Of a stretch of 64,000 bases of DNA, positions 1 to 64,000 are shown one piece after another; position 1 is the first letter of the stretch; every line of letters starts with the position of its first letter. The notes beneath the pieces were generated by a model. It did not search any database and was not told the origin of the DNA. It saw only the letters and a list, made by a program, of their open reading frames with translations. Source of the stretch: Bryum argenteum (taxonomy: Eukaryota; Streptophyta; Bryopsida; Bryales; Bryaceae); assembly GCA_037043015.1 (NCBI GenBank), contig CM073321.1:43978420-44042419 (forward strand), given 5' to 3'. The translations under genes were made by a program, and so were the position numbers.

Positions 1-3000
1 TCTAATCCTATGGTGGCTCGCGTTGCGTCACAAATGACGCATTCACATTGGAATTTGTGTCAACTTTGACACAAATTAACGTATGTGTCCCATGAATTTT
101 ATGCCAAGCCTGACAGAATGTTTTGTTCATTTTGACACTGTTAAGTACGTGTGTCGCAGAATCTGACGCGATTACATGTATGGTGACGTGCGCAACGTCT
201 CTAGTGATGTATCCAATTTCCTTCTTTGTGTCTCAAGTGACACCCTTTTGCATTGTTCAGTTTGACGCGTAGTTAGCGTCCTAAATGACACATGTAGACA
301 ATTATTGACATGAACAATAATGTCATTCATAACGTTACAAGACACGTTCCATAACGCATGTCAAACGTCATGCATAACACACTCTGACAGAAAATAGAAC
401 TTAACATAACGTGTATTACTGACGTCACTCATACGTTCAAAGAAACACATAAAGGCTACCGTGGTTCAGACTGCTAGCAAACACCACTAGTGATAAAGCC
501 ATCAGTCTACAACTCTACATGTCAGAAAGACGGTTTTCCATGGATCTCGGATGTCCGGCACGTGAGGGGCTGCCGATAACGTTAATGCAACGTCAAAAAT
601 AACACACTCTGACAGAAACATACACGAAATGGAGTGCAACATGAAGCTGGTCAGTGCTTTCGCTGTATTAGATGGAAAATTAGCCACTGGTACAAAGTCG
701 CAAGTATTGAGTAGCATAAAGCATAAAGACTACATATATATGCTAAAAATAGTGTTTAACACAACTTATGTCACTTTTGACAAGCGCGTCACTTTTGACA
801 CGCGCTTCATTTTTGACGCGGAAATCTTAGCCGCCGTAGAGTGACTTTATGGGTTTCCTCATGCTTGATCTTTCTTGATCGGCACAACACACATTACCAC
901 ACACTAACTTTAATAAGGCACGTCATGCAATCAAACCGGGATGAAGATCATCACGATGCAACTTAAACAACCTAAGAATTGCAAAGAAAGAAGAAAAACT
1001 TGTAAAACTCCAACACCTCTACAAGTCATACTTTAACAATCTAACATGTTAATCTCTAAAACTGTAGAACTCTAACACAGAATGTGTAGAAATGAAAGCA
1101 AGAGTGACATTCTAGCTTATATCTTCCCTAAAAGTACCATGACCTAACTATGGCGGCTAACCCTAGCCGCCTCTGTTCATTCACCCCGATGAAAGTCATC
1201 CCTCTGAATTGACTAAAGTACGTTATTCTAGACGTTGGAGTGGACGTCTTTCTTGACATGCTTGTGTTAATGTGATGTCAAAAGTGACGCGTTCACGTTA
1301 TAGACTTATAACAACGTCAATAATGACGCTTTAACTTTAAACCAACGTCTATAGTGACGTTCTTCCAAAGTGGTGTGTAAGGTTGAAGTTCGAGGTAGGC
1401 ATGGAGGTTGCGCATTTGCTATCGAACACAACAATGTCATTTCAAACACAACAATGTCATTTCAAACACCAATGGCCCGGTTTCATCACATTCCAATAAC
1501 ATAGACAGCTGTAGAACATAATCTACGGAGGTGGAGGACTTCATACTACAAGGATCTCTTGTAGACAGGCACGTAGAAGAGCTAGTAGCAGCGGACGTTG
1601 ACGAGGAGGAATCAGATCACCTCCGTGGCGATTCATCAGATAGTGAACAGTGATCTCAAGAGTAGTGCTTTCGAATACGTTCCTCGGAACACATGATGTT
1701 TATTATAACCCAGTTTAACACGTACCTAATGTGTTTTTTATGTTTTGTGAGACACTATTAAATGCAATTTTTGTTTACTAAACGTCAATACTGACGCTTT
1801 GACGTTAAACCAACGATTGTTGTGATGTGATAACGCTTATATTACGTCAATACTAACAGGACCACGTTTAAACATTGTCAGCACGGACGCATTGACGTTT
1901 AGTCTACATCAATAGTGATGCATTCACAAATCCACGTTAAATCTACGTCAATAAAGACAGGTCCAAGACTTCACGTTTATACAACGTCAATTGTCACTCG
2001 TTCACGTAGTTGCGACGTCAACAAGGACGCTTTGGTTTAAAACCTACGTCAGTAGTGACACGTTAACATTAAATTAGCGTCAATACTGACGCGATTAAGA
2101 CTTCATGTTTCAAGAATGTCAATGGAGACGTGATCACGTTAATTGATCGTCAATAAGGACGGGATGACATTATGACTCCGTCAATACCAACGCGTCCACG
2201 TTAAAAGAATGTCAATAGTGACGCATTCACGACTTCATGCTTCAACGATGTCACCAGTAACACAATCACGTTAAAAATGGTCACTAGTGACACGTTCACG
2301 TTATACAAGTAATACGACGTCAATAATGACTCGCTGGCGTTAACCATGCGTCAATAGAAACGCATGCATGATGACATCTTTGAGATCAGTGTTTAACACA
2401 ACCTATGTCTTTTTAGACACGTGCGTCAATTTTGACGCAGGTCAAACCCTAGCCGCTGCCTAACTCTAAAATACAGTTTAACATAATATATGTTACTTTT
2501 GACATTCACGTCACCATTGACACTCCCTAAGATCATTGACCAAGTCAAACCCTAACAACCACGTCACTCTACCATAAATGCACTTGACACGTCAGCTATG
2601 TCATTACGTTTCCTTAAACACACGTTGACACCATTCTGCGTCAAAATAAACGCCAACGTTACTATTGACATCCACGTGGGACAAACAACAACTTGTCCTA
2701 GACACTCCTATCCTCCACATAAGTCTTCCACATCACCAAGGCATTCCACGTAGGATTTATGAATATGTCAAAAGTAAAACACTGAACGTCGCCCATGTTA
2801 CTTAAAACGGCATCAATGTTAAAAGAAACGTGCAGACATGGATCATGAATATATTTAATCATTTAAATATTAATCGAGGGTAAAAAATGAAGTGCTAAAG
2901 TTATCCCCCCCAGGGGCGTACATGTCAACGTTGACGAGATTCTGTTGGTTTTAACGCGGGTCCGTTCTTCCAAATTCCATGAGTGTTACTATGACACTCG

Positions 3001-3100
3001 CTGTTAAACCATAATCAATAGTGACGGAAGTATGTTAAACCGTTTAACATACACAAAGTCAGTGTGGTCAAGTTACCCACACAAATTTCGACTAGTGTGG
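1..3100. repeat. Array of degenerate TGACG-core short repeats
   Basis: The stretch is crowded with variants of a 15-20 base motif of the form ACGTCAATAGTGACGC, on both strands, separated by AT-rich spacers such as GTTTAAC and TTCACGTT. The motif is a loose palindrome (ACGTCA, short gap, TGACG). Dense subterminal repeats of this kind are a property of CACTA (En/Spm) elements, where they bind an element-encoded protein. Part of the interior (about 1130-1180, the tract ending CCTAGCCGCC) is the reverse complement of a stretch inside the CACTA element at 21790-21850, which supports a CACTA origin. I found no clean terminal inverted repeat or transposase. No believable coding region is present. 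Confidence 0.6.
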
Positions 3101-5174
3101 GTAAACGTCACTTTTGACGCGGAATAACACTGGACAAATCACTGTTATCCTCTAGTGAATCTTACAATCTTGGGAATCTTCATCACAGCCTTTGTTGTGG
3201 TACTTGCCCTTGCATTTTGCCTCACAAAACATGTAGAGAACTCATCTCCGTTTTTGACTGCCTCCTGATTCTAACATATTTCAAACATGAAATATCATGC
3301 ACATATAAGAAAAATGTGTAACATGAACATGTAGCTACCATTAAAAACTCAAAACCATGTGCTTTGCCTTCCCACCATAAAACTCAAAAGTATGCTTCAA
3401 CCATAATCTGCATTAACGCCATATCCGTATACGTTAGCCTATCGGACATCTACTACGACATCATCTTAGACATCCTCTCAGATGTCTTCGGAGACATCTT
3501 CACACAGAACTTATTATACACCAATTACTTAAGAGGATAATGTTAGTGTGAAAATTGCAGCCTCACCAATTAGTTAAGAGGATAATGTAAGTGAAAATTG
3601 CAGCAAAAAATCTTGCATCCTTAGTGCAAGCAAAATTTCCGCCTTTTTTGCCCATGATTGTACTACTGCAACTTCCATCCTACAAACCAAAGTGGAGGTG
3701 CAGATCTCTTTAGACATCTGCGTAGACATCGCAAGAGACATCTGCCGGTGATGAAGTTCTTCTATAGATCACATCGACAAAATTTAAGCATCATGAGAAG
3801 TAATAAGAAGATTCTATTATCTGATATAGAACAACCAAGTCTGGGGTATGGAATGAAATAAGAATGTATTTTCTTTCATTGTATGAATAAGTACTATTTG
3901 AACATTAGGAGTATTGAAGAGACTAGAATATTGCGATGGTTTTGTGCACTCTTACTATGTACATTGATGTTCTAAAGTGCAGTGTACGGTGAAGTGATTT
4001 GGAAACTAAAATCACATTATCTACATATAAAATTGAGTGTACAAGTGGATGATAGTTGTATATGAGGACGTTACTTTGCACAGAACCTATTTTGTATAAG
4101 ATGTACTTCTAAGGTACAAACGCATGCAGTTTACTTGATTGCTATATATGAATCTTCATTTTGAGTACAATACATGATTTACTTTATACAATTGTGTTAT
4201 AAAAATTTGATCCACGCATTCAAAAAATAGGATGTGAATTTTTGCATATATTTGCACACCTTGTGATTTTCATTCTCCATGTCTAAGTGCTGAAGGGCAA
4301 CAAAATTTGTTGAAGGTTCGTTCTTTGAGGACGTCTGTTGTGATGTCATTGTGGATGTTCTATGTTACAACATCAACAAATTCAAAAACCGATGGTAAAA
4401 TGCAGGACAGAGAAAGATGTCGTGCATGACATCATTATAAACATCTTTATAGACATGCAAGTGGATGTTTTCAACAATATTTATGCGTGACTGTAGTCAT
4501 TGTAAGTTAGACATCTGCCTATATGTCGTATGATTGGTCAAGTTGTCCAACGTAGAGTTTTCATTGGCATGTAGATAAAACACTGGAAATTGCTTTTTTC
4601 ATAGATGTCCACGTGTATTTTGAGGAATAAATATATGCGAAATTACTTATACTTTAAGAATCTATTTTTTGTCACCAATATTATTTTACTGATATTTTTA
4701 TAACCAGAATAATATTAAATAATTATTAAATAATAATTATTTTCATAATTTTATATTAATAAAAATATTATTATAATTTTAATATTATAATTTAATATTA
4801 TAATTTATGTCGGACCCCGTTTTTTCGATTTTTGGCCATTATGTTCTAATGCGCATTAAGAATAAGTATAGTGTCTAGAATCCGACCTATGTATTTGCTA
4901 AGCCGTATAGTATAAGGCAATTACGTTTTTACAAATAAAGTAATTAGTTAAAATCTAGTTTGTGTTAAGTAGGACGGATTTACCAATCCGTACTCTGTCC
5001 CCGTACAGCTAGGACGTGCTGTCAGAGGACGGATTAGGAGTTATGATGGTAGGTGAAGGACGGAGTGGCGAAGAATTTAATAATGGCGAGAAATCTAGAA
5101 GGCGACTCCGTACGGGGAGGACAATGATGGCGGCCGACCATGTCATGATGGTCGGACTTAACTCCGGCCCTCTC

Positions 5175-5183
5175 GATATAAGG
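5175..5183 (+). promoter_or_regulatory. Candidate TATA box for the 633-residue ORF
   Basis: GATATAAGG lies 163 bp upstream of the ATG at 5346, in otherwise GC-rich sequence, at a plausible distance for a TATA box driving that ORF. It is a single motif match, so confidence is limited. Confidence 0.4.
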
Positions 5184-5345
5184 CAACCCGTCCGCCCTTG
5201 TCGTCACCTGCCTCCTCGTTTTCTGCGCCCCTTGTCGTCTTGCGATCCTGTCCTCCGTCTTTCTGCTTTCCGTCCTTAGCTCCGATCCGGCCCACTGGCC
5301 GATCTCAGCCCGGCGACTCTCTATTTCCTTGCGCACTTCTTTCCG

Positions 5346-7247
5346 ATGGCAGGAACGGCGTCCACTTCCGCTCAGGAGCAAGAGGAGCTGAAGATTTCCA
5401 TCAAGCTTGTGTCGCCGTGTATTCCGATCGAGGAGGATGAGAAGAAGTCCTTGACGGAAGACCTCGAGAGGATGGGGTTAGCCGGCCTGCTGGATACGCC
5501 CTGGGGTTTGCGCGACGCGGAGATGGTGCGCGAAATCAAGGTCGGCGCGCCAAACCAGTTCGACGGGACGGTTAGAGGGAAGCCGGCTTCCTGGACGGCC
5601 GACCACTGGAGAGCTGTTTACGGCCTGACCGTAAACAACGGAGTAGGGTTATGCGGCCGGAAACACAAGTGGGCGAAGAAGGCGTTCCACGGCGATCCGC
5701 ACAAGAACAACGGCTACTCGATCGAGGATTGCAAGAATCCGAGGGAGCGCGCCGTCATCAAGTTCCTGGCGCCGATCATCCACGGAGAGAAGCCGCACCG
5801 GATCACCGTACGGCTGGCCAACACCGTCCTGGGCTCCTTGCGCGGCGAACGGGAGGTGGACTGGGGGATGATCATCCGCGATTTGGTCGCCCGGCTTGCG
5901 GAAAACGTAGGTAAAACCCGTCCTAGCCCTATTACCCCTTTTCTTTACCACCTGAACAAGAAGGAGGAGGTGCTGACGGAGGAGGAAGAGTCAAACTATG
6001 AGATCGCGCTGTCGTCGCAAAACAACGGCGTGTTCGAGTCGGAGGAGAGTACGGATAGCAAGGCCGTGTACTCGGAAGAGGAGGAGGACGAGGTCGGATC
6101 AGACGACGGGGACGTCCCACCGGACGCGCCAGAAGAGCCGGCTCCGGAGGCAACCCCACCGCGGACGCGTCCAGAGGTAATCATCCTTCCGTCCCCGTCC
6201 CCTCCCACAAACCCGACCGAGGCCGGAACCCAGACTGAGGGAGGCCAGCCTTCGAGGCCGGTGGATGAAGGGGAAGTTACGGCCGATTGGGAGAACCCCA
6301 TGAATCCGAATGACCCCCGACTCCCCCCACCTAACAGTCCGTCCGCCAATCACCCGGATCCCATGAGGCGAGCATGGCACCACTTCACGGAAGCCAGGTG
6401 CCAGTACTTCTTCTACCAAGGACTGCTGGCGAAGCTATGCCAAGAATTTGGAGTGAAGACGTTGCTGGAGGTCAAGGCGAAGTGGGAATCCAAGCCGGAC
6501 GTGGAGCAGTTTCGACAAATGGAGAAGCAAGTGACCAAGCTGATCCTGGAGAATAGACGTCTTCGCGAGACGGTCAGGAGAAGGGAGGAGGAACTCCTGG
6601 TCGGAAGGCAGGCCGTAATCACGGCAAACGAGCAGGTCGTAAAGCTCGTAGAAATTTGCGAGGTTCCGGCCGAGGTACTGCAGAGGGCTAACCTGTTCGA
6701 GGCCGGAATCTTGGAGTCGGAGGTTTTCAAGGCGGAGACGTTCAAGAAGTTCCTCTTGGCGGCGAAGACGTACGCCACGAAGGTAGAGAAGAGCAACGCC
6801 GAGGTCAAGGTGCTGCTCGACGCCGTCCGGGAGCAGATGAAGGAGGTAGTGATGCCGGCCTTCACTTCTACTCCGGCCAAGACTCCGCGGCCGGATACAG
6901 CGAGGACGGATGCTGGGCCCTCCAGTCCGACCGACACGAAGGGCAAGGCGAAGGTGAAGACGGAGTCAGACGCACCCGCCCCAGCAGACTCACCGGCCAA
7001 GAACACGCGCACCGCTAAGAGGAAGCTCACGGCCGAAGAATACGAGAAGTCTCCCGGGGCGCAGAAGCTCCACGACATCGGCCTCGAGCACTCCGAAGAG
7101 GAAGAATTGAAGAGCGGAGACGAGACCAACTCCAGCGAAAACGAATACGTGATAACGGATACGGGCAAGAGAATGAAGGCAGGACGTATCGCAGCGACGC
7201 CACTGAAGCGGCCGAAGCACGGAGTTAGTTCGCGAAGGAAGATGTAG
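5346..7247 (+). CDS. Unrecognised 633-residue protein within the solo-LTR-like insertion
   Basis: This is a long open frame with strong coding character, GC-rich against AT-rich surroundings. The ATG at 5346 is the first in frame. The N-terminal 210 residues look globular, with motifs such as GLRDAEMVREI, GKPASW and HWRAVYG, and a histidine/cysteine-bearing middle. Residues about 215-330 are acidic, then proline-rich and disordered. Residues about 380-500 are charged and heptad-like (RRLRETVRRREEELL), probably a coiled coil. The tail is lysine/arginine-rich with nuclear-localisation-like runs (KRPKHG, SRRKM). I recognise no enzyme motif. It resembles accessory or gag-like proteins spread by plant retroelements, but I cannot name the family. 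Its intactness suggests recent selection or recent insertion. Confidence 0.75.
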   Translation: MAGTASTSAQEQEELKISIKLVSPCIPIEEDEKKSLTEDLERMGLAGLLDTPWGLRDAEMVREIKVGAPNQFDGTVRGKPASWTADHWRAVYGLTVNNGVGLCGRKHKWAKKAFHGDPHKNNGYSIEDCKNPRERAVIKFLAPIIHGEKPHRITVRLANTVLGSLRGEREVDWGMIIRDLVARLAENVGKTRPSPITPFLYHLNKKEEVLTEEEESNYEIALSSQNNGVFESEESTDSKAVYSEEEEDEVGSDDGDVPPDAPEEPAPEATPPRTRPEVIILPSPSPPTNPTEAGTQTEGGQPSRPVDEGEVTADWENPMNPNDPRLPPPNSPSANHPDPMRRAWHHFTEARCQYFFYQGLLAKLCQEFGVKTLLEVKAKWESKPDVEQFRQMEKQVTKLILENRRLRETVRRREEELLVGRQAVITANEQVVKLVEICEVPAEVLQRANLFEAGILESEVFKAETFKKFLLAAKTYATKVEKSNAEVKVLLDAVREQMKEVVMPAFTSTPAKTPRPDTARTDAGPSSPTDTKGKAKVKTESDAPAPADSPAKNTRTAKRKLTAEEYEKSPGAQKLHDIGLEHSEEEELKSGDETNSSENEYVITDTGKRMKAGRIAATPLKRPKHGVSSRRKM

Positions 7248-8799
7248 GACGTCTTAGAGGACGGCTGTCACAGGACGGCCAGGGTTAGGAGGCCGGATTG
7301 GTATCCGTCCTAGGCCAGTATAGTGTTTTCTTTTTGGGGGAATGCGTGCCGCTTTTTGAGGAGTAGGCCTGGTAGGCCGGCGCCGCAATCCAGTTAGGGA
7401 TCTAAGTCGTTGACTTAGAAGTACTTATAGGTGGGAGTTTTGTCCACCAAAACATTCCTTGCTTGAGTGTTAATCGAACCTTCTTATGCGCATATTCGGT
7501 GTGATCATTTCCCTGTCTCCTTTTCAGTTGAGTGCTTGGAAAGCCGGATCTACCTTTGTGTGTTGTGAGTTGGGAGTTAGGAATCCGGATTCTTTGTTAG
7601 ATCGTTTCTGTGGAGTTGAAGCCGGGTTAGGCGTATTCTTGAGTGCCTTGTGTCTTGAACTGGTCTAGATGTCTGAGAGAGGGAAATTGCTGTGGTAAAC
7701 ACTTACGGTCTGGGAGGTTCTGGGAGTATAGTGTGTGAGGACGGATTCCAATCCGGCCTCCTGCTGCCACAGACTTGGGTTCCTCTGTAGCCTCAGAGGA
7801 CGGATTAAGCGCAGTACGTGACCAGAATACGTGTAGACGTCTTCTAGCCGGATTCGGAGCTCTTGGAGTCTGTCATTGTAGTAAGGGTGATAGGGTAACC
7901 AGGACGGCCTGCGTGACCTGCTACTTCGGACGGATAGGACGAATTAGTTGTGAGGACGTAATGTGTGCCTTAGTGTGTGTGTGTGGTTGAGTAGAGTCTA
8001 AGTGTGGAAGTTTCCGCCACGGTAAACATAAGGGAAAGAGTCTTTGTGCATCCCCTCTTGCAAAGGGATACCCTTGCCCTGCAAGGCTAGAACATAAGTT
8101 GGGACTAGAAACGTTTGTGGGTTTGGTTGTTTTAGCACTGCTTGTCTTGGTCACTTCACAGAATCCCTGGAACGATACACGAGTCACCTGAACACGGGTT
8201 TTACACCAATAAACGTGTAAGGGAAGATAAAGTGAATACATGGCATCCGACAATTTATTTAAATGAAGTTAAAAATTACATATAATATTTTGTACTGAAT
8301 TAAAAAAATATATTTTAATATTGTTTTAAAAATAGACCAATGACAAAATAGTGAGAATACCCCGAAATTAATAATTCGAATATTGTCATGTTACAAAATC
8401 AATTTTTAATAACAAGAAAGTAAACATTTTGCAAAAGTGTGTGTCTTTTTATTTCACTCTTGAATATTGCTGCCCATTGAGCTACTTTTTTAACATTAGG
8501 TCTGCATTTTATCCTGCCTATTAGTAACTTGACACGTTTTACCCTTGCTAGGCCAAAATTCCTTGTCAGCGTGGCAAATTGATGTCGTCGGCCATGTCTC
8601 GTGAGACATTTAAAAAACTCCGATGTCTCGATCAACATCCTCAGACATCCCCGTCAGAATGCCCGCCAATCTCAAGTCATCTTATGAGACATCCTAGAAA
8701 TCTAGACCTCCTCTAGGACATCATAAGACAACCCAAGACATCCTACAAGCTTGAAGATGTCTGGTGCGACATCGAAAAAAATAGAGTTTTCTTATAGTG

Positions 8800-10061
8800 G
8801 TCACGACTTTCACAGTCAACCACCCCCTAGTCCACTACCTGGGGGGATACTCGACTAACAAGTCAGAGTATAGCGCAATTGGTTTTCGGAATACCAATTC
8901 AATGGACTGAACAACCAGATGGGTATACCCAGACCCCAACGGTACCCCCAATTACGACAATTCTAGTAATTACAATCGTGTCATTGACCCAACCAACTAT
9001 GAGTCTATCTACCTCCAATATAAATGTAGCATCTCAACCTGCGTTCCAACTCACACCTGCCCTTTGATCCAGACAAAGCAGTAGTGAAGCTAGCAGAGAG
9101 CGGACTACTAAAAGAATCCGACTCAACCCTCTCAGCCGATCGATCCGATGAGGTTGAGAATGTAAAGTGCATCATTTTCCCGCTTTGTCAGGAGATCATA
9201 ACATAACCGGAACGTGACCGTTGGCTAAACCTAGAGAGCAATTTTGCCAAACAACGTGCAGCAGCAACACCGACTATAGCCGCTACCACACCAATCCAAT
9301 CGACATCAGCATTGTGTAGTCGACCTCCTCAAGACAAAATTCTAAGAGGTATATTTCTATGCTCTCTCTATAAGCTATTAAATCACCCGACCCACTTGTG
9401 TTCCATGCTAAAAGATGCTCAAGTGGTTACTTTTTTGAGCCAACAGAGGAAGAGAGGAAGATTATCCTACTACCGATCACACAACTTGCAGCATGCACAA
9501 CTAGCACAATCAACCTTGTGCCCAATCGACTCCACTAACACGACATTTGACGATTTACATTTGCAAATTCAAGACAAGCTCATAGACTGCAAGATGTCAA
9601 TGTCCTTCAGGGACCTTCTCCAACTCTCACCAACTCTCACTAGAATTGTGTAATGTCAACTTAACGAAGCGAACTCACCTGACCGGGCCGCCAGACCTGA
9701 TCTGACGGCCAATGAAGTTATGATTGCACGAACACACACCACAGACTAATACATGCCGGTCATCTTAGTGTTGATTGATAAGAATATAGTCAACGATGCC
9801 TTCATCCACGATAGTTTTTAAGTAAAAGTCATCACAAAGGATGCAAGATCACGACTTACAATTCCCAAGCCCTCTTTGGCACTTTTCAACCTCAAGATGG
9901 CCAACGGCACACTTGCTAAACCTTAAGGATTTCTCAGGAATGTCAAGATTTACATCCATGCCATTCTATGCAAAATAACTATGGTCGTGATGGACTGTAC
10001 AATAGTCAAGTCAGACTACCATATGTTGTTCAATTGACTCTAGCTTAGACACGCGAAGGTT
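8800..10061 (+). pseudogene. Decayed Ty3-type gag/protease fragment
   Basis: No intact frame exists. Around 9750-10055 the plus strand translates, with stops and shifts, to a recognisable retroelement aspartic-protease stretch: a degraded active-site neighbourhood, then LFNLKMANGTLAKP, then a VKIYIH strand, then KSDYHML followed by LRHAKVH, where intact copies usually carry a GRPWL motif. Upstream (8870-9060) is proline/threonine/asparagine-rich translated sequence consistent with a gag linker. The CACTA terminus at 10062 cuts the fragment right after the protease. It is an old, dead copy. Confidence 0.65.
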
Positions 10062-10860
10062 CACTATAAGTAAACCAACGAATTTTAGATGTCTTAAATA
10101 AGACATCTAAAGTCGTATTAGACGTCTTAAAAATGACTTTTAGACCAAAAGTTGGGTTAATGTCTACAAAGACATCAAGAAGACATGTGAAATATAGAAA
10201 AATGTCTTAGAAGATTTGACGTGTGAAGGTAAACTTGAGATAGTAAGATGTGGGTCACGTGGAGGACACATCAGCGCCATGTGGACGGACAGTGCCATAT
10301 GGCGATGAATTTCATCCGTGGTCAATCAAAGTGTGGCGTGGCGGCTCCAAACTGTATCGTGGACCCGGGAAAATCTGATATGGCACCCAAGAAAATGTGA
10401 TGTGGCATGCCACGTCAGCATAGTTTTGACTGCTTTTGAATTGAAATAATGGTTATAAAAGACATTGGAAGACATTTGAGGATGTCTTTTGAAACATCTG
10501 AGGATGTCCTCTGAAACATGTAAGAATGTCTTATGAGACATTTAAGGATGTCCAAATGTGACATTTTACAATGTCTTATGAGACATCTTACAATGTATTT
10601 GCTAATGTCTACGTTGAAATGTTTAGTAGTTTAAGCGCATCGTCAGAGTCATCCACTTAGACATCGTAGTGATTACTTTTTATATTGCACGTTGGCTTAA
10701 AGAATGCCCTGAAGATGTATATATGATGTTTTCTATAGTCTTACAAGATTTTTATATGATGTCTTATATGATGTTTTGAAGATGTCTACGAGGATGTTCT
10801 GGAGGTGTGTTTTTGTGATGTTTCACAAAATGTTTTCTAGGATGTCTTTGTCGAACCTTT
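10062..10860. mobile_element. CACTA element end with AGACATC/GATGTCT repeats
   Basis: The terminus CACTATAAGTAAACC at 10062 is followed by dense GATGTCT and AGACATC repeats up to about 10860. The stretch at 10250-10420, with GGCATGCCACGTCAGC, is similar to the reverse complement of 23280-23500, the far end of the CACTA copy at 18756-23737. This is therefore the same end of a related element. The other end is not found within the window. The target-site candidate to the left is GTT. No coding capacity is seen. Confidence 0.65.
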
Positions 10861-10965
10861 TTCTCCAAAAACTTGAATTTTGTTGTGTGTTTAGTGTTTA
10901 GAATAGAATTTTAATGGCTAGGAATAAAGACCGGATGGCTAAAACCGGTCACTTAGTAGTTCCTT

Positions 10966-11640
10966 AGTGTGGCACCCAAAACTAGTGGAGAGCAACGTCT
11001 AAAATGACGTGGTTTAACGCGGTTTTTAACGCAGTTTAACGTGAATTTTTGTGACGGTGAAAAATGATGTCTTTGTCACCAATGACTTTTGAATTTAACG
11101 CGACGCTTTAAATTACGTCAAATAGTTTAACGCGTGTGTAAAACGACGTTTAAAGTGACGGATTCAAGTTACCTAGGGTCTGTAAATTGGGGGAGTAACT
11201 TATTTTCCACGTGGGAATTTCGTGCTTATTTTAATTCCACGTAAGTGCTTAGGTGGATGTTTCCAATTCCACATCAGATAATACGTGGACAAGTCTCCGT
11301 CCTTTGGATGGATGAAAAATTTGCTTTTGTGGCATGAGATTCTGACGTGGCATTGGGAGTATGGACGGTTTAGATGGTGACACGTGGCATGCTCATGGAT
11401 CGATTGTGCATTGTCGAAACAGACGTTTAAGGAAACGTTATGTGACGTGTTTCGACGTTTATTTTAACATATTTGGACGTTTATTCAAACGTGGTTGAAC
11501 GTTTATTCTGACATCTTTGGACGTGTTTGGACGCTTATTTAAACATGGTTGAACGTTTATTTGAACATGTACCGTATTTGAGTGCGTTTCTCAAAACGCT
11601 ATTAGACGTAGCATATTTAATGCACACGTGTGAAAACCGC
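10966..11640. repeat. Second block of TGACG-core repeats
   Basis: This block has the same character as 1-3100: AACGTCTAAAATGACG, TTTAACGCG and GGACGTTTATT variants repeat at short spacing, with sequences such as GACACGTGGCATGC resembling the reverse complement of 2570-2760. It is probably a second partial member of the same element family. No coding region is seen. Confidence 0.5.
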
Positions 11641-11904
11641 ACATGAACATCAATAAAATCTGCATGAGTGTAGGACTCAACACTTTACTTTGCGCATAAA
11701 GAGGTAAGCTACAACATGTAACATATAAGATTTCAAAGGAAATAATGCCAATACAATGTTCTGTTGCAAGAAATAGAATACAAATTAAAGTCTAGCTGAC
11801 ACCGTACACAGCTTTCTAGAATAATGAGCTTGTCCACCTGCTAAAGATGAGCTTGTTGTGTAGTGGCAAAATGTGCATATATCCGCGTCCGGATCAGGTT
11901 GGAT

Positions 11905-13560
11905 TTCATGGTAGTATTTGCCTCGTAACGGATATGCTCCATATCTGTTGCACCAAACAGTACAAATGTCAGGAACAAACGCAACAGAGTTGTCAAGAAA
12001 ACAAACTGAAGAAAAAAAAACATAGATATCAGCGATAAATATGGTAGATTGACTTACTTGGAGTAGCAAGCCTCTCCATTATTTCCACAAAGCACAACCA
12101 TGTCAGTCGCCGTGCACGATAAGAGACCACCTTCAGACAATGTTGTCTTATTAGACAAAATTCCTATTTATTTGTCAAACACAAATTAAATGAGGTGTAC
12201 ATCTAAGATGTTTTCAATGTATCAAATGTACATCTCATCTAAATTTTGTCTGACGAATGAATAGGAATTTTGTCTAATAAGACAACACTGCCTTCAGATA
12301 ATGATTGTACTGCAGAGTCCAAGAAGATTGAAGGTGATCCGTACGGATCAAGATCAACTTGCAAATAGAACAGCTCCTTAGATTTCAGATAGTCCTCTTT
12401 AAGAAGCTTGGAAGACTAAGGAATGAATGAAATATTCAATATATGTAAGGACCCTACTAATTTATGGAACATTCGTATTAAAACCTCGTTGGAAGTCATC
12501 GATTCCCCAACCCAAACCAAAAGACAAGACCTAATAGAACATCTTAAAAGTAGAAGTGAATAAGTTTTAGCGGGTACGAATCAACTTGTGCTAAAACAGG
12601 TGATGTTCAAGTATGATAAATTGGCCCTTCATCACGATAGGGCCCAGTTAAGATGCAGAAATTCAGAAAAGGAAAGAGTAGTATATGGAGGCAGTCCTCT
12701 AAAACAGGGTCCTTGAGATTGAAAATTGATCAAAGGAAGAACGAGGAGTAGCCAAACGTTCGCAGCAGACAAATACATAAAAGGACAAGTTAAATGAGAT
12801 GCAAACGAAGGCAGTTGTCAGTAATAAGAACTTACCACATCAAACTCCTTCTCGTGGGAAAGCATATAAATACGTGAATCGGCGTGATTGGCTGTCACCT
12901 TAGCCACGACAACCTTGCCATTCAATCGAATATTGCGTTCACATGCCTCAACTGCCACCACAAAGTTACAAAAACACAGATCTCTCAACATGACTCCCTT
13001 TCACAAGTGCATCGAAAAACCCGAAACACACTGACTGCTCCAGATGTATGTGGGACCTTTTTCATTGTCACAAGCAACCACTAAACTGACTTGTTCGACT
13101 TCTTTGGCATACCAAAGTGCCCTCAATCCTGAAGCTGCTAAAGACCGCATTCCACCACTCCCATGTTAAATACCACGCATAGAAGCTAAACGAAATTTCC
13201 ATTAAGAGAGAAGTAAAGACCTCCAGGACGTGCAGGGGCTTGGCTATCTTAGATTCCACAGCTGCTGTCTCTTCTGCAAAGGGACTACATTCTGGCTTCT
13301 CCTCTGAAACTGGATCCTATACTACTGGAGACGCACCGGGCTTGGAATCATCTCCTTCAGCAGCAGCAGCGGTAGAGGGACCATTTCCTTCTCATTCACG
13401 ACCTTCTTCTTTGATGATTTCTTCAACAAACTTTCTTTATGCTCCTCTTGCCGCTTAGCTGCAAACGCTCGTAGTACTGCTATGGACATATCCCTGTTCA
13501 CTATCTTCACAAGGCAATTCCAATGACCAAGTGCTTCAGATGCCGGAAAACAATTCAACT
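11905..13560 (-). pseudogene. TRM1: TRM1-like tRNA (guanine-26,N2) dimethyltransferase, broken and truncated
   Basis: Minus-strand translation in several frames gives successive TRM1 blocks in the right order. These are VNRDMSIAVLRAFAAKRQEE (about 13430-13495), KPLHVLE, then AASGLRALWYAKEVEQ with VVACDN (about 13060-13140), NIRLNG and MLSHEKEFDV (about 12840-12950), DLDPYGSPSIFLDSAVQSL (about 12300-12360), [19 protein letters not shown] (about 12065-12125) and YGAYPLRGKYYHE (about 11907-11945). Blocks are separated by apparent introns. TRM1 makes dimethyl-G26 in tRNAs; the DPYG and SCTATD segments belong to its methyltransferase core. The copy lacks the C-terminal half, carries a MITE inside the DPYG exon, and has frame breaks and a doubtful splice acceptor before DLDPYG. 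It is a gene fragment rather than a working gene. Confidence 0.85.
12138..12290. mobile_element. hAT-type MITE inserted in a TRM1 exon
   Basis: This 153-bp element has terminal inverted repeats of roughly 30 bp (left CAATGTTGTCTTATTAGACA; right end AGACAACACTG), is flanked by the 8-bp duplication CCTTCAGA (12130-12137 and 12291-12298) and has no coding capacity. An 8-bp duplication and CA(A/G)TG ends fit the hAT superfamily. The duplicated bases encode part of the TRM1 LSEGG stretch, so the insertion site in the exon can be placed exactly. Confidence 0.85.
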
Positions 13561-13599
13561 ACTCCGTGGACACCGGCTCTTTAACGAGAGGAAAAATCA

Positions 13600-14889
13600 A
13601 ACAATTGCACAGACTATATAATAGCGAGTCAAAAATATAAAAGCTCCATTCATAGGAGAATTTCCCGCTTCATTAAGTTCACAAGGCAATTCCAACACCC
13701 GAATATTTCTGATGCTCCATCAAAGACTGTCTCCTACCAATTAATCCCGAATTTCGCAAATGCTCAAAAACACGAAGTTCAAGTCAATAGACTTTCGTGT
13801 TTACTAACGAACTTAAAGTAGATAAGAGTCAACTACATTTTTTCGATGGAGGCGAGACTAAGATAGGAGTGGTGAAAATTGTCTGAATTTCAGCATTGCA
13901 TACTTGGAATAGTGGTGTAAAATTTTAATTATTTTTCGGTGGTCTGCAAAGCTAGTGCAAATCCATCCCAAAAAAAAAAAAACATTTTTTTGAGTAATCC
14001 TATAATTTCCTATGAATTTTTGAATCTCGAGTCTTAAGAGTCCCACTACCCGAACATAGAGTGCTGGCTTTTTTGCAAGGTTGTATTCCGAAAGCTGTGG
14101 ATTGAATGTCCCAAAATGAATCAATATAGGTTCAGGAACTGACATAGGAGTTGTCTAAAACCGTTCAGCATGCGTGGTTTGAGCTAAAAACAGTGGGTGG
14201 TTCCCAAAACCTGTCAGTTTACCATGAACGGACGATTCTACAGCCCCTACCCATAAGGCCATAAACCTACTGTGCGGTTTTTGGCGCTGGACGGTTTTCA
14301 CGACTCCTACCTTACACTTTTGGTGTTTGATGATGACCACAACAATGAAGGAACTCCGCACAATCAACACCGACTCTCTCAGCATTCGACATTTTATGGA
14401 TGAAGAGAAAAACATGCAGGAAGTGATTGAACATTCTTCAGCTTTATCTAGGCTTTGTTGTAGAGAATGTCGTTGCCATGCAACCCGGTTGACCTTAGTA
14501 GATTGTTAGGTCTATTGAAAATCTTGTAATCCGGTTTTCCCGCGTCCGTCAGTTGAAAGGTTCGGACAGGTCCCTACATCCGGAATAGTAGCCGGTGTAC
14601 TATCAGGGTAGTCGGAATGGCGGCGCAACCGAAAATGTCCGGATTGCTGCTTTTAAATGCTGTCGCCACCAATTACTCCCACTCCGCGAGCGATCCGTAC
14701 GCCTGAAGTGCACCTTCACTTTCGCGCGCGCAAATTGCACCGCCCATTTTGAATTCTGGACCTCCAGTTTGCATTCTGGAGAGTAGGGTTTCTGCAGGGC
14801 AGAGTCCGTAGAGAGAGGAGAGTTCCGAGGGAGAGCAGGAAGTGCAGACGAAGCAAAAATACTGCCCACGATCACAAGGAAGCGAGATG
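13600..14889. other. Unassigned intergenic sequence
   Basis: Apart from a short A-tract near 13971-13982, I see no convincing gene, RNA or element in this stretch. Short open frames occur on both strands but show no domain character. It is the insertion site of the LTR element that starts at 14895. Confidence 0.4.
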
Positions 14890-14937
14890 AGTCGTGTTAA
14901 CGACATATTAGGATGTTTAGTATTTGTTAGTCTACCC

Positions 14938-15180
14938 TACCTCTTCATGTCACCTGACCTCTTCATGTCGACTCGACCACTTCATGTCGAACCGACCCCT
15001 TCATGTCGGCCCGACCTCTTCATGTCGGCCCGACCTTTCAGGTGGACCCGACCACTTCATGTCAACCCGACCACTTCATGTCAACCCGACCACTTCATGT
15101 CGACCCAGCTTCTTTAGGTCGACCCGACCTCTTCATGTCAACCCGGCTTCTTTAGGTCGACCCGACCTCTTCATGTCAAC
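14938..15180 (+). repeat. About 19-bp tandem repeat inside the LTR
   Basis: Roughly a dozen degenerate copies of CCGACCTCTTCATGTCGAC occur back to back; the downstream LTR carries a smaller, differently arranged set at 16710-16900. Copy-number change here accounts for part of the length difference between the two LTRs. Confidence 0.8.
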
Positions 15181-15699
15181 CCATTGTATCTTCTTCTTAT
15201 AAGTAAAGGCCTCCTTGTGTGGTTATACACATTGAGGTTAGGCATGCTTTACAATGTAGTGGCTCTTGTGTCATGTTTGCCCTACCGGTAGGTAGAGCAT
15301 ATTTCTCCTTTAACATTTGGCGACCATGTAGTGTTTCGTACCATGATCTCTTGTAAGAAACTTGTTGTTTTTAAAGTCGTGTTTAAAGTGTTGTTAGTAT
15401 CTTCTTCTTTGTTCTTTGATCACTTTACCACGTTTTGTAGAGTTTTATAGATTGACATGTCATAGTGAGAGTCTTTCTTGCTCTTTCAACCTTGTAAGTA
15501 TTTCTTTCAAGCAATTTCAATTTAGAGCAATAGTCTTGAAGAACTTAGTGAAAGATCTATGCTTTGATGAACTTAGATGAGGTGAGCCATAAAAGCAAGA
15601 TACCAAGAAGCTATAAGAAGGAGCTCAAATCTGAAGAACTAAGAGAAGAGATGTTTAATTCTAAGTTGTTTTCTAGTCTTGTTATATTTGTATGGGTCC

Positions 15700-16150
15700 A
15701 ACAGCAGTCAACCGGGGAGTCTACTCTACTAGGAGTCGAACAGTCGACCAACCAGGGAGTCGAAGAGTCAGCAATCGACCAAGGAGTCAACCTTACCAGA
15801 AGTCGAACAAAGAGCAGTCGACCAAGAGAGTCTACCCGAGTGCAGTCGAAGAAGGAGTCTACCCGACAGCAATCGACCAGGGAGTCTACCCGACCAGAAG
15901 TTGACCCCACAGCAATCGACCAGGGAGTCTACCCGACAGCAGTTGAGCGGGGAGTCTACCCGACAGCAGTCGACCAAGGAATCTACCCGACCAGAAGTCG
16001 ACCGTACAGCAGTCGACCAGGGAGTCTGCCCGACAGTAGTTGACCGAGAAATCGACCCGACAGCAGTCGACCAGCGAGTCTACATGACAGCAATCGACTA
16101 GGGAGGTGGCCCGACCAGAATTCGACCAGAAGGCGACCCGACTAAAACTC
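15700..16150 (+). repeat. Tandem repeat in the TRIM interior
   Basis: Degenerate copies of a unit of about 30 bp containing CAGTCGACC and GGGAGTCTACCCGAC fill this part of the interior. Both strands happen to stay open in several frames, giving serine/threonine-rich or cysteine/valine-rich repeat translations, but nothing indicates real protein coding. Confidence 0.75.
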
Positions 16151-17254
16151 AACGAGGAAGCCAACCCGACCAACGATCAACCCTGGATCCCACCCGATCA
16201 GCAGTCGACGTGAACCTGACCATTCCCGTTGTTTATAAGTTTGTGAATTTCTTGTGAAGTTAAGGAGTTGGAGGAGAAACCACATAATAGAGATTTTCGA
16301 AAGGCTAGTCGTCTAGATCAAGACTACTCCCGGTTGGAGATCAAACGTTAGGCCGGCCCTAAAGTAACTACCTACTGAACCTGGTACTTCCAGTGGTGAA
16401 GTGACTACCATAAGAAGGAGCATAGAACTCCAATTGGACTCATGAAGAACCGAGAAGGAGTAATCGAGTTAGATTTAGAGGAGTGAATACCGACTGACGA
16501 GGACGTTTTTAAGTGGCAGCAAGACTTTTGAAGGAAGATTCCCGACATAAACATCTAACCATTGGTGAACACTACCACCTACCTTTCACTCCATGTAGAA
16601 TCTGTAGTATGTAGTCTTCGTTTGATATAGCGTTTACGAGGGCGTAATGCCTTCGGAGGGAGGGTAATGTTAACGGCATATTAGGGTGTTTAGTATTTGT
16701 TAGTCTACCCCACCTCTTCATGTCACCTGACCTCTTCATGTCGGTCCGACCTCTTCATGTCGAACCAACCTCTTCATGTCGGCCCAACCTTTCAGGTGGA
16801 CCCGACCACTTCATGTCGACCCGGCTTTTTTAGGTCAAGCCAACCTTTCAGGTCGACCCGACCTCTTCAAGTCGACCCGACCTTTACCTGTCGACTCGCC
16901 TTGTTAGCAGATCCGACCTGTCTAACTTGTCGTTTGAGTAGACTTCGTATCCAGGTCCAGATCCAGATCTTGATCTAGATCATGGATCTTCCCATTGTAT
17001 CTTCTTCTTATAAGTAAAGGCCCCTTTGTGTGGTTATACACATTGAGGTTAGGCATGCTTTACAATGTAGTGGCTCTTGTGTCATGTTTGCCCTACCTGT
17101 AGGTAGAGCATGTTTCTCCTTTAACAAGTCGCCGTGGAGGGTGAGAAACCGATTCCCATCAAGACGGAGAAACCGAATTTACCGCAGAACCCGAAGCACA
17201 AATAAGAGTTGCGGGAGAACCTTGTCCGAATGGGCTCCGACAGGTTCTTCAAAG

Positions 17255-18256
17255 TCCACTGGATGGAAAGCTAATGACAAGGGCTTTCTAGAATGCTAAA
17301 GCTCATTATGAGCAAAACAATGGTCTAGGAGATATGGCTCCTCAAAGTGGTCGCGACTTCAGGACTCGGGAATGTTGCCTCCCGGGACTCTGAATGATCA
17401 GAGGGGCATATCTCCCTTGGGACAACATTGATTGGGGCAAGTAGGTAGTTCACCGATATTTACTCAAAGAGTACATGTCAAATATGGGCTTGCACGTCCC
17501 ATTTGGATACTTGAGCTAGGAACTAGCTTGAGAAGAAGTTACGGCCTGTTTTTGAGACTCAGGCAAAAACGAGTGGTCTCCCAAAAGAAAAGTGTGTCAC
17601 GGAAGGCTCCTCAACACAAAGGGGGGGGGGCTAGCAAAGACTCCAGAGAGTACTATGAGGAGGGGTGGTCTCCCTCCTCACTTCGACATGATGCAAAAGA
17701 GAGCCGGGGTGGCTTCAAGGCGTAAGGCTTGGGATGGAACCTCACTTCCGCACCGTCGAGAAACGGGAAGGTGCTTTGGGGCATCTCCAAACATGGGGTT
17801 GGGAAGTGTCCCTCTCCAAGTTTGTCCTTGTGATAAGCAGTGTCGGTTCCCGGGAGTGGCTGAGAATGGCTCGAAAGGGTGAGGCATGGAAAAGAAGTCT
17901 CACTCCCGCACCTTGGGCATTGCGGGATGCTCTTGAGCATCCTGCAACATTCGGTTGGAAAGAGTCCCGCTCCAAGCTAGTCCTCAGGAATACTAGTACC
18001 AGTTTTCAGAAGTGTTTCTGGTAGAGTCTCAAATGGAGTGAGAGACGATGTGGAAGGGGACAATTGGAAAGTTGGACAATGAGTGAGGGCGGAAAACTCC
18101 GGGAGTGAATGGTGCCACCTTTGAGAGCTTGGACATTTGTGAAAGGCCGCCCCGTGCCACCAAGTGGCATGCCTATGTGTTGGTGGGAGTTCAAGGTAAT
18201 AAGTATCGGATAATAAGTTATGGAGTCAAGGTACGTTGAACAACTTCACTTAGAAT
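17255..18256 (-). repeat. Truncated chromovirus-type LTR, opposite orientation, outer host of the nest
   Basis: The sequence is homologous to the reverse complement of the LTR family at 20107-21428. It starts abruptly at about 17255 and is cut at 18256 by the nested chromovirus. Its remaining end continues at 63447-63587 and finishes in GGGTCGCGACA. It therefore marks the original site into which the chromovirus inserted. Confidence 0.75.
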
Positions 18257-19112
18257 TGTCGCGACTCTAAATATCCCAACTTTTTTTTTTCTTAGAGAGC
18301 CTTATTTGGTAGCAGAAGCCCGACTCACTTAGTTGGTTGCAACCGGCCACGACTTTGCTAACACTTGCATGTGGTCCACACACACAATGTTAGCACCATT
18401 CCTAGTCAAGGTGTCCAACCCACCTTGACTCCATAACTCTTTATCCGATACTCATTATCCAGAACTCCCATCAACACATGGGCATGTCACTTGGTGGCAC
18501 GGGGTCGCCTTCCACAAATGTCCAAGCTCCCAAGAGTGACACTAATCACCCCCGGAGCTAACCGCCCTTATCCATTGTCCAAATTCCCACTAGTCTTCTT
18601 CCACTCTTGTCTCTCCCTCCATTCGCGACTTTGCCGGAAACCCTCCCGAAATCCAACACTAGTTTTCCTGGGGACTAGTTTGGAGCGCGACTCTTTCCAA
18701 CTCAAGGTTAGGGGATGCTCAAGACGCGCGACATAGCCCAAGGTGGGGGAGTGAGCACTATAAGAAAACTCTGTTTTTTGTGATGTCTTGTGTAATAGCT
18801 AATGTATTTTGTGATGTCTTACTGTCTTAAAAGATGTCTTCGAAGACGGGAGGATGTCTGTACGTCTAACGGGCACATTTTGGATTGGAGGGGCATGAAG
18901 ACATCACCAAACAAAAAGATGTTGGTGAAGACATGGATGTCTTTGAAGACATCTCGGTAGACATCAAACTGCCACGTTGGCAAGGGATTTTGAACCGGCA
19001 AGGTAAAAACGACCAAAATTTACTGGTGGACAGGGTAAAAAGCATTTCTAATGTTAAAAGAGTAGGTGAATGGGCAGCGGTTTTCAAAAGTAGAAAAAAA
19101 ACATCACACTTT

Positions 19113-19118
<6 letters not shown>

Positions 19119-19147
<29 letters not shown>
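19119..19147 (+). repeat. Poly(T) tract
   Basis: A run of about 29 T lies within the CACTA element; the sister copy near 8440 (minus strand) has only short runs, so the tract has expanded in this copy. Confidence 0.85.
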
Positions 19148-20106
19148 CTCTTTCTTTCTTTAATGCTAAATCATTATGTGACGTGGCAATACTGAAAATA
19201 CTAATTTCAGGCTATTCTCACTATTTTTTCATTGGTCTATTTTAAAAAAACAATTGAAATATATAATTATATTTCAATAAAAAATATATTTTGTAAATTT
19301 TTATTATATTAAAAAAAATTAGAATATTATAATTTTTTAATTTTTTATGATTTAAAAATATTTAAATATTTAAAAAATATTATATATAAAATATAATATC
19401 TATAAGATAACAATGGTGTCGAAAAAAAAAGTAAAAGTAATTTTGTGGATATTTAATCCTCAAAAAACACGTGGACATAGATCAAAAAAGTTATTTACAG
19501 CGCTTTATCTACATGGCAACAAAAACTCCATCTCGGACCAGATGACAAGTCATTCAACATTTAGTCGGATGTCTAACACGATGTCCAACTTACCATAACT
19601 ACAGTCAGGCATGAATGTCCGCGTAGACATCTACTCGGATGTCTATGAAGATGTTTTGCACGACATCCTCCTAGACGTCATTTACTAAAAAGCGGCAGTA
19701 CTTAAGGGTCTTTTTAGAATAATATCAACTTTTTCTCTTACTGCTTGCCCTCCATTGGCGCAGGTCTCTGATTGAGGGTAATCCTCAAATACTTAAAGAA
19801 AATATAAAAAGAAAATAAAAACAATAAACAATGTTTTTTGGCTTACTTCAAGAAGGAATTAAATATTATTGATTACTTATAGATTAGATTATTATAGTCT
19901 AATGGCAAGACTATACATTACTCTATCATTAACAACCAATATTATACAAATTAAAGCAAATTTACAAGAAATATGAATTTATGAAAGTAGCTATTTAATA
20001 CAGTTTAGGAGACAATTCAAGAATAAAATTAGTATTAAGAAAGTTAGTTGGAAAGTTAGTTAGGGTAGAAATAAAATGTAGTAAAGAGTTTAAAAGAGAG
20101 CCTATC

Positions 20107-21428
20107 TGTCGCGGCCCTAATTACTCCCAACTCTTTTTCTTCAAGTAATTCTTACTTGGTAGGGGAATCACAGCTTACTTTGTTGATAGCAACCGGCCAC
20201 AACTTAGCTAACACTGCACATGCCAAGCACACACAATGTTAGCACCATTTCTAGTCAAGGTGTCCAACCCACCTTGACTCCCCCAACTCATTACCCGGAA
20301 CCCGTAAACCGGAACTCCCACAAAACACATGAGCATGCCACTTGATGGCACGGGGCGGCCTTCCACACATGTCCAAGCTCCCAAGGGTGGCACTACTCAC
20401 CCTCGGAGCTAACCGCCCTTGCATATTGTCCAACTCCCCACTAGTCCCCTTCCATTCATGTCTACACTCTCCATTCGGGACATTACCGGAAACCGGAACT
20501 ACTTTTCACGGGGACTAGTTTGGAGCGGGACACTTTTCCAACCCAATGTTTCAGGATGCACACCACAAGCATCCCATAGTGCCCAAGGTGCGGGAGTGAG
20601 GCTCCATCCCAAGCCTCACCCCTTAGAGCCACCCCGGCTCACCTCGGCACCATGTGGAAGTGAGGAGGGAGACCACCCCTCCTCATAGTACTCTCTGAAG
20701 TCTTCGGTAGGCCCCCCCCTCTTGTATTGAGGGGCTTTCCGTGACACACTTTTGTTTTGGAAGACCACCCGTTTTTGCCTTGGCCTCAAAAACGGGCCGT
20801 ATCTTCTTCTTGGGCTAACTTGTAGCTCAGTTATCCAAATGGGACGTGCGAGCCCATTTCGACATCTACTCTTTGAGTAGATGTCAATAGATTCCTCACT
20901 TGTCCCAATCGGAGCTACTATGTGGGAACTATGCTCCTCTGAACATTCGGGAGTCCCGGGAGGCAGCAGTCCCGGAGTCCCGAAGTCCCGATGCTTTGGA
21001 GAGCCATATCTCCCAAAGCATTGCTTTGCTCCTCACGAGCCTTAGCATTTTGGAAAGCTCTTGTCCAGAGCTTTCCAAAGACATGCAACATGCCGCCATC
21101 CAAGAAGGACGACATTTTGAGTCCCGAAAGGTAACACTCCCAAGTCCCGGAGTGTCCCAGAACGCGCTCCAACTTTGGGGAGCCATATCTCATGACTCAC
21201 AACTCCAAATCGCGCGTTCTTTGGACCTATGGGTGCGTGCTTGAACAAGGTTTCCAACCATGTAAAGCACACCACCAAGTTCGTCCCGAGCACGACGCCA
21301 TTGCGTGCTGTTTGCTCGGGACTCCCCTTAGTCACTTCACCTTGTCTCTTGCCAAGCCCGGGACGTCACTCCCGGGGTCCTCTTGGCTCACCACGGTGTT
21401 CGGACATCCTTTTGAAAGGGATGTGACA
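20107..21428 (-). mobile_element. Solo LTR of the chromovirus family
   Basis: A single 1,322-bp LTR begins TGTCGCGGCC and ends GGGATGTGACA, flanked by the 5-bp duplication CTATC (20102-20106, 21429-21433). Having one LTR with an intact duplication indicates insertion followed by LTR-LTR recombination. It lies within the CACTA element, so it is younger than that insertion. Confidence 0.9.
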
Positions 21429-21794
21429 CTATCACCATGGAAGACTATAAATAGTCTCATGATTGTAATTCCACACTTTTTCTATCAATAAAGATTATTT
21501 GATTTGCTGTGGAAGAAACTCGAAGTCTTATAATACGTGCTCTGTTGTGGAAAGAACTTTAAAGCATCTGGTATTTGATTTGTTGTGAGGGAAAATTAAA
21601 AACCTTTTATAGTTAATATGTTGTGATTGAAACCTTGACGATGTCATCAGATGTTTATGATAATGTTTGTAGGGATGTCTAAAATGACGTTCATGAAAAT
21701 GTCTAACATAATGTCTATGAAGATGTCGAAAATGGTATCTACGACAGCATCCAGAACCATCTACAGGGATGATTTTTATTGACTTCAATGGATG

Positions 21795-22060
21795 AACAGA
21801 GGCGGCTAGGGTTTGCTGCCGCCGCCATAGTTAGGTCATGAGACCTTTAAGTAGACTTAGAGGCCGCACGAAGCTCATTTTTGCCTTCATTTTTCAAAGA
21901 GTTAGTGTTTGGAGTGTAGAGGCTAAGGTTTGCTTCTTCATGTGGCTAGGGTTTGTTGCCGCCGCCATTGTTAGGTCATGAGATCTTCAAATGGAATTAC
22001 AAAGCTCATTTTTGCCTTAGTTTTTCCAAAGAGTTTGTGTTTAAAGTATAGAGGATTTTG
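21795..22060 (+). repeat. Tandem duplication in the CACTA interior
   Basis: Two adjacent copies of a unit of roughly 130-150 bp contain GGCTAGGGTTTG, GCCGCCGCCAT, AGGTCATGAGA and AAGCTCATTTTTGCCTT. A related stretch occurs in reverse at 1110-1190, linking this element to the TGACG-repeat element there. Confidence 0.65.
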
Positions 22061-24717
22061 AAATTGTTTCCATTCAGTTTCAGAATGATTGTTAACTACA
22101 ATAAGAGAATAGTATTTGTAGAATTCCAATAGCTCTCAAAAGTAGGTTTCCTTCTTCATGTGGCTAAGATTTGCTACTTAAGAGGTACTGGATTTCAAAA
22201 GCATCTTGTACAAGAAACCCTAGGACATGTAGAATTTGATTTGTTGTGAAGGAAACCCTAGTACTTGTAGTATTTGATTTGTTGTAGAAGATGTCTATGA
22301 TGATGTCTGCAAGATGTCTTAGAGCATGTCTATGAAGATGTCTAAATGTGTTGATGGGATTCTGTTTTGGAAGGTGGGACATAAGGGGTCGGGGCAGCGA
22401 ACACGATCTGAGGCTACGAAGCGACATGCGTGCTTGTAGGTAAGTGGAACAGATGTATGCATAGATGTCTATAACGTTGTTTTTAATGATGTCTAGAAGG
22501 ATGTTTGAAGAAATGTCTAAGCAGATGTTTGCAAGAATGGCTAACTATGTCGATATCTTGAGGTTAGGAAGTAAACCATCTCAACCTAGGTAGTGCAATT
22601 AAATGGAATTAAATCAGAATTTTTTTACCTTTACAAACTCTTCTTTAAATGCAGTTGATATTGGCTTATTGAATATGTGTAGCGGCGGGACATGCACATG
22701 ATCATACGGGTATCGACAGCAAGCGATGGAAGTGGAGGGATTTACGGAGTTCGAATTGTGGGTGCGTAGTATATCGTAGTTGTTGACAGGCGTATTAGTA
22801 AATACTCTAGTTTGTGTTATCTGAGGTTTTAATGACCTAAGCAATATATGTTTGACTCATACTTTTTGATGTGACAGTATTTACAGTTGATGTTATGTGA
22901 GACGTCTGTGGATTACAGATCTGATGACTATATAAACATCTAAAAATGTCATCCTAGATGTCCTTTCATATGCCCAATAAACATCAATAGTAATACTGTT
23001 GCAAACATCACGTTTAACACAAAACATTCACATCGATGTCCTAGGGAATTTCGCTACAAACATCCGAGCAAACATCACAAACTTAATAACGACATCAACG
23101 TAAACATCATTCTACGCATTGGAAACATCTTATAAGACATAAAAATTGTCTTCTAAGATATTTTGTAAGACATTGCATACGTCTTGCAAGACATCTTGTA
23201 CAACATCTAAGATGTCTTGCAAGACATTTAAGTCGTCTTAATTGATGTCTAAAACTATCATGATAGGAGCATAAAAACTCCGCAATATGCTGACGTGGCA
23301 TGCCATGTCATTTTTCTAAGTCCACGTGAACTTTTCCCGCGTGCCACGTCGGATATTCCCGGGTGCCACGTCGGATTTTCCCGGGTGCCACGTCGGATTT
23401 TCTCGGGTCCACGTGGGATTCTGGCGCCGCCATGTCATCTTTCGTGGGACCATGTAAAATTTCACATCATGATGAATTTCATCCCCATGTGGCATTGCCC
23501 GTCCACTTCAAGCTGATGTATCATCTACGTGGCACCCACGTGGCACACTTTTTACCCTTCGAAAATTACCTTAAGACATCTTCGATCTTAAAATATTTTC
23601 ATGTCTTTACGGACGTCTGCTAAGACAACTGTCATGTCTAGGATGTCTTATTGTCTATAAGACATCCGAATTAATCACTACAATATCTTTTTAGACATCA
23701 TTTACAACATCACTAAAAACGCAGGTTTCTTATAGTCGAGACTTCCTTTCCATGCCTTACCCTTTTGAGCCATTCCTGGTGACTCCCGGAAACCGGCACT
23801 ACTTATTACAGGGACTAACTTGGACAGAGACACTTCCCAACCCCATGTTTAGAGATGCTCCAAAGTACCCTCCATTTTTCCATAAATGCGGGAGGCTTCA
23901 TCCGAAGCCTCACTCCTTGGAGCGACCCCGGCTCCTCATGGCATCATGTGCAAGTGAAGAGGGAGACCACCCATCCTCATAGTACCCTTTGGAGTCTTTG
24001 GTAGCCCCCCCCCCCCTCTTGTGTTGAGGGCCCTTCCGTGACACACTTTTGTTTTGGAAGTCCACCTGCTTCTGCCTTAGCCTCAAAAACAGGCCGTAAC
24101 TGCTTCTTGGGCTAACTTGTAGCTCTGTAATTCAGATGGGTCGTGCGAGCTTTTTTACGACATCTACTCTTTAGGTAGATGTCGATAGACTCCTCACATG
24201 TCCCACTCGGAGCTCCCATGTGGGAGCTATGCCCATTTGAACATTCGGGAGTCCTTGGAGGCAGCATTTCCGAAGTCCCGATGCTTTGGAGAGCCATATC
24301 TCCGAGAGCACTGCTTTGCTCTTCTTAAGCCTTAGCATTTTGGAAATCTCTTGTCCATAGCTTTCCAACGACATGCAACATGACGCCATCCATGAAGGAC
24401 GACAAATTGAGTCCCGAAAGGCAACACTCCCGAGTCGCGGAGTGTCCCGGAACGCGCTCCCACTTTGGAGAGCCATATCTCATGACTTACAACTTCAAAT
24501 TGCGCGTTCTTTGGACCCATGGATGCGTGCTTCAACAAGGTTTCCAACCATGTAAGGCACGCTACTAAAATTGTCACGAGCATAAAGCTATTGTGTGTTG
24601 TTTGCTCAGGACTCATCTTGGTCACCTCACTTTGTCTCTCGCCAAGCCCGGGGCGTCACTTCCGGGGTCCTCTTGGCTCACCACGGTGTTCGGGCATCCT
24701 TGGAAAGGGATGTGACA

Positions 24718-24733
24718 CTCACCCCCACCAACC
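24718..24733 (-). promoter_or_regulatory. Chromovirus polypurine tract
   Basis: On the minus strand GGTTGGTGGGGGTGAG immediately precedes the 3' LTR start TGTCACATCC. This is the expected place for the plus-strand primer of reverse transcription. Confidence 0.75.
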
Positions 24734-25572
24734 AACGTTCATGCCCTCATCGACAATCTCTCTTGTCGGCGGTACTAAGTTCTTGAGGTAGCCGCCTTAG
24801 CACTTGCATTGCGTTCTAGGGTAGCTAGCCCCACAATGCTCCAAGCATCCTTTTACTTGGAAAATGGCTAAGTCTAAAAGGTGGCACCGAATAGGTCTAA
24901 GGTCCTTTCCACCCAAGGACTTTCCATGGAAAGACCCACTTAAACTAGACCTATCCACTTTGAGACTCACTTAGAATGCCCCCAATGGCCCCAAGTTAGG
25001 CTCAACTAGCCCATCATACTCACATGACTTAGGAATGAATTCAAGGCTAACCAACACTTTCTTGGTCGCAACATAAAGCCCTCTTTTCAAACACTTAGGC
25101 TCTCTAGTGGTGAACTTTGCTCACCTAGGGATAATGCTCAGTCCTGCCCGACTTAGCCTTTGCTTCACTCTACCGAGACATGGGTGATCAAGCCATGCGT
25201 TGACGATGGTCAACCCGCAAAGGGCATTTTTATGAGCCCGTGCCACTATCTTGCTCCCGCCCGAGCAAGTCAAGCTTGAGAGTCGTGGGGGTTCACCCAC
25301 TCACAACTCCCAAGCCAAGGTCCCTATTTCGCAAAGATTCAAGTATTGGCTTCGCGTATCCTTCAACCTCTTTCAACCAACCTAGCAATCCAAAATGAGA
25401 CTAGGACACATCTCACCTCAAACATGCAATCAAGGAACTTGCCATTCAATTTGCAACTTTATTGTCAACCAAGTATTACAACATGTGCAATTTGCACCAA
25501 ATACTAGACAAAACTTAGGCCAACTCTACACAAGTGTGGTGATTCACCCCACTTCAAAGATTGATGTCCTCA

Positions 25573-25938
25573 TCAATGCTTTTTCGGTGTCTTGGATCTC
25601 CGTTGGCTTTCATTCCTTTCCACCCTCTCCTTTGCATTGGCCATGTACTTGGCCTCAACCCATGTTGCTTCCTTCTCATGGTACCGCCGCCACTTCACCA
25701 AGTATTCTTTGCTCTTCTTCTTGGTGATCCGGGAGTTCATAATGCCTTTTACCCCAAACTCCAAGTGCTCACCAAGTAGTTCAGGTGGAGGCCGCAACAC
25801 TTGCTTGCGTTCCGGCCTTACCTTATCTTTGTGATGTGGCTTGTGCAATGACACAAAGAAGGTGGGATGAATCTTGATCTCCGTTGATAAGTCCAACTTA
25901 TACACATCCTCAAACAACCGTTTTGCAATGACTAACAT
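25573..25938 (-). pseudogene. Chromovirus integrase C-terminus plus chromodomain
   Basis: The minus strand encodes the end of integrase (VYKLDLSTEIKIHPTFFVS, then LHKPHHKDK) followed by a chromodomain. The chromodomain shows GIMNSRITKKKSKEYLVKW, a second aromatic pair around RRYHEKEATWVEA, and a charged helix. Chromodomains at this position are characteristic of chromoviruses and direct integration to methylated-histone chromatin. The frame is short and preceded by stops, so it is a remnant. Confidence 0.85.
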
Positions 25939-26113
25939 ACTTTGCCATGGACACGGGAGTCAAGCCATTCGGTAAGGTGAAGTTCTTCACATTCTACCAC
26001 ACCTTTTAGCCCTCCTCATACTCCCCATGGCACCGCCCTTTATTAACTTGTTTCACATACCTCTCCGAGGCCTTGTCTAGGTTACACTTGGTTCTTTTCA
26101 ATAAGTTGCTATG

Positions 26114-26713
26114 TCATGGCAACCAAGTCTTTTGCACCTTGGCTTTGTTCCATCTCCGATTGCAATCCATCCAAAAGCTAGGTCGGTAGGCATAAGCGGC
26201 TTCACACATAAGCCATCTTGGGCAACGATTGACCCGTAGCCCCCATGCCTCAATGAATGCATTATAGCTACATACCGCCAAACCCAAGTAATCACTCCAA
26301 TCACTTTGGTCTTTGGCAACCCATGGTGCTAAAACCAAACACTGAAAAATGAGCACCACCTTGTCAATGCCGGTCGCCATCCCTTTTGTTGGCTCCATTC
26401 TTGCCAACTTACAAAACCTATCCACCACCACAAAGATGGCTTCACTTCCTCGTGACTTCGGAAGGCTTGTAATGAAATCCTTGGAGACACACTCCCATGG
26501 ACCATCCCGGATAGGCAAAGGCCGTAACAAACCCACTTGCTTTCGATATGACGTCCGGTTGGCTTCACAAGTAATAGAAATCTTCACATAATGGGCTATG
26601 TCTTCCTTCATCTCGGGCCAATAGAACCAGTTTGAAACCGAGCATATGATGGACTCCTCCCCCCCCCTATGCCCTACCAAGAAGTTGTCATGCTCCTCCT
26701 TGAGCACACTCAA
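26114..26713 (-). pseudogene. Chromovirus integrase zinc-binding and core fragment
   Basis: The frame opens in the H-H-C-C zinc-binding part (the DNFLVGHRGGEESI stretch, with FYWPEMKEDIAHYV following) and runs into the catalytic core, where WECVSKDFITSLPKSRG and VVVDRFCKLARMEP are visible. The remainder of the core is disrupted and joined to sequence resembling the region just before the C-terminal domain. The element is not functional. Confidence 0.85.
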
Positions 26714-27019
26714 CCTCTACTTGCCCTTTGGAACATGTACCCTATTTTGCTTTAACTTGATCATAACTTAATGAAGCCGGATACCTTTGGGCTTCTTGCC
26801 ACACCTAAGTTCACTTAAGAACTTTTGAGCCTCGAGATCTTTCATTTACACCTCTCTTATCCGTTTTGCCAAATCACCTTCTATCGCATACATCACTCTC
26901 AAGACTTGCGTGGTATTTGGCTTATGTTCATGCTTCCAACCTAGTGCATCCGGCGCCCATTCACTCGGCCCGGCTTGTGAATCAACTCCACATTCATGAG
27001 CACTAAGGTATCATATCAC

Positions 27020-27840
27020 CTCAATTGCTTGAAGGTAACTTTGGCTTATGTTTTAAAGTACTTCAATGAAACATTTTTGGTAAATACATTGGTCTTGTGG
27101 AGACCAAGGTAATGTTGCCATGTCTCTAAGCAATGCACCACGGCAAACATCTGCTTTTCATGCGTTGGCAGTTGATTTGAGTGCCATCCAATTTTTTGCT
27201 CTCAAATGCAATTGGCCTTCTTTCTTGCATGAGCACTATCCCGATGGCAAAGTCACTTGCATCGGTATACACTCCAAAGGCTTCTCATACTCGGGGAACT
27301 TCAATACCGGCGGGGATGAGAGCTTCTCCTTGAGTTATTGAAAGGCTTGCTCATATGACTCGGTCCACTCCAAGGTCAAGTTTTTCTTAATCAAATTGAA
27401 CATGGGTTTAGCAATCTTCAAGAAGTTCTTTATGAACCTCCTATAATAATTAGCCAACCCAAGCAATGACCTCACTTTCCTTTGTGAAGTGGGTCGGCTC
27501 GACTTCTTGATTGCTTCCACCTTCTTGTGGTCCGGATTGACACCTTGCCCCGTCATAATGTGTCTCAAGAACTCAATCTCTTGCAAGCCAAACTCACGCT
27601 TCTCCCCATGGAGGTTGTGAACGTTGCTGGGGCGTTGCACAACTTAAAAGGCATCACCAAAGCCTTTTCCACCTCCTGTATACACTTGGGAGGTGTGGAG
27701 TTAGAAGTGGGCTTATTCCCTTCAACTCCCGAACCTTGAAGTTTTCCACAAAGGTGAAGTACTGTCTCTTTACTTCTACTTACATTGCTACAAAGCATGT
27801 TTGGTGTGGCTTGCCTTTTTGCCAACCTCACACGGATGAG
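27020..27840 (-). pseudogene. Chromovirus RT/RNase H remnants, catalytic YxDD segment missing
   Basis: At about 27640-27700 the minus strand has MPFKLCNAPATFTT, the RT palm motif, followed directly by the post-catalytic part (KREFGLQEIEFLRHI, then the LLGLANYYRRFIKNF connection at about 27335-27560). The YxDD block normally between them is gone. RNase H-like sequence follows at about 27020-27340 with stops. This is an internally deleted pol. Confidence 0.8.
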
Positions 27841-27899
27841 TTTGCTTACCCAAATACAAGCCCATCCTCTTCAATGTTTTAAGACTTATGAAGGAGTGG

Positions 27900-28951
27900 G
27901 TTGCCGCTTTGGTTTGAAACAATGCATTACCATGTGGCCCTTTTCACCACAATTCTAACAAGTTATGTGACTTGTCATTTTTTATTTTTATTTAGACTTA
28001 TCCCCACTTTTAGTCTTCTTCTTGGCAAACTTGTCCTTCTGATCCTTGGAAGGCTCACTCTCACCGCCTCTTAAGATTTTGCCAACCATTTTTCTTATGT
28101 TGGCTCTTGGATAGTAATTTGCCTTGCTCTCCGGTTGAGGCCCCTTCTTTAGAGGCCTTTTGGTCACCTTCATCATCACCAATCCTTTCTGCCAACTTGA
28201 GCAACTCGGCACAAGTCTCCGGCAATCTCGGCATCTTGAATAATGCCCGCTCCACCCAACCTTAGAGTCCATTGAAGAAAATGACCTATTTGGCCAATTC
28301 ATCCAACTTCGGGAGCACATTCAAATGTGCATTGAAATCCTTCACATAGGCATGATGGGTGCCCGTTTGCTTTTAATTGCACAAGGGCCATGCCATCCCG
28401 AATCTCTTGGTACTCCGGGGTGAAGCAATCACTTAGAATCCCTTTGAAACCGGTCCAAGTCAAGTTGCTCAACACTCCCGCGTTCTCATCCTGGAAACGA
28501 GTCCACTACAAAAGAACATGCTCTTTCAAGAAGGTCACAAGAACGGTGATCTTGTCCTCTTCACAAGCCCTTTGAGCCGCAAAGTAAAGCTCAAGATCCA
28601 TAATGAAGTCCTTGACCTTGTGTGTCTTGCCCAATCCCCTAAAGGAAGAGGGCAAGTTGGTCTTGCACAACTTGTGGGAAGAAGGGCTTAATGCCCTCCT
28701 TTTGGGCTCCTTGATCTCTTGTTGCATAATTTAAAGAGTTTTGACAAGCACATTAAACATTTCATCTTGTGACTTCCACTTGTGGCCTCAGTTCCCAGGA
28801 ACGGCACTAGGAGGAACTTCTTCCTCCTCATGGTGAGTGTCCTTCTCACCACTAACAACTTCCCTTTGGTCGCCTTGCTCCTCTTGAATTTCCTCTTGCT
28901 CCTCCGAAGCAACTTGACAAAACTATTCATGAGCGGCATCCCCGGCTTCAA
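27900..28951 (-). pseudogene. Chromovirus gag remnant with degraded zinc knuckle
   Basis: Around 28500-28680 the minus strand reads LPSSFRGLGKTHKVKDFIMD, YFAAQRACEEDKITVLVTFL and then LL near the usual WW, the retrotransposon gag core. A lysine-rich linker follows (28000-28250), and a zinc-knuckle-like stretch ending in HGNALF lies near 27920-27960. Multiple frames are needed, so the gene is dead. Confidence 0.75.
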
Positions 28952-29038
28952 AGGCTTGACTACATGTATTCAGGCCTCATCGCAAGCTTCCGGCTCCTAG
29001 TGCCATCCTACTCTTGATTGGATCCCATCACCTAGCCT

Positions 29039-29050
29039 GCTCTGATACCA
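29039..29050 (-). promoter_or_regulatory. Primer-binding site for initiator Met tRNA
   Basis: On the minus strand TGGTATCAGAGC lies two bases inside the 5' LTR end. This is the standard plant initiator-methionine tRNA complement and fixes the orientation of the chromovirus. Confidence 0.9.
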
Positions 29051-29860
29051 AGTGTCGCGACCCTAATTACTCCAACTTTTTTTTTTCTTATAGAGCCTTC
29101 CTTGGTAGCGGAATCCCGGCTCACATAGTTGATAGCAACCAGCCACGACTTAGCTAACACTTACATGTGCCCCACACACACAATGTTAGCACCATTCCCA
29201 GTCAAGGTGTCCAACCCACCTTGACTCCATAACTCTTTATCCGATACTCATTATCCAGAACTCCCACCAACACCTGGGCATGCCACTTGGTGGCACGGGG
29301 TAGCCTTCCACAAATGTCCAAGCTCCCAAGGGTGACACTAATCACCCCCGGAGCTAACCGCCCGTATCCATTGTCCAAATTCCTACTAGTCCTCTTCCTC
29401 TCTTGTCTCTCACTCCATTCGCGACTTTGCCGGAGACCCTCCCGAAATCTAGCACTAGTTTTCCTGGGGACTAGTTTGGAGCGCGACTCTTTCCAACCCA
29501 AGGTTAGGGGATGCTCAAGACGCGCGACATAGCCCAAGGTGGGGAGTGAGGCTTCCTTTCCATGCCTTACCCTTTTGAGCCATTCCTGGTGACTCCCGGA
29601 AACCGGCACTACTTATTACAGGGACTAACTTGGACAGAGACACTTCCCAACCCCATGTTTAGAGATGCTCCAAAGTACCCTCCATTTTTCCATAAATGCG
29701 GGAGGCTTCATCCGAAGCCTCACTCCTTGGAGCGACCCCGGCTCCTCATGGCATCATGTGCAAGTGAAGAGGGAGACCACCCATCCTCATAGTACCCTTT
29801 GGAGTCTTTGGTAGCCCCCCCCCCCCTCTTGTGTTGAGGGCCCTTCCGTGACACACTTCT

Positions 29861-30132
29861 TGTTGTGAGGAGCGAAAGAACACAAGGCAGAAAATGCAGA
29901 AAAGATGAGGATGGCAATGAATGGCCCATCCTTATATACTCCGGGGTGAGTAGGTACAGTAGTAATGGCGGTGTAGTCATGGAGTGACTGCGCCATAAAT
30001 GCTTAACTACCTGGAGTTACTGCCTAGCTACCTCGGGTGGCTGGATCCGATTTGGAGGATCTGGCGGTTAAGGCAATTAAGGTGGATGGACAGAATCCTA
30101 CCCGGGAGTTGTGCGAATGATCTCTCTTAACA
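29861..30132 (-). repeat. Copia 3' LTR
   Basis: This 272-bp LTR has TG...CA ends; directly inside it on the minus strand is a purine tract (GAGGAGGAG) serving as polypurine tract. Confidence 0.9.
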
Positions 30133-30217
30133 CTCCTCCTCGAAGGAGTGTTGTTCTCATTAAAAAACTTCAAGTATGGTTTAGACTTGAAGAAAAAGAG
30201 TAACGACCTCACTCGCA

Positions 30218-31324
30218 CTACGATAATTCGGCTAAGGACTTCATTCCAGCGGCTGCTATCAGCTTCCTGTGTTGGGGTGCGGGAAGAGCCTTGGTAAAGA
30301 CATCAGCTACATTGTCTGCTGAGGCGACCTTGCGGATCTCGATTTGTCCGGAGTCTGTGAGTTCTTGCGTGTAACCGAAGATGTGCGAGTTGATGTGCTT
30401 GACGCGATCGGACTTGATGAATCCGGATGAGACTTGCTCGATGCAGGCAACATTGTCCTCGTAAATGATGGTTGGTTTCTTTGGGATGCTGAGTCCAGCC
30501 ATTTCAGTGATGGCATCGTGCATTGTGCGTAGCCACACTGATTCCCGAGCTGCTTTGTAAAATGCCAGTAACTTGGCGTGGTTGGTTGAAGTGGCCGTGG
30601 TGGTTTGTTTGGTCGAGCGCCACGATATGGGCGCGCCGTTCTTGATGAACACCCAGCCCGTTTGCGATTTTCCCGAGGCGGGATCTGTCTTGAAGCGTGA
30701 GTCTGCATATCCCACGACTTCGCCGGGGCCGCGTTGGAAATGGAGGCCGAGGTCTTCAGTTCCTCGGAGATAGCGAAGAAGGTGCTTGACTCCTTTCCAG
30801 TGGCGAGCCGTGGGCCGTTGGCTATGTCTTGCTAGAATGCTCACGGCAAAGCTGATATCGGGGCGCGTGTTGGTTGCGAGGTACAGCAGTGCGCCCACTG
30901 CAGCTAAGTATTGCCGCTTCTCTTCTTCCTCTTCATCGGGTTCTGATGGGCGATACGGGTCGTCCTCGATCTTGGATTTTTCAATCATGGGTGCTGAAAG
31001 TGCATTTGCGGTATCCATGTTGAGTGTGCGAAGCAGCTTTCGAGTGTAAGTCCGCTGATGGAGTAGCAGGCTCCCATCTGCATAATACTTGATTTGGAGG
31101 CCAAGACAGAAGGTAGTTCGGCCTAAGATTTTCATCTCGAACTGTTTGGTTAGCAATTGTTCAACTTTGTTGGACAATTTGGGAGTCCCTATGGAGTTTA
31201 AGTCATCTACATAAATTGTGAGAATCACTGTGGCCAATCCGGTCTCTTCTTGGCTTGGTCCAAGGAGGTTGGCTCGGCTTTTAAGGATGTGAGTCGGGTA
31301 ACAAAGGATTTGTGGTCGTCCCAA
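30218..31324 (-). pseudogene. Copia reverse transcriptase (C-terminal part) and RNase H
   Basis: The frame enters RT just before the catalytic motif (VILTIYVDDLNS, the YVDD box), continues through LGLQIKYYADGS and TRPDISFAVSILARHSQRPT, and contains RNase H: GYADSRFKTDPASGKSQTGW, then AKLLAFYKAARESVWL and IYEDNVACIEQVS. It ends in ADNVADVFTKALP. The N-terminal fingers of RT are missing because of a deletion near 31230-31330, where the upstream integrase linker frame overlaps it. RNase H looks complete, though the first position often occupied by an aspartate-rich GYTD motif reads GYAD. The copy is not autonomous. Confidence 0.9.
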
Positions 31325-31623
31325 GGGATCTCACTGAGGTCCTCGGGGTTGTTGTGATCTACGTGAAGGGCAGCGCGGGTTTTCGGTTTCTCGGCTGCGG
31401 GCTTGGCTGGTACTGGGTTGCCAGCACCCGGTGCTGGGGTGCAAAGGATGCATGGACCGGATTGAAATCCGTCCGGGAGCTTCTCTGCTAGGCTTTGAAG
31501 GTGAAGGAGTTTCTTGACCTCGGTATCGGTTAGCGCAGTGCGAGGATCGGGGTTAAGTGTGAGCGTTTCTAAGGCTCTAAAGTTGAGTTCGTCTTTGGAA
31601 TTCCGGGGCTTGAAGGGATCCAT
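31225..31623 (-). pseudogene. Copia integrase-RT linker fragment
   Basis: The frame encodes a proline/alanine-rich linker (for example GPCILCTPAPGAGNPVPAKP) that normally follows integrase. It runs out at the deletion that removed the RT N-terminus. No enzymatic motif is present. Confidence 0.6.
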
Positions 31624-31730
31624 CGCGCCCGGGAAACGGGTTTCTATGAACTTACAATTCTAGAATCTGGCTTTGTATATGTCCTCGCTGTGTGGGAGTT
31701 TGTACCGGATTATGCTAGGGGAATCAAAAC

Positions 31731-33074
31731 CTAAGTAAATACCCTCACTTGTTGCCGTTCCATGGTTTTCATCTTGGGTTCTGAGGTTGGTACCCAGACC
31801 TCACAACCAAAGGTGCGAAGGTGTGTTATCATTGGGGTTCTTCCTGATGCAAGCTCCAGCGGAGTTTGAGTCTGGAGCAATGTCGGTCTGAGTCTAAGGA
31901 GGGTGGCGGCATGGAGTACCGCGTGTCCCCAGTACTGTGAGGGCAAATTAGCGTGGAACAACATGGGTCTGACTATAAGTTGGATTTTCTTTATAGATGC
32001 CTCCGCGAGGCCGTTCTGTGAATGCTCATAAGGAACTGAGTATGAAAGCTCAATTCCCGTGGCGGTGCAAAAATCCTCAAGGGCTTGCGATTTGAATTCT
32101 AAGGCATTATCCATCCTAAGGTGGCACACGGGGTGATCAAGGTAGTGATTTCGAAACTTCAATAACATGGCTAAGGTTTTCGGCAAGACGATATTCTGGG
32201 TGGTGAGTAACGAGACTTCTGCGTGACGTCCCGATGCATCAACTAGTACAAAAAAGTACTTGAACTGACCTGATTCAGGTGTGATCGGGCCGCACCAATC
32301 TCCATGGAGGCGGAAGAGGGGTGTCGGCATCTCCAAAGGCAGCTTCCACTTTGCTGGCTGGCGAATCAGTTTGCCTTGGATGCAGGCGCTGCAATCTTGT
32401 ACGTGCTCTGCATCACTTGAACACATGTTGTGTCCTGCCAGGAGTGGGATCATGCGCCTCATCATCGTGGTCCCCGGGTGGCCAAGGCGCCGGTGCCAGA
32501 GGTTGGCGCGGCTGTTCGTCGTGATGAACGATGTCTGGGGTGTGTTGGTGTGCCCGCTGGTCCGGTTGCTGGTGGGTTGTATCGACGTTTCTCCTCCTCG
32601 AATTGGGAGCTCATACAGCCCGGTTTTGCCAGCGTGGGCGATGGCCAGTCGGCTAGGCCCACGCCGTAACTCCAGTACTTCCTCTCCTTTTTCTTGGGCA
32701 GTGGATACATGGATTTTGTTGGCACGGAGATCCCGGTAGCTGATCAGGCTACGGGGAGCGCCGGGGGCATACATTGCCCGCTCGTAGGTGAGGGGGGTCC
32801 CTCCGGGCAGCACTATGTGAGCCCGGCCCTCACGAAAGTTCCGTTTTCCTGCTATTGTGATTATATCACAAGTTTGCCAAGCTTCATTCCGAGTTTTGAA
32901 CTCAAAGAATGCTTGGTCTTGGAGTATGGTGTGAGTGGAAGCGCTGTCAAGTAAGGCAATGTTGGCCTTAGTGACGGGGTTTCCAGTGTTCACCATATAG
33001 TTTTCGGGATCTAATTCGGTTAAGGTTAAGGAGGGGGCGTCGAGAGTGTGTGTTTCTCTATTCGACTTGTTCAA
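31731..33074 (-). CDS. Copia protease and integrase
   Basis: The 447-residue frame starts in the protease (ALLDSASTHTILQD; here DSAS in place of the more usual DSGA). It then has the pre-integrase zinc region (LWHRRLGHPG with later DCSACIQGK, an HHCC arrangement) and the integrase core: HGDWCGPI, FVLVDASGRHAE, LRMDNALEF and HSQNGLAEASIKK, supplying the D-D-E residues. It ends near the GCEVWV stretch, after which the frame is lost. The upstream zinc knuckle lies in 33075-33180. It probably once formed one polyprotein with gag and RT. Confidence 0.9.
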   Translation of the reverse strand: MNKSNRETHTLDAPSLTLTELDPENYMVNTGNPVTKANIALLDSASTHTILQDQAFFEFKTRNEAWQTCDIITIAGKRNFREGRAHIVLPGGTPLTYERAMYAPGAPRSLISYRDLRANKIHVSTAQEKGEEVLELRRGPSRLAIAHAGKTGLYELPIRGGETSIQPTSNRTSGHTNTPQTSFITTNSRANLWHRRLGHPGTTMMRRMIPLLAGHNMCSSDAEHVQDCSACIQGKLIRQPAKWKLPLEMPTPLFRLHGDWCGPITPESGQFKYFFVLVDASGRHAEVSLLTTQNIVLPKTLAMLLKFRNHYLDHPVCHLRMDNALEFKSQALEDFCTATGIELSYSVPYEHSQNGLAEASIKKIQLIVRPMLFHANLPSQYWGHAVLHAATLLRLRPTLLQTQTPLELASGRTPMITHLRTFGCEVWVPTSEPKMKTMERQQVRVFT

Positions 33075-33398
33075 GGCCTGCAGTTCTTTGTATAGATTTT
33101 TTAGGTACTCTGAGCTACGGCACTCCCGAGCATAGAGCTCGGGTCTCCCACATTTGTGGCAGTTGCCTTTGACTTGTTTAGTTGGTGACTGATTCGATTG
33201 CGAAAACTGACCTTGCTTGTTGCTTGATGCTGCCGGACTTGGAGTTCTGCTTGCCCGGTTTGTTCCAGTTGCTGCGTGGCTTCACTCCGTTTCCTTTGGG
33301 TGTGCGTTTCGGTGCTTCAGAATTGTGTGCCTCCCAAACGTTGGTCTTGCTGGCCTTAGAGCCTGAAGTCGGGGTAGCTGCAGAATTGCCTTGGGATT

Positions 33399-34001
33399 TC
33401 ACTTCGGAGTTGTGAACTTCCTTGGCGGGCCGCTTTTCAGCGGCTGCTCCCCGACCTGCAAGTAACGCATTAAGTCGGAGTACTTAGTGAACTTCATGTT
33501 CCTGTACTCTTGAGATAAAATGGCACAAGCAGGTGGGAATAAGTTTAGAGTTTTGTTGATGAGTTCTGCTTCAGTGACGGTGATGCCGTAGAGTCGGAGC
33601 TGAGCTACGATGCGGTGGAGTTCAGAATCATAGGTTGAAAAATTGGGGAAGTCTATCACTCGGAGTGCACTCCAGTCGGCTTGTGCGCGGGGAAGAAAGA
33701 TCGTCTCCTCGTGTTCGAACCTGGCCTTCAAAGCATGCCACAAGCGTGCTGGATGTTCCTCCGCAATGTATTGCATTCGGAGACTCAGGTCCATGTGACG
33801 CCGCATCAGGAGTAGCGCCGCCCATAAGTATATTGGCGGGATTTCCTCCTCCGGGTGCAGCTTGAGTATGACGTCGTTTTCATCTGCACACAACGTTGCT
33901 CGGATGTTGAAGTTCCAGTCCGTGTACTTGGACCCATCTGGTTCTAGCTGATCAAAGAGAAGTGGTGCCGTTATAGACTCTCTTCCCTTCTGCGTGTTCA
34001 T
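33399..34001 (-). CDS. Copia gag (UBN2-type)
   Basis: The frame begins with ATG at 34001 and shows the copia gag fold signatures: FDQLEPDGSKYTDW near the start, PARLWHALKARFE, then FPNFSTYDSELHRIVAQL and a C-terminal KYSDLMRYLQVGEQ. A basic linker (33178-33402, another frame) and a CCHC knuckle near 33130-33150 follow. The 200-residue length fits copia gag proteins before the knuckle. Confidence 0.85.
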   Translation of the reverse strand: MNTQKGRESITAPLLFDQLEPDGSKYTDWNFNIRATLCADENDVILKLHPEEEIPPIYLWAALLLMRRHMDLSLRMQYIAEEHPARLWHALKARFEHEETIFLPRAQADWSALRVIDFPNFSTYDSELHRIVAQLRLYGITVTEAELINKTLNLFPPACAILSQEYRNMKFTKYSDLMRYLQVGEQPLKSGPPRKFTTPK

Positions 34002-34193
34002 GGTGATCGCCTCTAGCGTATAAGCTGCTGGTTACTCTCAAGGTCGCGGTCCTCACTCCCTATACTAAATGCTACTATCGATCCGGAAGCATGGAGGAGA
34101 AAAAGAGAGGAGTAATCGGGACTGTTAAAGAGATGCTCTATTGCAGAACCGACCTAGCAAGCAAAGAGAGCTACGAGCAAGGTGTTGATATCG

Positions 34194-34259
34194 TGTTGTG
34201 AGGAGCGAAAGAACAAAAGGTAGAAAATGCAGAAAAGAGGAGGATGGCAATGAATGGCC
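34194..34259 (-). repeat. Copia 5' LTR, first part
   Basis: The first 66 bp of the right copia LTR are here; it resumes at 62563-62768 after the Ty3 element. Added together (66 + 206) the length equals that of the left LTR, 272 bp. Confidence 0.9.
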
Positions 34260-35882
34260 TGTGAGCCTAAATCCCGGTGACCCGGTTTTTAAGCCACAAG
34301 TTTGGCCGTGGGCGTGGGTGCAAGTAAAACGACCTTCCAAGCAATGGACACCAAACTTCATACATACATGCAATTTCTAGTTTGGATTCACAAGGAGACA
34401 CAACCATTCACTCAAGTCTCCATTTAATGCAAAACAAGTAGCTCCAGCAGTGAATTGAGTCCGCCAAGCCTCCCTAGGAGGTTCAAATAACCCTCATTTG
34501 ACCACCCAGGGCCTAGGGCTCAATTATGGGCACAAAATGACCAAAAGGAACACTTAAGGCCTCTAAAACACATATGGACTAAGAGGTCCAGCACACAATT
34601 TAGGGCTGAAAACGGGTTGCAAATCACATCAAAGCACCTTCTACCTCAAGCCTAAGCACCCAATCAACATATGAGTGCTAACAATCAACTAAACATGCAA
34701 TTCTCCACCACTACACAATTTTAGGGTTAATTGGAGAATTTTGGGCAGCGCTTCCGCGCGGTTCCCTCACACGAATTCAAATCGTGACACAAGACAATCA
34801 AACCAGCATACACAAGCAAGAAAACTCACATTCATACATGAAACTATAACACAACATCACCAAATCAAGCTGCAACCCAAACATGTTTTTGGGCAACAAA
34901 TTGCCATTTTCCAAAGCATTCATGCATCTAACCCCACTAGGGTCGTTGCACACACAATCTAGCTACTCAAGAGTGTCACAATCACATCAAAGGAGGATGA
35001 AATGGGGCTTCCCTCAATCTGCCGCCACCAGTAAGGTCCTTCGGTAGAACGACGATTTTTCCCTCGTCCTTGCTCCAATGGAGGCGAGCTTGGTCCCGTT
35101 AGAAAGAAAACTCGACAATGCTCCTGGATCTCTAAGGCACGCCCCCCAATTCCTTGCCAATCGTGAGATCTCGTCCTTCAAAGCCGACCCTTCAACTCTG
35201 CCGTCACCAGTAAGGGTACTTTGGTAGAATTGCGATTTCTCCCTCGTCCTTGCTCCAATGAGGGCAAGCTTGGTCTTGTTGGAAAGAAAACTCGACAACG
35301 CTCCTAGATCTCTAAGGCACGCCTCCCAATTCTTCGTCAATCGTGAGATCTCGTCCTTCAAAGTCGGCAGCCACTCCCAAATTGAAAACTCCAACCCTTC
35401 TATCTTCTCCTCCAACCTACCCACACTCACACCCACATGCAACGAATCCACACATCCTACTTGCAAGTTTTTTTTGTGTTAGACCACCCAACTCTATTTT
35501 GCATAGCTACAACCTAAGAAAACTTTCACACACACACACACTCTCTTCCCCCACACATGGGAGAGAGAGAGAGACACACACTCTCTCTAACCCTAGCCCA
35601 ACGGTAGGGAGAAAACCAACTCCAATACATCCATCCAACATTTCATCTACCGGTCTTCTAACCCCTTTTCCACTTTCTAACTTTTTAGAACTAAAACCAT
35701 TGAGGATTTTGATTCTAACAAGTCCGGATTAGCGAGATAGGACTCCAAGACTTTCTACTATATGCCGAGGTTTGAAACTAAAAGGGTAAAACATAAGAAT
35801 AAGCATTATATAACGCGCGTAAATAATCAAAACCTTGCGGGAAGGGTTTTCCCGCCGAGGTGAACCATCTCAAGGGTTCACA
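34260..35882 (-). repeat. Ty3 3' LTR
   Basis: This LTR contains a CT/GA microsatellite near 35530-35590 and internal near-duplicate blocks (35034-35180 and 35205-35370, both carrying CTCGTCCTTGCTCCAATG). Confidence 0.95.
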
Positions 35883-35957
35883 GGTGTCGGCCATCTGCGG
35901 GGCATGTTTTGGAGAAACATGCTACGGGCCTAGAGTCTCGAAGCTCGTAGGCAAGTT

Positions 35958-38411
35958 CTACCCATTGGGCATGCACGGTCGAATGTGGTATAACTTACTC
36001 CTCTCGGCGTTAGTGCGAGAGGAGAATGGGGCACCATCTAACGTGGCGTAATCGGCCATGATATCCCGGTACCACCCAAAATGACTAAGAGCACTTTGAA
36101 CGCCCTTGACCGAAGTTGGGGATTCAAGCTTGAGGATTACCTCAACCTTATCGGGGTCCGGTTCTTTTCCGGCTTTGGACACCACATAGCCCAATAAAAC
36201 TCCCTTTTGGACCCCGAGGTAAACCTTGGTGGGATTCAAAGAGAGACGGTTTTGACGGAACCGTTTAAAACATTCACGCAACATTGCATAATGGTCAATG
36301 GCGTTTGTTTGGGTGCTAAAATCATCAATGAAGACCGACATGGACATATGAAGAAGGTCAAAGAAAATTGAGGTCATGACTCTTTGGAATGCCGAGGGTG
36401 CGTTGCATAAACCGAAGGGCATGACCACGTAGATGAATGTTCCCCACGGGGTGGTAAATGCGGTTTTGTGGTAATCATTGGGATGGATGGATACTTGGTT
36501 GTATCTCGAGTATCCATCTAAAAAAGTGTAGAGTTCATGACCCGCCACCTCATCCAAGATTTGGTTCACAAATGGAAGGGGGAAATGGTCCTTTTGGGTG
36601 GCTTTGTTCAATCGACGGTAGTCGATGCACACCCTCAACTTCCCATTTTTCTTCTTCACAAGCACCATAGGGGACACCCAATCCGTGATTTCCACCGGTT
36701 TAATGAAACCCCCCTCTAAGAGCTTTTCCAACTCGGCCTTGACCACAAGTTGGAGGCGGGGGTTCATTCGGCGTTCCTTTTGCCGGACCAGTATGGACCC
36801 CGGAAGTAGGGGGATCGTGTGTTGGGCAATCTCCGGTGGAATGCCCTTGAGGTCTTTATAGGACCAAGCAAAAATATCCCGGAATTTGAGGACAAGACCC
36901 TTGAACCTCTCAATTTCTTCCGGGGATAATTGAGCCCCCATTTTGATGGGGCGGGGCTCTTCGCCCTTTAGCGACACGTCCACATCTACGCAATCGTTGA
37001 TTGGGACCGTGACCGGGTTGGTGGGGCCATGATACCAATCACTTGGCACCGCGGGGTAAATAGGTAAATCGGAACCCACCTCCAAGTTAGTGGAGGTTTT
37101 GCGGAAATGAAGGGGAGGAGGGAGTATTTCGTCCTCTTCTATTAGCCCTTCAAAACCGAGGCTTTGGGTTCTGTCTATCTCGAGGTTGTAAACCACCTTA
37201 TAGTCAACCTCGTCAACCACGGTTGTTACCCCGGGGTATAGGCCTACCGGTTCTTCCAAAACTCTCATGGTAGTTATGACATTCACCGATTGTAACCTAG
37301 GGGTGTCAAGGTCCTCGGGATGATCCCGAAGCCATGTGGCGAATTCACCGTCATCCTCCCAATCATAAAGTCCCGGCCCAAGGTTTCTAATCGGGCCTAA
37401 ATCGATGGGATTGATTCCCGGGACCAACGCGGGGTGTATAAGGTCCACGTGTTCACCATCGGTGGATAGCATTGTCTTAGGCACTTCTCCAAGTGTTCCT
37501 AAGGAGGTGGGTACCCGACACCCGATGGTCACCATTGATCGATTTTCCGGCGGACCAAATTGCAACGTTGATTGATTGATGGACCAACGCTCGTCGGTGT
37601 TGGCCCTTCTCAACCAATCTCTCCCTAAAAGGATGGGATAAGCGGCCTTATTAGCCTCAAGCTTCAATACATGGAAAGTCAATGGGTAGACTTCCCCTCT
37701 CGCTTCCATGTGGCAATTGGCGATTTCGCCAAGTGGAGTAATTGGACGTTGGTCCGCCACCATGACAATGTAAGGGGAAGGGCCGGTAATATCTAAGCCT
37801 AGCTTAGCCATCGTGATGGAGGACATGACGTTGATGCCACTACCGTTGTCAACAACGGCGCCCGGGATGATTCTATCCAAAATAGAGACATCAATCTCGA
37901 AGGCACCGTCATCTACCAACGGGCTAGTGTACATTTTAGCGGCCATTACCACCTTCCGAGGTCTCCGGGGCATTGTCGCCCCTTCTTTGAACTCTTTCCT
38001 CAATGAGGGGGCTACCCGGATAAGTTGGGCTATGGATATATTAGCCCTAATGGTGCAAAGATCCGTCCAAAGGTCATAATCCGCCGCCGGGTTGAACACC
38101 CGGGTACCCTGAGCCGCTGGCCCTAGGGGATCCCGGTGTCCGGACTCCGCCGTGTCTACAAACCGATAGAGGTCCTCTACCTCATCATCAAGAGGTTCTA
38201 ATTGGATACCCTCCATTGAGGGTTGGTCCAAGGGTGGGTCCGGGGAAAACTCATGCAATTGGCTCCTCAAAAACTCCTTCACGGCCGGGATATCCGGTTC
38301 CTCTTCCGAGTCACTACCCTCTCGGGATATTGTATCAAGAGGTGGATTATTGGCCCGTTGTTGCCGTGTCATGACCGCCACATGGTGTTCAACCGGTTCC
38401 CCCACTACCAT
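35958..38411 (-). CDS. Ty3 protease-reverse transcriptase, 3'-truncated pol
   Basis: The 817-residue frame starts at ATG 38411, whose first bases overlap the gag stop (ATGGTAG). The protease is visible as VVDNGSGINVMSSITMAKLG with the PILLGRDWL strand. RT shows KKKNGKLRVCIDYRRLNKAT, then LDGYSRYNQVSIHP, TAFTTPWGTFIYVVMPFGLC and SVFIDDF (FIDD box). It ends soon after LLGYVVSKAGKEPDPDKVE and a short FGWYRDIMADY thumb segment. RNase H and integrase domains expected next are missing; only about 75 bp separate the stop from the LTR. The protease reads DNGSG rather than the common DTG/DSG, so activity is uncertain. Confidence 0.93.
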   Translation of the reverse strand: MVVGEPVEHHVAVMTRQQRANNPPLDTISREGSDSEEEPDIPAVKEFLRSQLHEFSPDPPLDQPSMEGIQLEPLDDEVEDLYRFVDTAESGHRDPLGPAAQGTRVFNPAADYDLWTDLCTIRANISIAQLIRVAPSLRKEFKEGATMPRRPRKVVMAAKMYTSPLVDDGAFEIDVSILDRIIPGAVVDNGSGINVMSSITMAKLGLDITGPSPYIVMVADQRPITPLGEIANCHMEARGEVYPLTFHVLKLEANKAAYPILLGRDWLRRANTDERWSINQSTLQFGPPENRSMVTIGCRVPTSLGTLGEVPKTMLSTDGEHVDLIHPALVPGINPIDLGPIRNLGPGLYDWEDDGEFATWLRDHPEDLDTPRLQSVNVITTMRVLEEPVGLYPGVTTVVDEVDYKVVYNLEIDRTQSLGFEGLIEEDEILPPPLHFRKTSTNLEVGSDLPIYPAVPSDWYHGPTNPVTVPINDCVDVDVSLKGEEPRPIKMGAQLSPEEIERFKGLVLKFRDIFAWSYKDLKGIPPEIAQHTIPLLPGSILVRQKERRMNPRLQLVVKAELEKLLEGGFIKPVEITDWVSPMVLVKKKNGKLRVCIDYRRLNKATQKDHFPLPFVNQILDEVAGHELYTFLDGYSRYNQVSIHPNDYHKTAFTTPWGTFIYVVMPFGLCNAPSAFQRVMTSIFFDLLHMSMSVFIDDFSTQTNAIDHYAMLRECFKRFRQNRLSLNPTKVYLGVQKGVLLGYVVSKAGKEPDPDKVEVILKLESPTSVKGVQSALSHFGWYRDIMADYATLDGAPFSSRTNAERSKLYHIRPCMPNG

Positions 38412-39514
38412 AGCAACACGGTGTCCACCTCCTCATGTATGATTAAATGCATACTTTGATGTATAGGGGGGTGGGCCGCGTTTGGGATGACCCCCGTGGT
38501 CGAAGGACCACCGGGAGGTACAACGCTATTCCGGACGTCTTGGGAGACCATTGGGTTGGCGTATACCGCCGGTGGTTGAGCGCTAGGGGGGACCGGTTGC
38601 ATCCCCATGTAATATTGGACCGGGGGATTACTTGGTCCCGTACCTTGGCTTTGGTCCGACGGTGGTGGAACATAACTAGTAGGAGCCATTGGATACCATG
38701 GAGTCGGGTATGTATGTAAAAGGTACCCTTGTGCCGACTTATCATAGAAGAAGCCTTGGGTGGGGGTTGAGGAGCTTGAAGCCCCCGGAACGGTTTCCGG
38801 CTTTGCCTTTTTTTGGCGGAAACACCGCTCGGTGGGGTGGTTGTCCCCACAATTGTCACACACCACGCCGGTCTCCACCCAATACTTTCCCGGACCAATG
38901 GGGTGAAATCGCCCACATGTAGGGCACGGCGTCCCCTTTGGTAATGGTGGATTACCCCCGGTTGGTTTGGGCGGTGTAGGCCGGCTATGTGGTGGGACAT
39001 ACGGGCTTGGATTAGGTGGACTTGGGCAAAATCGGGGAGTATGACCAAATTGCCGGCAATTTGTGCACCAAAGGTTAGACGGGTGTACCCCCGGTCTCAC
39101 TTACGGTGGTGGTGCATTCATGCTTTTAGCATTAATGGCCATGGTCAATTGGTCCCCTAGAGACTTGATGGTGTTCATCATATCCACCTTAAGATCATCA
39201 TTGGCCTTTTTAAACCGTTCCTCTAATTCCGCCAACCGGTCCACCTTAGGAGGTTCCGGTTGAGGGTGCCATTGAAGTTGAGGAGCCGGTGGCCTTGAAT
39301 CAAGGGGGTTGGGTTGAACATAACCGGAGGTATATGGTGCCATAGGCCTAGATGGCTCCCCCGGGGTTTGACCCTCCTTATGAGGAGGTTCGTAGTGAGT
39401 GGGGATAAATGAAGGAACCGGGGCCACCGATCGGGCCCACATTCGGTTATTCTCCTTCTCTATACTCTCAACTCGACGGGCAGCGGTTTGGGCATCACCC
39501 ACCGTTCGGGGCAT
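38405..39514 (-). CDS. Ty3 gag C-terminal part with zinc knuckles
   Basis: This is the part of gag downstream of the DNA-transposon insertion. It begins near PRTVGDAQTAARRVESIEKE, has a proline-rich linker, and then an in-frame TAA at 39101-39103. After it come CTNCRQFGHTPRFC (a CX2CX4HX4C knuckle at about residues 5-18 of the downstream part), CPTCGRFHPIG and CDNCGDNHPTERC. It ends with VLLW and TAG at 38405. The in-frame stop (sequence CCGTAAGTGAG) could be a nonsense mutation or part of a splice donor. Confidence 0.85.
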
Positions 39515-39521
39515 GGAGGGA

Positions 39522-39530
39522 CGTAGCTAC
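39522..39530. other. Weak candidate target-site duplication, left
   Basis: CGTAGCTAC left of the transposon and CGTGCATTC right of it (57930-57938) match at five of nine positions when aligned. A 9-bp duplication would suit a Mutator-like element, but the match is poor and does not restore the gag frame exactly. Confidence 0.25.
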
Positions 39531-39565
39531 GGTGTGAGCGGAGAGCGGTGAGCGGTGAGCGTTGA
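39531..39565 (+). repeat. Left terminal inverted repeat of the 18.4-kb transposon
   Basis: About 35 bp made of 7-mers of the form GAGCGGT/GAGCGGA/GTGAGCG. The first 27 bases or so match the reverse complement of the right end; beyond that the number of 7-mers differs. Confidence 0.88.
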
Positions 39566-40000
39566 GCCATCAAATTTCAGGATTTAGAGCGCTGATTTGG
39601 TTTTTTTAGTAAACAAATTTCTAAAAATAATATTTTACTATTTATTTCAGGAATATTCTCAAGAATATTCGAATATTCTTCACTTATTACCGTGGTTTTG
39701 TGCTCCTAAACCCGTGGATATAAGGCTAAATTTTCTGAAATTCGGTGGACTTAAACCACGTTCTTCAAACATGATGAGACATTTACGAATTTTACAGAGT
39801 AGACTAGAATATTATAACTGTGAAATCAACAGTCCAAGTTTGTATAGCAAATCATAATTTTTGGTAAATATGGATACATTTATTGATTATAGTAAAACGC
39901 TGAGATCAAAATAATAACGTGTGAAACACACGATTACAGGGATAACATGTAGAATGGGTAGATGTGGATGCTGGTTTACGTAATGTGACCTTGAGGTAGT
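39566..40000. other. Left subterminal non-coding segment of the transposon
   Basis: AT-rich, with no credible gene. It contains GAATATTC clusters at 39650-39680. It is probably the transposase 3' flank and subterminal transposase-binding region; no function is shown. Confidence 0.4.
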
Positions 40001-43000
40001 CTACTCTCTAACTTGGTCTAGGATTCCCCTCTCTAGAATGTTTTTCACCTCGTTGAAACTGAGGGTGGGCGCGTGGATGAAGAGGTCTCTATCAATATCA
40101 AATTTGCATACCAATACTAACACGAAGTATAGGTGCTTGCAATGTCTATACGGTTCGCCTTTTCGTCCTAACTTAGCTATGGTTTTTTTGAACACCGGGC
40201 AAGAACACTCAGGGTTCTCACTAAGAGATAGTTTATAGATAGACTCTGAATCTGACTCCAAAGCAACGATACATCCAAAACCAGGTTGTGGTATCATGGT
40301 CACCTCGAGTATTTTTGCCTCCATGGCACGAGCTGAATCAATGTTCTTCATGTGCTTCGGAGTCACAGCCTTGATGCGTCGAAGAACTTTAGACCTGCGT
40401 GATTTGGGGTACAGATCAGCCTTGTCCGGGGAATATGTGACAAGTCTCTCGGTGGCGCAGAAGTATTGAATGTGCGGTTGAGAGGAAGGCGTTCCTTTTG
40501 TGGGAGCCGAAAACCCGCATTCTCCAACACCTCTATCTCGTCCACTGTCAGATTGGTCCCGATCTTCACGGGCCAAATAGAGGGAATAGGCGGTCGACCT
40601 TGTTTCCGAGAGAACGGCTCAATCCATTTACGACGACTGCCCTTCACACAACGCTCAATGTAAATGCGGACAAAAGAAAAAGCGATCGCTTTTTTTGGAC
40701 CCTCTTGAGGACGCTGCCATACTCCGGTGTAAGTTGGAGCTGCGGTCGCCTTTCCGTTTTGGACAATGCGGGATTCGCATTTCTTCTTGGTCTTAGCCAT
40801 AATACCCCAACAAGCCTTGGATGAGGATTCTTTCAAACGAGCAATGTGCCATAGACGCTCATTCACTCTCGTCTCTTGGATAGCAATGACGAAAATCTGG
40901 GTCCTGGAGAAGAGGACGGTTCCAGCGGTTGCTCTTGAACTTCATCCTCTTCGTGGATAGGACTGAGATTCTCAGCAAGAGCTCGTGTGACTCTTCTGCC
41001 TATTCGAGGGCGTGAGTAACTCACGGTATCAGGTCGATGAGTTTCATCTTCAGCACCAATGGGAACATCAGCCTTACGTTTCCTAGAACCAAAAATCTCT
41101 GCCCCCTCCAAGTGGGCGTCACGCGTACAGTAAGCTTCTGCTTCAGGGAAGTCCATAACGGCCTTGTTGAGGCAAGATGGATTGCGGATCGATTAGCCCG
41201 ACGTTGAGCGGTATAAAGACGCCGGCGAAGTTCTTCTACGGATGGTGCGATCCACTTGCACCGCGTTTGTTGAATTGGTGGTAGCCGACCACTTGGAGGA
41301 ATGCCCGAACGTAGTCGTCAACGGCTGCGACGTAGAGATCCCTACCCTTATTGCCAGACGCTTGCAACCACTTGTTGTGGATTGACTCCGCAAGATTACA
41401 TGAAGGCATCTCTGCGAGTTCTTCTGCCGAATATTTTCTTTCCTGCAATGATCAAACGTATTAGGCCTTTATTACTAATTTGAATTTGTACTTAATACAG
41501 ATTGGAAGTATATAAATGAACATAAAAATCAACTATTACTATATAAACAAGAACTGTTAATTTCTTTGGTACTGTCATAACATTACAGAAGCTACCATAG
41601 AGCATGAAATCAGCAGAATTATTGCAAAGAAATAGTACGCTTACTAGTTCCATAAATCCAACCCATTGTCTGTATCTAAAGTGCCAGTACGCAAGCCAAT
41701 GACCCAAGTGTTCTAAACCAACTTCGGAAGTGGCCTTCGAGGATGCCCACCATGCTCTTATAGCCCAATATCGGGTCTCAGCCTCTTCCATGGTGCGCGC
41801 ATCCTTATACTGCTTACAGAGAATCCGGTGTTGGCCTTGCAATTCGGGCACAATGCATTGTTTCGTATGTTTCTCAAGAGACTGCGTCCAATGGAAATAA
41901 CATGTCCGTTCCCGACCTTCCATGGGGATGACAGGGTTCCCAGAGCCGTAGATGATGCGCACAGCGTTCCAATTGGCTTGAGCACTATCAGCCATAAAAC
42001 CTTGGAACTGCGGCTTGGGTACTCCGTTCCTCGCCATCACATGATTAAGGTTCTTCCAGAAGACGAGTTGAGCATCTTTGTCCTCTGATTGGAAATCACA
42101 GCATGCAATGGTTAGAATGCGTTGGTAACGTGAGTCGTACACGTGGCAGGCCATGGTGGTCCAATCCGTAACGCGTTTGACATGGTCAAACATCATCCAT
42201 GCGTGGGAGAGATATCCTCCAGGCTGCATTCGGCGAACCAGATCAACACCGCTTCCGGGGCCGACCTCCGACATCTTGAATATGAAGACTTTCTCGGATT
42301 CGTCGCCCTGGCCAGGGAACATGTTGCGTTGCACATATGCCCAATTGCTGAGACCTCTGAGCTTTGTGATCCCATCGAGAATGCCATACCTACGCAAGTA
42401 CTTGAAAGTGTAGATACGATTCCGCATACTTGGAGAGTTTAACTCTTTGCATTGTTCAAAGACAGGTTCGAGCTGCTGAAGAGAAAGATTGCCGGTTTCG
42501 GGGTCACCTTCGTCACGGAGAAGTAAGTTACCTAACAAGTCTTTGCTGGTTTCCATAACTATTTTGGAAACGGTTGCTTGAGGGTTACGGTCAATATGCT
42601 CTTCTAGTAACTCATCTATTTTTTTCCTTACACATCTATAATCTCCAACTTTGACAGGGTGCTCGTGCGTTCCTATATGGACACATGCACGCTCCTGACA
42701 ATCCTCTCCAACTACGTAAAAGATCTTCGCAGAACAAGGCGCAACACAAACAGGAGGTTGTTTGCAAAGCTTACAGACCAACGTCGAGGTGGGTGGGGGC
42801 GATCCGCCTACCGAGAATGGGTCTTTGGTAATGCCTTCAAACTCCACGTCGTTTACTCCAGCGACTCGATCAAGTCGTTGCAAGAAGTCGCAGTCTGGGT
42901 TGTGGCACTGTAGATGTCCTACACAGTTGGAGTATTGGAAAGACAACCCTTGCGTATTGCTGATGTTGGTGGTCATCGTCCTAGTCCACACATGACCGTC

Positions 43001-43768
43001 GTACCGTTTATCCATCCCCTCCATGGACTTCGCAACCTTGTGAGTTGCAGACGGCAGAGTTGGCGGAAAGATGAAGAGTACATCGCCATTGAATGACGGA
43101 GGCAAGAAAGATACGTTGACGGTGCGGATGGTTTTGAAATCAATTTTTTTGAGGAGAGTCTTGCTACTGGGCATACTAGCGAGGTTGCAGAGAGATGGAA
43201 GAATTTTTTTGGGTCTCACAATTTGCGATGAAACTAAAGAAGGAGGGGTGGCTCTTAGATAGTTATCCCTAACAAGAGGTGGCAATGGAATATCAGACGT
43301 CAGACGACATGGTTGCAGAGGAGACTTCTTCTCGTCTTCTGATGAATCCGATATGTCAATGGTGACTTCGAGACCTGGTTCGACCTTGACACGAGTAAGA
43401 GCTGGAGCAACCGTGGAGATAGTAGAAGAACTACGTGGGGTCAGGAGAACTGTTGAGGCGTTCATGACGGACTCTGTCAAGCCGTAGAGGCGATACTTTC
43501 CAGCTCGAAGCTTCCAGATTGTAGTATTGTTCTCTAGGATGATTGGATCTACGACCATGGAGTACTGAACATGATTAGTATCAGGTTCTAGAACTTCTCT
43601 CTCTAACCACAGGGAAGATGCATCGTAGCCGAATTGAATTCCAAGCCACGATGCACTGATGTCTACGACACCTTCAAGCCCTACGGCCATGCAAATGGGA
43701 ACAAGTGCTCCTTGTGACAGAATCTCAACAATGTCTGCGGCAATGGGTTCAGTGGACGAGGAAGCCAT
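40001..43768 (-). CDS. Mutator-like (MULE) transposase with SWIM finger, frames broken in 3' part
   Basis: ATG at 43768. Exon 1 (43768-41645, 708 codons) ends at a GTAAGC donor; the acceptor TTGCAG leads in phase into 41442 (ERKYSAEELAEMPSCNLAES, HNKWL). Domains: an acidic N-terminus; a zinc-binding region near 42655-42915 (HLQCHNPDCDFLQR, later CVHIGTHEHP) resembling WRKY/GCM1-type fingers of MULEs; the catalytic region with MACHVYDSRYQRILTIACCD, FMADSAQANW and the CYFHWTQSLEKH (C-x2-H) motif; and a C-terminal SWIM finger CSC...HCKH at 40130-40212. Between 41238 and 40440 the protein continues in different frames (VEELRRRLYTAQRR; CTRDAHLEGAEIFGSRKRKA; NERLWHIARLKES), implying several frameshifts, unseen introns or assembly errors. 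Cut-and-paste transposition is the family role. Confidence 0.85.
40130..40212 (-). other. SWIM zinc finger of the transposase
   Basis: The pattern C-x-C, then about 22 residues, then C-x-H is seen (NPECSCPVFKKTIAKL, then YRHCKHLYFVL). SWIM fingers end most MULE transposases and bind DNA or protein. The frame containing it stays open to its stop at 40001. Confidence 0.9.
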
Positions 43769-44191
43769 GATGTCCGAGAGGACCAACGAGCATCGACAGT
43801 GGATGTAAGGAAAGGATACACACTAGGTACGATACCGTTTATAAGAGAGAATTTGTACTAAGATCTCGTAATGAAGTGAATAAGGTGGGGAGAGTGATTA
43901 AACCAGACAATTACCATGAGGAAGAGTGAATATGGTATACCATTAGGCAATTGTAATTAGTGTCATTAAAGTGCAAATGCTGACAGTCACGAAATTGGAA
44001 AAGTGACGGCGGCCGGCATTGTCAGAGCATTTGTATGCAAATTCAAAAATTAGATTAGCATATCATGTCAGAGACTGTCACAGTTGGCAGACCACGAGCC
44101 GTCATATTTGTTGCGATAATTTATGATAAACTGCACAATTTACGTTAGGGGCGGCTTGTGAACTTTGTTTAAATAGGAGTAGGACGACGAG
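43769..44191. promoter_or_regulatory. Divergent promoter region between transposase and plus-strand genes
   Basis: Roughly 420 bp separate the two divergent start codons. It contains several CTGTCA/TGACAG-type motifs in both orientations (for example 43980-43990, 44021-44026 and 44067-44082) and AT-rich stretches. Shared control of the two transcription units is a reasonable inference; no single promoter element is certain. Confidence 0.45.
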
Positions 44192-44278
44192 ATGGTCCTT
44201 TCTTTCGTTCGTTTAGTTCGAGTTGGTAAGGTATTGAGACGGTACGATCAGTGTGCTTCTGTTCAGAGTCTTGACATT

Positions 44279-47200
44279 ATGGACGCGGTGAGCTTGGGGT
44301 TCGAGAGATCCAGTGACAATGTGCCTAAGAAGAAGAAGAGAAGAGGGGGTACTCGTTTTAGTAATACGAAAGCGCGCAAACAAAGTGCATTGCGAAAGGT
44401 GGGTGCGTCTAGGTCAAGTGGAGATGAGGGAGGCCCTGCTGATTTTGATTTGAACGATGATGAACTCGGGCCCCATTACAGGAGGAATCTGAAAATGCGG
44501 TCGATCAATCTTGACACAGTGATCGAGATTAACGAGAAAGACACTGGTGAAGATGAGAACAAATTCAAGAGATTCATAGATGAGCAAGAGCGCAGTAGAA
44601 GTGGATCGACATCCAGCGAATCTCTATGTTATTACATAGGAGGTGATGAGGTTGCACAGGATTCCAAGAAGCAGGTACGCTAGTATTCTTGAGTTTGTGC
44701 TATTTAGTTATTGCAGTTTGAGTTTACTGAGTTGAATGTTTGTTTACAAGGTTGATGCCGATGAAGGTCCCAAGAACGATGAGGTAGATGAAATAAGTTT
44801 TGACAATTCGGACAAAAACTTGAAGGACAGTGATGAGAACGAGGAGCAAATGGACGAAAAGAAGGCGTTGGTAGATGTTGGAGAGAATGAAGATACCATC
44901 GATCGAATTATAGAGGAGGAGGTAAATGATATGACGTTTTTCCTAAGTGTCATGAAGGAGTCAGGGCACATTTTAGCATTCACCTCGATAGATTAGAGAT
45001 GTGAGTATGTTTGCACTAAGAAAATGTGACCTAATATTGAATAAATGATTGATTGGTTTTCGTACTTGTAAATCATGTGAGTTTTGAATGCGGTACAAGT
45101 GTCAAGTCTCGTGAATAAAAGAGGGCAAATATTCTAACATAAAGGATCCAAGGGTATATCCCCAAGCGGGTACGGGTATACAAAGCGCCGACGGGTATCG
45201 GGGTGAGAACCCCCGGCCCGGGCAGCAGCGACGGTGGTTACGGGGTAAGAACCCCCGGCCCGGGCAGCAGCGCCGGCGGGTACCGGGGTGAGACCCCCGG
45301 CCCGGGCAGCATCGCCGGCGGGTACCAGGGCGAGAACCCCCGGCCCGGAGTGAGAAGCCCCCGCCCCGCCGTTCAGCGGTGAGCGGTGACCGCGTCGTGA
45401 GCTTGTCGCTGTCCGTCTCTCTCCGCTCCCTCTTCGGAGGCTTCTTCCCTGTCAAATCAGCTGCCTTTGCGGCGCATTGCTCAATTTAACCAGGTGATGC
45501 CGGCACGTTCGTCAAATGATCATGGGTAATTTCTGAAATGGGAGGTCCTCCTTTCTGCGCCGCGCAAAACCCTAGAAATTGAATGAGGAGCCGCCGATGA
45601 AGCCTCAGATAAGCTTGGCAGTCGACAGTTGTGAAAAGCTGTCAGGAGAGATGCCTGACAGAAAGAGTGACAATTTGGATTGTAGCTACCAGAATAGAAT
45701 GGACGCAATTAGTGAAGATGCTTCCGCTGCACTAATACGGCGTACTTGTTGCTATCAACAACTCCTTTCCTGTCTATGTGCAGTTCGGTTTGAAGGAAGG
45801 TGCTACAATGGCAAACTTGGGCGTTGGTGAGGAGTTCACAGTGCAGCGAGAAGAGGAGATCAGAATGCAGCGAGAGGGAGAAGACGTGGAGAAGGAAAGA
45901 GACAATGTGAGTACTGATTCCTCGACAAGCCTCTTTTCTGAGTTTTACAGGGAATACGCTCTTCAATACGCTCCAGGGAAAGAATTCAAGACTCGTGAAG
46001 AAAAGGAGGCGTGGTTTGCGAGGGGCTTCAAGGTATGAATTATCTACTTCAGCAAGTACTGAATTTGCTACTTCTGAATGCCGAGGAATCTCAGTCCTTT
46101 CTCGGGAGAGTACGAGTTCGTTGTTTCTGTCCAGGGGACTTCTCTGGAGAGTGAATATTTTTAGGGGAATTTTGGCCCTTGCACTGGTCCTAGTGTTGTA
46201 GCGGTGTTTTGTTCTCTACGGGGTCGGCAGCCTCCCTCAGACGCTCCGCTGAGAGCCAGGTGATTGGACGCCGACATTCCAATTCCAATTCCTGTGCGTT
46301 ACAGTCGATGTGAATTTGGGTGAATCCCCGGTCCTCACTGGTCCTCGTGATGTCGATATGTTGTGGCTCAAAGGGGGACGGCACCCTCCCAATGCTGTGG
46401 TCCTCGTGATGTTCAGATGTTGCTCGGGAGGTTTCATTTGTTTTTCTGATTCAATTCCTCTTTCAATCTTTCGCTGTGAATGGCGGCTCAATCCCCGAAC
46501 CTCAGAGGTCCTCGTGATGTTCAGATGTTGTGCCTCGAAGGGGCTGGCCTCTTCTCGATGTTGTGGTCCTCGTGATGGCTGATGTTGTGCCTCGAAGGAG
46601 CTGGCCGCTTCCCGATGCTAAGGTCCTCGTGATGGCTGATGTTGTGCCTCGAAGGGGCTGGCCTCTTCCCGATGCTCTGGTCCTCGTGATGGCTGATGTT
46701 GTGCCTCGAATGGCCGACACCCTCCGAATGCAGTGTGACTGGCACCCTCGTGGGCTTCTGTGTGTCTGTGATCTTGCGTTCCTTAAGCTTTTTGAGACAC
46801 GAATTCCCGAAGTGGTCCTCGGTGTGTTAGACTTTCGTGGACGAAAGTTAGGCAGTTGCTCGGGAGGTTTGAATTTTTTTTCTCTTTCAATTCCTCTTTC
46901 ATTCTTTCGCTGTGAATGGCGGCTCAATCCCCGAACCTCAAAGGTCCTCGTGATGTTCAGATGTTGTGCCAGGAAGGGGGTTGGTACCTCTCGATGCTGT
47001 GGTCCTCGTGATGGCTGATATTGTGCCTCGAAGGGTCTGGCCTTTTCCTCATGCTGTGGTCCTCGTGATGGCTGATGTTGTGCCTCGAAGGGGCTGGCCT
47101 CTTCCCGACGCTGTGGTCCTCGTGATGGCTGATGTTGTGCCTCGAGTGGCCGACACCCTCCGAATGCATTGTGAGTGGCACCCTCGTGGGCCTCTGTGTG

Positions 47201-50200
47201 TTTGTGATCTTGCGTTCCTTAAGCTTTTTGAGACACGAATTCCCGAAGTGGTCATCGGTGTGTTAGACTTTCGTGGACAAAAGTCTGGCAGGGTCTCGGG
47301 AGGTTTGTTTTTTATTTTCTCCTTCAATTCTTCTTTCAATCTTTTGCTGTGAATGGGGGCTCAATCCCCGAAATTCACAGGTCCTCGTGATATTCAGATG
47401 TTGTGCGGCGAAGGGGGTTGGTGCCTCCTGATGTTGTGGTCCTCGTGATGGCTGATGTTGTGCCTCGAAGGGGCTCGCCTCTTCTCGATGCTGTGGTCCT
47501 CGTGATGGCTGATGCTGTGCCTCCAATGGCCGACACCCTCCGAATGCAGTGTGACTGGCACCCTCGTGGGCTTCTGTGTGTCTGTGATCTTGCGTTCCTT
47601 AAGCTTTTTGAGACACGAATTCCCGAAGTGGTCCTCGGTGTGTTAGACTTTCGTGGACGAAAGTTAGGCAGTTGCTCGGGAGGTTTGAATTTTTTTTCTC
47701 TTTCAATTCCTCTTTCATTCTTTCGCTGTGAATGGCGGCTCAATCCCCGAACCTCAAAGGTCCTCGTGATGTTCAGATGTTGTGCCAGGAAGGGGGTTGG
47801 TACCTCTCGATGCTGTGGTCCTCGTGATGGCTGATATTGTGCCTCGAAGGGTCTGGCCTTTTCCTCATGCTGTGGTCCTCGTGATGGCTGATGTTGTGCC
47901 TCGAAGGGGCTGGCCTCTTCCCGACGCTGTGGTCCTCGTGATGGCTGATGTTGTGCCTCGAGTGGCCGACACCCTCCGAATGCATTGTGAGTGGCACCCT
48001 CGTGGGCCTCTGTGTGTTTGTGATCTTGCGTTCCTTAAGCTTTTTGAGACACGAATTCCCGAAGTGGTCATCGGTGTGTTAGACTTTCGTGGACAAAAGT
48101 CTCGCAGGGTCTCGGGAGGTTTGTTTTTTATTTTCTCCTTCAATTCTTCTTTCAATCTTTTGCTGTGAATGGGGGCTCAATCCCCGAAATTCACAGGTCC
48201 TCGTGATATTCAGATGTTGTGCGGCGAAGGGGGTTGGTGCCTCCTGATGTTGTGGTCCTCGTGATGGCTGATGTTGTGCCTCGAAGGGGCTCGCCTCTTC
48301 TCGATGCTGTGGTCCTCGTGATGGCTGATGCTGTGCCTCCAATGGCCGACACCCTCCGAATGCAGTGTGACTGGCACCCTCGTGGGCTTCTGTGTGTCTG
48401 TGATCTTGCGTTCCTTAAGCTTTTTGAGACACGAATTCCCGAAGTGGTGCTCGGTGTCTTAGACTTTCGTGCACGAAAGTCAGGCAGTTGCTCGGGAGGT
48501 TTGAATTTTATTTCTCTTTCAATTCCTCTTTCATTCTGTCGCTGTGAATGGTGGCTCAATCCCCAAACCTCAGATGTCCTCGTGATGTTCAGATGTTGTG
48601 CCACGAAGGGGGTTGGTACCTCCCGATGCTGTGGTCCTCGTGATGGCTGATGTTGTGCCTCAAAGGGGCTGGCCTCTTCCTGATGCTGTGGTCCTCGTGA
48701 TGGCTGATGTTGTGCCTCGAAGGGGCTGGCCTCTTCCCGACGCTAAGGTCCTCGTGATTGTTGATGTTGTGCCTCGAAGTGGCTGGCCTCTTCCCGACGC
48801 TGTGGTCCTCGTGATGGCTGATGTTGTGCCTCGAGTGGCCGACACCCTCGGAATGCAGTGTGAGTGGCACCCTCGTGGGCCTCTGTGTGTTTGTGATCTT
48901 GCGTTCCTTAAGCTTTTTGAGACACGAATTCCCGAAGTGGTCATCGGTGTGTTAGACTTTCGTCGACGAAAGTCTGGCAGGGTCTCAGGAGGTTTGTTTT
49001 TTTTTTTCTCTTTCAATTCTTCTTTCAATCTTTTGCTGTGAATGGGTGCTCAATCCCCGAACCTCAGAGGTCCTCGTGATATTCAGATGTTGAGCGGCGA
49101 AGGGGGTTGGTGCCTCCTGATGCTATGGTCCTCGTGATGGCTGATGTTGTGCCTCGAAGGGGCTCGCCTCTTCTCGATGCTGTGGTCCTCGTGATGGCTG
49201 ATGTTGTGCCTCGAAGGGGCTGGCCTCTTCCCGATGCTGTGGTCCTCGTGATGGCTGATGTTGTGCCTCGAATGGCCGACACCATCCGAATGCAGTGTGA
49301 CTTGCACCCTCGTGGGCTTCTGTGTGTCTGTGATCTTGCGTTCCTTAAGCTTTTTGAGACACGAATTCCCGAAGTGGTCCTCGGTGTGTTAGACTTTCGT
49401 GGACGAAAGTCAGGAAGTTGCTCGGGAGGTTTGAATTTTTTTTTCTTTTTCAATTCCTCTTTCAATCTTTCGCTGTGAATGGCGGCTCAATCCCCGAACC
49501 TCAGAGGTCCTCTTGATGTTTAGATGCTGTGCCAGGAAGGGGGTTGGTACCTCCCGATGCTGTGGTCCTCATGATGGCTGATGTTGTGCCTCGAAGGGGC
49601 TGGCCGCTTCCCGATGCTGTGGTCCTTGTGATGGCTGATGTTGTGCTTCGGATGGCCGACACCCTCCGAATGCAGTGTGAACTGGCACCCTCGTGGGCTT
49701 CTGTGTGTCTGTGATCTTGCGTTCCTTAAGCTTTTTGAGACACGAATTCCCGAAGTGGTCATCGATGTGTTAGACTTTCGTGGACGAAAGTCTGGCAGGG
49801 TCTCGGGAGGTTTGATTTTTTTTTTCTTACAATTCTTCTTTCAATCTTTCGCTTTGAATGGCGGCTCAATCCCGGAACCTCAGAGGTCCTCGTGATGTTT
49901 AGATGTTGTGCCACGAAGGGGGTTGGTACCTCCCAATGTTGTGGTCCTCGTGATGGTTGATGTTGTGCCTCGAAGGGGCTGGCCTCTTCCGGATGCTGTG
50001 GTCCTCGTGATGTCAGATGTTGTACCTCGAAGGGGCCGGCACCCTCCCAATATAGTGGACCTCGGATGGCAGATGTTGTGCCTCGAAGGGCCGACACCCT
50101 CCGAATGCAATTGGACTGGCGTCCTTGTGGGCTACTGTGTGTCTGGGATCTTGCGTACTTGAGGCTTTTTGTTAGACTTTCGTGGACGAAAGTCTGGGAG

Positions 50201-50756
50201 CGTCTCGGCACCCTCTGTGTGTGATGATGTGTTTTTTAGCAGAACTGGTGTTTTTTGTATTTTCGTGCAAATTTTTGTCAGGCTTTCGGGCATTGAAGTG
50301 GTACTTATGATCTTCTCGGTGCTCTAGTTTCAAATGGGATTGACATTCTTGTTAAATAATGGAGTTAAATTTTATTTGTTTAGTTTCCTGTTCCTGAACG
50401 CTCTCTTAGAGTTGGCTTACCGATGGTTTTGCGTGGTATTGCAGGATCAGTTAAAGCCAGTTGCAGATGATTCAGAAAAGGAATCCGATGCAGATAGCGA
50501 CCTCTCCTTTTTGAGAGACGAAGTGTTAGCTTACGTTGAGTCCCGTCGATTAGTAGTAGCTTTGAGCTCGGTTCCGGGAACTCCGCCTCCTCTCACCCCT
50601 GTTAGTCACACTTATTGTGTTGACTTTGATCGGATTGCGATTACAAAGCAAATCAAAAAGAATGATGCCAAAGCTAGACGTATCCAAGAGAAAGCAGTAG
50701 CTAGAAGTGCACCACGTCGTTCTCCGCGTCTTGCCGCAAAGTTAAAATTTGTTTAA
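44279..50756 (+). CDS. Unrecognised acidic/basic nuclear-type protein with a giant intron
   Basis: Four exons join in phase 0 with GT-AG borders: 44279-44674, 44751-44921, 45784-46032 and 50445-50756, giving about 375 residues. An ATG at 44192 in the same frame would add 29 residues. The N-terminus is basic (PKKKKRRGGTRF, KARKQSALRK), the middle is strongly acidic, exon 3 holds SLFSEFYREYALQYAPGKEF and EAWFARGFK, and the C-terminus is basic (KARRIQEKAVARSAPRRSPR). No enzyme or known domain is recognised. The composition suggests a nuclear, DNA- or histone-associated protein. The third intron (4.4 kb) contains a satellite array. A weak GTTTAA donor at the end could even join it to the next gene in phase 0; I treat them as separate. 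Confidence 0.6.
45165..45365 (+). repeat. GC-rich minisatellite, unit about 43 bp
   Basis: About four copies of a unit containing CGGGGTGAGAACCCCCGGCC and CGGGCAGCAGCG lie inside the second intron of the unknown gene. Each unit has the self-complementary CCCCCGGCCCGGG. Just downstream (45372-45395) GCGGTGAGCGGTGACCG resembles the terminal inverted repeats. Confidence 0.75.
46320..50060 (+). repeat. Higher-order satellite: 57-bp subrepeat within an 816-bp unit
   Basis: The 57-bp subunit starts GGTCCTCGTGATGGCTGATG and continues TTGTGCCTCGAAGGGGCTGG. Blocks of two to four subunits alternate with longer spacers that include TTGCGTTCCTTAAGCTTTTT and a palindrome. Landmarks recur at exactly 816 bp (46831, 47647, 48463) and then at 930 bp (49393), which is 816 plus two subunits. 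Because 57 is divisible by three, all frames stay open over long distances, giving repeat translations (for example a 19-residue SRHNISHHEDHS-type unit on the minus strand); I do not think these are genes. The array lies within intron 3 of the unknown gene. Confidence 0.93.
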
Positions 50757-50895
50757 TTGTATCCTCATAGTGTATAATATGTTTATCATATGCTTACTTA
50801 TAAAGTGATTATGATATATTATCTTTCTTATATTGTTATTTTGACACATTCTTATTCTCTTTGTGGTCTGCTATATTTGCTCTCTGAATTGCCAG

Positions 50896-53800
50896 ATGAA
50901 TCTTGATCAAGTCGAACTTCTTCAAGATGCAGTGGATACCCGGCCTTTTCTTAATCTTCCACAAACGGTATCTCCCGACGGTGACGAACTCTTACTTGAT
51001 AGTGGCGGATCTGTTGGAGACTTGCGGAATACAGTACCGGAAGAGACTCCATCGATGATGGATCTCCAAGCTGAAGCAACGCAAGGTCCAGATGGTCACG
51101 AGTATCCTTCCGAGGATGATGACACCCCTTTGCCTGGAGGTGTCACCGTTGGAATCGTCCACATGCCACCTCATCTTGAAAACAAAGATCCGGATTGGAG
51201 TGCAAACGAGATGAGAATGATTCACAAAAGTGATTCAATTGCGATCATCAACAGGTTGAGATACAAACCTGTGAAAAAGTCCCGCATGCTAATTCCATTG
51301 TGTCGTCTTGTTTGTTATCCCAAGGTTCGACCTATCTCCGAACAAGACGTACGGAAATTGGAGAATGAGTTCAACAAAGGCTATCGCGAAGGAGACCGAG
51401 TCATGTACGTTTCTCCCTTCAATAGGAAAGGGAGAGAGAAAATTGTTGACGCCGGAGATGCAGTGTGGACGAATCTACTTTGGAAATCTGCAAATGAAGA
51501 GTTTGAGAAGACGTTGCTATCTGATCCGGATCTTCAACACTTGAGCGATAAGTACTTCTACGTGTACGAAGGTAACCACCGAGTTACGGCGTGGATGCGT
51601 CACATTGAGAGGTACCATAAGATGGAAGCTTCGTGGCACATCTCCGTGGACTGTATCGTACTTGATGCACGAGGAGAAAGCAACCTCCTGCTTGACGCTA
51701 TGAACAACATAAATTGGTGAGTACTTTACTGATTTTCCTATTTGCTCTATTTGTATTTTGAGTAACTTCAATGTTTCTTATGTTTGAGTTCGCTCTCTCT
51801 GAGTCAATCGAACATGACCATGTCGAAGACGGGTTGTGTGCAAAATTGCAGCGCATGAGGAAGTTTGGTAAACTGAAACTTGAGGATTTCAAGGATCTGA
51901 TATCTCCAGAAGATTACAGAATATGCAAGAACGCCAAAGCCAAAAAAGATACTTGGTATCCTGTAACAACTGACGTTTTCGTAAAATTCCTATATGCGGT
52001 AAGTTGAGTGTAATGGGTTGGTACTGTGATTCGTTGTATTTGGGATTTTCCTCTTTATTAATCCTTCTTATGTTATGTACAGAGGAGATTAGCAAAGGCT
52101 TCCGATGACGCTGAGACGAATTACTACGCAACAGTCCCAAAGGAGAAACAAACAGGACCCGGAGTTTGGAGTGCGATGGATAATGCGATCAAAGCAGAAA
52201 TTAAGGCCATTCGTGGCAAAAACTTCGACAAGATGGTCGCTGTAGCAAACCATAAACTTGGGAAAGTATTTGCGAAGGAGGTAGAAAATGCACCCCTTTC
52301 ACGTATCATATGACTATATTTGCGATCATGATTCATCACTCGATTCTTACTTGTAAATTACATGTGCAGATTTATTCCCATTACAGCAAGAACCTGAAAC
52401 CCGATATGACAATAGATCGTTTACAAATGGTTGCCACTAGCAATGTTCATTGCGATTTCAAGGGAAAGTGGCTCCAATGGTGGAACTCATCTGACGATGT
52501 TCGACGATCTTTTCGCTTCCCTGATGAACGTCCAATGAAAGATAAAGCTCTGGTGGCATTTCTGCATTGCGCATCTCTTTGGGCACAGGTATCTTCAATT
52601 TTCTTTACGTGTTGAAAAAGTTTGAGTTCATATGATATATTCATCATTAACTTGTTTCTCTTTTACAGCTCGAGCATTCACTTCAAACTGAATTGCAAAT
52701 CCTCATTGACAACGAAAACCTCACCATTGAGTGGTCTAGTGTTGTCCTAAAGCCATCTAAGTATGTAGAGAAGTGGAGGTTGCTCTTATGGGACAAGGCA
52801 TTCAAGAACTACCTTGGTCCTAATGCAAGCCCAAAGTTCATCAAAGGCTCGGATCTTCAAAAGATTACCGGGGGCAAAGTTACAATTAAGCGACTTCTAT
52901 TCCGGTATGTTTTTAATTTTCTCTTCAAAATTATTAAATTTGGTACAACTTGTTCAATTCACACAATCTGATTTTTTCCCACTTTTGTAGGTACTTGAAA
53001 CAAGAGCTCGTTGCGAAGGGAGCATTAGCCTCGTTCTCTATTCCAATGGAGTTCTGGGACATTTCAGTCACAAATGATCCCCGCAGCTTTTTCTCCACAG
53101 CCCAACAAGAGCGGTTTACCAACTCCCAATTGACGACCGGTGGATGGTTTCTGGAGTGTGACGACAACTACGTGCACAAGGAGGAGAAGCATCTTCTTCG
53201 AAACCTTGCGTCTAACCCAGCTGACTCTACACCGATGGACTTTGACGACGATGACGATGACGACCTCTCCATTTTACCACTCGCACCTGATCCAATCTCT
53301 TCTCCTTCTTCACCAGTTGCAGTGCCCAAGTCTCGTGCAAACAGGAAGAGACGCAACGCTGTTGCAGAGCCAGTTGTAGATCTTGAGCAAGAATCCGAAG
53401 AAAATGCTCCCCTCGGAGAAGACATTGCAGGGCCTGAAGATGCTGATCTGACTCAGGCTTCAGCGGGAGCCGCAATCAATACAATTCGACGCGGTGCAAG
53501 ATTGACTCAACTTTCAACAGGTGGACTTACGAATGCTGGGTCCCCTCCTCAATCATTCACCGTTGACCACAACTCGCAGCAGTCCCCACGTCGCCTTAGC
53601 CAGCCAATATTCCCGAGACGCCCTCTTCTAAAACCCAATCACATCGGTAGCAGCTCGTCGTCTAAAATATCGGTGACTTTACCTATGTATCTCGAGAAGG
53701 GCAACATTGGTGATTTGGTTCACCAGTTATCGAAGACTGCAAAATGGGATTCGCAAATCCTCGATATCGTCGAGCACATCAAGAAGGTTTTATTTCTTCC

Positions 53801-55186
53801 CTTTGTCTTTCATGAACTTCTTCTTACGTTTTGTACTTCTAAATCTATTAGCCACTTTCAAATTTTTTACTTGTATCTCAGATTGGAAAAGACCGCAAGT
53901 ACCCGTGTTCGGCGATGGAGTATGAACCCAAGCATCCAGGGATTGATCTCATTTTTGCAGATGCTCCCGAGAACTTGCCTGTACCGGGTGTGTCTCCAAT
54001 AGAAATTCCATCTTGGAACCGGCGTGACAAAACCTACTTTGAGAGCCTCTTCGTGTTTGCCGCGTATCATTTGACAGACGTTGGAGCCATTCTTCTGATG
54101 CATCCCAAATGTCGCAGAATCGAGCGTACTCTCGATGCCGAGTCCCATACATATAGATTTCGTCTTGTTCGAGACTGGTGGGGATATAATCCCCTTCCTA
54201 TGGCATCTACCGTACCTAAACCGAAAGGGGTACGTATCAGAATCTAATTTTCAATTTCGCAATTCATGGTAATTGCCTTCTTTGCATCTATATTAATGTA
54301 TCTATACTTGTGTTTTGCAGACTCACTGCTTCCATATCAAAGTGTATGTTCGCAAAGAGTTTGTTTCGAAGTTCCAAACTCGGCAAGTCGCACACGCATA
54401 TGCGGGTGTGTCAATCGTACCTGATGAGGAAGACCACCTCTGTAACTTTGCAGAGAAAGAAACCTTGCGATATCGTCCGGACGGTACGCCGTGGCGAGGC
54501 TCACGAGAGAAGGACCCTTCCTTCATTCAATGTTTCGTCGATTGTCTCACGGACGAGGGGGGTATAGTCTTCGACTGGAGCGCAAGTAGAGGTAAAGTTC
54601 CCGTAGACTCTACATTAAAATTTGTTTCTACATTTCGCATTTTTAACGTGGGCTTCCGATTTTGTAGGTGCATCTGTGATTGCTTGCGCGCACTCCAACC
54701 GACACCTCATCGCTATGGAACCTGACGAAGAGATCTTTGATGGTATACTCGCGGATTACAAGAACGAACCTTCCGGTGATGAGGAAAGTGGAGAATCATC
54801 CCCCCCCCCCCCCGCAGACTATGACTCTGACGAACCGGTCGTGAAGAAACCACAAAAGTTCATTGGTGCGTATTACCATCTTGTATTCTCTTTTTCAATT
54901 TTAAATTACACACTTACAAATCGGTAGGACTGACTTTCTTTGCAATTTTAGGATCGCAGGTCTAAAAGAGCGATTGACTAGCAACGCTCATCTCTACAAG
55001 AGCCCTCCTTCGAAATTCACCCTACCATCGTACGCTGAGCGACTTGCTCAAGAGTTTGTTCAAGCTCCATCTCTCATTTTGTCTGACACTCCACGTCGAC
55101 GTTATAGCAAGAGTGTGCTTAAGTTTATAGACTTTGAGGCAGATCAGTGTGATCAGCACTTTAATGGTACTACACCGTCTACCTAG
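50896..55186 (+). CDS. ParB-like domain fused to an amino-methyltransferase-like domain (ten exons)
   Basis: Exons: 50896-51716, 51789-51998, 52083-52280, 52370-52588, 52669-52904, 52991-53786, 53882-54229, 54321-54591, 54668-54865, 54960-55186 (about 1,170 residues). Residues 1-120 are acidic. At about 125-275 is a ParB/Srx-like domain (VRPISEQDVRKLENEF, then YEGNHRVTAWMRHIE), with an acidic-helix continuation in exon 2 (ALSESIEHDHVEDGL). After a disordered Asp-run and NLS region (KSRANRKRRN), exons 7-9 form a methyltransferase-like fold: GIDLIFADAPENLP in motif IV position, HLTDVGAILLMHP as motif V, and GGIVFDWSASRGASVIACAH with HLIAMEPDEEIF as motif I. Motif IV before motif I is the beta-class N4/N6 order. 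DPPY is replaced by DAPE and the FxGxG loop by WSASRG, so catalysis is doubtful. All junctions keep phase except exon 1/2. Confidence 0.8.
53882..54865 (+). other. Methyltransferase-like region (motifs IV, V and I)
   Basis: Exons 7-9 hold motif IV (FADAPENL at about 53951-53974), motif V (FESLFVFAAYHLTDVGAILL at about 54040-54100) and motif I (IVFDWSASRG spanning the exon 8/9 border, then IACAHSNRHLIAMEPDEE). The arrangement matches phage and bacterial ParB-methylase fusions in kind. The substituted catalytic residues are noted in the gene entry. Confidence 0.75.
54799..54814 (+). repeat. Poly(C) tract in exon 9
   Basis: A run of about 15 C encodes the SSPPPP stretch and is followed by GCAG. 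It is a likely slippage site, and CCCGCAG also resembles a splice acceptor. Confidence 0.8.
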
Positions 55187-55407
55187 TGTGTGATTTGTTT
55201 TCCGATAGGTACTGGACATGGTAGCGCCATACATTCGTAGTTTCCCATGATCTATTACTTATATACTATCTATATGTGTTTTTAAATATATACGGTTTTA
55301 TATTTTTATAAGTCGGAAATTTGTATTCAATAAATTCAAGCACATTCAAGCCAACTCTCACACCAAGTGTGACTCGTGGCCATACAACTACTATAACTAG
55401 CAATCAA

Positions 55408-55845
55408 CTAGTCGTAGTTGGAATCACTTCCAAAATCACCGCCGCTGCGATCACCAGCTTCTGAAGTGAATTCCACGAAATCTTCCCAAATCGTCTGGAG
55501 AGGCACTATCTCATACTTGTTGCAGCTGAAGCACCCCCAATTCTTGCCCGTCATGTCTTTCAGGTAGTCGTCTCCCTTGTTCCGTGCGATACACCCTGCA
55601 CACCACGCCTTGTTACAATAATCACACAGGATCACAAACTGAATTCCCCCACACCAATTGCATTGCTCATCATCGTACTGGGCGTTCTTCGTGAATACAA
55701 CGTCGTCCAACACAAGTTTGCACGAAATGCATATGCCAACACCGAGACGAGGATGCTCCAACAAACAAGCACGCATTTTTTTCTCCCCACAAGCAGTGCA
55801 AGAATACAAATACAAGGGATCGAAATCGGCCGAATGCCCCGCCAT
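55408..55845 (-). CDS. ADD-domain (ATRX/DNMT3-like) zinc-finger protein, 145 residues
   Basis: ATG at 55845 is the first in-frame ATG; the frame stays open upstream to about 55980, so an upstream exon is possible. A GATA-like finger (CTACGEKK with C16/C19, then GICISC with C39/C42) is followed by a PHD-like part: DEQCNWCGG, FVILCDYCNKAWCAGCIARN and KNWGCFSCN. The order and the EQCNWCGG...LCDYC...WC..C...C..C pattern match the ADD domain of ATRX and DNMT3, which reads histone H3 unmodified at K4 and, in ATRX, trimethylated K9. The tail is acidic (SEAGDRSGGDFGSDSNYD). It lies convergent with the ParB-methylase gene, 220 bp away, inside the same transposon. There is no helicase or methylase domain of its own. 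Confidence 0.85.
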   Translation of the reverse strand: MAGHSADFDPLYLYSCTACGEKKMRACLLEHPRLGVGICISCKLVLDDVVFTKNAQYDDEQCNWCGGIQFVILCDYCNKAWCAGCIARNKGDDYLKDMTGKNWGCFSCNKYEIVPLQTIWEDFVEFTSEAGDRSGGDFGSDSNYD

Positions 55846-55984
55846 TTGATCCACAATTGTGCAAGAGTGAGAAGTTTCAAAAGAGAGATGGCCCACGAAC
55901 TGCTCTGAGATGCTGGCTTCCGTTTCCTCCGTTCTTGTATATAAGGAGAGAACTTTGGATTTACCATCCAACCTCACCAACCCG

Positions 55985-56110
55985 ATTTATCAGCACCGGC
56001 AGTGCAGTCAGTATCGGCAATCGGCACACCAGCAGCGCCGTCAGAATCGGCACCGACAAGGCAGCTTTTCTGAACTCTATACCGGCACCGACATTCCAAC
56101 GAATCAAGAA
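55985..56110. repeat. CGGCACCGACA-type short repeats
   Basis: Several degenerate copies of CGGCA(C/T)CGACA and ATCGGCACACC occur in the right subterminal zone; related GAGCACCGACATTGAGC units return at 56724-56800. They are candidate transposase-binding or spacer repeats. Confidence 0.55.
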
Positions 56111-57880
56111 TCGACACAATTCCCATACACTCTCATGACGTTGGACGTGAGTTCTCAGGGACACCATCATTGCACTTCGTCCCTCCTGCTAGTTTGTCGG
56201 TCCCTCCTGCTAGTTTGTCGGTGCCATGCTAACCACCTGCTTGATCTTGGTGCCCATAGGGCCGGTTCTTTCCTCTCCCTCGTTCCATGGAAGTTGTGAT
56301 TGATTCATTTTTTTACCACCGCAGTGCTCGTTTGAAGGTCCTCGACTCCGATTTTGGTCACTCCCTGCTTGTACATCTAGCCGATGTCATTGTCATCACC
56401 TGCGCATGGGACCGGTGCCAGGTGCTGTACTTCGGCTCATGGAGCTAATTTCGAAGCTGTACTTTGATCTGTTATTGTAATGGAAGGGCCGTTTTGCTCA
56501 CCGACCAATGGACGTGAGTTCTCAGAGACACCATCATTGCAATTTTCTTACATTCTCGTGAGTAATCGAATCACTACCGCATCCTTTTCTCCCATCTCTA
56601 CTAGCACATCACAATGAGCACCGAAACTGCACAGCTTCATGGAATGTATTCACCCCTAAACCGACACTCCTTATGACACAACCCATCCAATGTGATGAAG
56701 TCCAACATCACAATGCATGAGCACCGACATTGAGCATGAGCATGAGCATGAGCATGAGCACCGACATTGAGCACCGTCATTGACCATGAGCATGAGCAGG
56801 AGCACCGGCATTTGAAGGTCAAATTCATCAAATAGTGTGATACTATGGATTTTTGATGATATTACAGAAATTTGTTGATATTATGGAAGATGTGGGTGAT
56901 ATTAAAAAACGTGCCATTTTGCAAGCATAAATCTTTGAGATTTTGAGTTCAAAATATATGCCGGTATAATGGCACGTTTAAGAACGCGACCAAATTGGCA
57001 CAACATGGCTTTGGTAATATGGCAAGAGGAATTGTGTTATTTTAACGGAATTGAGGTTTACTCTAAGTATCTCAGTACAGTGTAATGTAAGCCATGCATG
57101 CCTTTGACGGTGACATCAGCCCAAATTTTAATGTAACTTCTTGAACTCCAATATCAATGCAACGATGTATGTAAATGTTTAAGTACTAAACTCATTGCAC
57201 TCTAAAAGTTTTTTTGTTTCCATTGAAGTGATTGAAGCTTGCCAATGTTGGTAGGGGCTATAGTCCAGTAATTGTATAGCTCAGGATAGCTGCTTTAGGA
57301 CGCGGTGCAACGCTCAAACGAGGCCGAGGAGAATCGAACTCGGACCACTACAATGCCACGTGAATGTCTTTCTGTACACCTTACAACTTACAAGGTGACA
57401 CGAAGAAGACGACTGTAGTTATAAATTTTAGATTATATGAACCGAAGCACTTACATATAATTCTGACAGGTGTAGTAGGAAATTGATGACGTCAGCCCTA
57501 ATTAGTCTCTAAATCTTAATATTGATAAATGAAACTTATTGATTACCTAAACGGCCATCCCAAATTATGGTATATATTTTGTATATGATTTTAATTGTAT
57601 TGGTTAGACATGATGATGCCAGCCTATAATTTAATTAACTTTTATCTAAACTTGCAAATGTGGATAATTTATGAAATATTGTATAACCTCAGTACCATAA
57701 AAATAAATGGATAAAGGACCTATATCCACGGTGTTGGGTTCTTTTTTTGCCTAAAAACGACCATATCAAAAATTCAGAACCACCCATTTCATGGTAATAG
57801 GGCTATTAACTTTTAAATTTTTTTTGCAATGAGTGGTAATAGGGTCTTAATCTTTCATAAAAAAAAAAAAAATCTGCCAA
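56111..57880. other. Right subterminal non-coding region of the transposon
   Basis: No credible gene. AT-rich beyond 56820, with an A-tract at 57860-57872 just inside the right inverted repeat. The stretch at 57250-57360 has tRNA-like promoter boxes but does not fold as a tRNA. Confidence 0.45.
56735..56810 (+). repeat. GAGCAT microsatellite
   Basis: Several copies of GAGCAT alternate with CACCGACATTGAGCACCG in the right subterminal region. Confidence 0.8.
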
Positions 57881-57929
57881 TCACCGCTCACCGCTCACCG
57901 CTCTCCGCTCACCGCTCTCCGCTCACACC
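57881..57929 (-). repeat. Right terminal inverted repeat of the 18.4-kb transposon
   Basis: About 49 bp of CCGCTCA/CCGCTCT 7-mers ending CCGCTCACACC; the outer part is the exact reverse complement of the left end, with extra 7-mers inside. Confidence 0.88.
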
Positions 57930-58664
57930 CGTGCATTCCCCGGACATGGAGTTCAACACATCCCGGATTGTGGATTGTTTGTTGAATCCTTGGATGAAGT
58001 AATACCGGATGGTGTCATCGGTCAAGTGGTTGCCCACGAACCTTGTTACCACCGTATTAAACCGGCGTATATACTCCGTGATACCCTCGGTGGGCCCTTG
58101 CCTTATCTCCGTGAGGGCCACCAAGGCATTTTGTTGCCCGGTCTCGGGCCTAAATTGCCTTAAAAAAGCCGTTTGTATGGTCGACCAATCCACAAACATT
58201 CCGGGGGCGTGTGAGCGGTACCACTCATATGCCGCCCCCTCTAAGGTAGTGGAAAACCAAACCAACCAATAGTCTTCTTCGGGAATGACATTGGTCACGA
58301 GGGTTTCAATATACCTCTCAATATGATTGGAGGGGTCCTCGTGAGCCATCCCGGAGAACTTCGGAAGGTGCATGAGCATGCCCCGTGGCGCTAACCCCAC
58401 GGGCATCACTATTGGAAGCCCTCGTGGGGCCATCATTGCATCCGCCGGGTCAGGAGCAACCGGGGGTACCGGGGCGCCCGGGTTGAATGGTTGCGCCATG
58501 CGAATAGAATCAACTTGGACCACCGGAACCGAGGAGTTTTCTACCTCTGAAGTCCCACCTTCCAAATCCTTAGGTTGGTCTCCTACTAATTGACTAAATC
58601 TACTTTGGGTACCCTTGTGTGATGGTAATTCACAGTACGATCTTCCCGATCGGAGTGTTACCAT
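57930..58664 (-). CDS. Ty3 gag N-terminal part, cut by the transposon
   Basis: ATG at 58664. After a disordered leader (MVTLRSGRSYCELPSHK at the start) and a proline-rich stretch comes the retrotransposon gag core: HLPKFSGMAHEDPSNHIERY, LVWFSTTLEGAAYEWYRSH, FLRQFRPETGQQNALVALTE and ITEYIRRFNTVVTRF. The reading frame ends at the transposon border after GEC-T; the rest of gag is at 38405-39514. Confidence 0.92.
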
Positions 58665-60935
58665 TGGCGATTGCTCCTTTGGTCGTCATTGAATTTTGAC
58701 TACCGGAGAATTTAATGCCAAGGTCACCCCATCAATGGGAAATTCAACGTAGGTAAATGGGGAACTTGGAGGAACAAACCACACTACTAACTAGTAGGTG
58801 GAAAACCCGATCCTTGTTGAACTAAGCTAATCGATAGGTCCCCTTAATGGAACGCGAAGACAACTCTAAGTGTGACTTCCTAACTTGCTTAGGTAAATGA
58901 GATGACACGATGAAGGTAAACCAGTAATGGGCATGGTAAAAAATCACAAATGATAACCCTTTGACCCGTAGGAAACCCCTTCCAAGAGTGCCCAAATAAG
59001 AGGGGAAGAGATCGGCAGCCTTGTACCCCTCCCGGCTATGGGCCGGATCTCCCCTAGGTCACCGTGCACGTACTGCCGAAGCGGGGGAAGGCCGAAGCCT
59101 TTAGCCCACGGTGCCCTCAAATTTGGTAAGCACGGAGAGGAAAGGTGATCATTGATACCGGGTTGTGCACCCCGACACCACGTCGGGCTTAAGCCACACA
59201 CCTTTTCCCTTCCACTCACACTCCTCCCATGGGCGAGGAGTGAAGGTAATGGATAAAAGTGGTTTGTACCATGCCAATGTCCCAAGTGCCCTGTCGGTCC
59301 CACAATTACCAAGTCCCCTAAATTCCTTAACCTTTAGTCTAATTGGTATGAATTAAGAGGCCTAGGAAACACCGCAAACTTACTAAGCTAGATTCAACCT
59401 AAATCAAGCAACCGGGACCTCTAAGGACCCTAAAAAGACCAAGGAAAAAACATGGCAGCATACGAAGACTTCCAATTTAGGCTTGGTGAATTTTACCACA
59501 AGTTTCTTATCACAAGTGTAAACGGATGGTCCTTCGCCCCTTACCATGATGGTGCACGATTCGGGAGTGGTAACCACTCAAGAACCCCGTGCCGGTTCTT
59601 GAATGGGCGGCATCACCCGGTCCACTCCCAATTTCTCGATTGGGCTTCCGGACCCACGAGAGGGTTACAAAATTTTTAAATGATTAAGTGAAAACAAAAG
59701 GTTGGACCACAAAAGTCTCGATGGACGGGTGAAGGGCAACCTGTGGGTTCAACCTGCAAAAACAAACTCTCAAAACCGTTGGGGCATCACTGTCAACGGT
59801 CTCGATTGCAAACAATAAAAATGGTCCCGCCGGCGATTAACCCGACCTCACCATATACAAAAGCCTATGGAAAAAATAGCTACTACACACGAATAGAAGT
59901 CACCCAACAACGGTGAACTTCTATTTTCGGTTGGAAAATTGCCAACCTAAACACGAGTGAATCCTCACCCGAATGGTGAGAATAATCCACTTTCGCCCCC
60001 GAGGGGGCTACGCCGGTGTCCCTTCCTACTAGGGTTGGGCACGAAGTGTGAAAAACACTCTCCGGGCGCCTTGTGAGAGATGGCAGATTACTATAAATAG
60101 TAATATGCCCTCAATCTCCCAAGACTACAATAGGCAAGGGGGAGACCCCCCCCTTGACGCTCAATATTTGAGCGGTAACACAAGCCAATCCCCGAAAAAC
60201 TCCCTTGGTACAAAAAAATTCAAAAACGCCCACAATTTACAACACATCTGGGTTAGGCCAAATGGCCAACAACTCCACTTCGTGTCCGGATCAGCCGGCT
60301 CACTAAGTTACCCGCCCCCCACAAAATTCAACAACAAAGATCACAAAAACCTCGTCCGGTCTTGGCTACACAAACAACCCACGGTTACTTGCATACCACC
60401 CAAACACATGCAAGCAAAAAATAAGGCAAATGAATTCGGTTTTAAGGAAAACCGGTGTTTTGTCTATGAGGTCCAAAACCACAGATTACCATAATTAGTA
60501 ATCTGCCCCTACCTTCATCAAACAAGTCTTCTTGTATCACTCCTCAACTCCAAGTCCTCTTCCTTCACACCACACAATACTTTGACAAGGAGGTTAGAAC
60601 CACAATGTCTATTTACCACATTCAAATCAATGTAAATTAAATTAATCAAAAGTTTAAGGCAAGCCTTTTCAACCTAATTAATCAATCACATTTAATATTA
60701 TTAAGCCCAAGCTACAACAAATGAGGGAAAGACCCAAACCGCACCAAGTCACCAACTACTAAGCAAAACACCCAAAATTGAGCAAGAATTGACCAAAAAT
60801 TGAGCAAGAAATCACAGCTTACCATTTATAGTAAGCTGGTCCTTTTTCTTCAATTCGAATACCTAAAAAGAATACAAGCAAAAGCAACAAAATAAAAAGA
60901 AAACGCATCCAACCTCCCGGCCGACGCACCAATTA
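58665..60935 (-). other. Long Ty3 5' leader
   Basis: About 2.3 kb separate the gag ATG from the 5' LTR. There is no convincing gene on either strand. It contains three similar 24-nt hairpins (60084-60107, 60482-60505, 60815-60838). The LTR-proximal edge on the minus strand reads TTGGTGCGTCGGCCGGGAGG, the likely primer-binding region. Confidence 0.75.
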
Positions 60936-62557
60936 TGTGAGCCTAAATCCCGGTGACCCGGTTTTTAAGCCACAAGTTTGGCCGTGGGCGTGGGTGCAAG
61001 TAAAACGACCTTCCAAGCAATGGACACCAAACTTCATACATACATGCAATTTCTAGTTTGGATTCACAAGGAGACACAACCATTCACTCAAGTCTCCATT
61101 TAATGCAAAACAAGTAGCTCCAGCAGTGAATTGAGTCCGCCAAGCCTCCCTAGGAGGTTCAAATAACCCTCATTTGACCACCCAGGGCCTAGGGCTCAAT
61201 TATGGGCACAAAATGACCAAAAGGAACACTTAAGGCCTCTAAAACACATATGGACTAAGAGGTCCAGCACACAATTTAGGGCTGAAAACGGGTTGCAAAT
61301 CACATCAAAGCACCTTCTACCTCAAGCCTAAGCACCCAATCAACATATGAGTGCTAACAATCAACTAAACATGCAATTCTCCACCACTACACAATTTTAG
61401 GGTTAATTGGAGAATTTTGGGCAGCGCTTCCGCGCGGTTCCCTCACACGAATTCAAATCGTGACACAAGACAATCAAACCAGCATACACAAGCAAGAAAA
61501 CTCACATTCATACATGAAACTATAACACAACATCACCAAATCAAGCTGCAACCCAAACATGTTTTTGGGCAACAAATTGCCATTTTCCAAAGCATTCATG
61601 CATCTAACCCCACTAGGGTCGTTGCACACACAATCTAGCTACTCAAGAGTGTCACAATCACATCAAAGGAGGATGAAATGGGGCTTCCCTCAATCTGCCG
61701 CCACCAGTAAGGTCCTTCGGTAGAACGACGATTTTTCCCTCGTCCTTGCTCCAATGGAGGCGAGCTTGGTCCCGTTAGAAAGAAAACTCGACAATGCTCC
61801 TGGATCTCTAAGGCACGCCCCCCAATTCCTTGCCAGTCGTGAGATCTCGTCCTTCAAAGCCGACCCTTCAACTCTGCCGTCACCAGTAAGGGTACTTTGG
61901 TAGAATTGCGATTTCTCCCTCGTCCTTGCTCCAATGAGGGCAAGCTTGGTCTTGTTGGAAAGAAAACTCGACAACGCTCCTAGATCTCTAAGGCACGCCT
62001 CCCAATTCTTCGTCAATCGTGAGATCTCGTCCTTCAAAGTCGGCAGCCACTCCCAAATTGAAAACTCCAACCCTTCTATCTTCTCCTCCAACCTACCCAC
62101 ACTCACACCCACATGCAACGAATCCACACATCCTACTTGCAAGTTTTTTTTGTGTTAGACCACCCAACTCTATTTTGCATAGCTACAACCTAAGAAAACT
62201 TTCACACACACACACACTCTCTTCCCCACACATGGGAGAGAGAGAGAGACACACACTCTCTCTAACCCTAGCCCAACGGTAGGGAGAAAACCAACTCCAA
62301 TACATCCATCCAACATTTCATCTACCGGTCTTCTAACCCCTTTTCCACTTTCTAACTTTTTAGAACTAAAACCATTGAGGATTTTGATTCTAACAAGTCC
62401 GGATTAGCGAGATAGGACTCCAAGACTTTCTACTATATGCCGAGGTTTGAAACTAAAAGGGTAAAACATAAGAATAAGCATTATATAACGCGCGTAAATA
62501 ATCAAAACCTTGCGGGAAGGGTTTTCCCGCCGAGGTGAACCATCTCAAGGGTTCACA
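60936..62557 (-). repeat. Ty3 5' LTR
   Basis: It is almost identical to 34260-35882 (two differences seen). Confidence 0.95.
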
Positions 62558-62562
62558 TGGCC

Positions 62563-62768
62563 CATCCTTATATACTCCGGGGTGAGTAGGTACAGTAGTA
62601 ATTGCGGCGTAGTCATGAAGTGACTGCGCCATAAATGCTTAACTACCTGGAGTTACTGCCTAGCTAACTCGGGTGGCTGGATCCGATTTGGAGGATCTGG
62701 CGGTTAAGGCAATTAAGGTGGATGGACAGAATCCTACCCGAAAGTTGTGCAAATGATCTCTCTTAACA
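62563..62768 (-). repeat. Copia 5' LTR, second part
   Basis: This continues the LTR begun at 34194-34259 and ends TCTCTTAACA before the duplicated CTTTT. Confidence 0.9.
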
Positions 62769-63446
62769 CTTTTGTTTTGGAAGTCCACCTGCTTCTGCCT
62801 TAGCCTCAAAAACACGCCGTAACTGCTTCTCGGGCTAACTTGTAGCTCAGTTATTCAGATGGGCCGTGCGAGCTTTTTTACGACATCTACACTTTGGGAA
62901 GATGTCGATAGACTCCTCACATGACCCAATCGGAGCTCCCATGTGGGAGCTATGCCCATCTGAACATTTGGGAGTCCCGGGAGGCAGCATTTCCGAAGTC
63001 CCGATGCTTTGGAGAGCCATATCTCCAAGGGCATTGCTTTGCTCTTCTCGAGCCTTAACATTTTGGAAATCTCTTGTCTATAGCTTTCCAACAACATGCA
63101 ACATGACGCCATCCATGAAGGACGACAAATTGAGTCCTGAAAGGCAACACTTTCGAGTCGAGGAGTGTCCCGGAACACGCTCGGACTTTGAAGAGCCATA
63201 TCTCATGACTTACAACTCCAAATTGCGCGTTCTTTGGACCCATGGATGCGTGCTTGAACAAGGTTTCCAACCATGTAAGGCACGCTACCAAGTTCATCCT
63301 GAGCACAAAGCTATTGCGTGCTGTTTGCTCGGGACTCTCCTTGGTCACCTCACCTTTTCTTTTGCCAAGCCCGGGGCGTCACTCCGGGAGTCCTCTTGGC
63401 TCAGCACAGTGTTCGGGCAATCTTCGGAAATGGATGTGACAAGAAT

Positions 63447-63587
63447 GGTGCTAACAATGTGTGTGTGGGGCACATGGAAGTGTTAGTTAAGTCGTGGCCG
63501 GTTGCTACTAAATAAATAAGCTGGGTTTCCGCTACCAAGTAAGGCTCACTAAGAAAAAAAGGAGTTGGAGTAATTCGGGTCGCGACA
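63447..63587 (-). repeat. Far end of the truncated outer LTR
   Basis: This is the other piece of the LTR fragment at 17255-18256, ending TCGGGTCGCGACA. It is separated from it only by the chromovirus and its contents. Confidence 0.75.
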
Positions 63588-64000
63588 TTGCATGGCATGT
63601 GCAATGTTAGTTAAGTTGTGGCCGGTTCCTACGAACAACTTGAGCCGTGATTCCGGAACAAAGGAAGGCTTACTAAGGAAAAGAATAGCCATATTTGTTA
63701 CATTGAGACAATATGTGCACTTTAAGACTTTGAGCATACATTAGGTCTGCTGGATTTATCCCCGTTGCGGGGATAAAACTTCAATGCAACCTTTGGGCAT
63801 TGGAGGTACTCATGTATATTTATATGTAAAAGCCTCAAACTGTAAAAAAGATTCAACATTGAACATGTAGAACGATTTTTCTTTATCCCCGGATGAAATA
63901 TGAGGCTCCAAATCGTCTCAATAGAACATATATTGCCTTAAATGAGTTGGGAGTAATTAGGGCCGCAATATCACATCATCAGCAAAGTAATGTAGATGGA
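63588..64000. repeat. Further fragments of the same LTR family
   Basis: TGTGCAATGTTAGTTAAGTT, GTGGCCGGTTCCTAC and, near 63945, GTTGGGAGTAATTAGGGCCG are pieces of the chromovirus LTR family, interspersed with unrelated AT-rich sequence. No gene is seen. Confidence 0.5.

Follow-up and report, generated by a model that had tools for sequence, protein, structure and literature searches.

The window, the whole 64,000-nucleotide stretch of Bryum argenteum DNA analysed here, holds a real DNA transposon with defined ends, a target-site duplication (TSD) and an empty site. It carries a transposase, a ParB-methylase-like protein, an ADD protein and a fourth gene (gene X), together with minisatellites and a repeated palindrome. 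Its features are given below, with strands where assigned.

39519-57941: whole element, 18,423 bp, reaching 12 bp beyond the edge noted earlier on each side
39509..39518: left TSD gggcatggag (by eye and empty site)
39519..39530: left outer terminus GGACGTAGCTAC, with no inverted counterpart in the right outer terminus
39531..39567, + strand: left terminal inverted repeat (TIR), with 7-bp repeats of GTGAGCG type
40001..41451, - strand: transposase exon 2, broken in the window copy into four pieces with shifting frames
about 40118-40216, - strand: SWIM-like finger in transposase exon 2 (SWIM PF04434 E=0.54, below cut-off)
41561..43768, - strand: transposase exon 1 (3' bound approximate)
44279-44674 and 44751-44921, + strand: gene X exons 1-2 (bounds by eye)
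45184..45348: GC-rich minisatellite, 42-bp
46419..50109: minisatellite made of 57-bp subunits grouped into units of 379-493 bp, within a putative long gene X intron
46829..50195: palindrome AGACTTTCGNNNNCGAAAGTCT, present nine times with 0-2 mismatches
50445..50756, + strand: last exon of gene X, ending in RRSPRLAAKLKFV, with a similar exon in L069
50896..51716, + strand: ParB-methylase exon 1, predicted ParB/Srx-fold domain, motif EGNHRVTAW
51804..53786, + strand: ParB-methylase exons 2-6, with a conserved middle region plus a linker rich in acidic residues and proline
53882..54229, + strand: ParB-methylase exon 7, motif IV D-A-P-E at 53960-53971
54321..55186, + strand: ParB-methylase exons 8-10, motif X-like GSREKDP, motif I-like DWSASRG-ASV, C-terminus
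55408..55845, - strand: ATRX-type ADD zinc-finger protein, 145 aa
57893..57929, - strand: right TIR
57930..57941: right outer terminus CGTGCATTCCCC, common to the copies compared
57942..57951: right TSD ggacatggag (by eye and empty site)

Ends, copies and gene content

The initial annotation had placed the ends of the element at 39531 and 57929. TIRs of 37 nt with 95% complementarity do lie there (39531-39567 and 57893-57929), but their edges were rejected as element ends: copies share 12 bp more outside each TIR, with TSDs beyond, so the element extends over 39519-57941. The outer 12 bp, GGACGTAGCTAC and CGTGCATTCCCC, are common to eight copies in either orientation, each of the two differing by a single substitution in one copy. 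GGACGTAGCTAC is also near-identical in L084, a copy of the second subfamily. Seven further complete copies have the same ends and, by eye, TSDs of 8-10 bp beyond the outer 12 bp. The window TSDs are 10 bp long and 9/10 identical. A scripted test found no TSD directly at the TIR edge in the window and the seven other complete copies, with cognate pairs no better than non-cognate ones. When the flanks were joined around one TSD copy (156 nt), they matched uninterrupted DNA over positions 1-156 at 40/40 places with 96-100% identity (40 of 104 candidate places scored). Across the host genome (258.8 Mb), a 30-nt TIR probe allowing up to 3 mismatches detected 440 + 408 = 848 similar ends, compared to 0 + 0 for the reversed pattern used as a control. 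The central proposal of that annotation, a DNA transposon packaging a transposase with ParB-methylase-like and ADD proteins, is borne out by the TIRs, copies, empty site and gene linkage, and among further host copies the ends and gene order were indeed held together. All four annotated genes are present, although the transposase is broken, the methylase lacks its catalytic aromatic residue, and the exon 2 (intron-1) acceptor of the ParB-methylase gene is altered relative to three other copies.

MULEs have 8-11-bp TSDs and TIRs, with a SWIM finger in many and minisatellites in some (PMC6446971). The 8-10-bp TSDs of the eight complete copies fall within this range and TIRs are present, although the outer 12 bp of the two ends are not mutually inverted. 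A SWIM-like C-x-C...C-x-H pattern was recognized by eye in the window and L084, as was a D...D...C-x2-H pattern in the transposase alignment, where D528, D594, C623 and H626 of exon 1 are invariant across 47 sequences. Transposase_mut matched 2/47 members (best E=0.034). The suggested MULE type with SWIM finger thus appears to fit the TSDs, the TIRs and a weak finger, whereas the Pfam MULE models matched none of the 47 members.

The transposase and ParB-methylase genes are linked and under similar purifying selection. At least 23/34 transposase copies in subfamily A, and at least 11/24 in subfamily B, have a ParB or methylase exon 3-25 kb away with the side and strand expected. Among the exons listed, ones on the wrong side or strand accompanied 3/34 and 0/24 copies, respectively, and none lay at the expected place for 11/34 and 13/24. 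Between the subfamilies (dS about 1.4), dN/dS was 0.133 over 1081 codons of the ParB-methylase and 0.099 over 724 codons of transposase exon 1.

The ADD protein is a genuine homologue of the ATRX-type ADD double zinc finger, matching ATRX ADD structures 2lbm, 2jm1 and 3ql9 (E=1.0e-14 to 1.5e-14), but the gene is optional. Its role as a fixed component of the module, proposed earlier, was rejected because it occupies the window's position beside only 20 of the 150 methylase exons listed. ADD genes occur in two positions relative to copies, beside a minority of those listed. Gene X exons 1-2 encode a basic/acidic low-complexity protein. In Pfam scans, the exons and one intact copy matched nothing beyond N6_N4_Mtase, SWIM, ADD-type and a small number of additional weak zinc-finger profiles.

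The ParB-methylase protein

The ParB-methylase gene comprises ten exons and has a full frame of 1164 aa. Its ParB part was aligned across 22 members (the window, L069 and 20 of 22 homologues), of which 11 matched PHROG 1033, 'ParB-like' (best E=0.0027), and none matched Pfam ParB. A GxHR-type motif forms the active site of the ParB/sulfiredoxin superfamily, and G-N-H-R is kept in 18 of the 19 members reaching this region. An AlphaFold2 model of the ParB part had a mean pLDDT of 71.9 and pTM of 0.58, with block means of 71-96 over residues 111-270. In Foldseek comparisons to the PDB, the best 36 matches were all ParB, Noc, PadC, KorB, SbnI or sulfiredoxin, with probabilities of 0.89-1.00, a best E-value of 5e-3 (none at or below 0.001) and TM-scores of 0.22-0.28 by query length. 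The model supports a ParB/Srx fold for the exon-1 domain, although this support is limited. Sequence searches of the PDB, run with alignments of the transposase, the ParB-methylase and the ParB part, produced no meaningful match.

The methylase part matched PHROG 3008 (E=2.5e-5) and PF01555 (N6_N4_Mtase; E=0.0024, below its cut-off), and hhalign gave a probability of 94.7 after motif IV, indicating homology to the beta-class DNA amino-methyltransferase domain. The catalytic motif IV of this class is D/N/S-x-P-Y/F/W, and the methylases aligned by hhalign carry D-L-P-Y and D-P-P-Y. Among 30 window-type loci examined (1 unreadable), 28 have D-A-P-E and 1 has D-A-L-E; L069 has D-V-P-E, and 3/3 proteins from the moss Ceratodon have D-A-P-E. 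Because D-P-P-Y has become D-A/V-P-E (D-A-L-E once) in 33/33 readable proteins (29 window-type, L069 and 3 Ceratodon), with Glu in place of the catalytic aromatic residue, the domain is probably an inactive pseudo-methylase. HPTQKP is also replaced by GSREKDP.

Palindrome arrays upstream of the ParB gene

Palindrome arrays just 5' of the ParB gene, where this could be checked, are new here. The nine window copies (expected 0.04) start at 46829, 47265, 47645, 48081, 48461, 48954, 49391, 49772 and 50174. The exact palindrome occurs at 65 places (control 0) and was found nowhere in viral_contigs. At 22-26 bp, it is essentially the sole sequence common to otherwise unrelated tandem repeats; the array units of five lineages have little else in common. 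For at least 25/52 TGGA entries (arrays or single sites), a ParB exon is listed within -12 to +20 kb (2.5 at random), and 23 of those 25 sit 0.46-3.1 kb directly 5' of it. No nearby ParB was found among the exons listed for 27/52 TGGA and 50/67 GTGA arrays or sites. In the other subfamily, the palindrome occurs singly in a transposase intron.

The symmetry of the palindrome is partly conserved, being largely kept through paired substitutions. Arm pair 7/16 is complementary at 182/186 sites, compared to about 95 if the sides were independent, while pair 5/18 covaries weakly (140/186 vs 127 expected), with A-A and A-G mismatches common (37/186). All three arm pairs are perfect at 109/186 sites. 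As the sites are related by ancestry, these counts are not independent events.

Candidate roles of the ParB-methylase protein

That the cargo might recognise the element itself had been suggested from the genes; this idea is strengthened by the palindrome arrays, which were absent from that account. The reading we favour, with slightly less than even confidence, is a MULE-like moss transposon with its own sequence-specific recognition protein acting on the palindrome arrays against silencing. The element would move by cut-and-paste. The ParB-fold/pseudo-methylase protein would bind the palindrome in noncoding arrays, with targets directly 5' of the ParB gene or, in the other subfamily, singly in the transposase intron. 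Through the arrays it could accumulate on element copies and keep them expressed or accessible despite host silencing, as VANC does on VANDAL arrays. The ADD protein, as an optional extra, would read the tail of histone H3.

Arabidopsis VANDAL elements are likewise MULE-class elements with accessory genes (VANA transposase, VANB, VANC). The short motif bound by VANC has built up in tandem repeats that lie in the introns and upstream of the element's own genes (PMC5735166), and these repeats diverge fast (PMC5735166, PMC10398659). The moss element has arrays of a conserved motif in its own noncoding tandem repeats, and these may be the target of a protein. Its motif is a 22-26-bp palindrome, compared to the short YAGTATTAY motif of VANC21. 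In contrast to VANDAL, the accessory protein combines ParB with a pseudo-methylase, its anti-silencing role being our interpretation, and an ADD protein accompanies some copies. No VANC or VANB homologue came up when the exons and one intact copy were scanned against Pfam. Extra ORFs also occur in MuDR (mudrB), Mutyl (MutB) and Phytophthora MULEs with SET, and minisatellites in Rehavkus and Phantom (PMC6446971). Among the other MULEs described in the passages of that source examined, Rehavkus has a PHD finger and none has ParB, methylase or ADD; the words moss and Physcomitrella do not occur in that text. No description of this gene set was found in the literature searched, which covered few subscription papers and no preprints. 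Transposons known to encode a sequence-specific recognition and anti-silencing protein of their own are few; VANC is one such protein. If correct, our reading would add a second case that seems to be independent and combines a ParB fold of prokaryote type with a dead methylase, and would show that systems of this kind have arisen more than once. With a palindromic target largely confined to these elements, discrimination of transposon self from host could then be tested directly in mosses, a tractable group of laboratory plants.

The ParB-parS and Noc-NBS partition systems also combine a ParB fold with palindromic sites clustered beside a parB-like gene, and the moss element resembles them in both respects, with a palindrome sequence that we take to be unlike parS. 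A ParB-parS-type system may conceivably work here in a eukaryote, although we consider this rather doubtful: the protein would load at palindromes beside its own gene and spread or bridge along the DNA of the element. The resulting nucleoprotein domain would mark the element itself and either counteract silencing or draw copies into clusters, and the dead methylase would have been recruited to bind DNA or a partner.

In bacterial and phage ParB-methylase fusions such as Bce_0392 of Bacillus cereus, and in polyvalent proteins, a ParB/Srx domain is likewise joined to an amino-methyltransferase domain (PMC5512222). The moss protein differs in being encoded by a ten-exon gene of a eukaryotic transposon, in its changed catalytic motif and in the long conserved region that separates its domains. 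An origin from viruses with close relatives was rejected, as scans of viral_contigs with alignments A2 and A1 yielded 243 and 114 pattern stretches and 0 confirmed relatives. In a phage collection, 178 records matched distantly, the best of the 20 listed at E about 0.01. The ParB part of Bce_0392 is reported to nick DNA nonspecifically (PMC5512222), which counts against sequence-specific recognition. The moss domain could instead be a nickase or nuclease in transposition chemistry or element replication, with palindromes as cutting sites or replication-associated hairpins. The retained G-N-H-R and a selection about as strong as that on the transposase agree with such a role. We nevertheless judge it unlikely, as the top structural matches are to chromosomal ParB and Noc rather than to nuclease members of the family (which are perhaps rare in the PDB) and the palindromes lie in internal arrays away from the termini.

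Less probable still is an RNA hairpin in the introns of gene X or transposase pre-mRNA, controlling splicing, small RNAs or decay. The compensatory changes would suit one, the palindrome sites read fall in putative introns, and palindromes of the GTGA class can be read as a stem of 9 bp capped by a GNRA tetraloop. However, among 23 arrays directly 5' of ParB, the TGGA loop is sense in 14 and antisense in 9, and these two orientations better fit an orientation-free DNA site. The mismatches at pair 5/18 and an Rfam search of the element that gave no match also argue against it.

An active methylase marking element DNA was rejected as a leading idea and is very unlikely given the motif IV and GSREKDP changes, even though the domain is still recognisable and might bind SAM, as motif I keeps one of its glycines. 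The marking first proposed, if understood as methylation, is weakened by the altered catalytic motif of every protein read. Finally, the non-transposase genes might be host passengers captured as in Pack-MULEs, with no role for the element; MULEs tend to acquire host genes (PMC6446971) and the ADD distribution would fit. The ADD gene taken alone may be such a passenger, yet for the gene set this is the most improbable reading, since the ParB-methylase is kept in two subfamilies as a full frame under purifying selection and has relatives, all those named coming from Ceratodon.

Ends and insertion site of the element

The host genome (258.8 Mb in 25 contigs; window at G000:C1:43978420-44042419) was searched with the terminal inverted repeats (TIRs) of the MULE-like transposon:

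39531-39567, left TIR, 37 nt
57893-57929, right TIR, 37 nt

The TIR probe matched 440 and 408 places, against none for the control, and seven other complete copies were recovered. A scripted test of these seven and the window copy revealed no duplications directly at the TIR edge. By eye, all eight shared an extra 12 bp beyond the TIR at both ends, with 8-10-bp duplications outside it. The element therefore spans 39519-57941: the initial annotation (39531..57929) had located the TIRs correctly, but the true ends lie 12 bp further out on each side. The outermost 12 bp at the left (39519-39530) and right (57930-57941) are unlike each other while each is kept across the eight compared copies, which lets left be told from right outside the TIR.

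A 156-nt predicted empty site containing a single 10-bp TSD copy was matched over its full length at all 40 places listed (96-100% identity; 40 of 104 candidates scored). As this sequence is uninterrupted elsewhere, the element inserted into a repeat of Ty3 type, as had been proposed.

The family clusters on contig C1 (44.1 Mb, 17% of the genome), which holds 37 of 69 exact TIR matches, together with 84 of the 150 methylase rows and 54 of the 94 ADD rows listed. This contig may represent a sex chromosome or one rich in repeats.

Linkage of the transposase, ParB-methylase and ADD genes

At a distance of 3-25 kb, and with the side and strand as expected, a ParB or methylase exon accompanied at least 23 of 34 transposase copies with ≥80% identity and at least 11 of 24 with 73-76% identity (the second subfamily). 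These counts are lower bounds because the genome searches scored part of the candidates (58 of 1748, 150 of 1000, 150 of 303, and 134 of 1235). Among the matches listed, 3 of the 34 copies and 0 of the 24 had such an exon with a side or strand other than expected. A methylase row followed within 8 kb downstream of 62 of the 134 ParB rows listed, and ParB-methylase distances were 2.4-3.1 kb in 62 of 63 cases among listed rows.

The ADD protein matched ATRX ADD structures (E=1e-14), bearing out its assignment. An ADD gene lay 1.4-3.0 kb past the methylase exon and on the other strand, its position in the window, in only 20 of the 150 methylase rows listed; in 13 further rows ADD lay 5-11 kb away on the 5' side of this exon. 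The core is therefore the pair formed by transposase and ParB-methylase, with ADD optional and found in more than one position. Of the four-gene package originally described, the transposase/ParB-methylase linkage stands, but constant inclusion of ADD does not.

At the 13 places with a 5' ADD (C1:11976265-11983459 and 12 similar), the gene is on the opposite strand to the methylase exon and sits roughly where the transposase would be expected; this lineage is perhaps non-autonomous. Separately, a second ADD-like reading frame (36-44% identity over the PHD half, among rows listed) occurs at a distance of about 2 kb from a full ADD copy at four places in the host genome, so that another lineage carries ADD-like genes as a tandem pair:

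C10:4215359/4217582
C1:12653033/12651258
C2:27594089/27596282
C11:6655219/6653408

Transposase and ParB-methylase proteins

The transposase had 126 homologues, and none of the 120 listed carried a precomputed Pfam domain. Across 47 aligned sequences, D528, D594, C623, and H626 were among the invariant positions. Pfam Transposase_mut was detected in 2 of the 47, with a best E of 0.034, and each of the other families that matched appeared a single time; the C-terminal SWIM match was weak (E=0.54). Exon 2 is broken in the window into four pieces with shifting frames, and is one continuous match of at least 455 of 477 residues in 12 of the 27 other copies with a match. Between subfamilies, dN/dS was 0.099 for transposase exon 1 and 0.133 for the ParB-methylase, indicating purifying selection on both (Nei-Gojobori, one copy pair per gene, with several exons near or beyond dS saturation).

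The ParB-methylase gene has ten exons and, in a copy of the second subfamily, an uninterrupted frame of 1164 aa. Three proteins related to a full copy were found, all from Ceratodon purpureus and 48-50% identical, which places the host among mosses or their relatives. A search with exon 1 gave 22 homologues, 20 of which were aligned with the window and L069, a second-subfamily copy. Half of this alignment (11 of 22 members) matched PHROG 1033 'ParB-like' (best E=0.0027), and none of the 22 matched any Pfam ParB model. An AlphaFold2 model of the ParB part (mean pLDDT 71.9, pTM 0.58) found solely ParB, Noc, PadC, KorB, SbnI, and sulfiredoxin entries among its best 36 PDB matches, with probabilities of 0.89-1.00, a best E of 5e-3 (none ≤0.001), and TM-scores by query length of 0.22-0.28. 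These matches support the ParB-like identity first assigned.

The second half matched PHROG 3008 (E=2.5e-5) and N6_N4_Mtase PF01555 (E=0.0024 for sequence P0001 and 0.009 for L069, both below cut-off). Alignment by hhalign with phage methylases covered just the part after motif IV, at a probability of 94.7. Relative to three aligned phage methylases, catalytic D-L/P-P-Y is replaced by D-A/V-P-E and HPTQKP by GSREKDP, and the glycine-rich motif I reads DWSxSTGAS. Motif IV, read on both strands of 30 window-type loci (the plus strand alone gave 14), was D-A-P-E in 28, D-A-L-E in one, and unreadable in one; it was D-V-P-E in L069 and D-A-P-E in all three Ceratodon proteins. The protein is thus methylase-like by homology, as annotated, but its catalytic motif is changed.

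Palindromic arrays and a proposed role for the ParB-methylase

A minisatellite in the window element contains nine copies of a palindrome (0-2 mismatches; 0.04 expected). The sequence AGACTTTCGNNNNCGAAAGTCT occurred at 65 exact places in the genome and its reversed pattern at none. Two loop classes, TGGA and GTGA, were distinguished. TGGA palindromes form arrays; 25 of 52 arrays or single sites entered had a listed ParB exon between -12 and +20 kb (2.5 at random), 23 of them lying 0.46-3.1 kb directly 5' of that exon. For GTGA, the wide window contained a listed ParB at 17 of 67 sites or arrays, against 1.8 at random, and 6 of 67 had a listed transposase within 15 kb. Four of these six lay within ~170 bp of the end of the transposase exon-1 match, all in the second subfamily. 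When repeat units of five lineages and a transposase intron were compared by blastn, they had in common the palindrome with at most ~20 adjoining bases, and other matches were just short and weak.

With three arm pairs free to vary in the search pattern, complementarity held at 154, 140, and 182 of 186 sites, versus 109, 127, and 95 if the sides were independent, and all three were perfect in 109 of 186; these sites (all 86 GTGA and the first 100 of 424 TGGA) share ancestry. For GTGA alone, the values were 67 vs 68, 72 vs 69, and 85 vs 47, a clear excess in the last pair only. The pair with 140 vs 127 overall is thus only weakly conserved. Of 23 arrays, 14 have the loop facing one way with respect to the ParB gene and 9 the other, which makes a DNA site more likely than an RNA hairpin.

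Anatomically, this is most likely a MULE-like element that carries both a self-recognition protein and the arrays targeted by it. The ParB protein would bind the palindrome in the element's arrays, with anti-silencing as the putative outcome. The closest functional model is VANC of VANDAL elements, which is reported to bind short motifs amassed in tandem repeats in VANDAL introns and upstream regions (PMC5735166) and to strip silent marks at these elements (PMC5735166; PMC10398659). The chief alternative is that the ParB-methylase nicks DNA, as the ParB part of Bce_0392, also a ParB-methylase, is reported to do (PMC5512222).

Under the self-recognition reading, the element would belong to an already known kind, MULE-type elements with accessory self-recognition genes. 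The initial annotation knew of no such plant transposon; the literature searched yielded none in any eukaryote, nor any earlier link of the ParB, methylase, or ADD families to MULE-type elements. Excerpts of the MULE survey PMC6446971 include none with ParB, methylase, or ADD and mention no moss.

Two further repeats were observed. A long GTGA-class array at C6:14634570-14662092 has no listed ParB exon nearby, its listed copies being mostly ~412 bp apart. In the window, the putative long intron holding the palindrome minisatellite also contains a separate GC-rich 42-bp minisatellite at 45184-45348.
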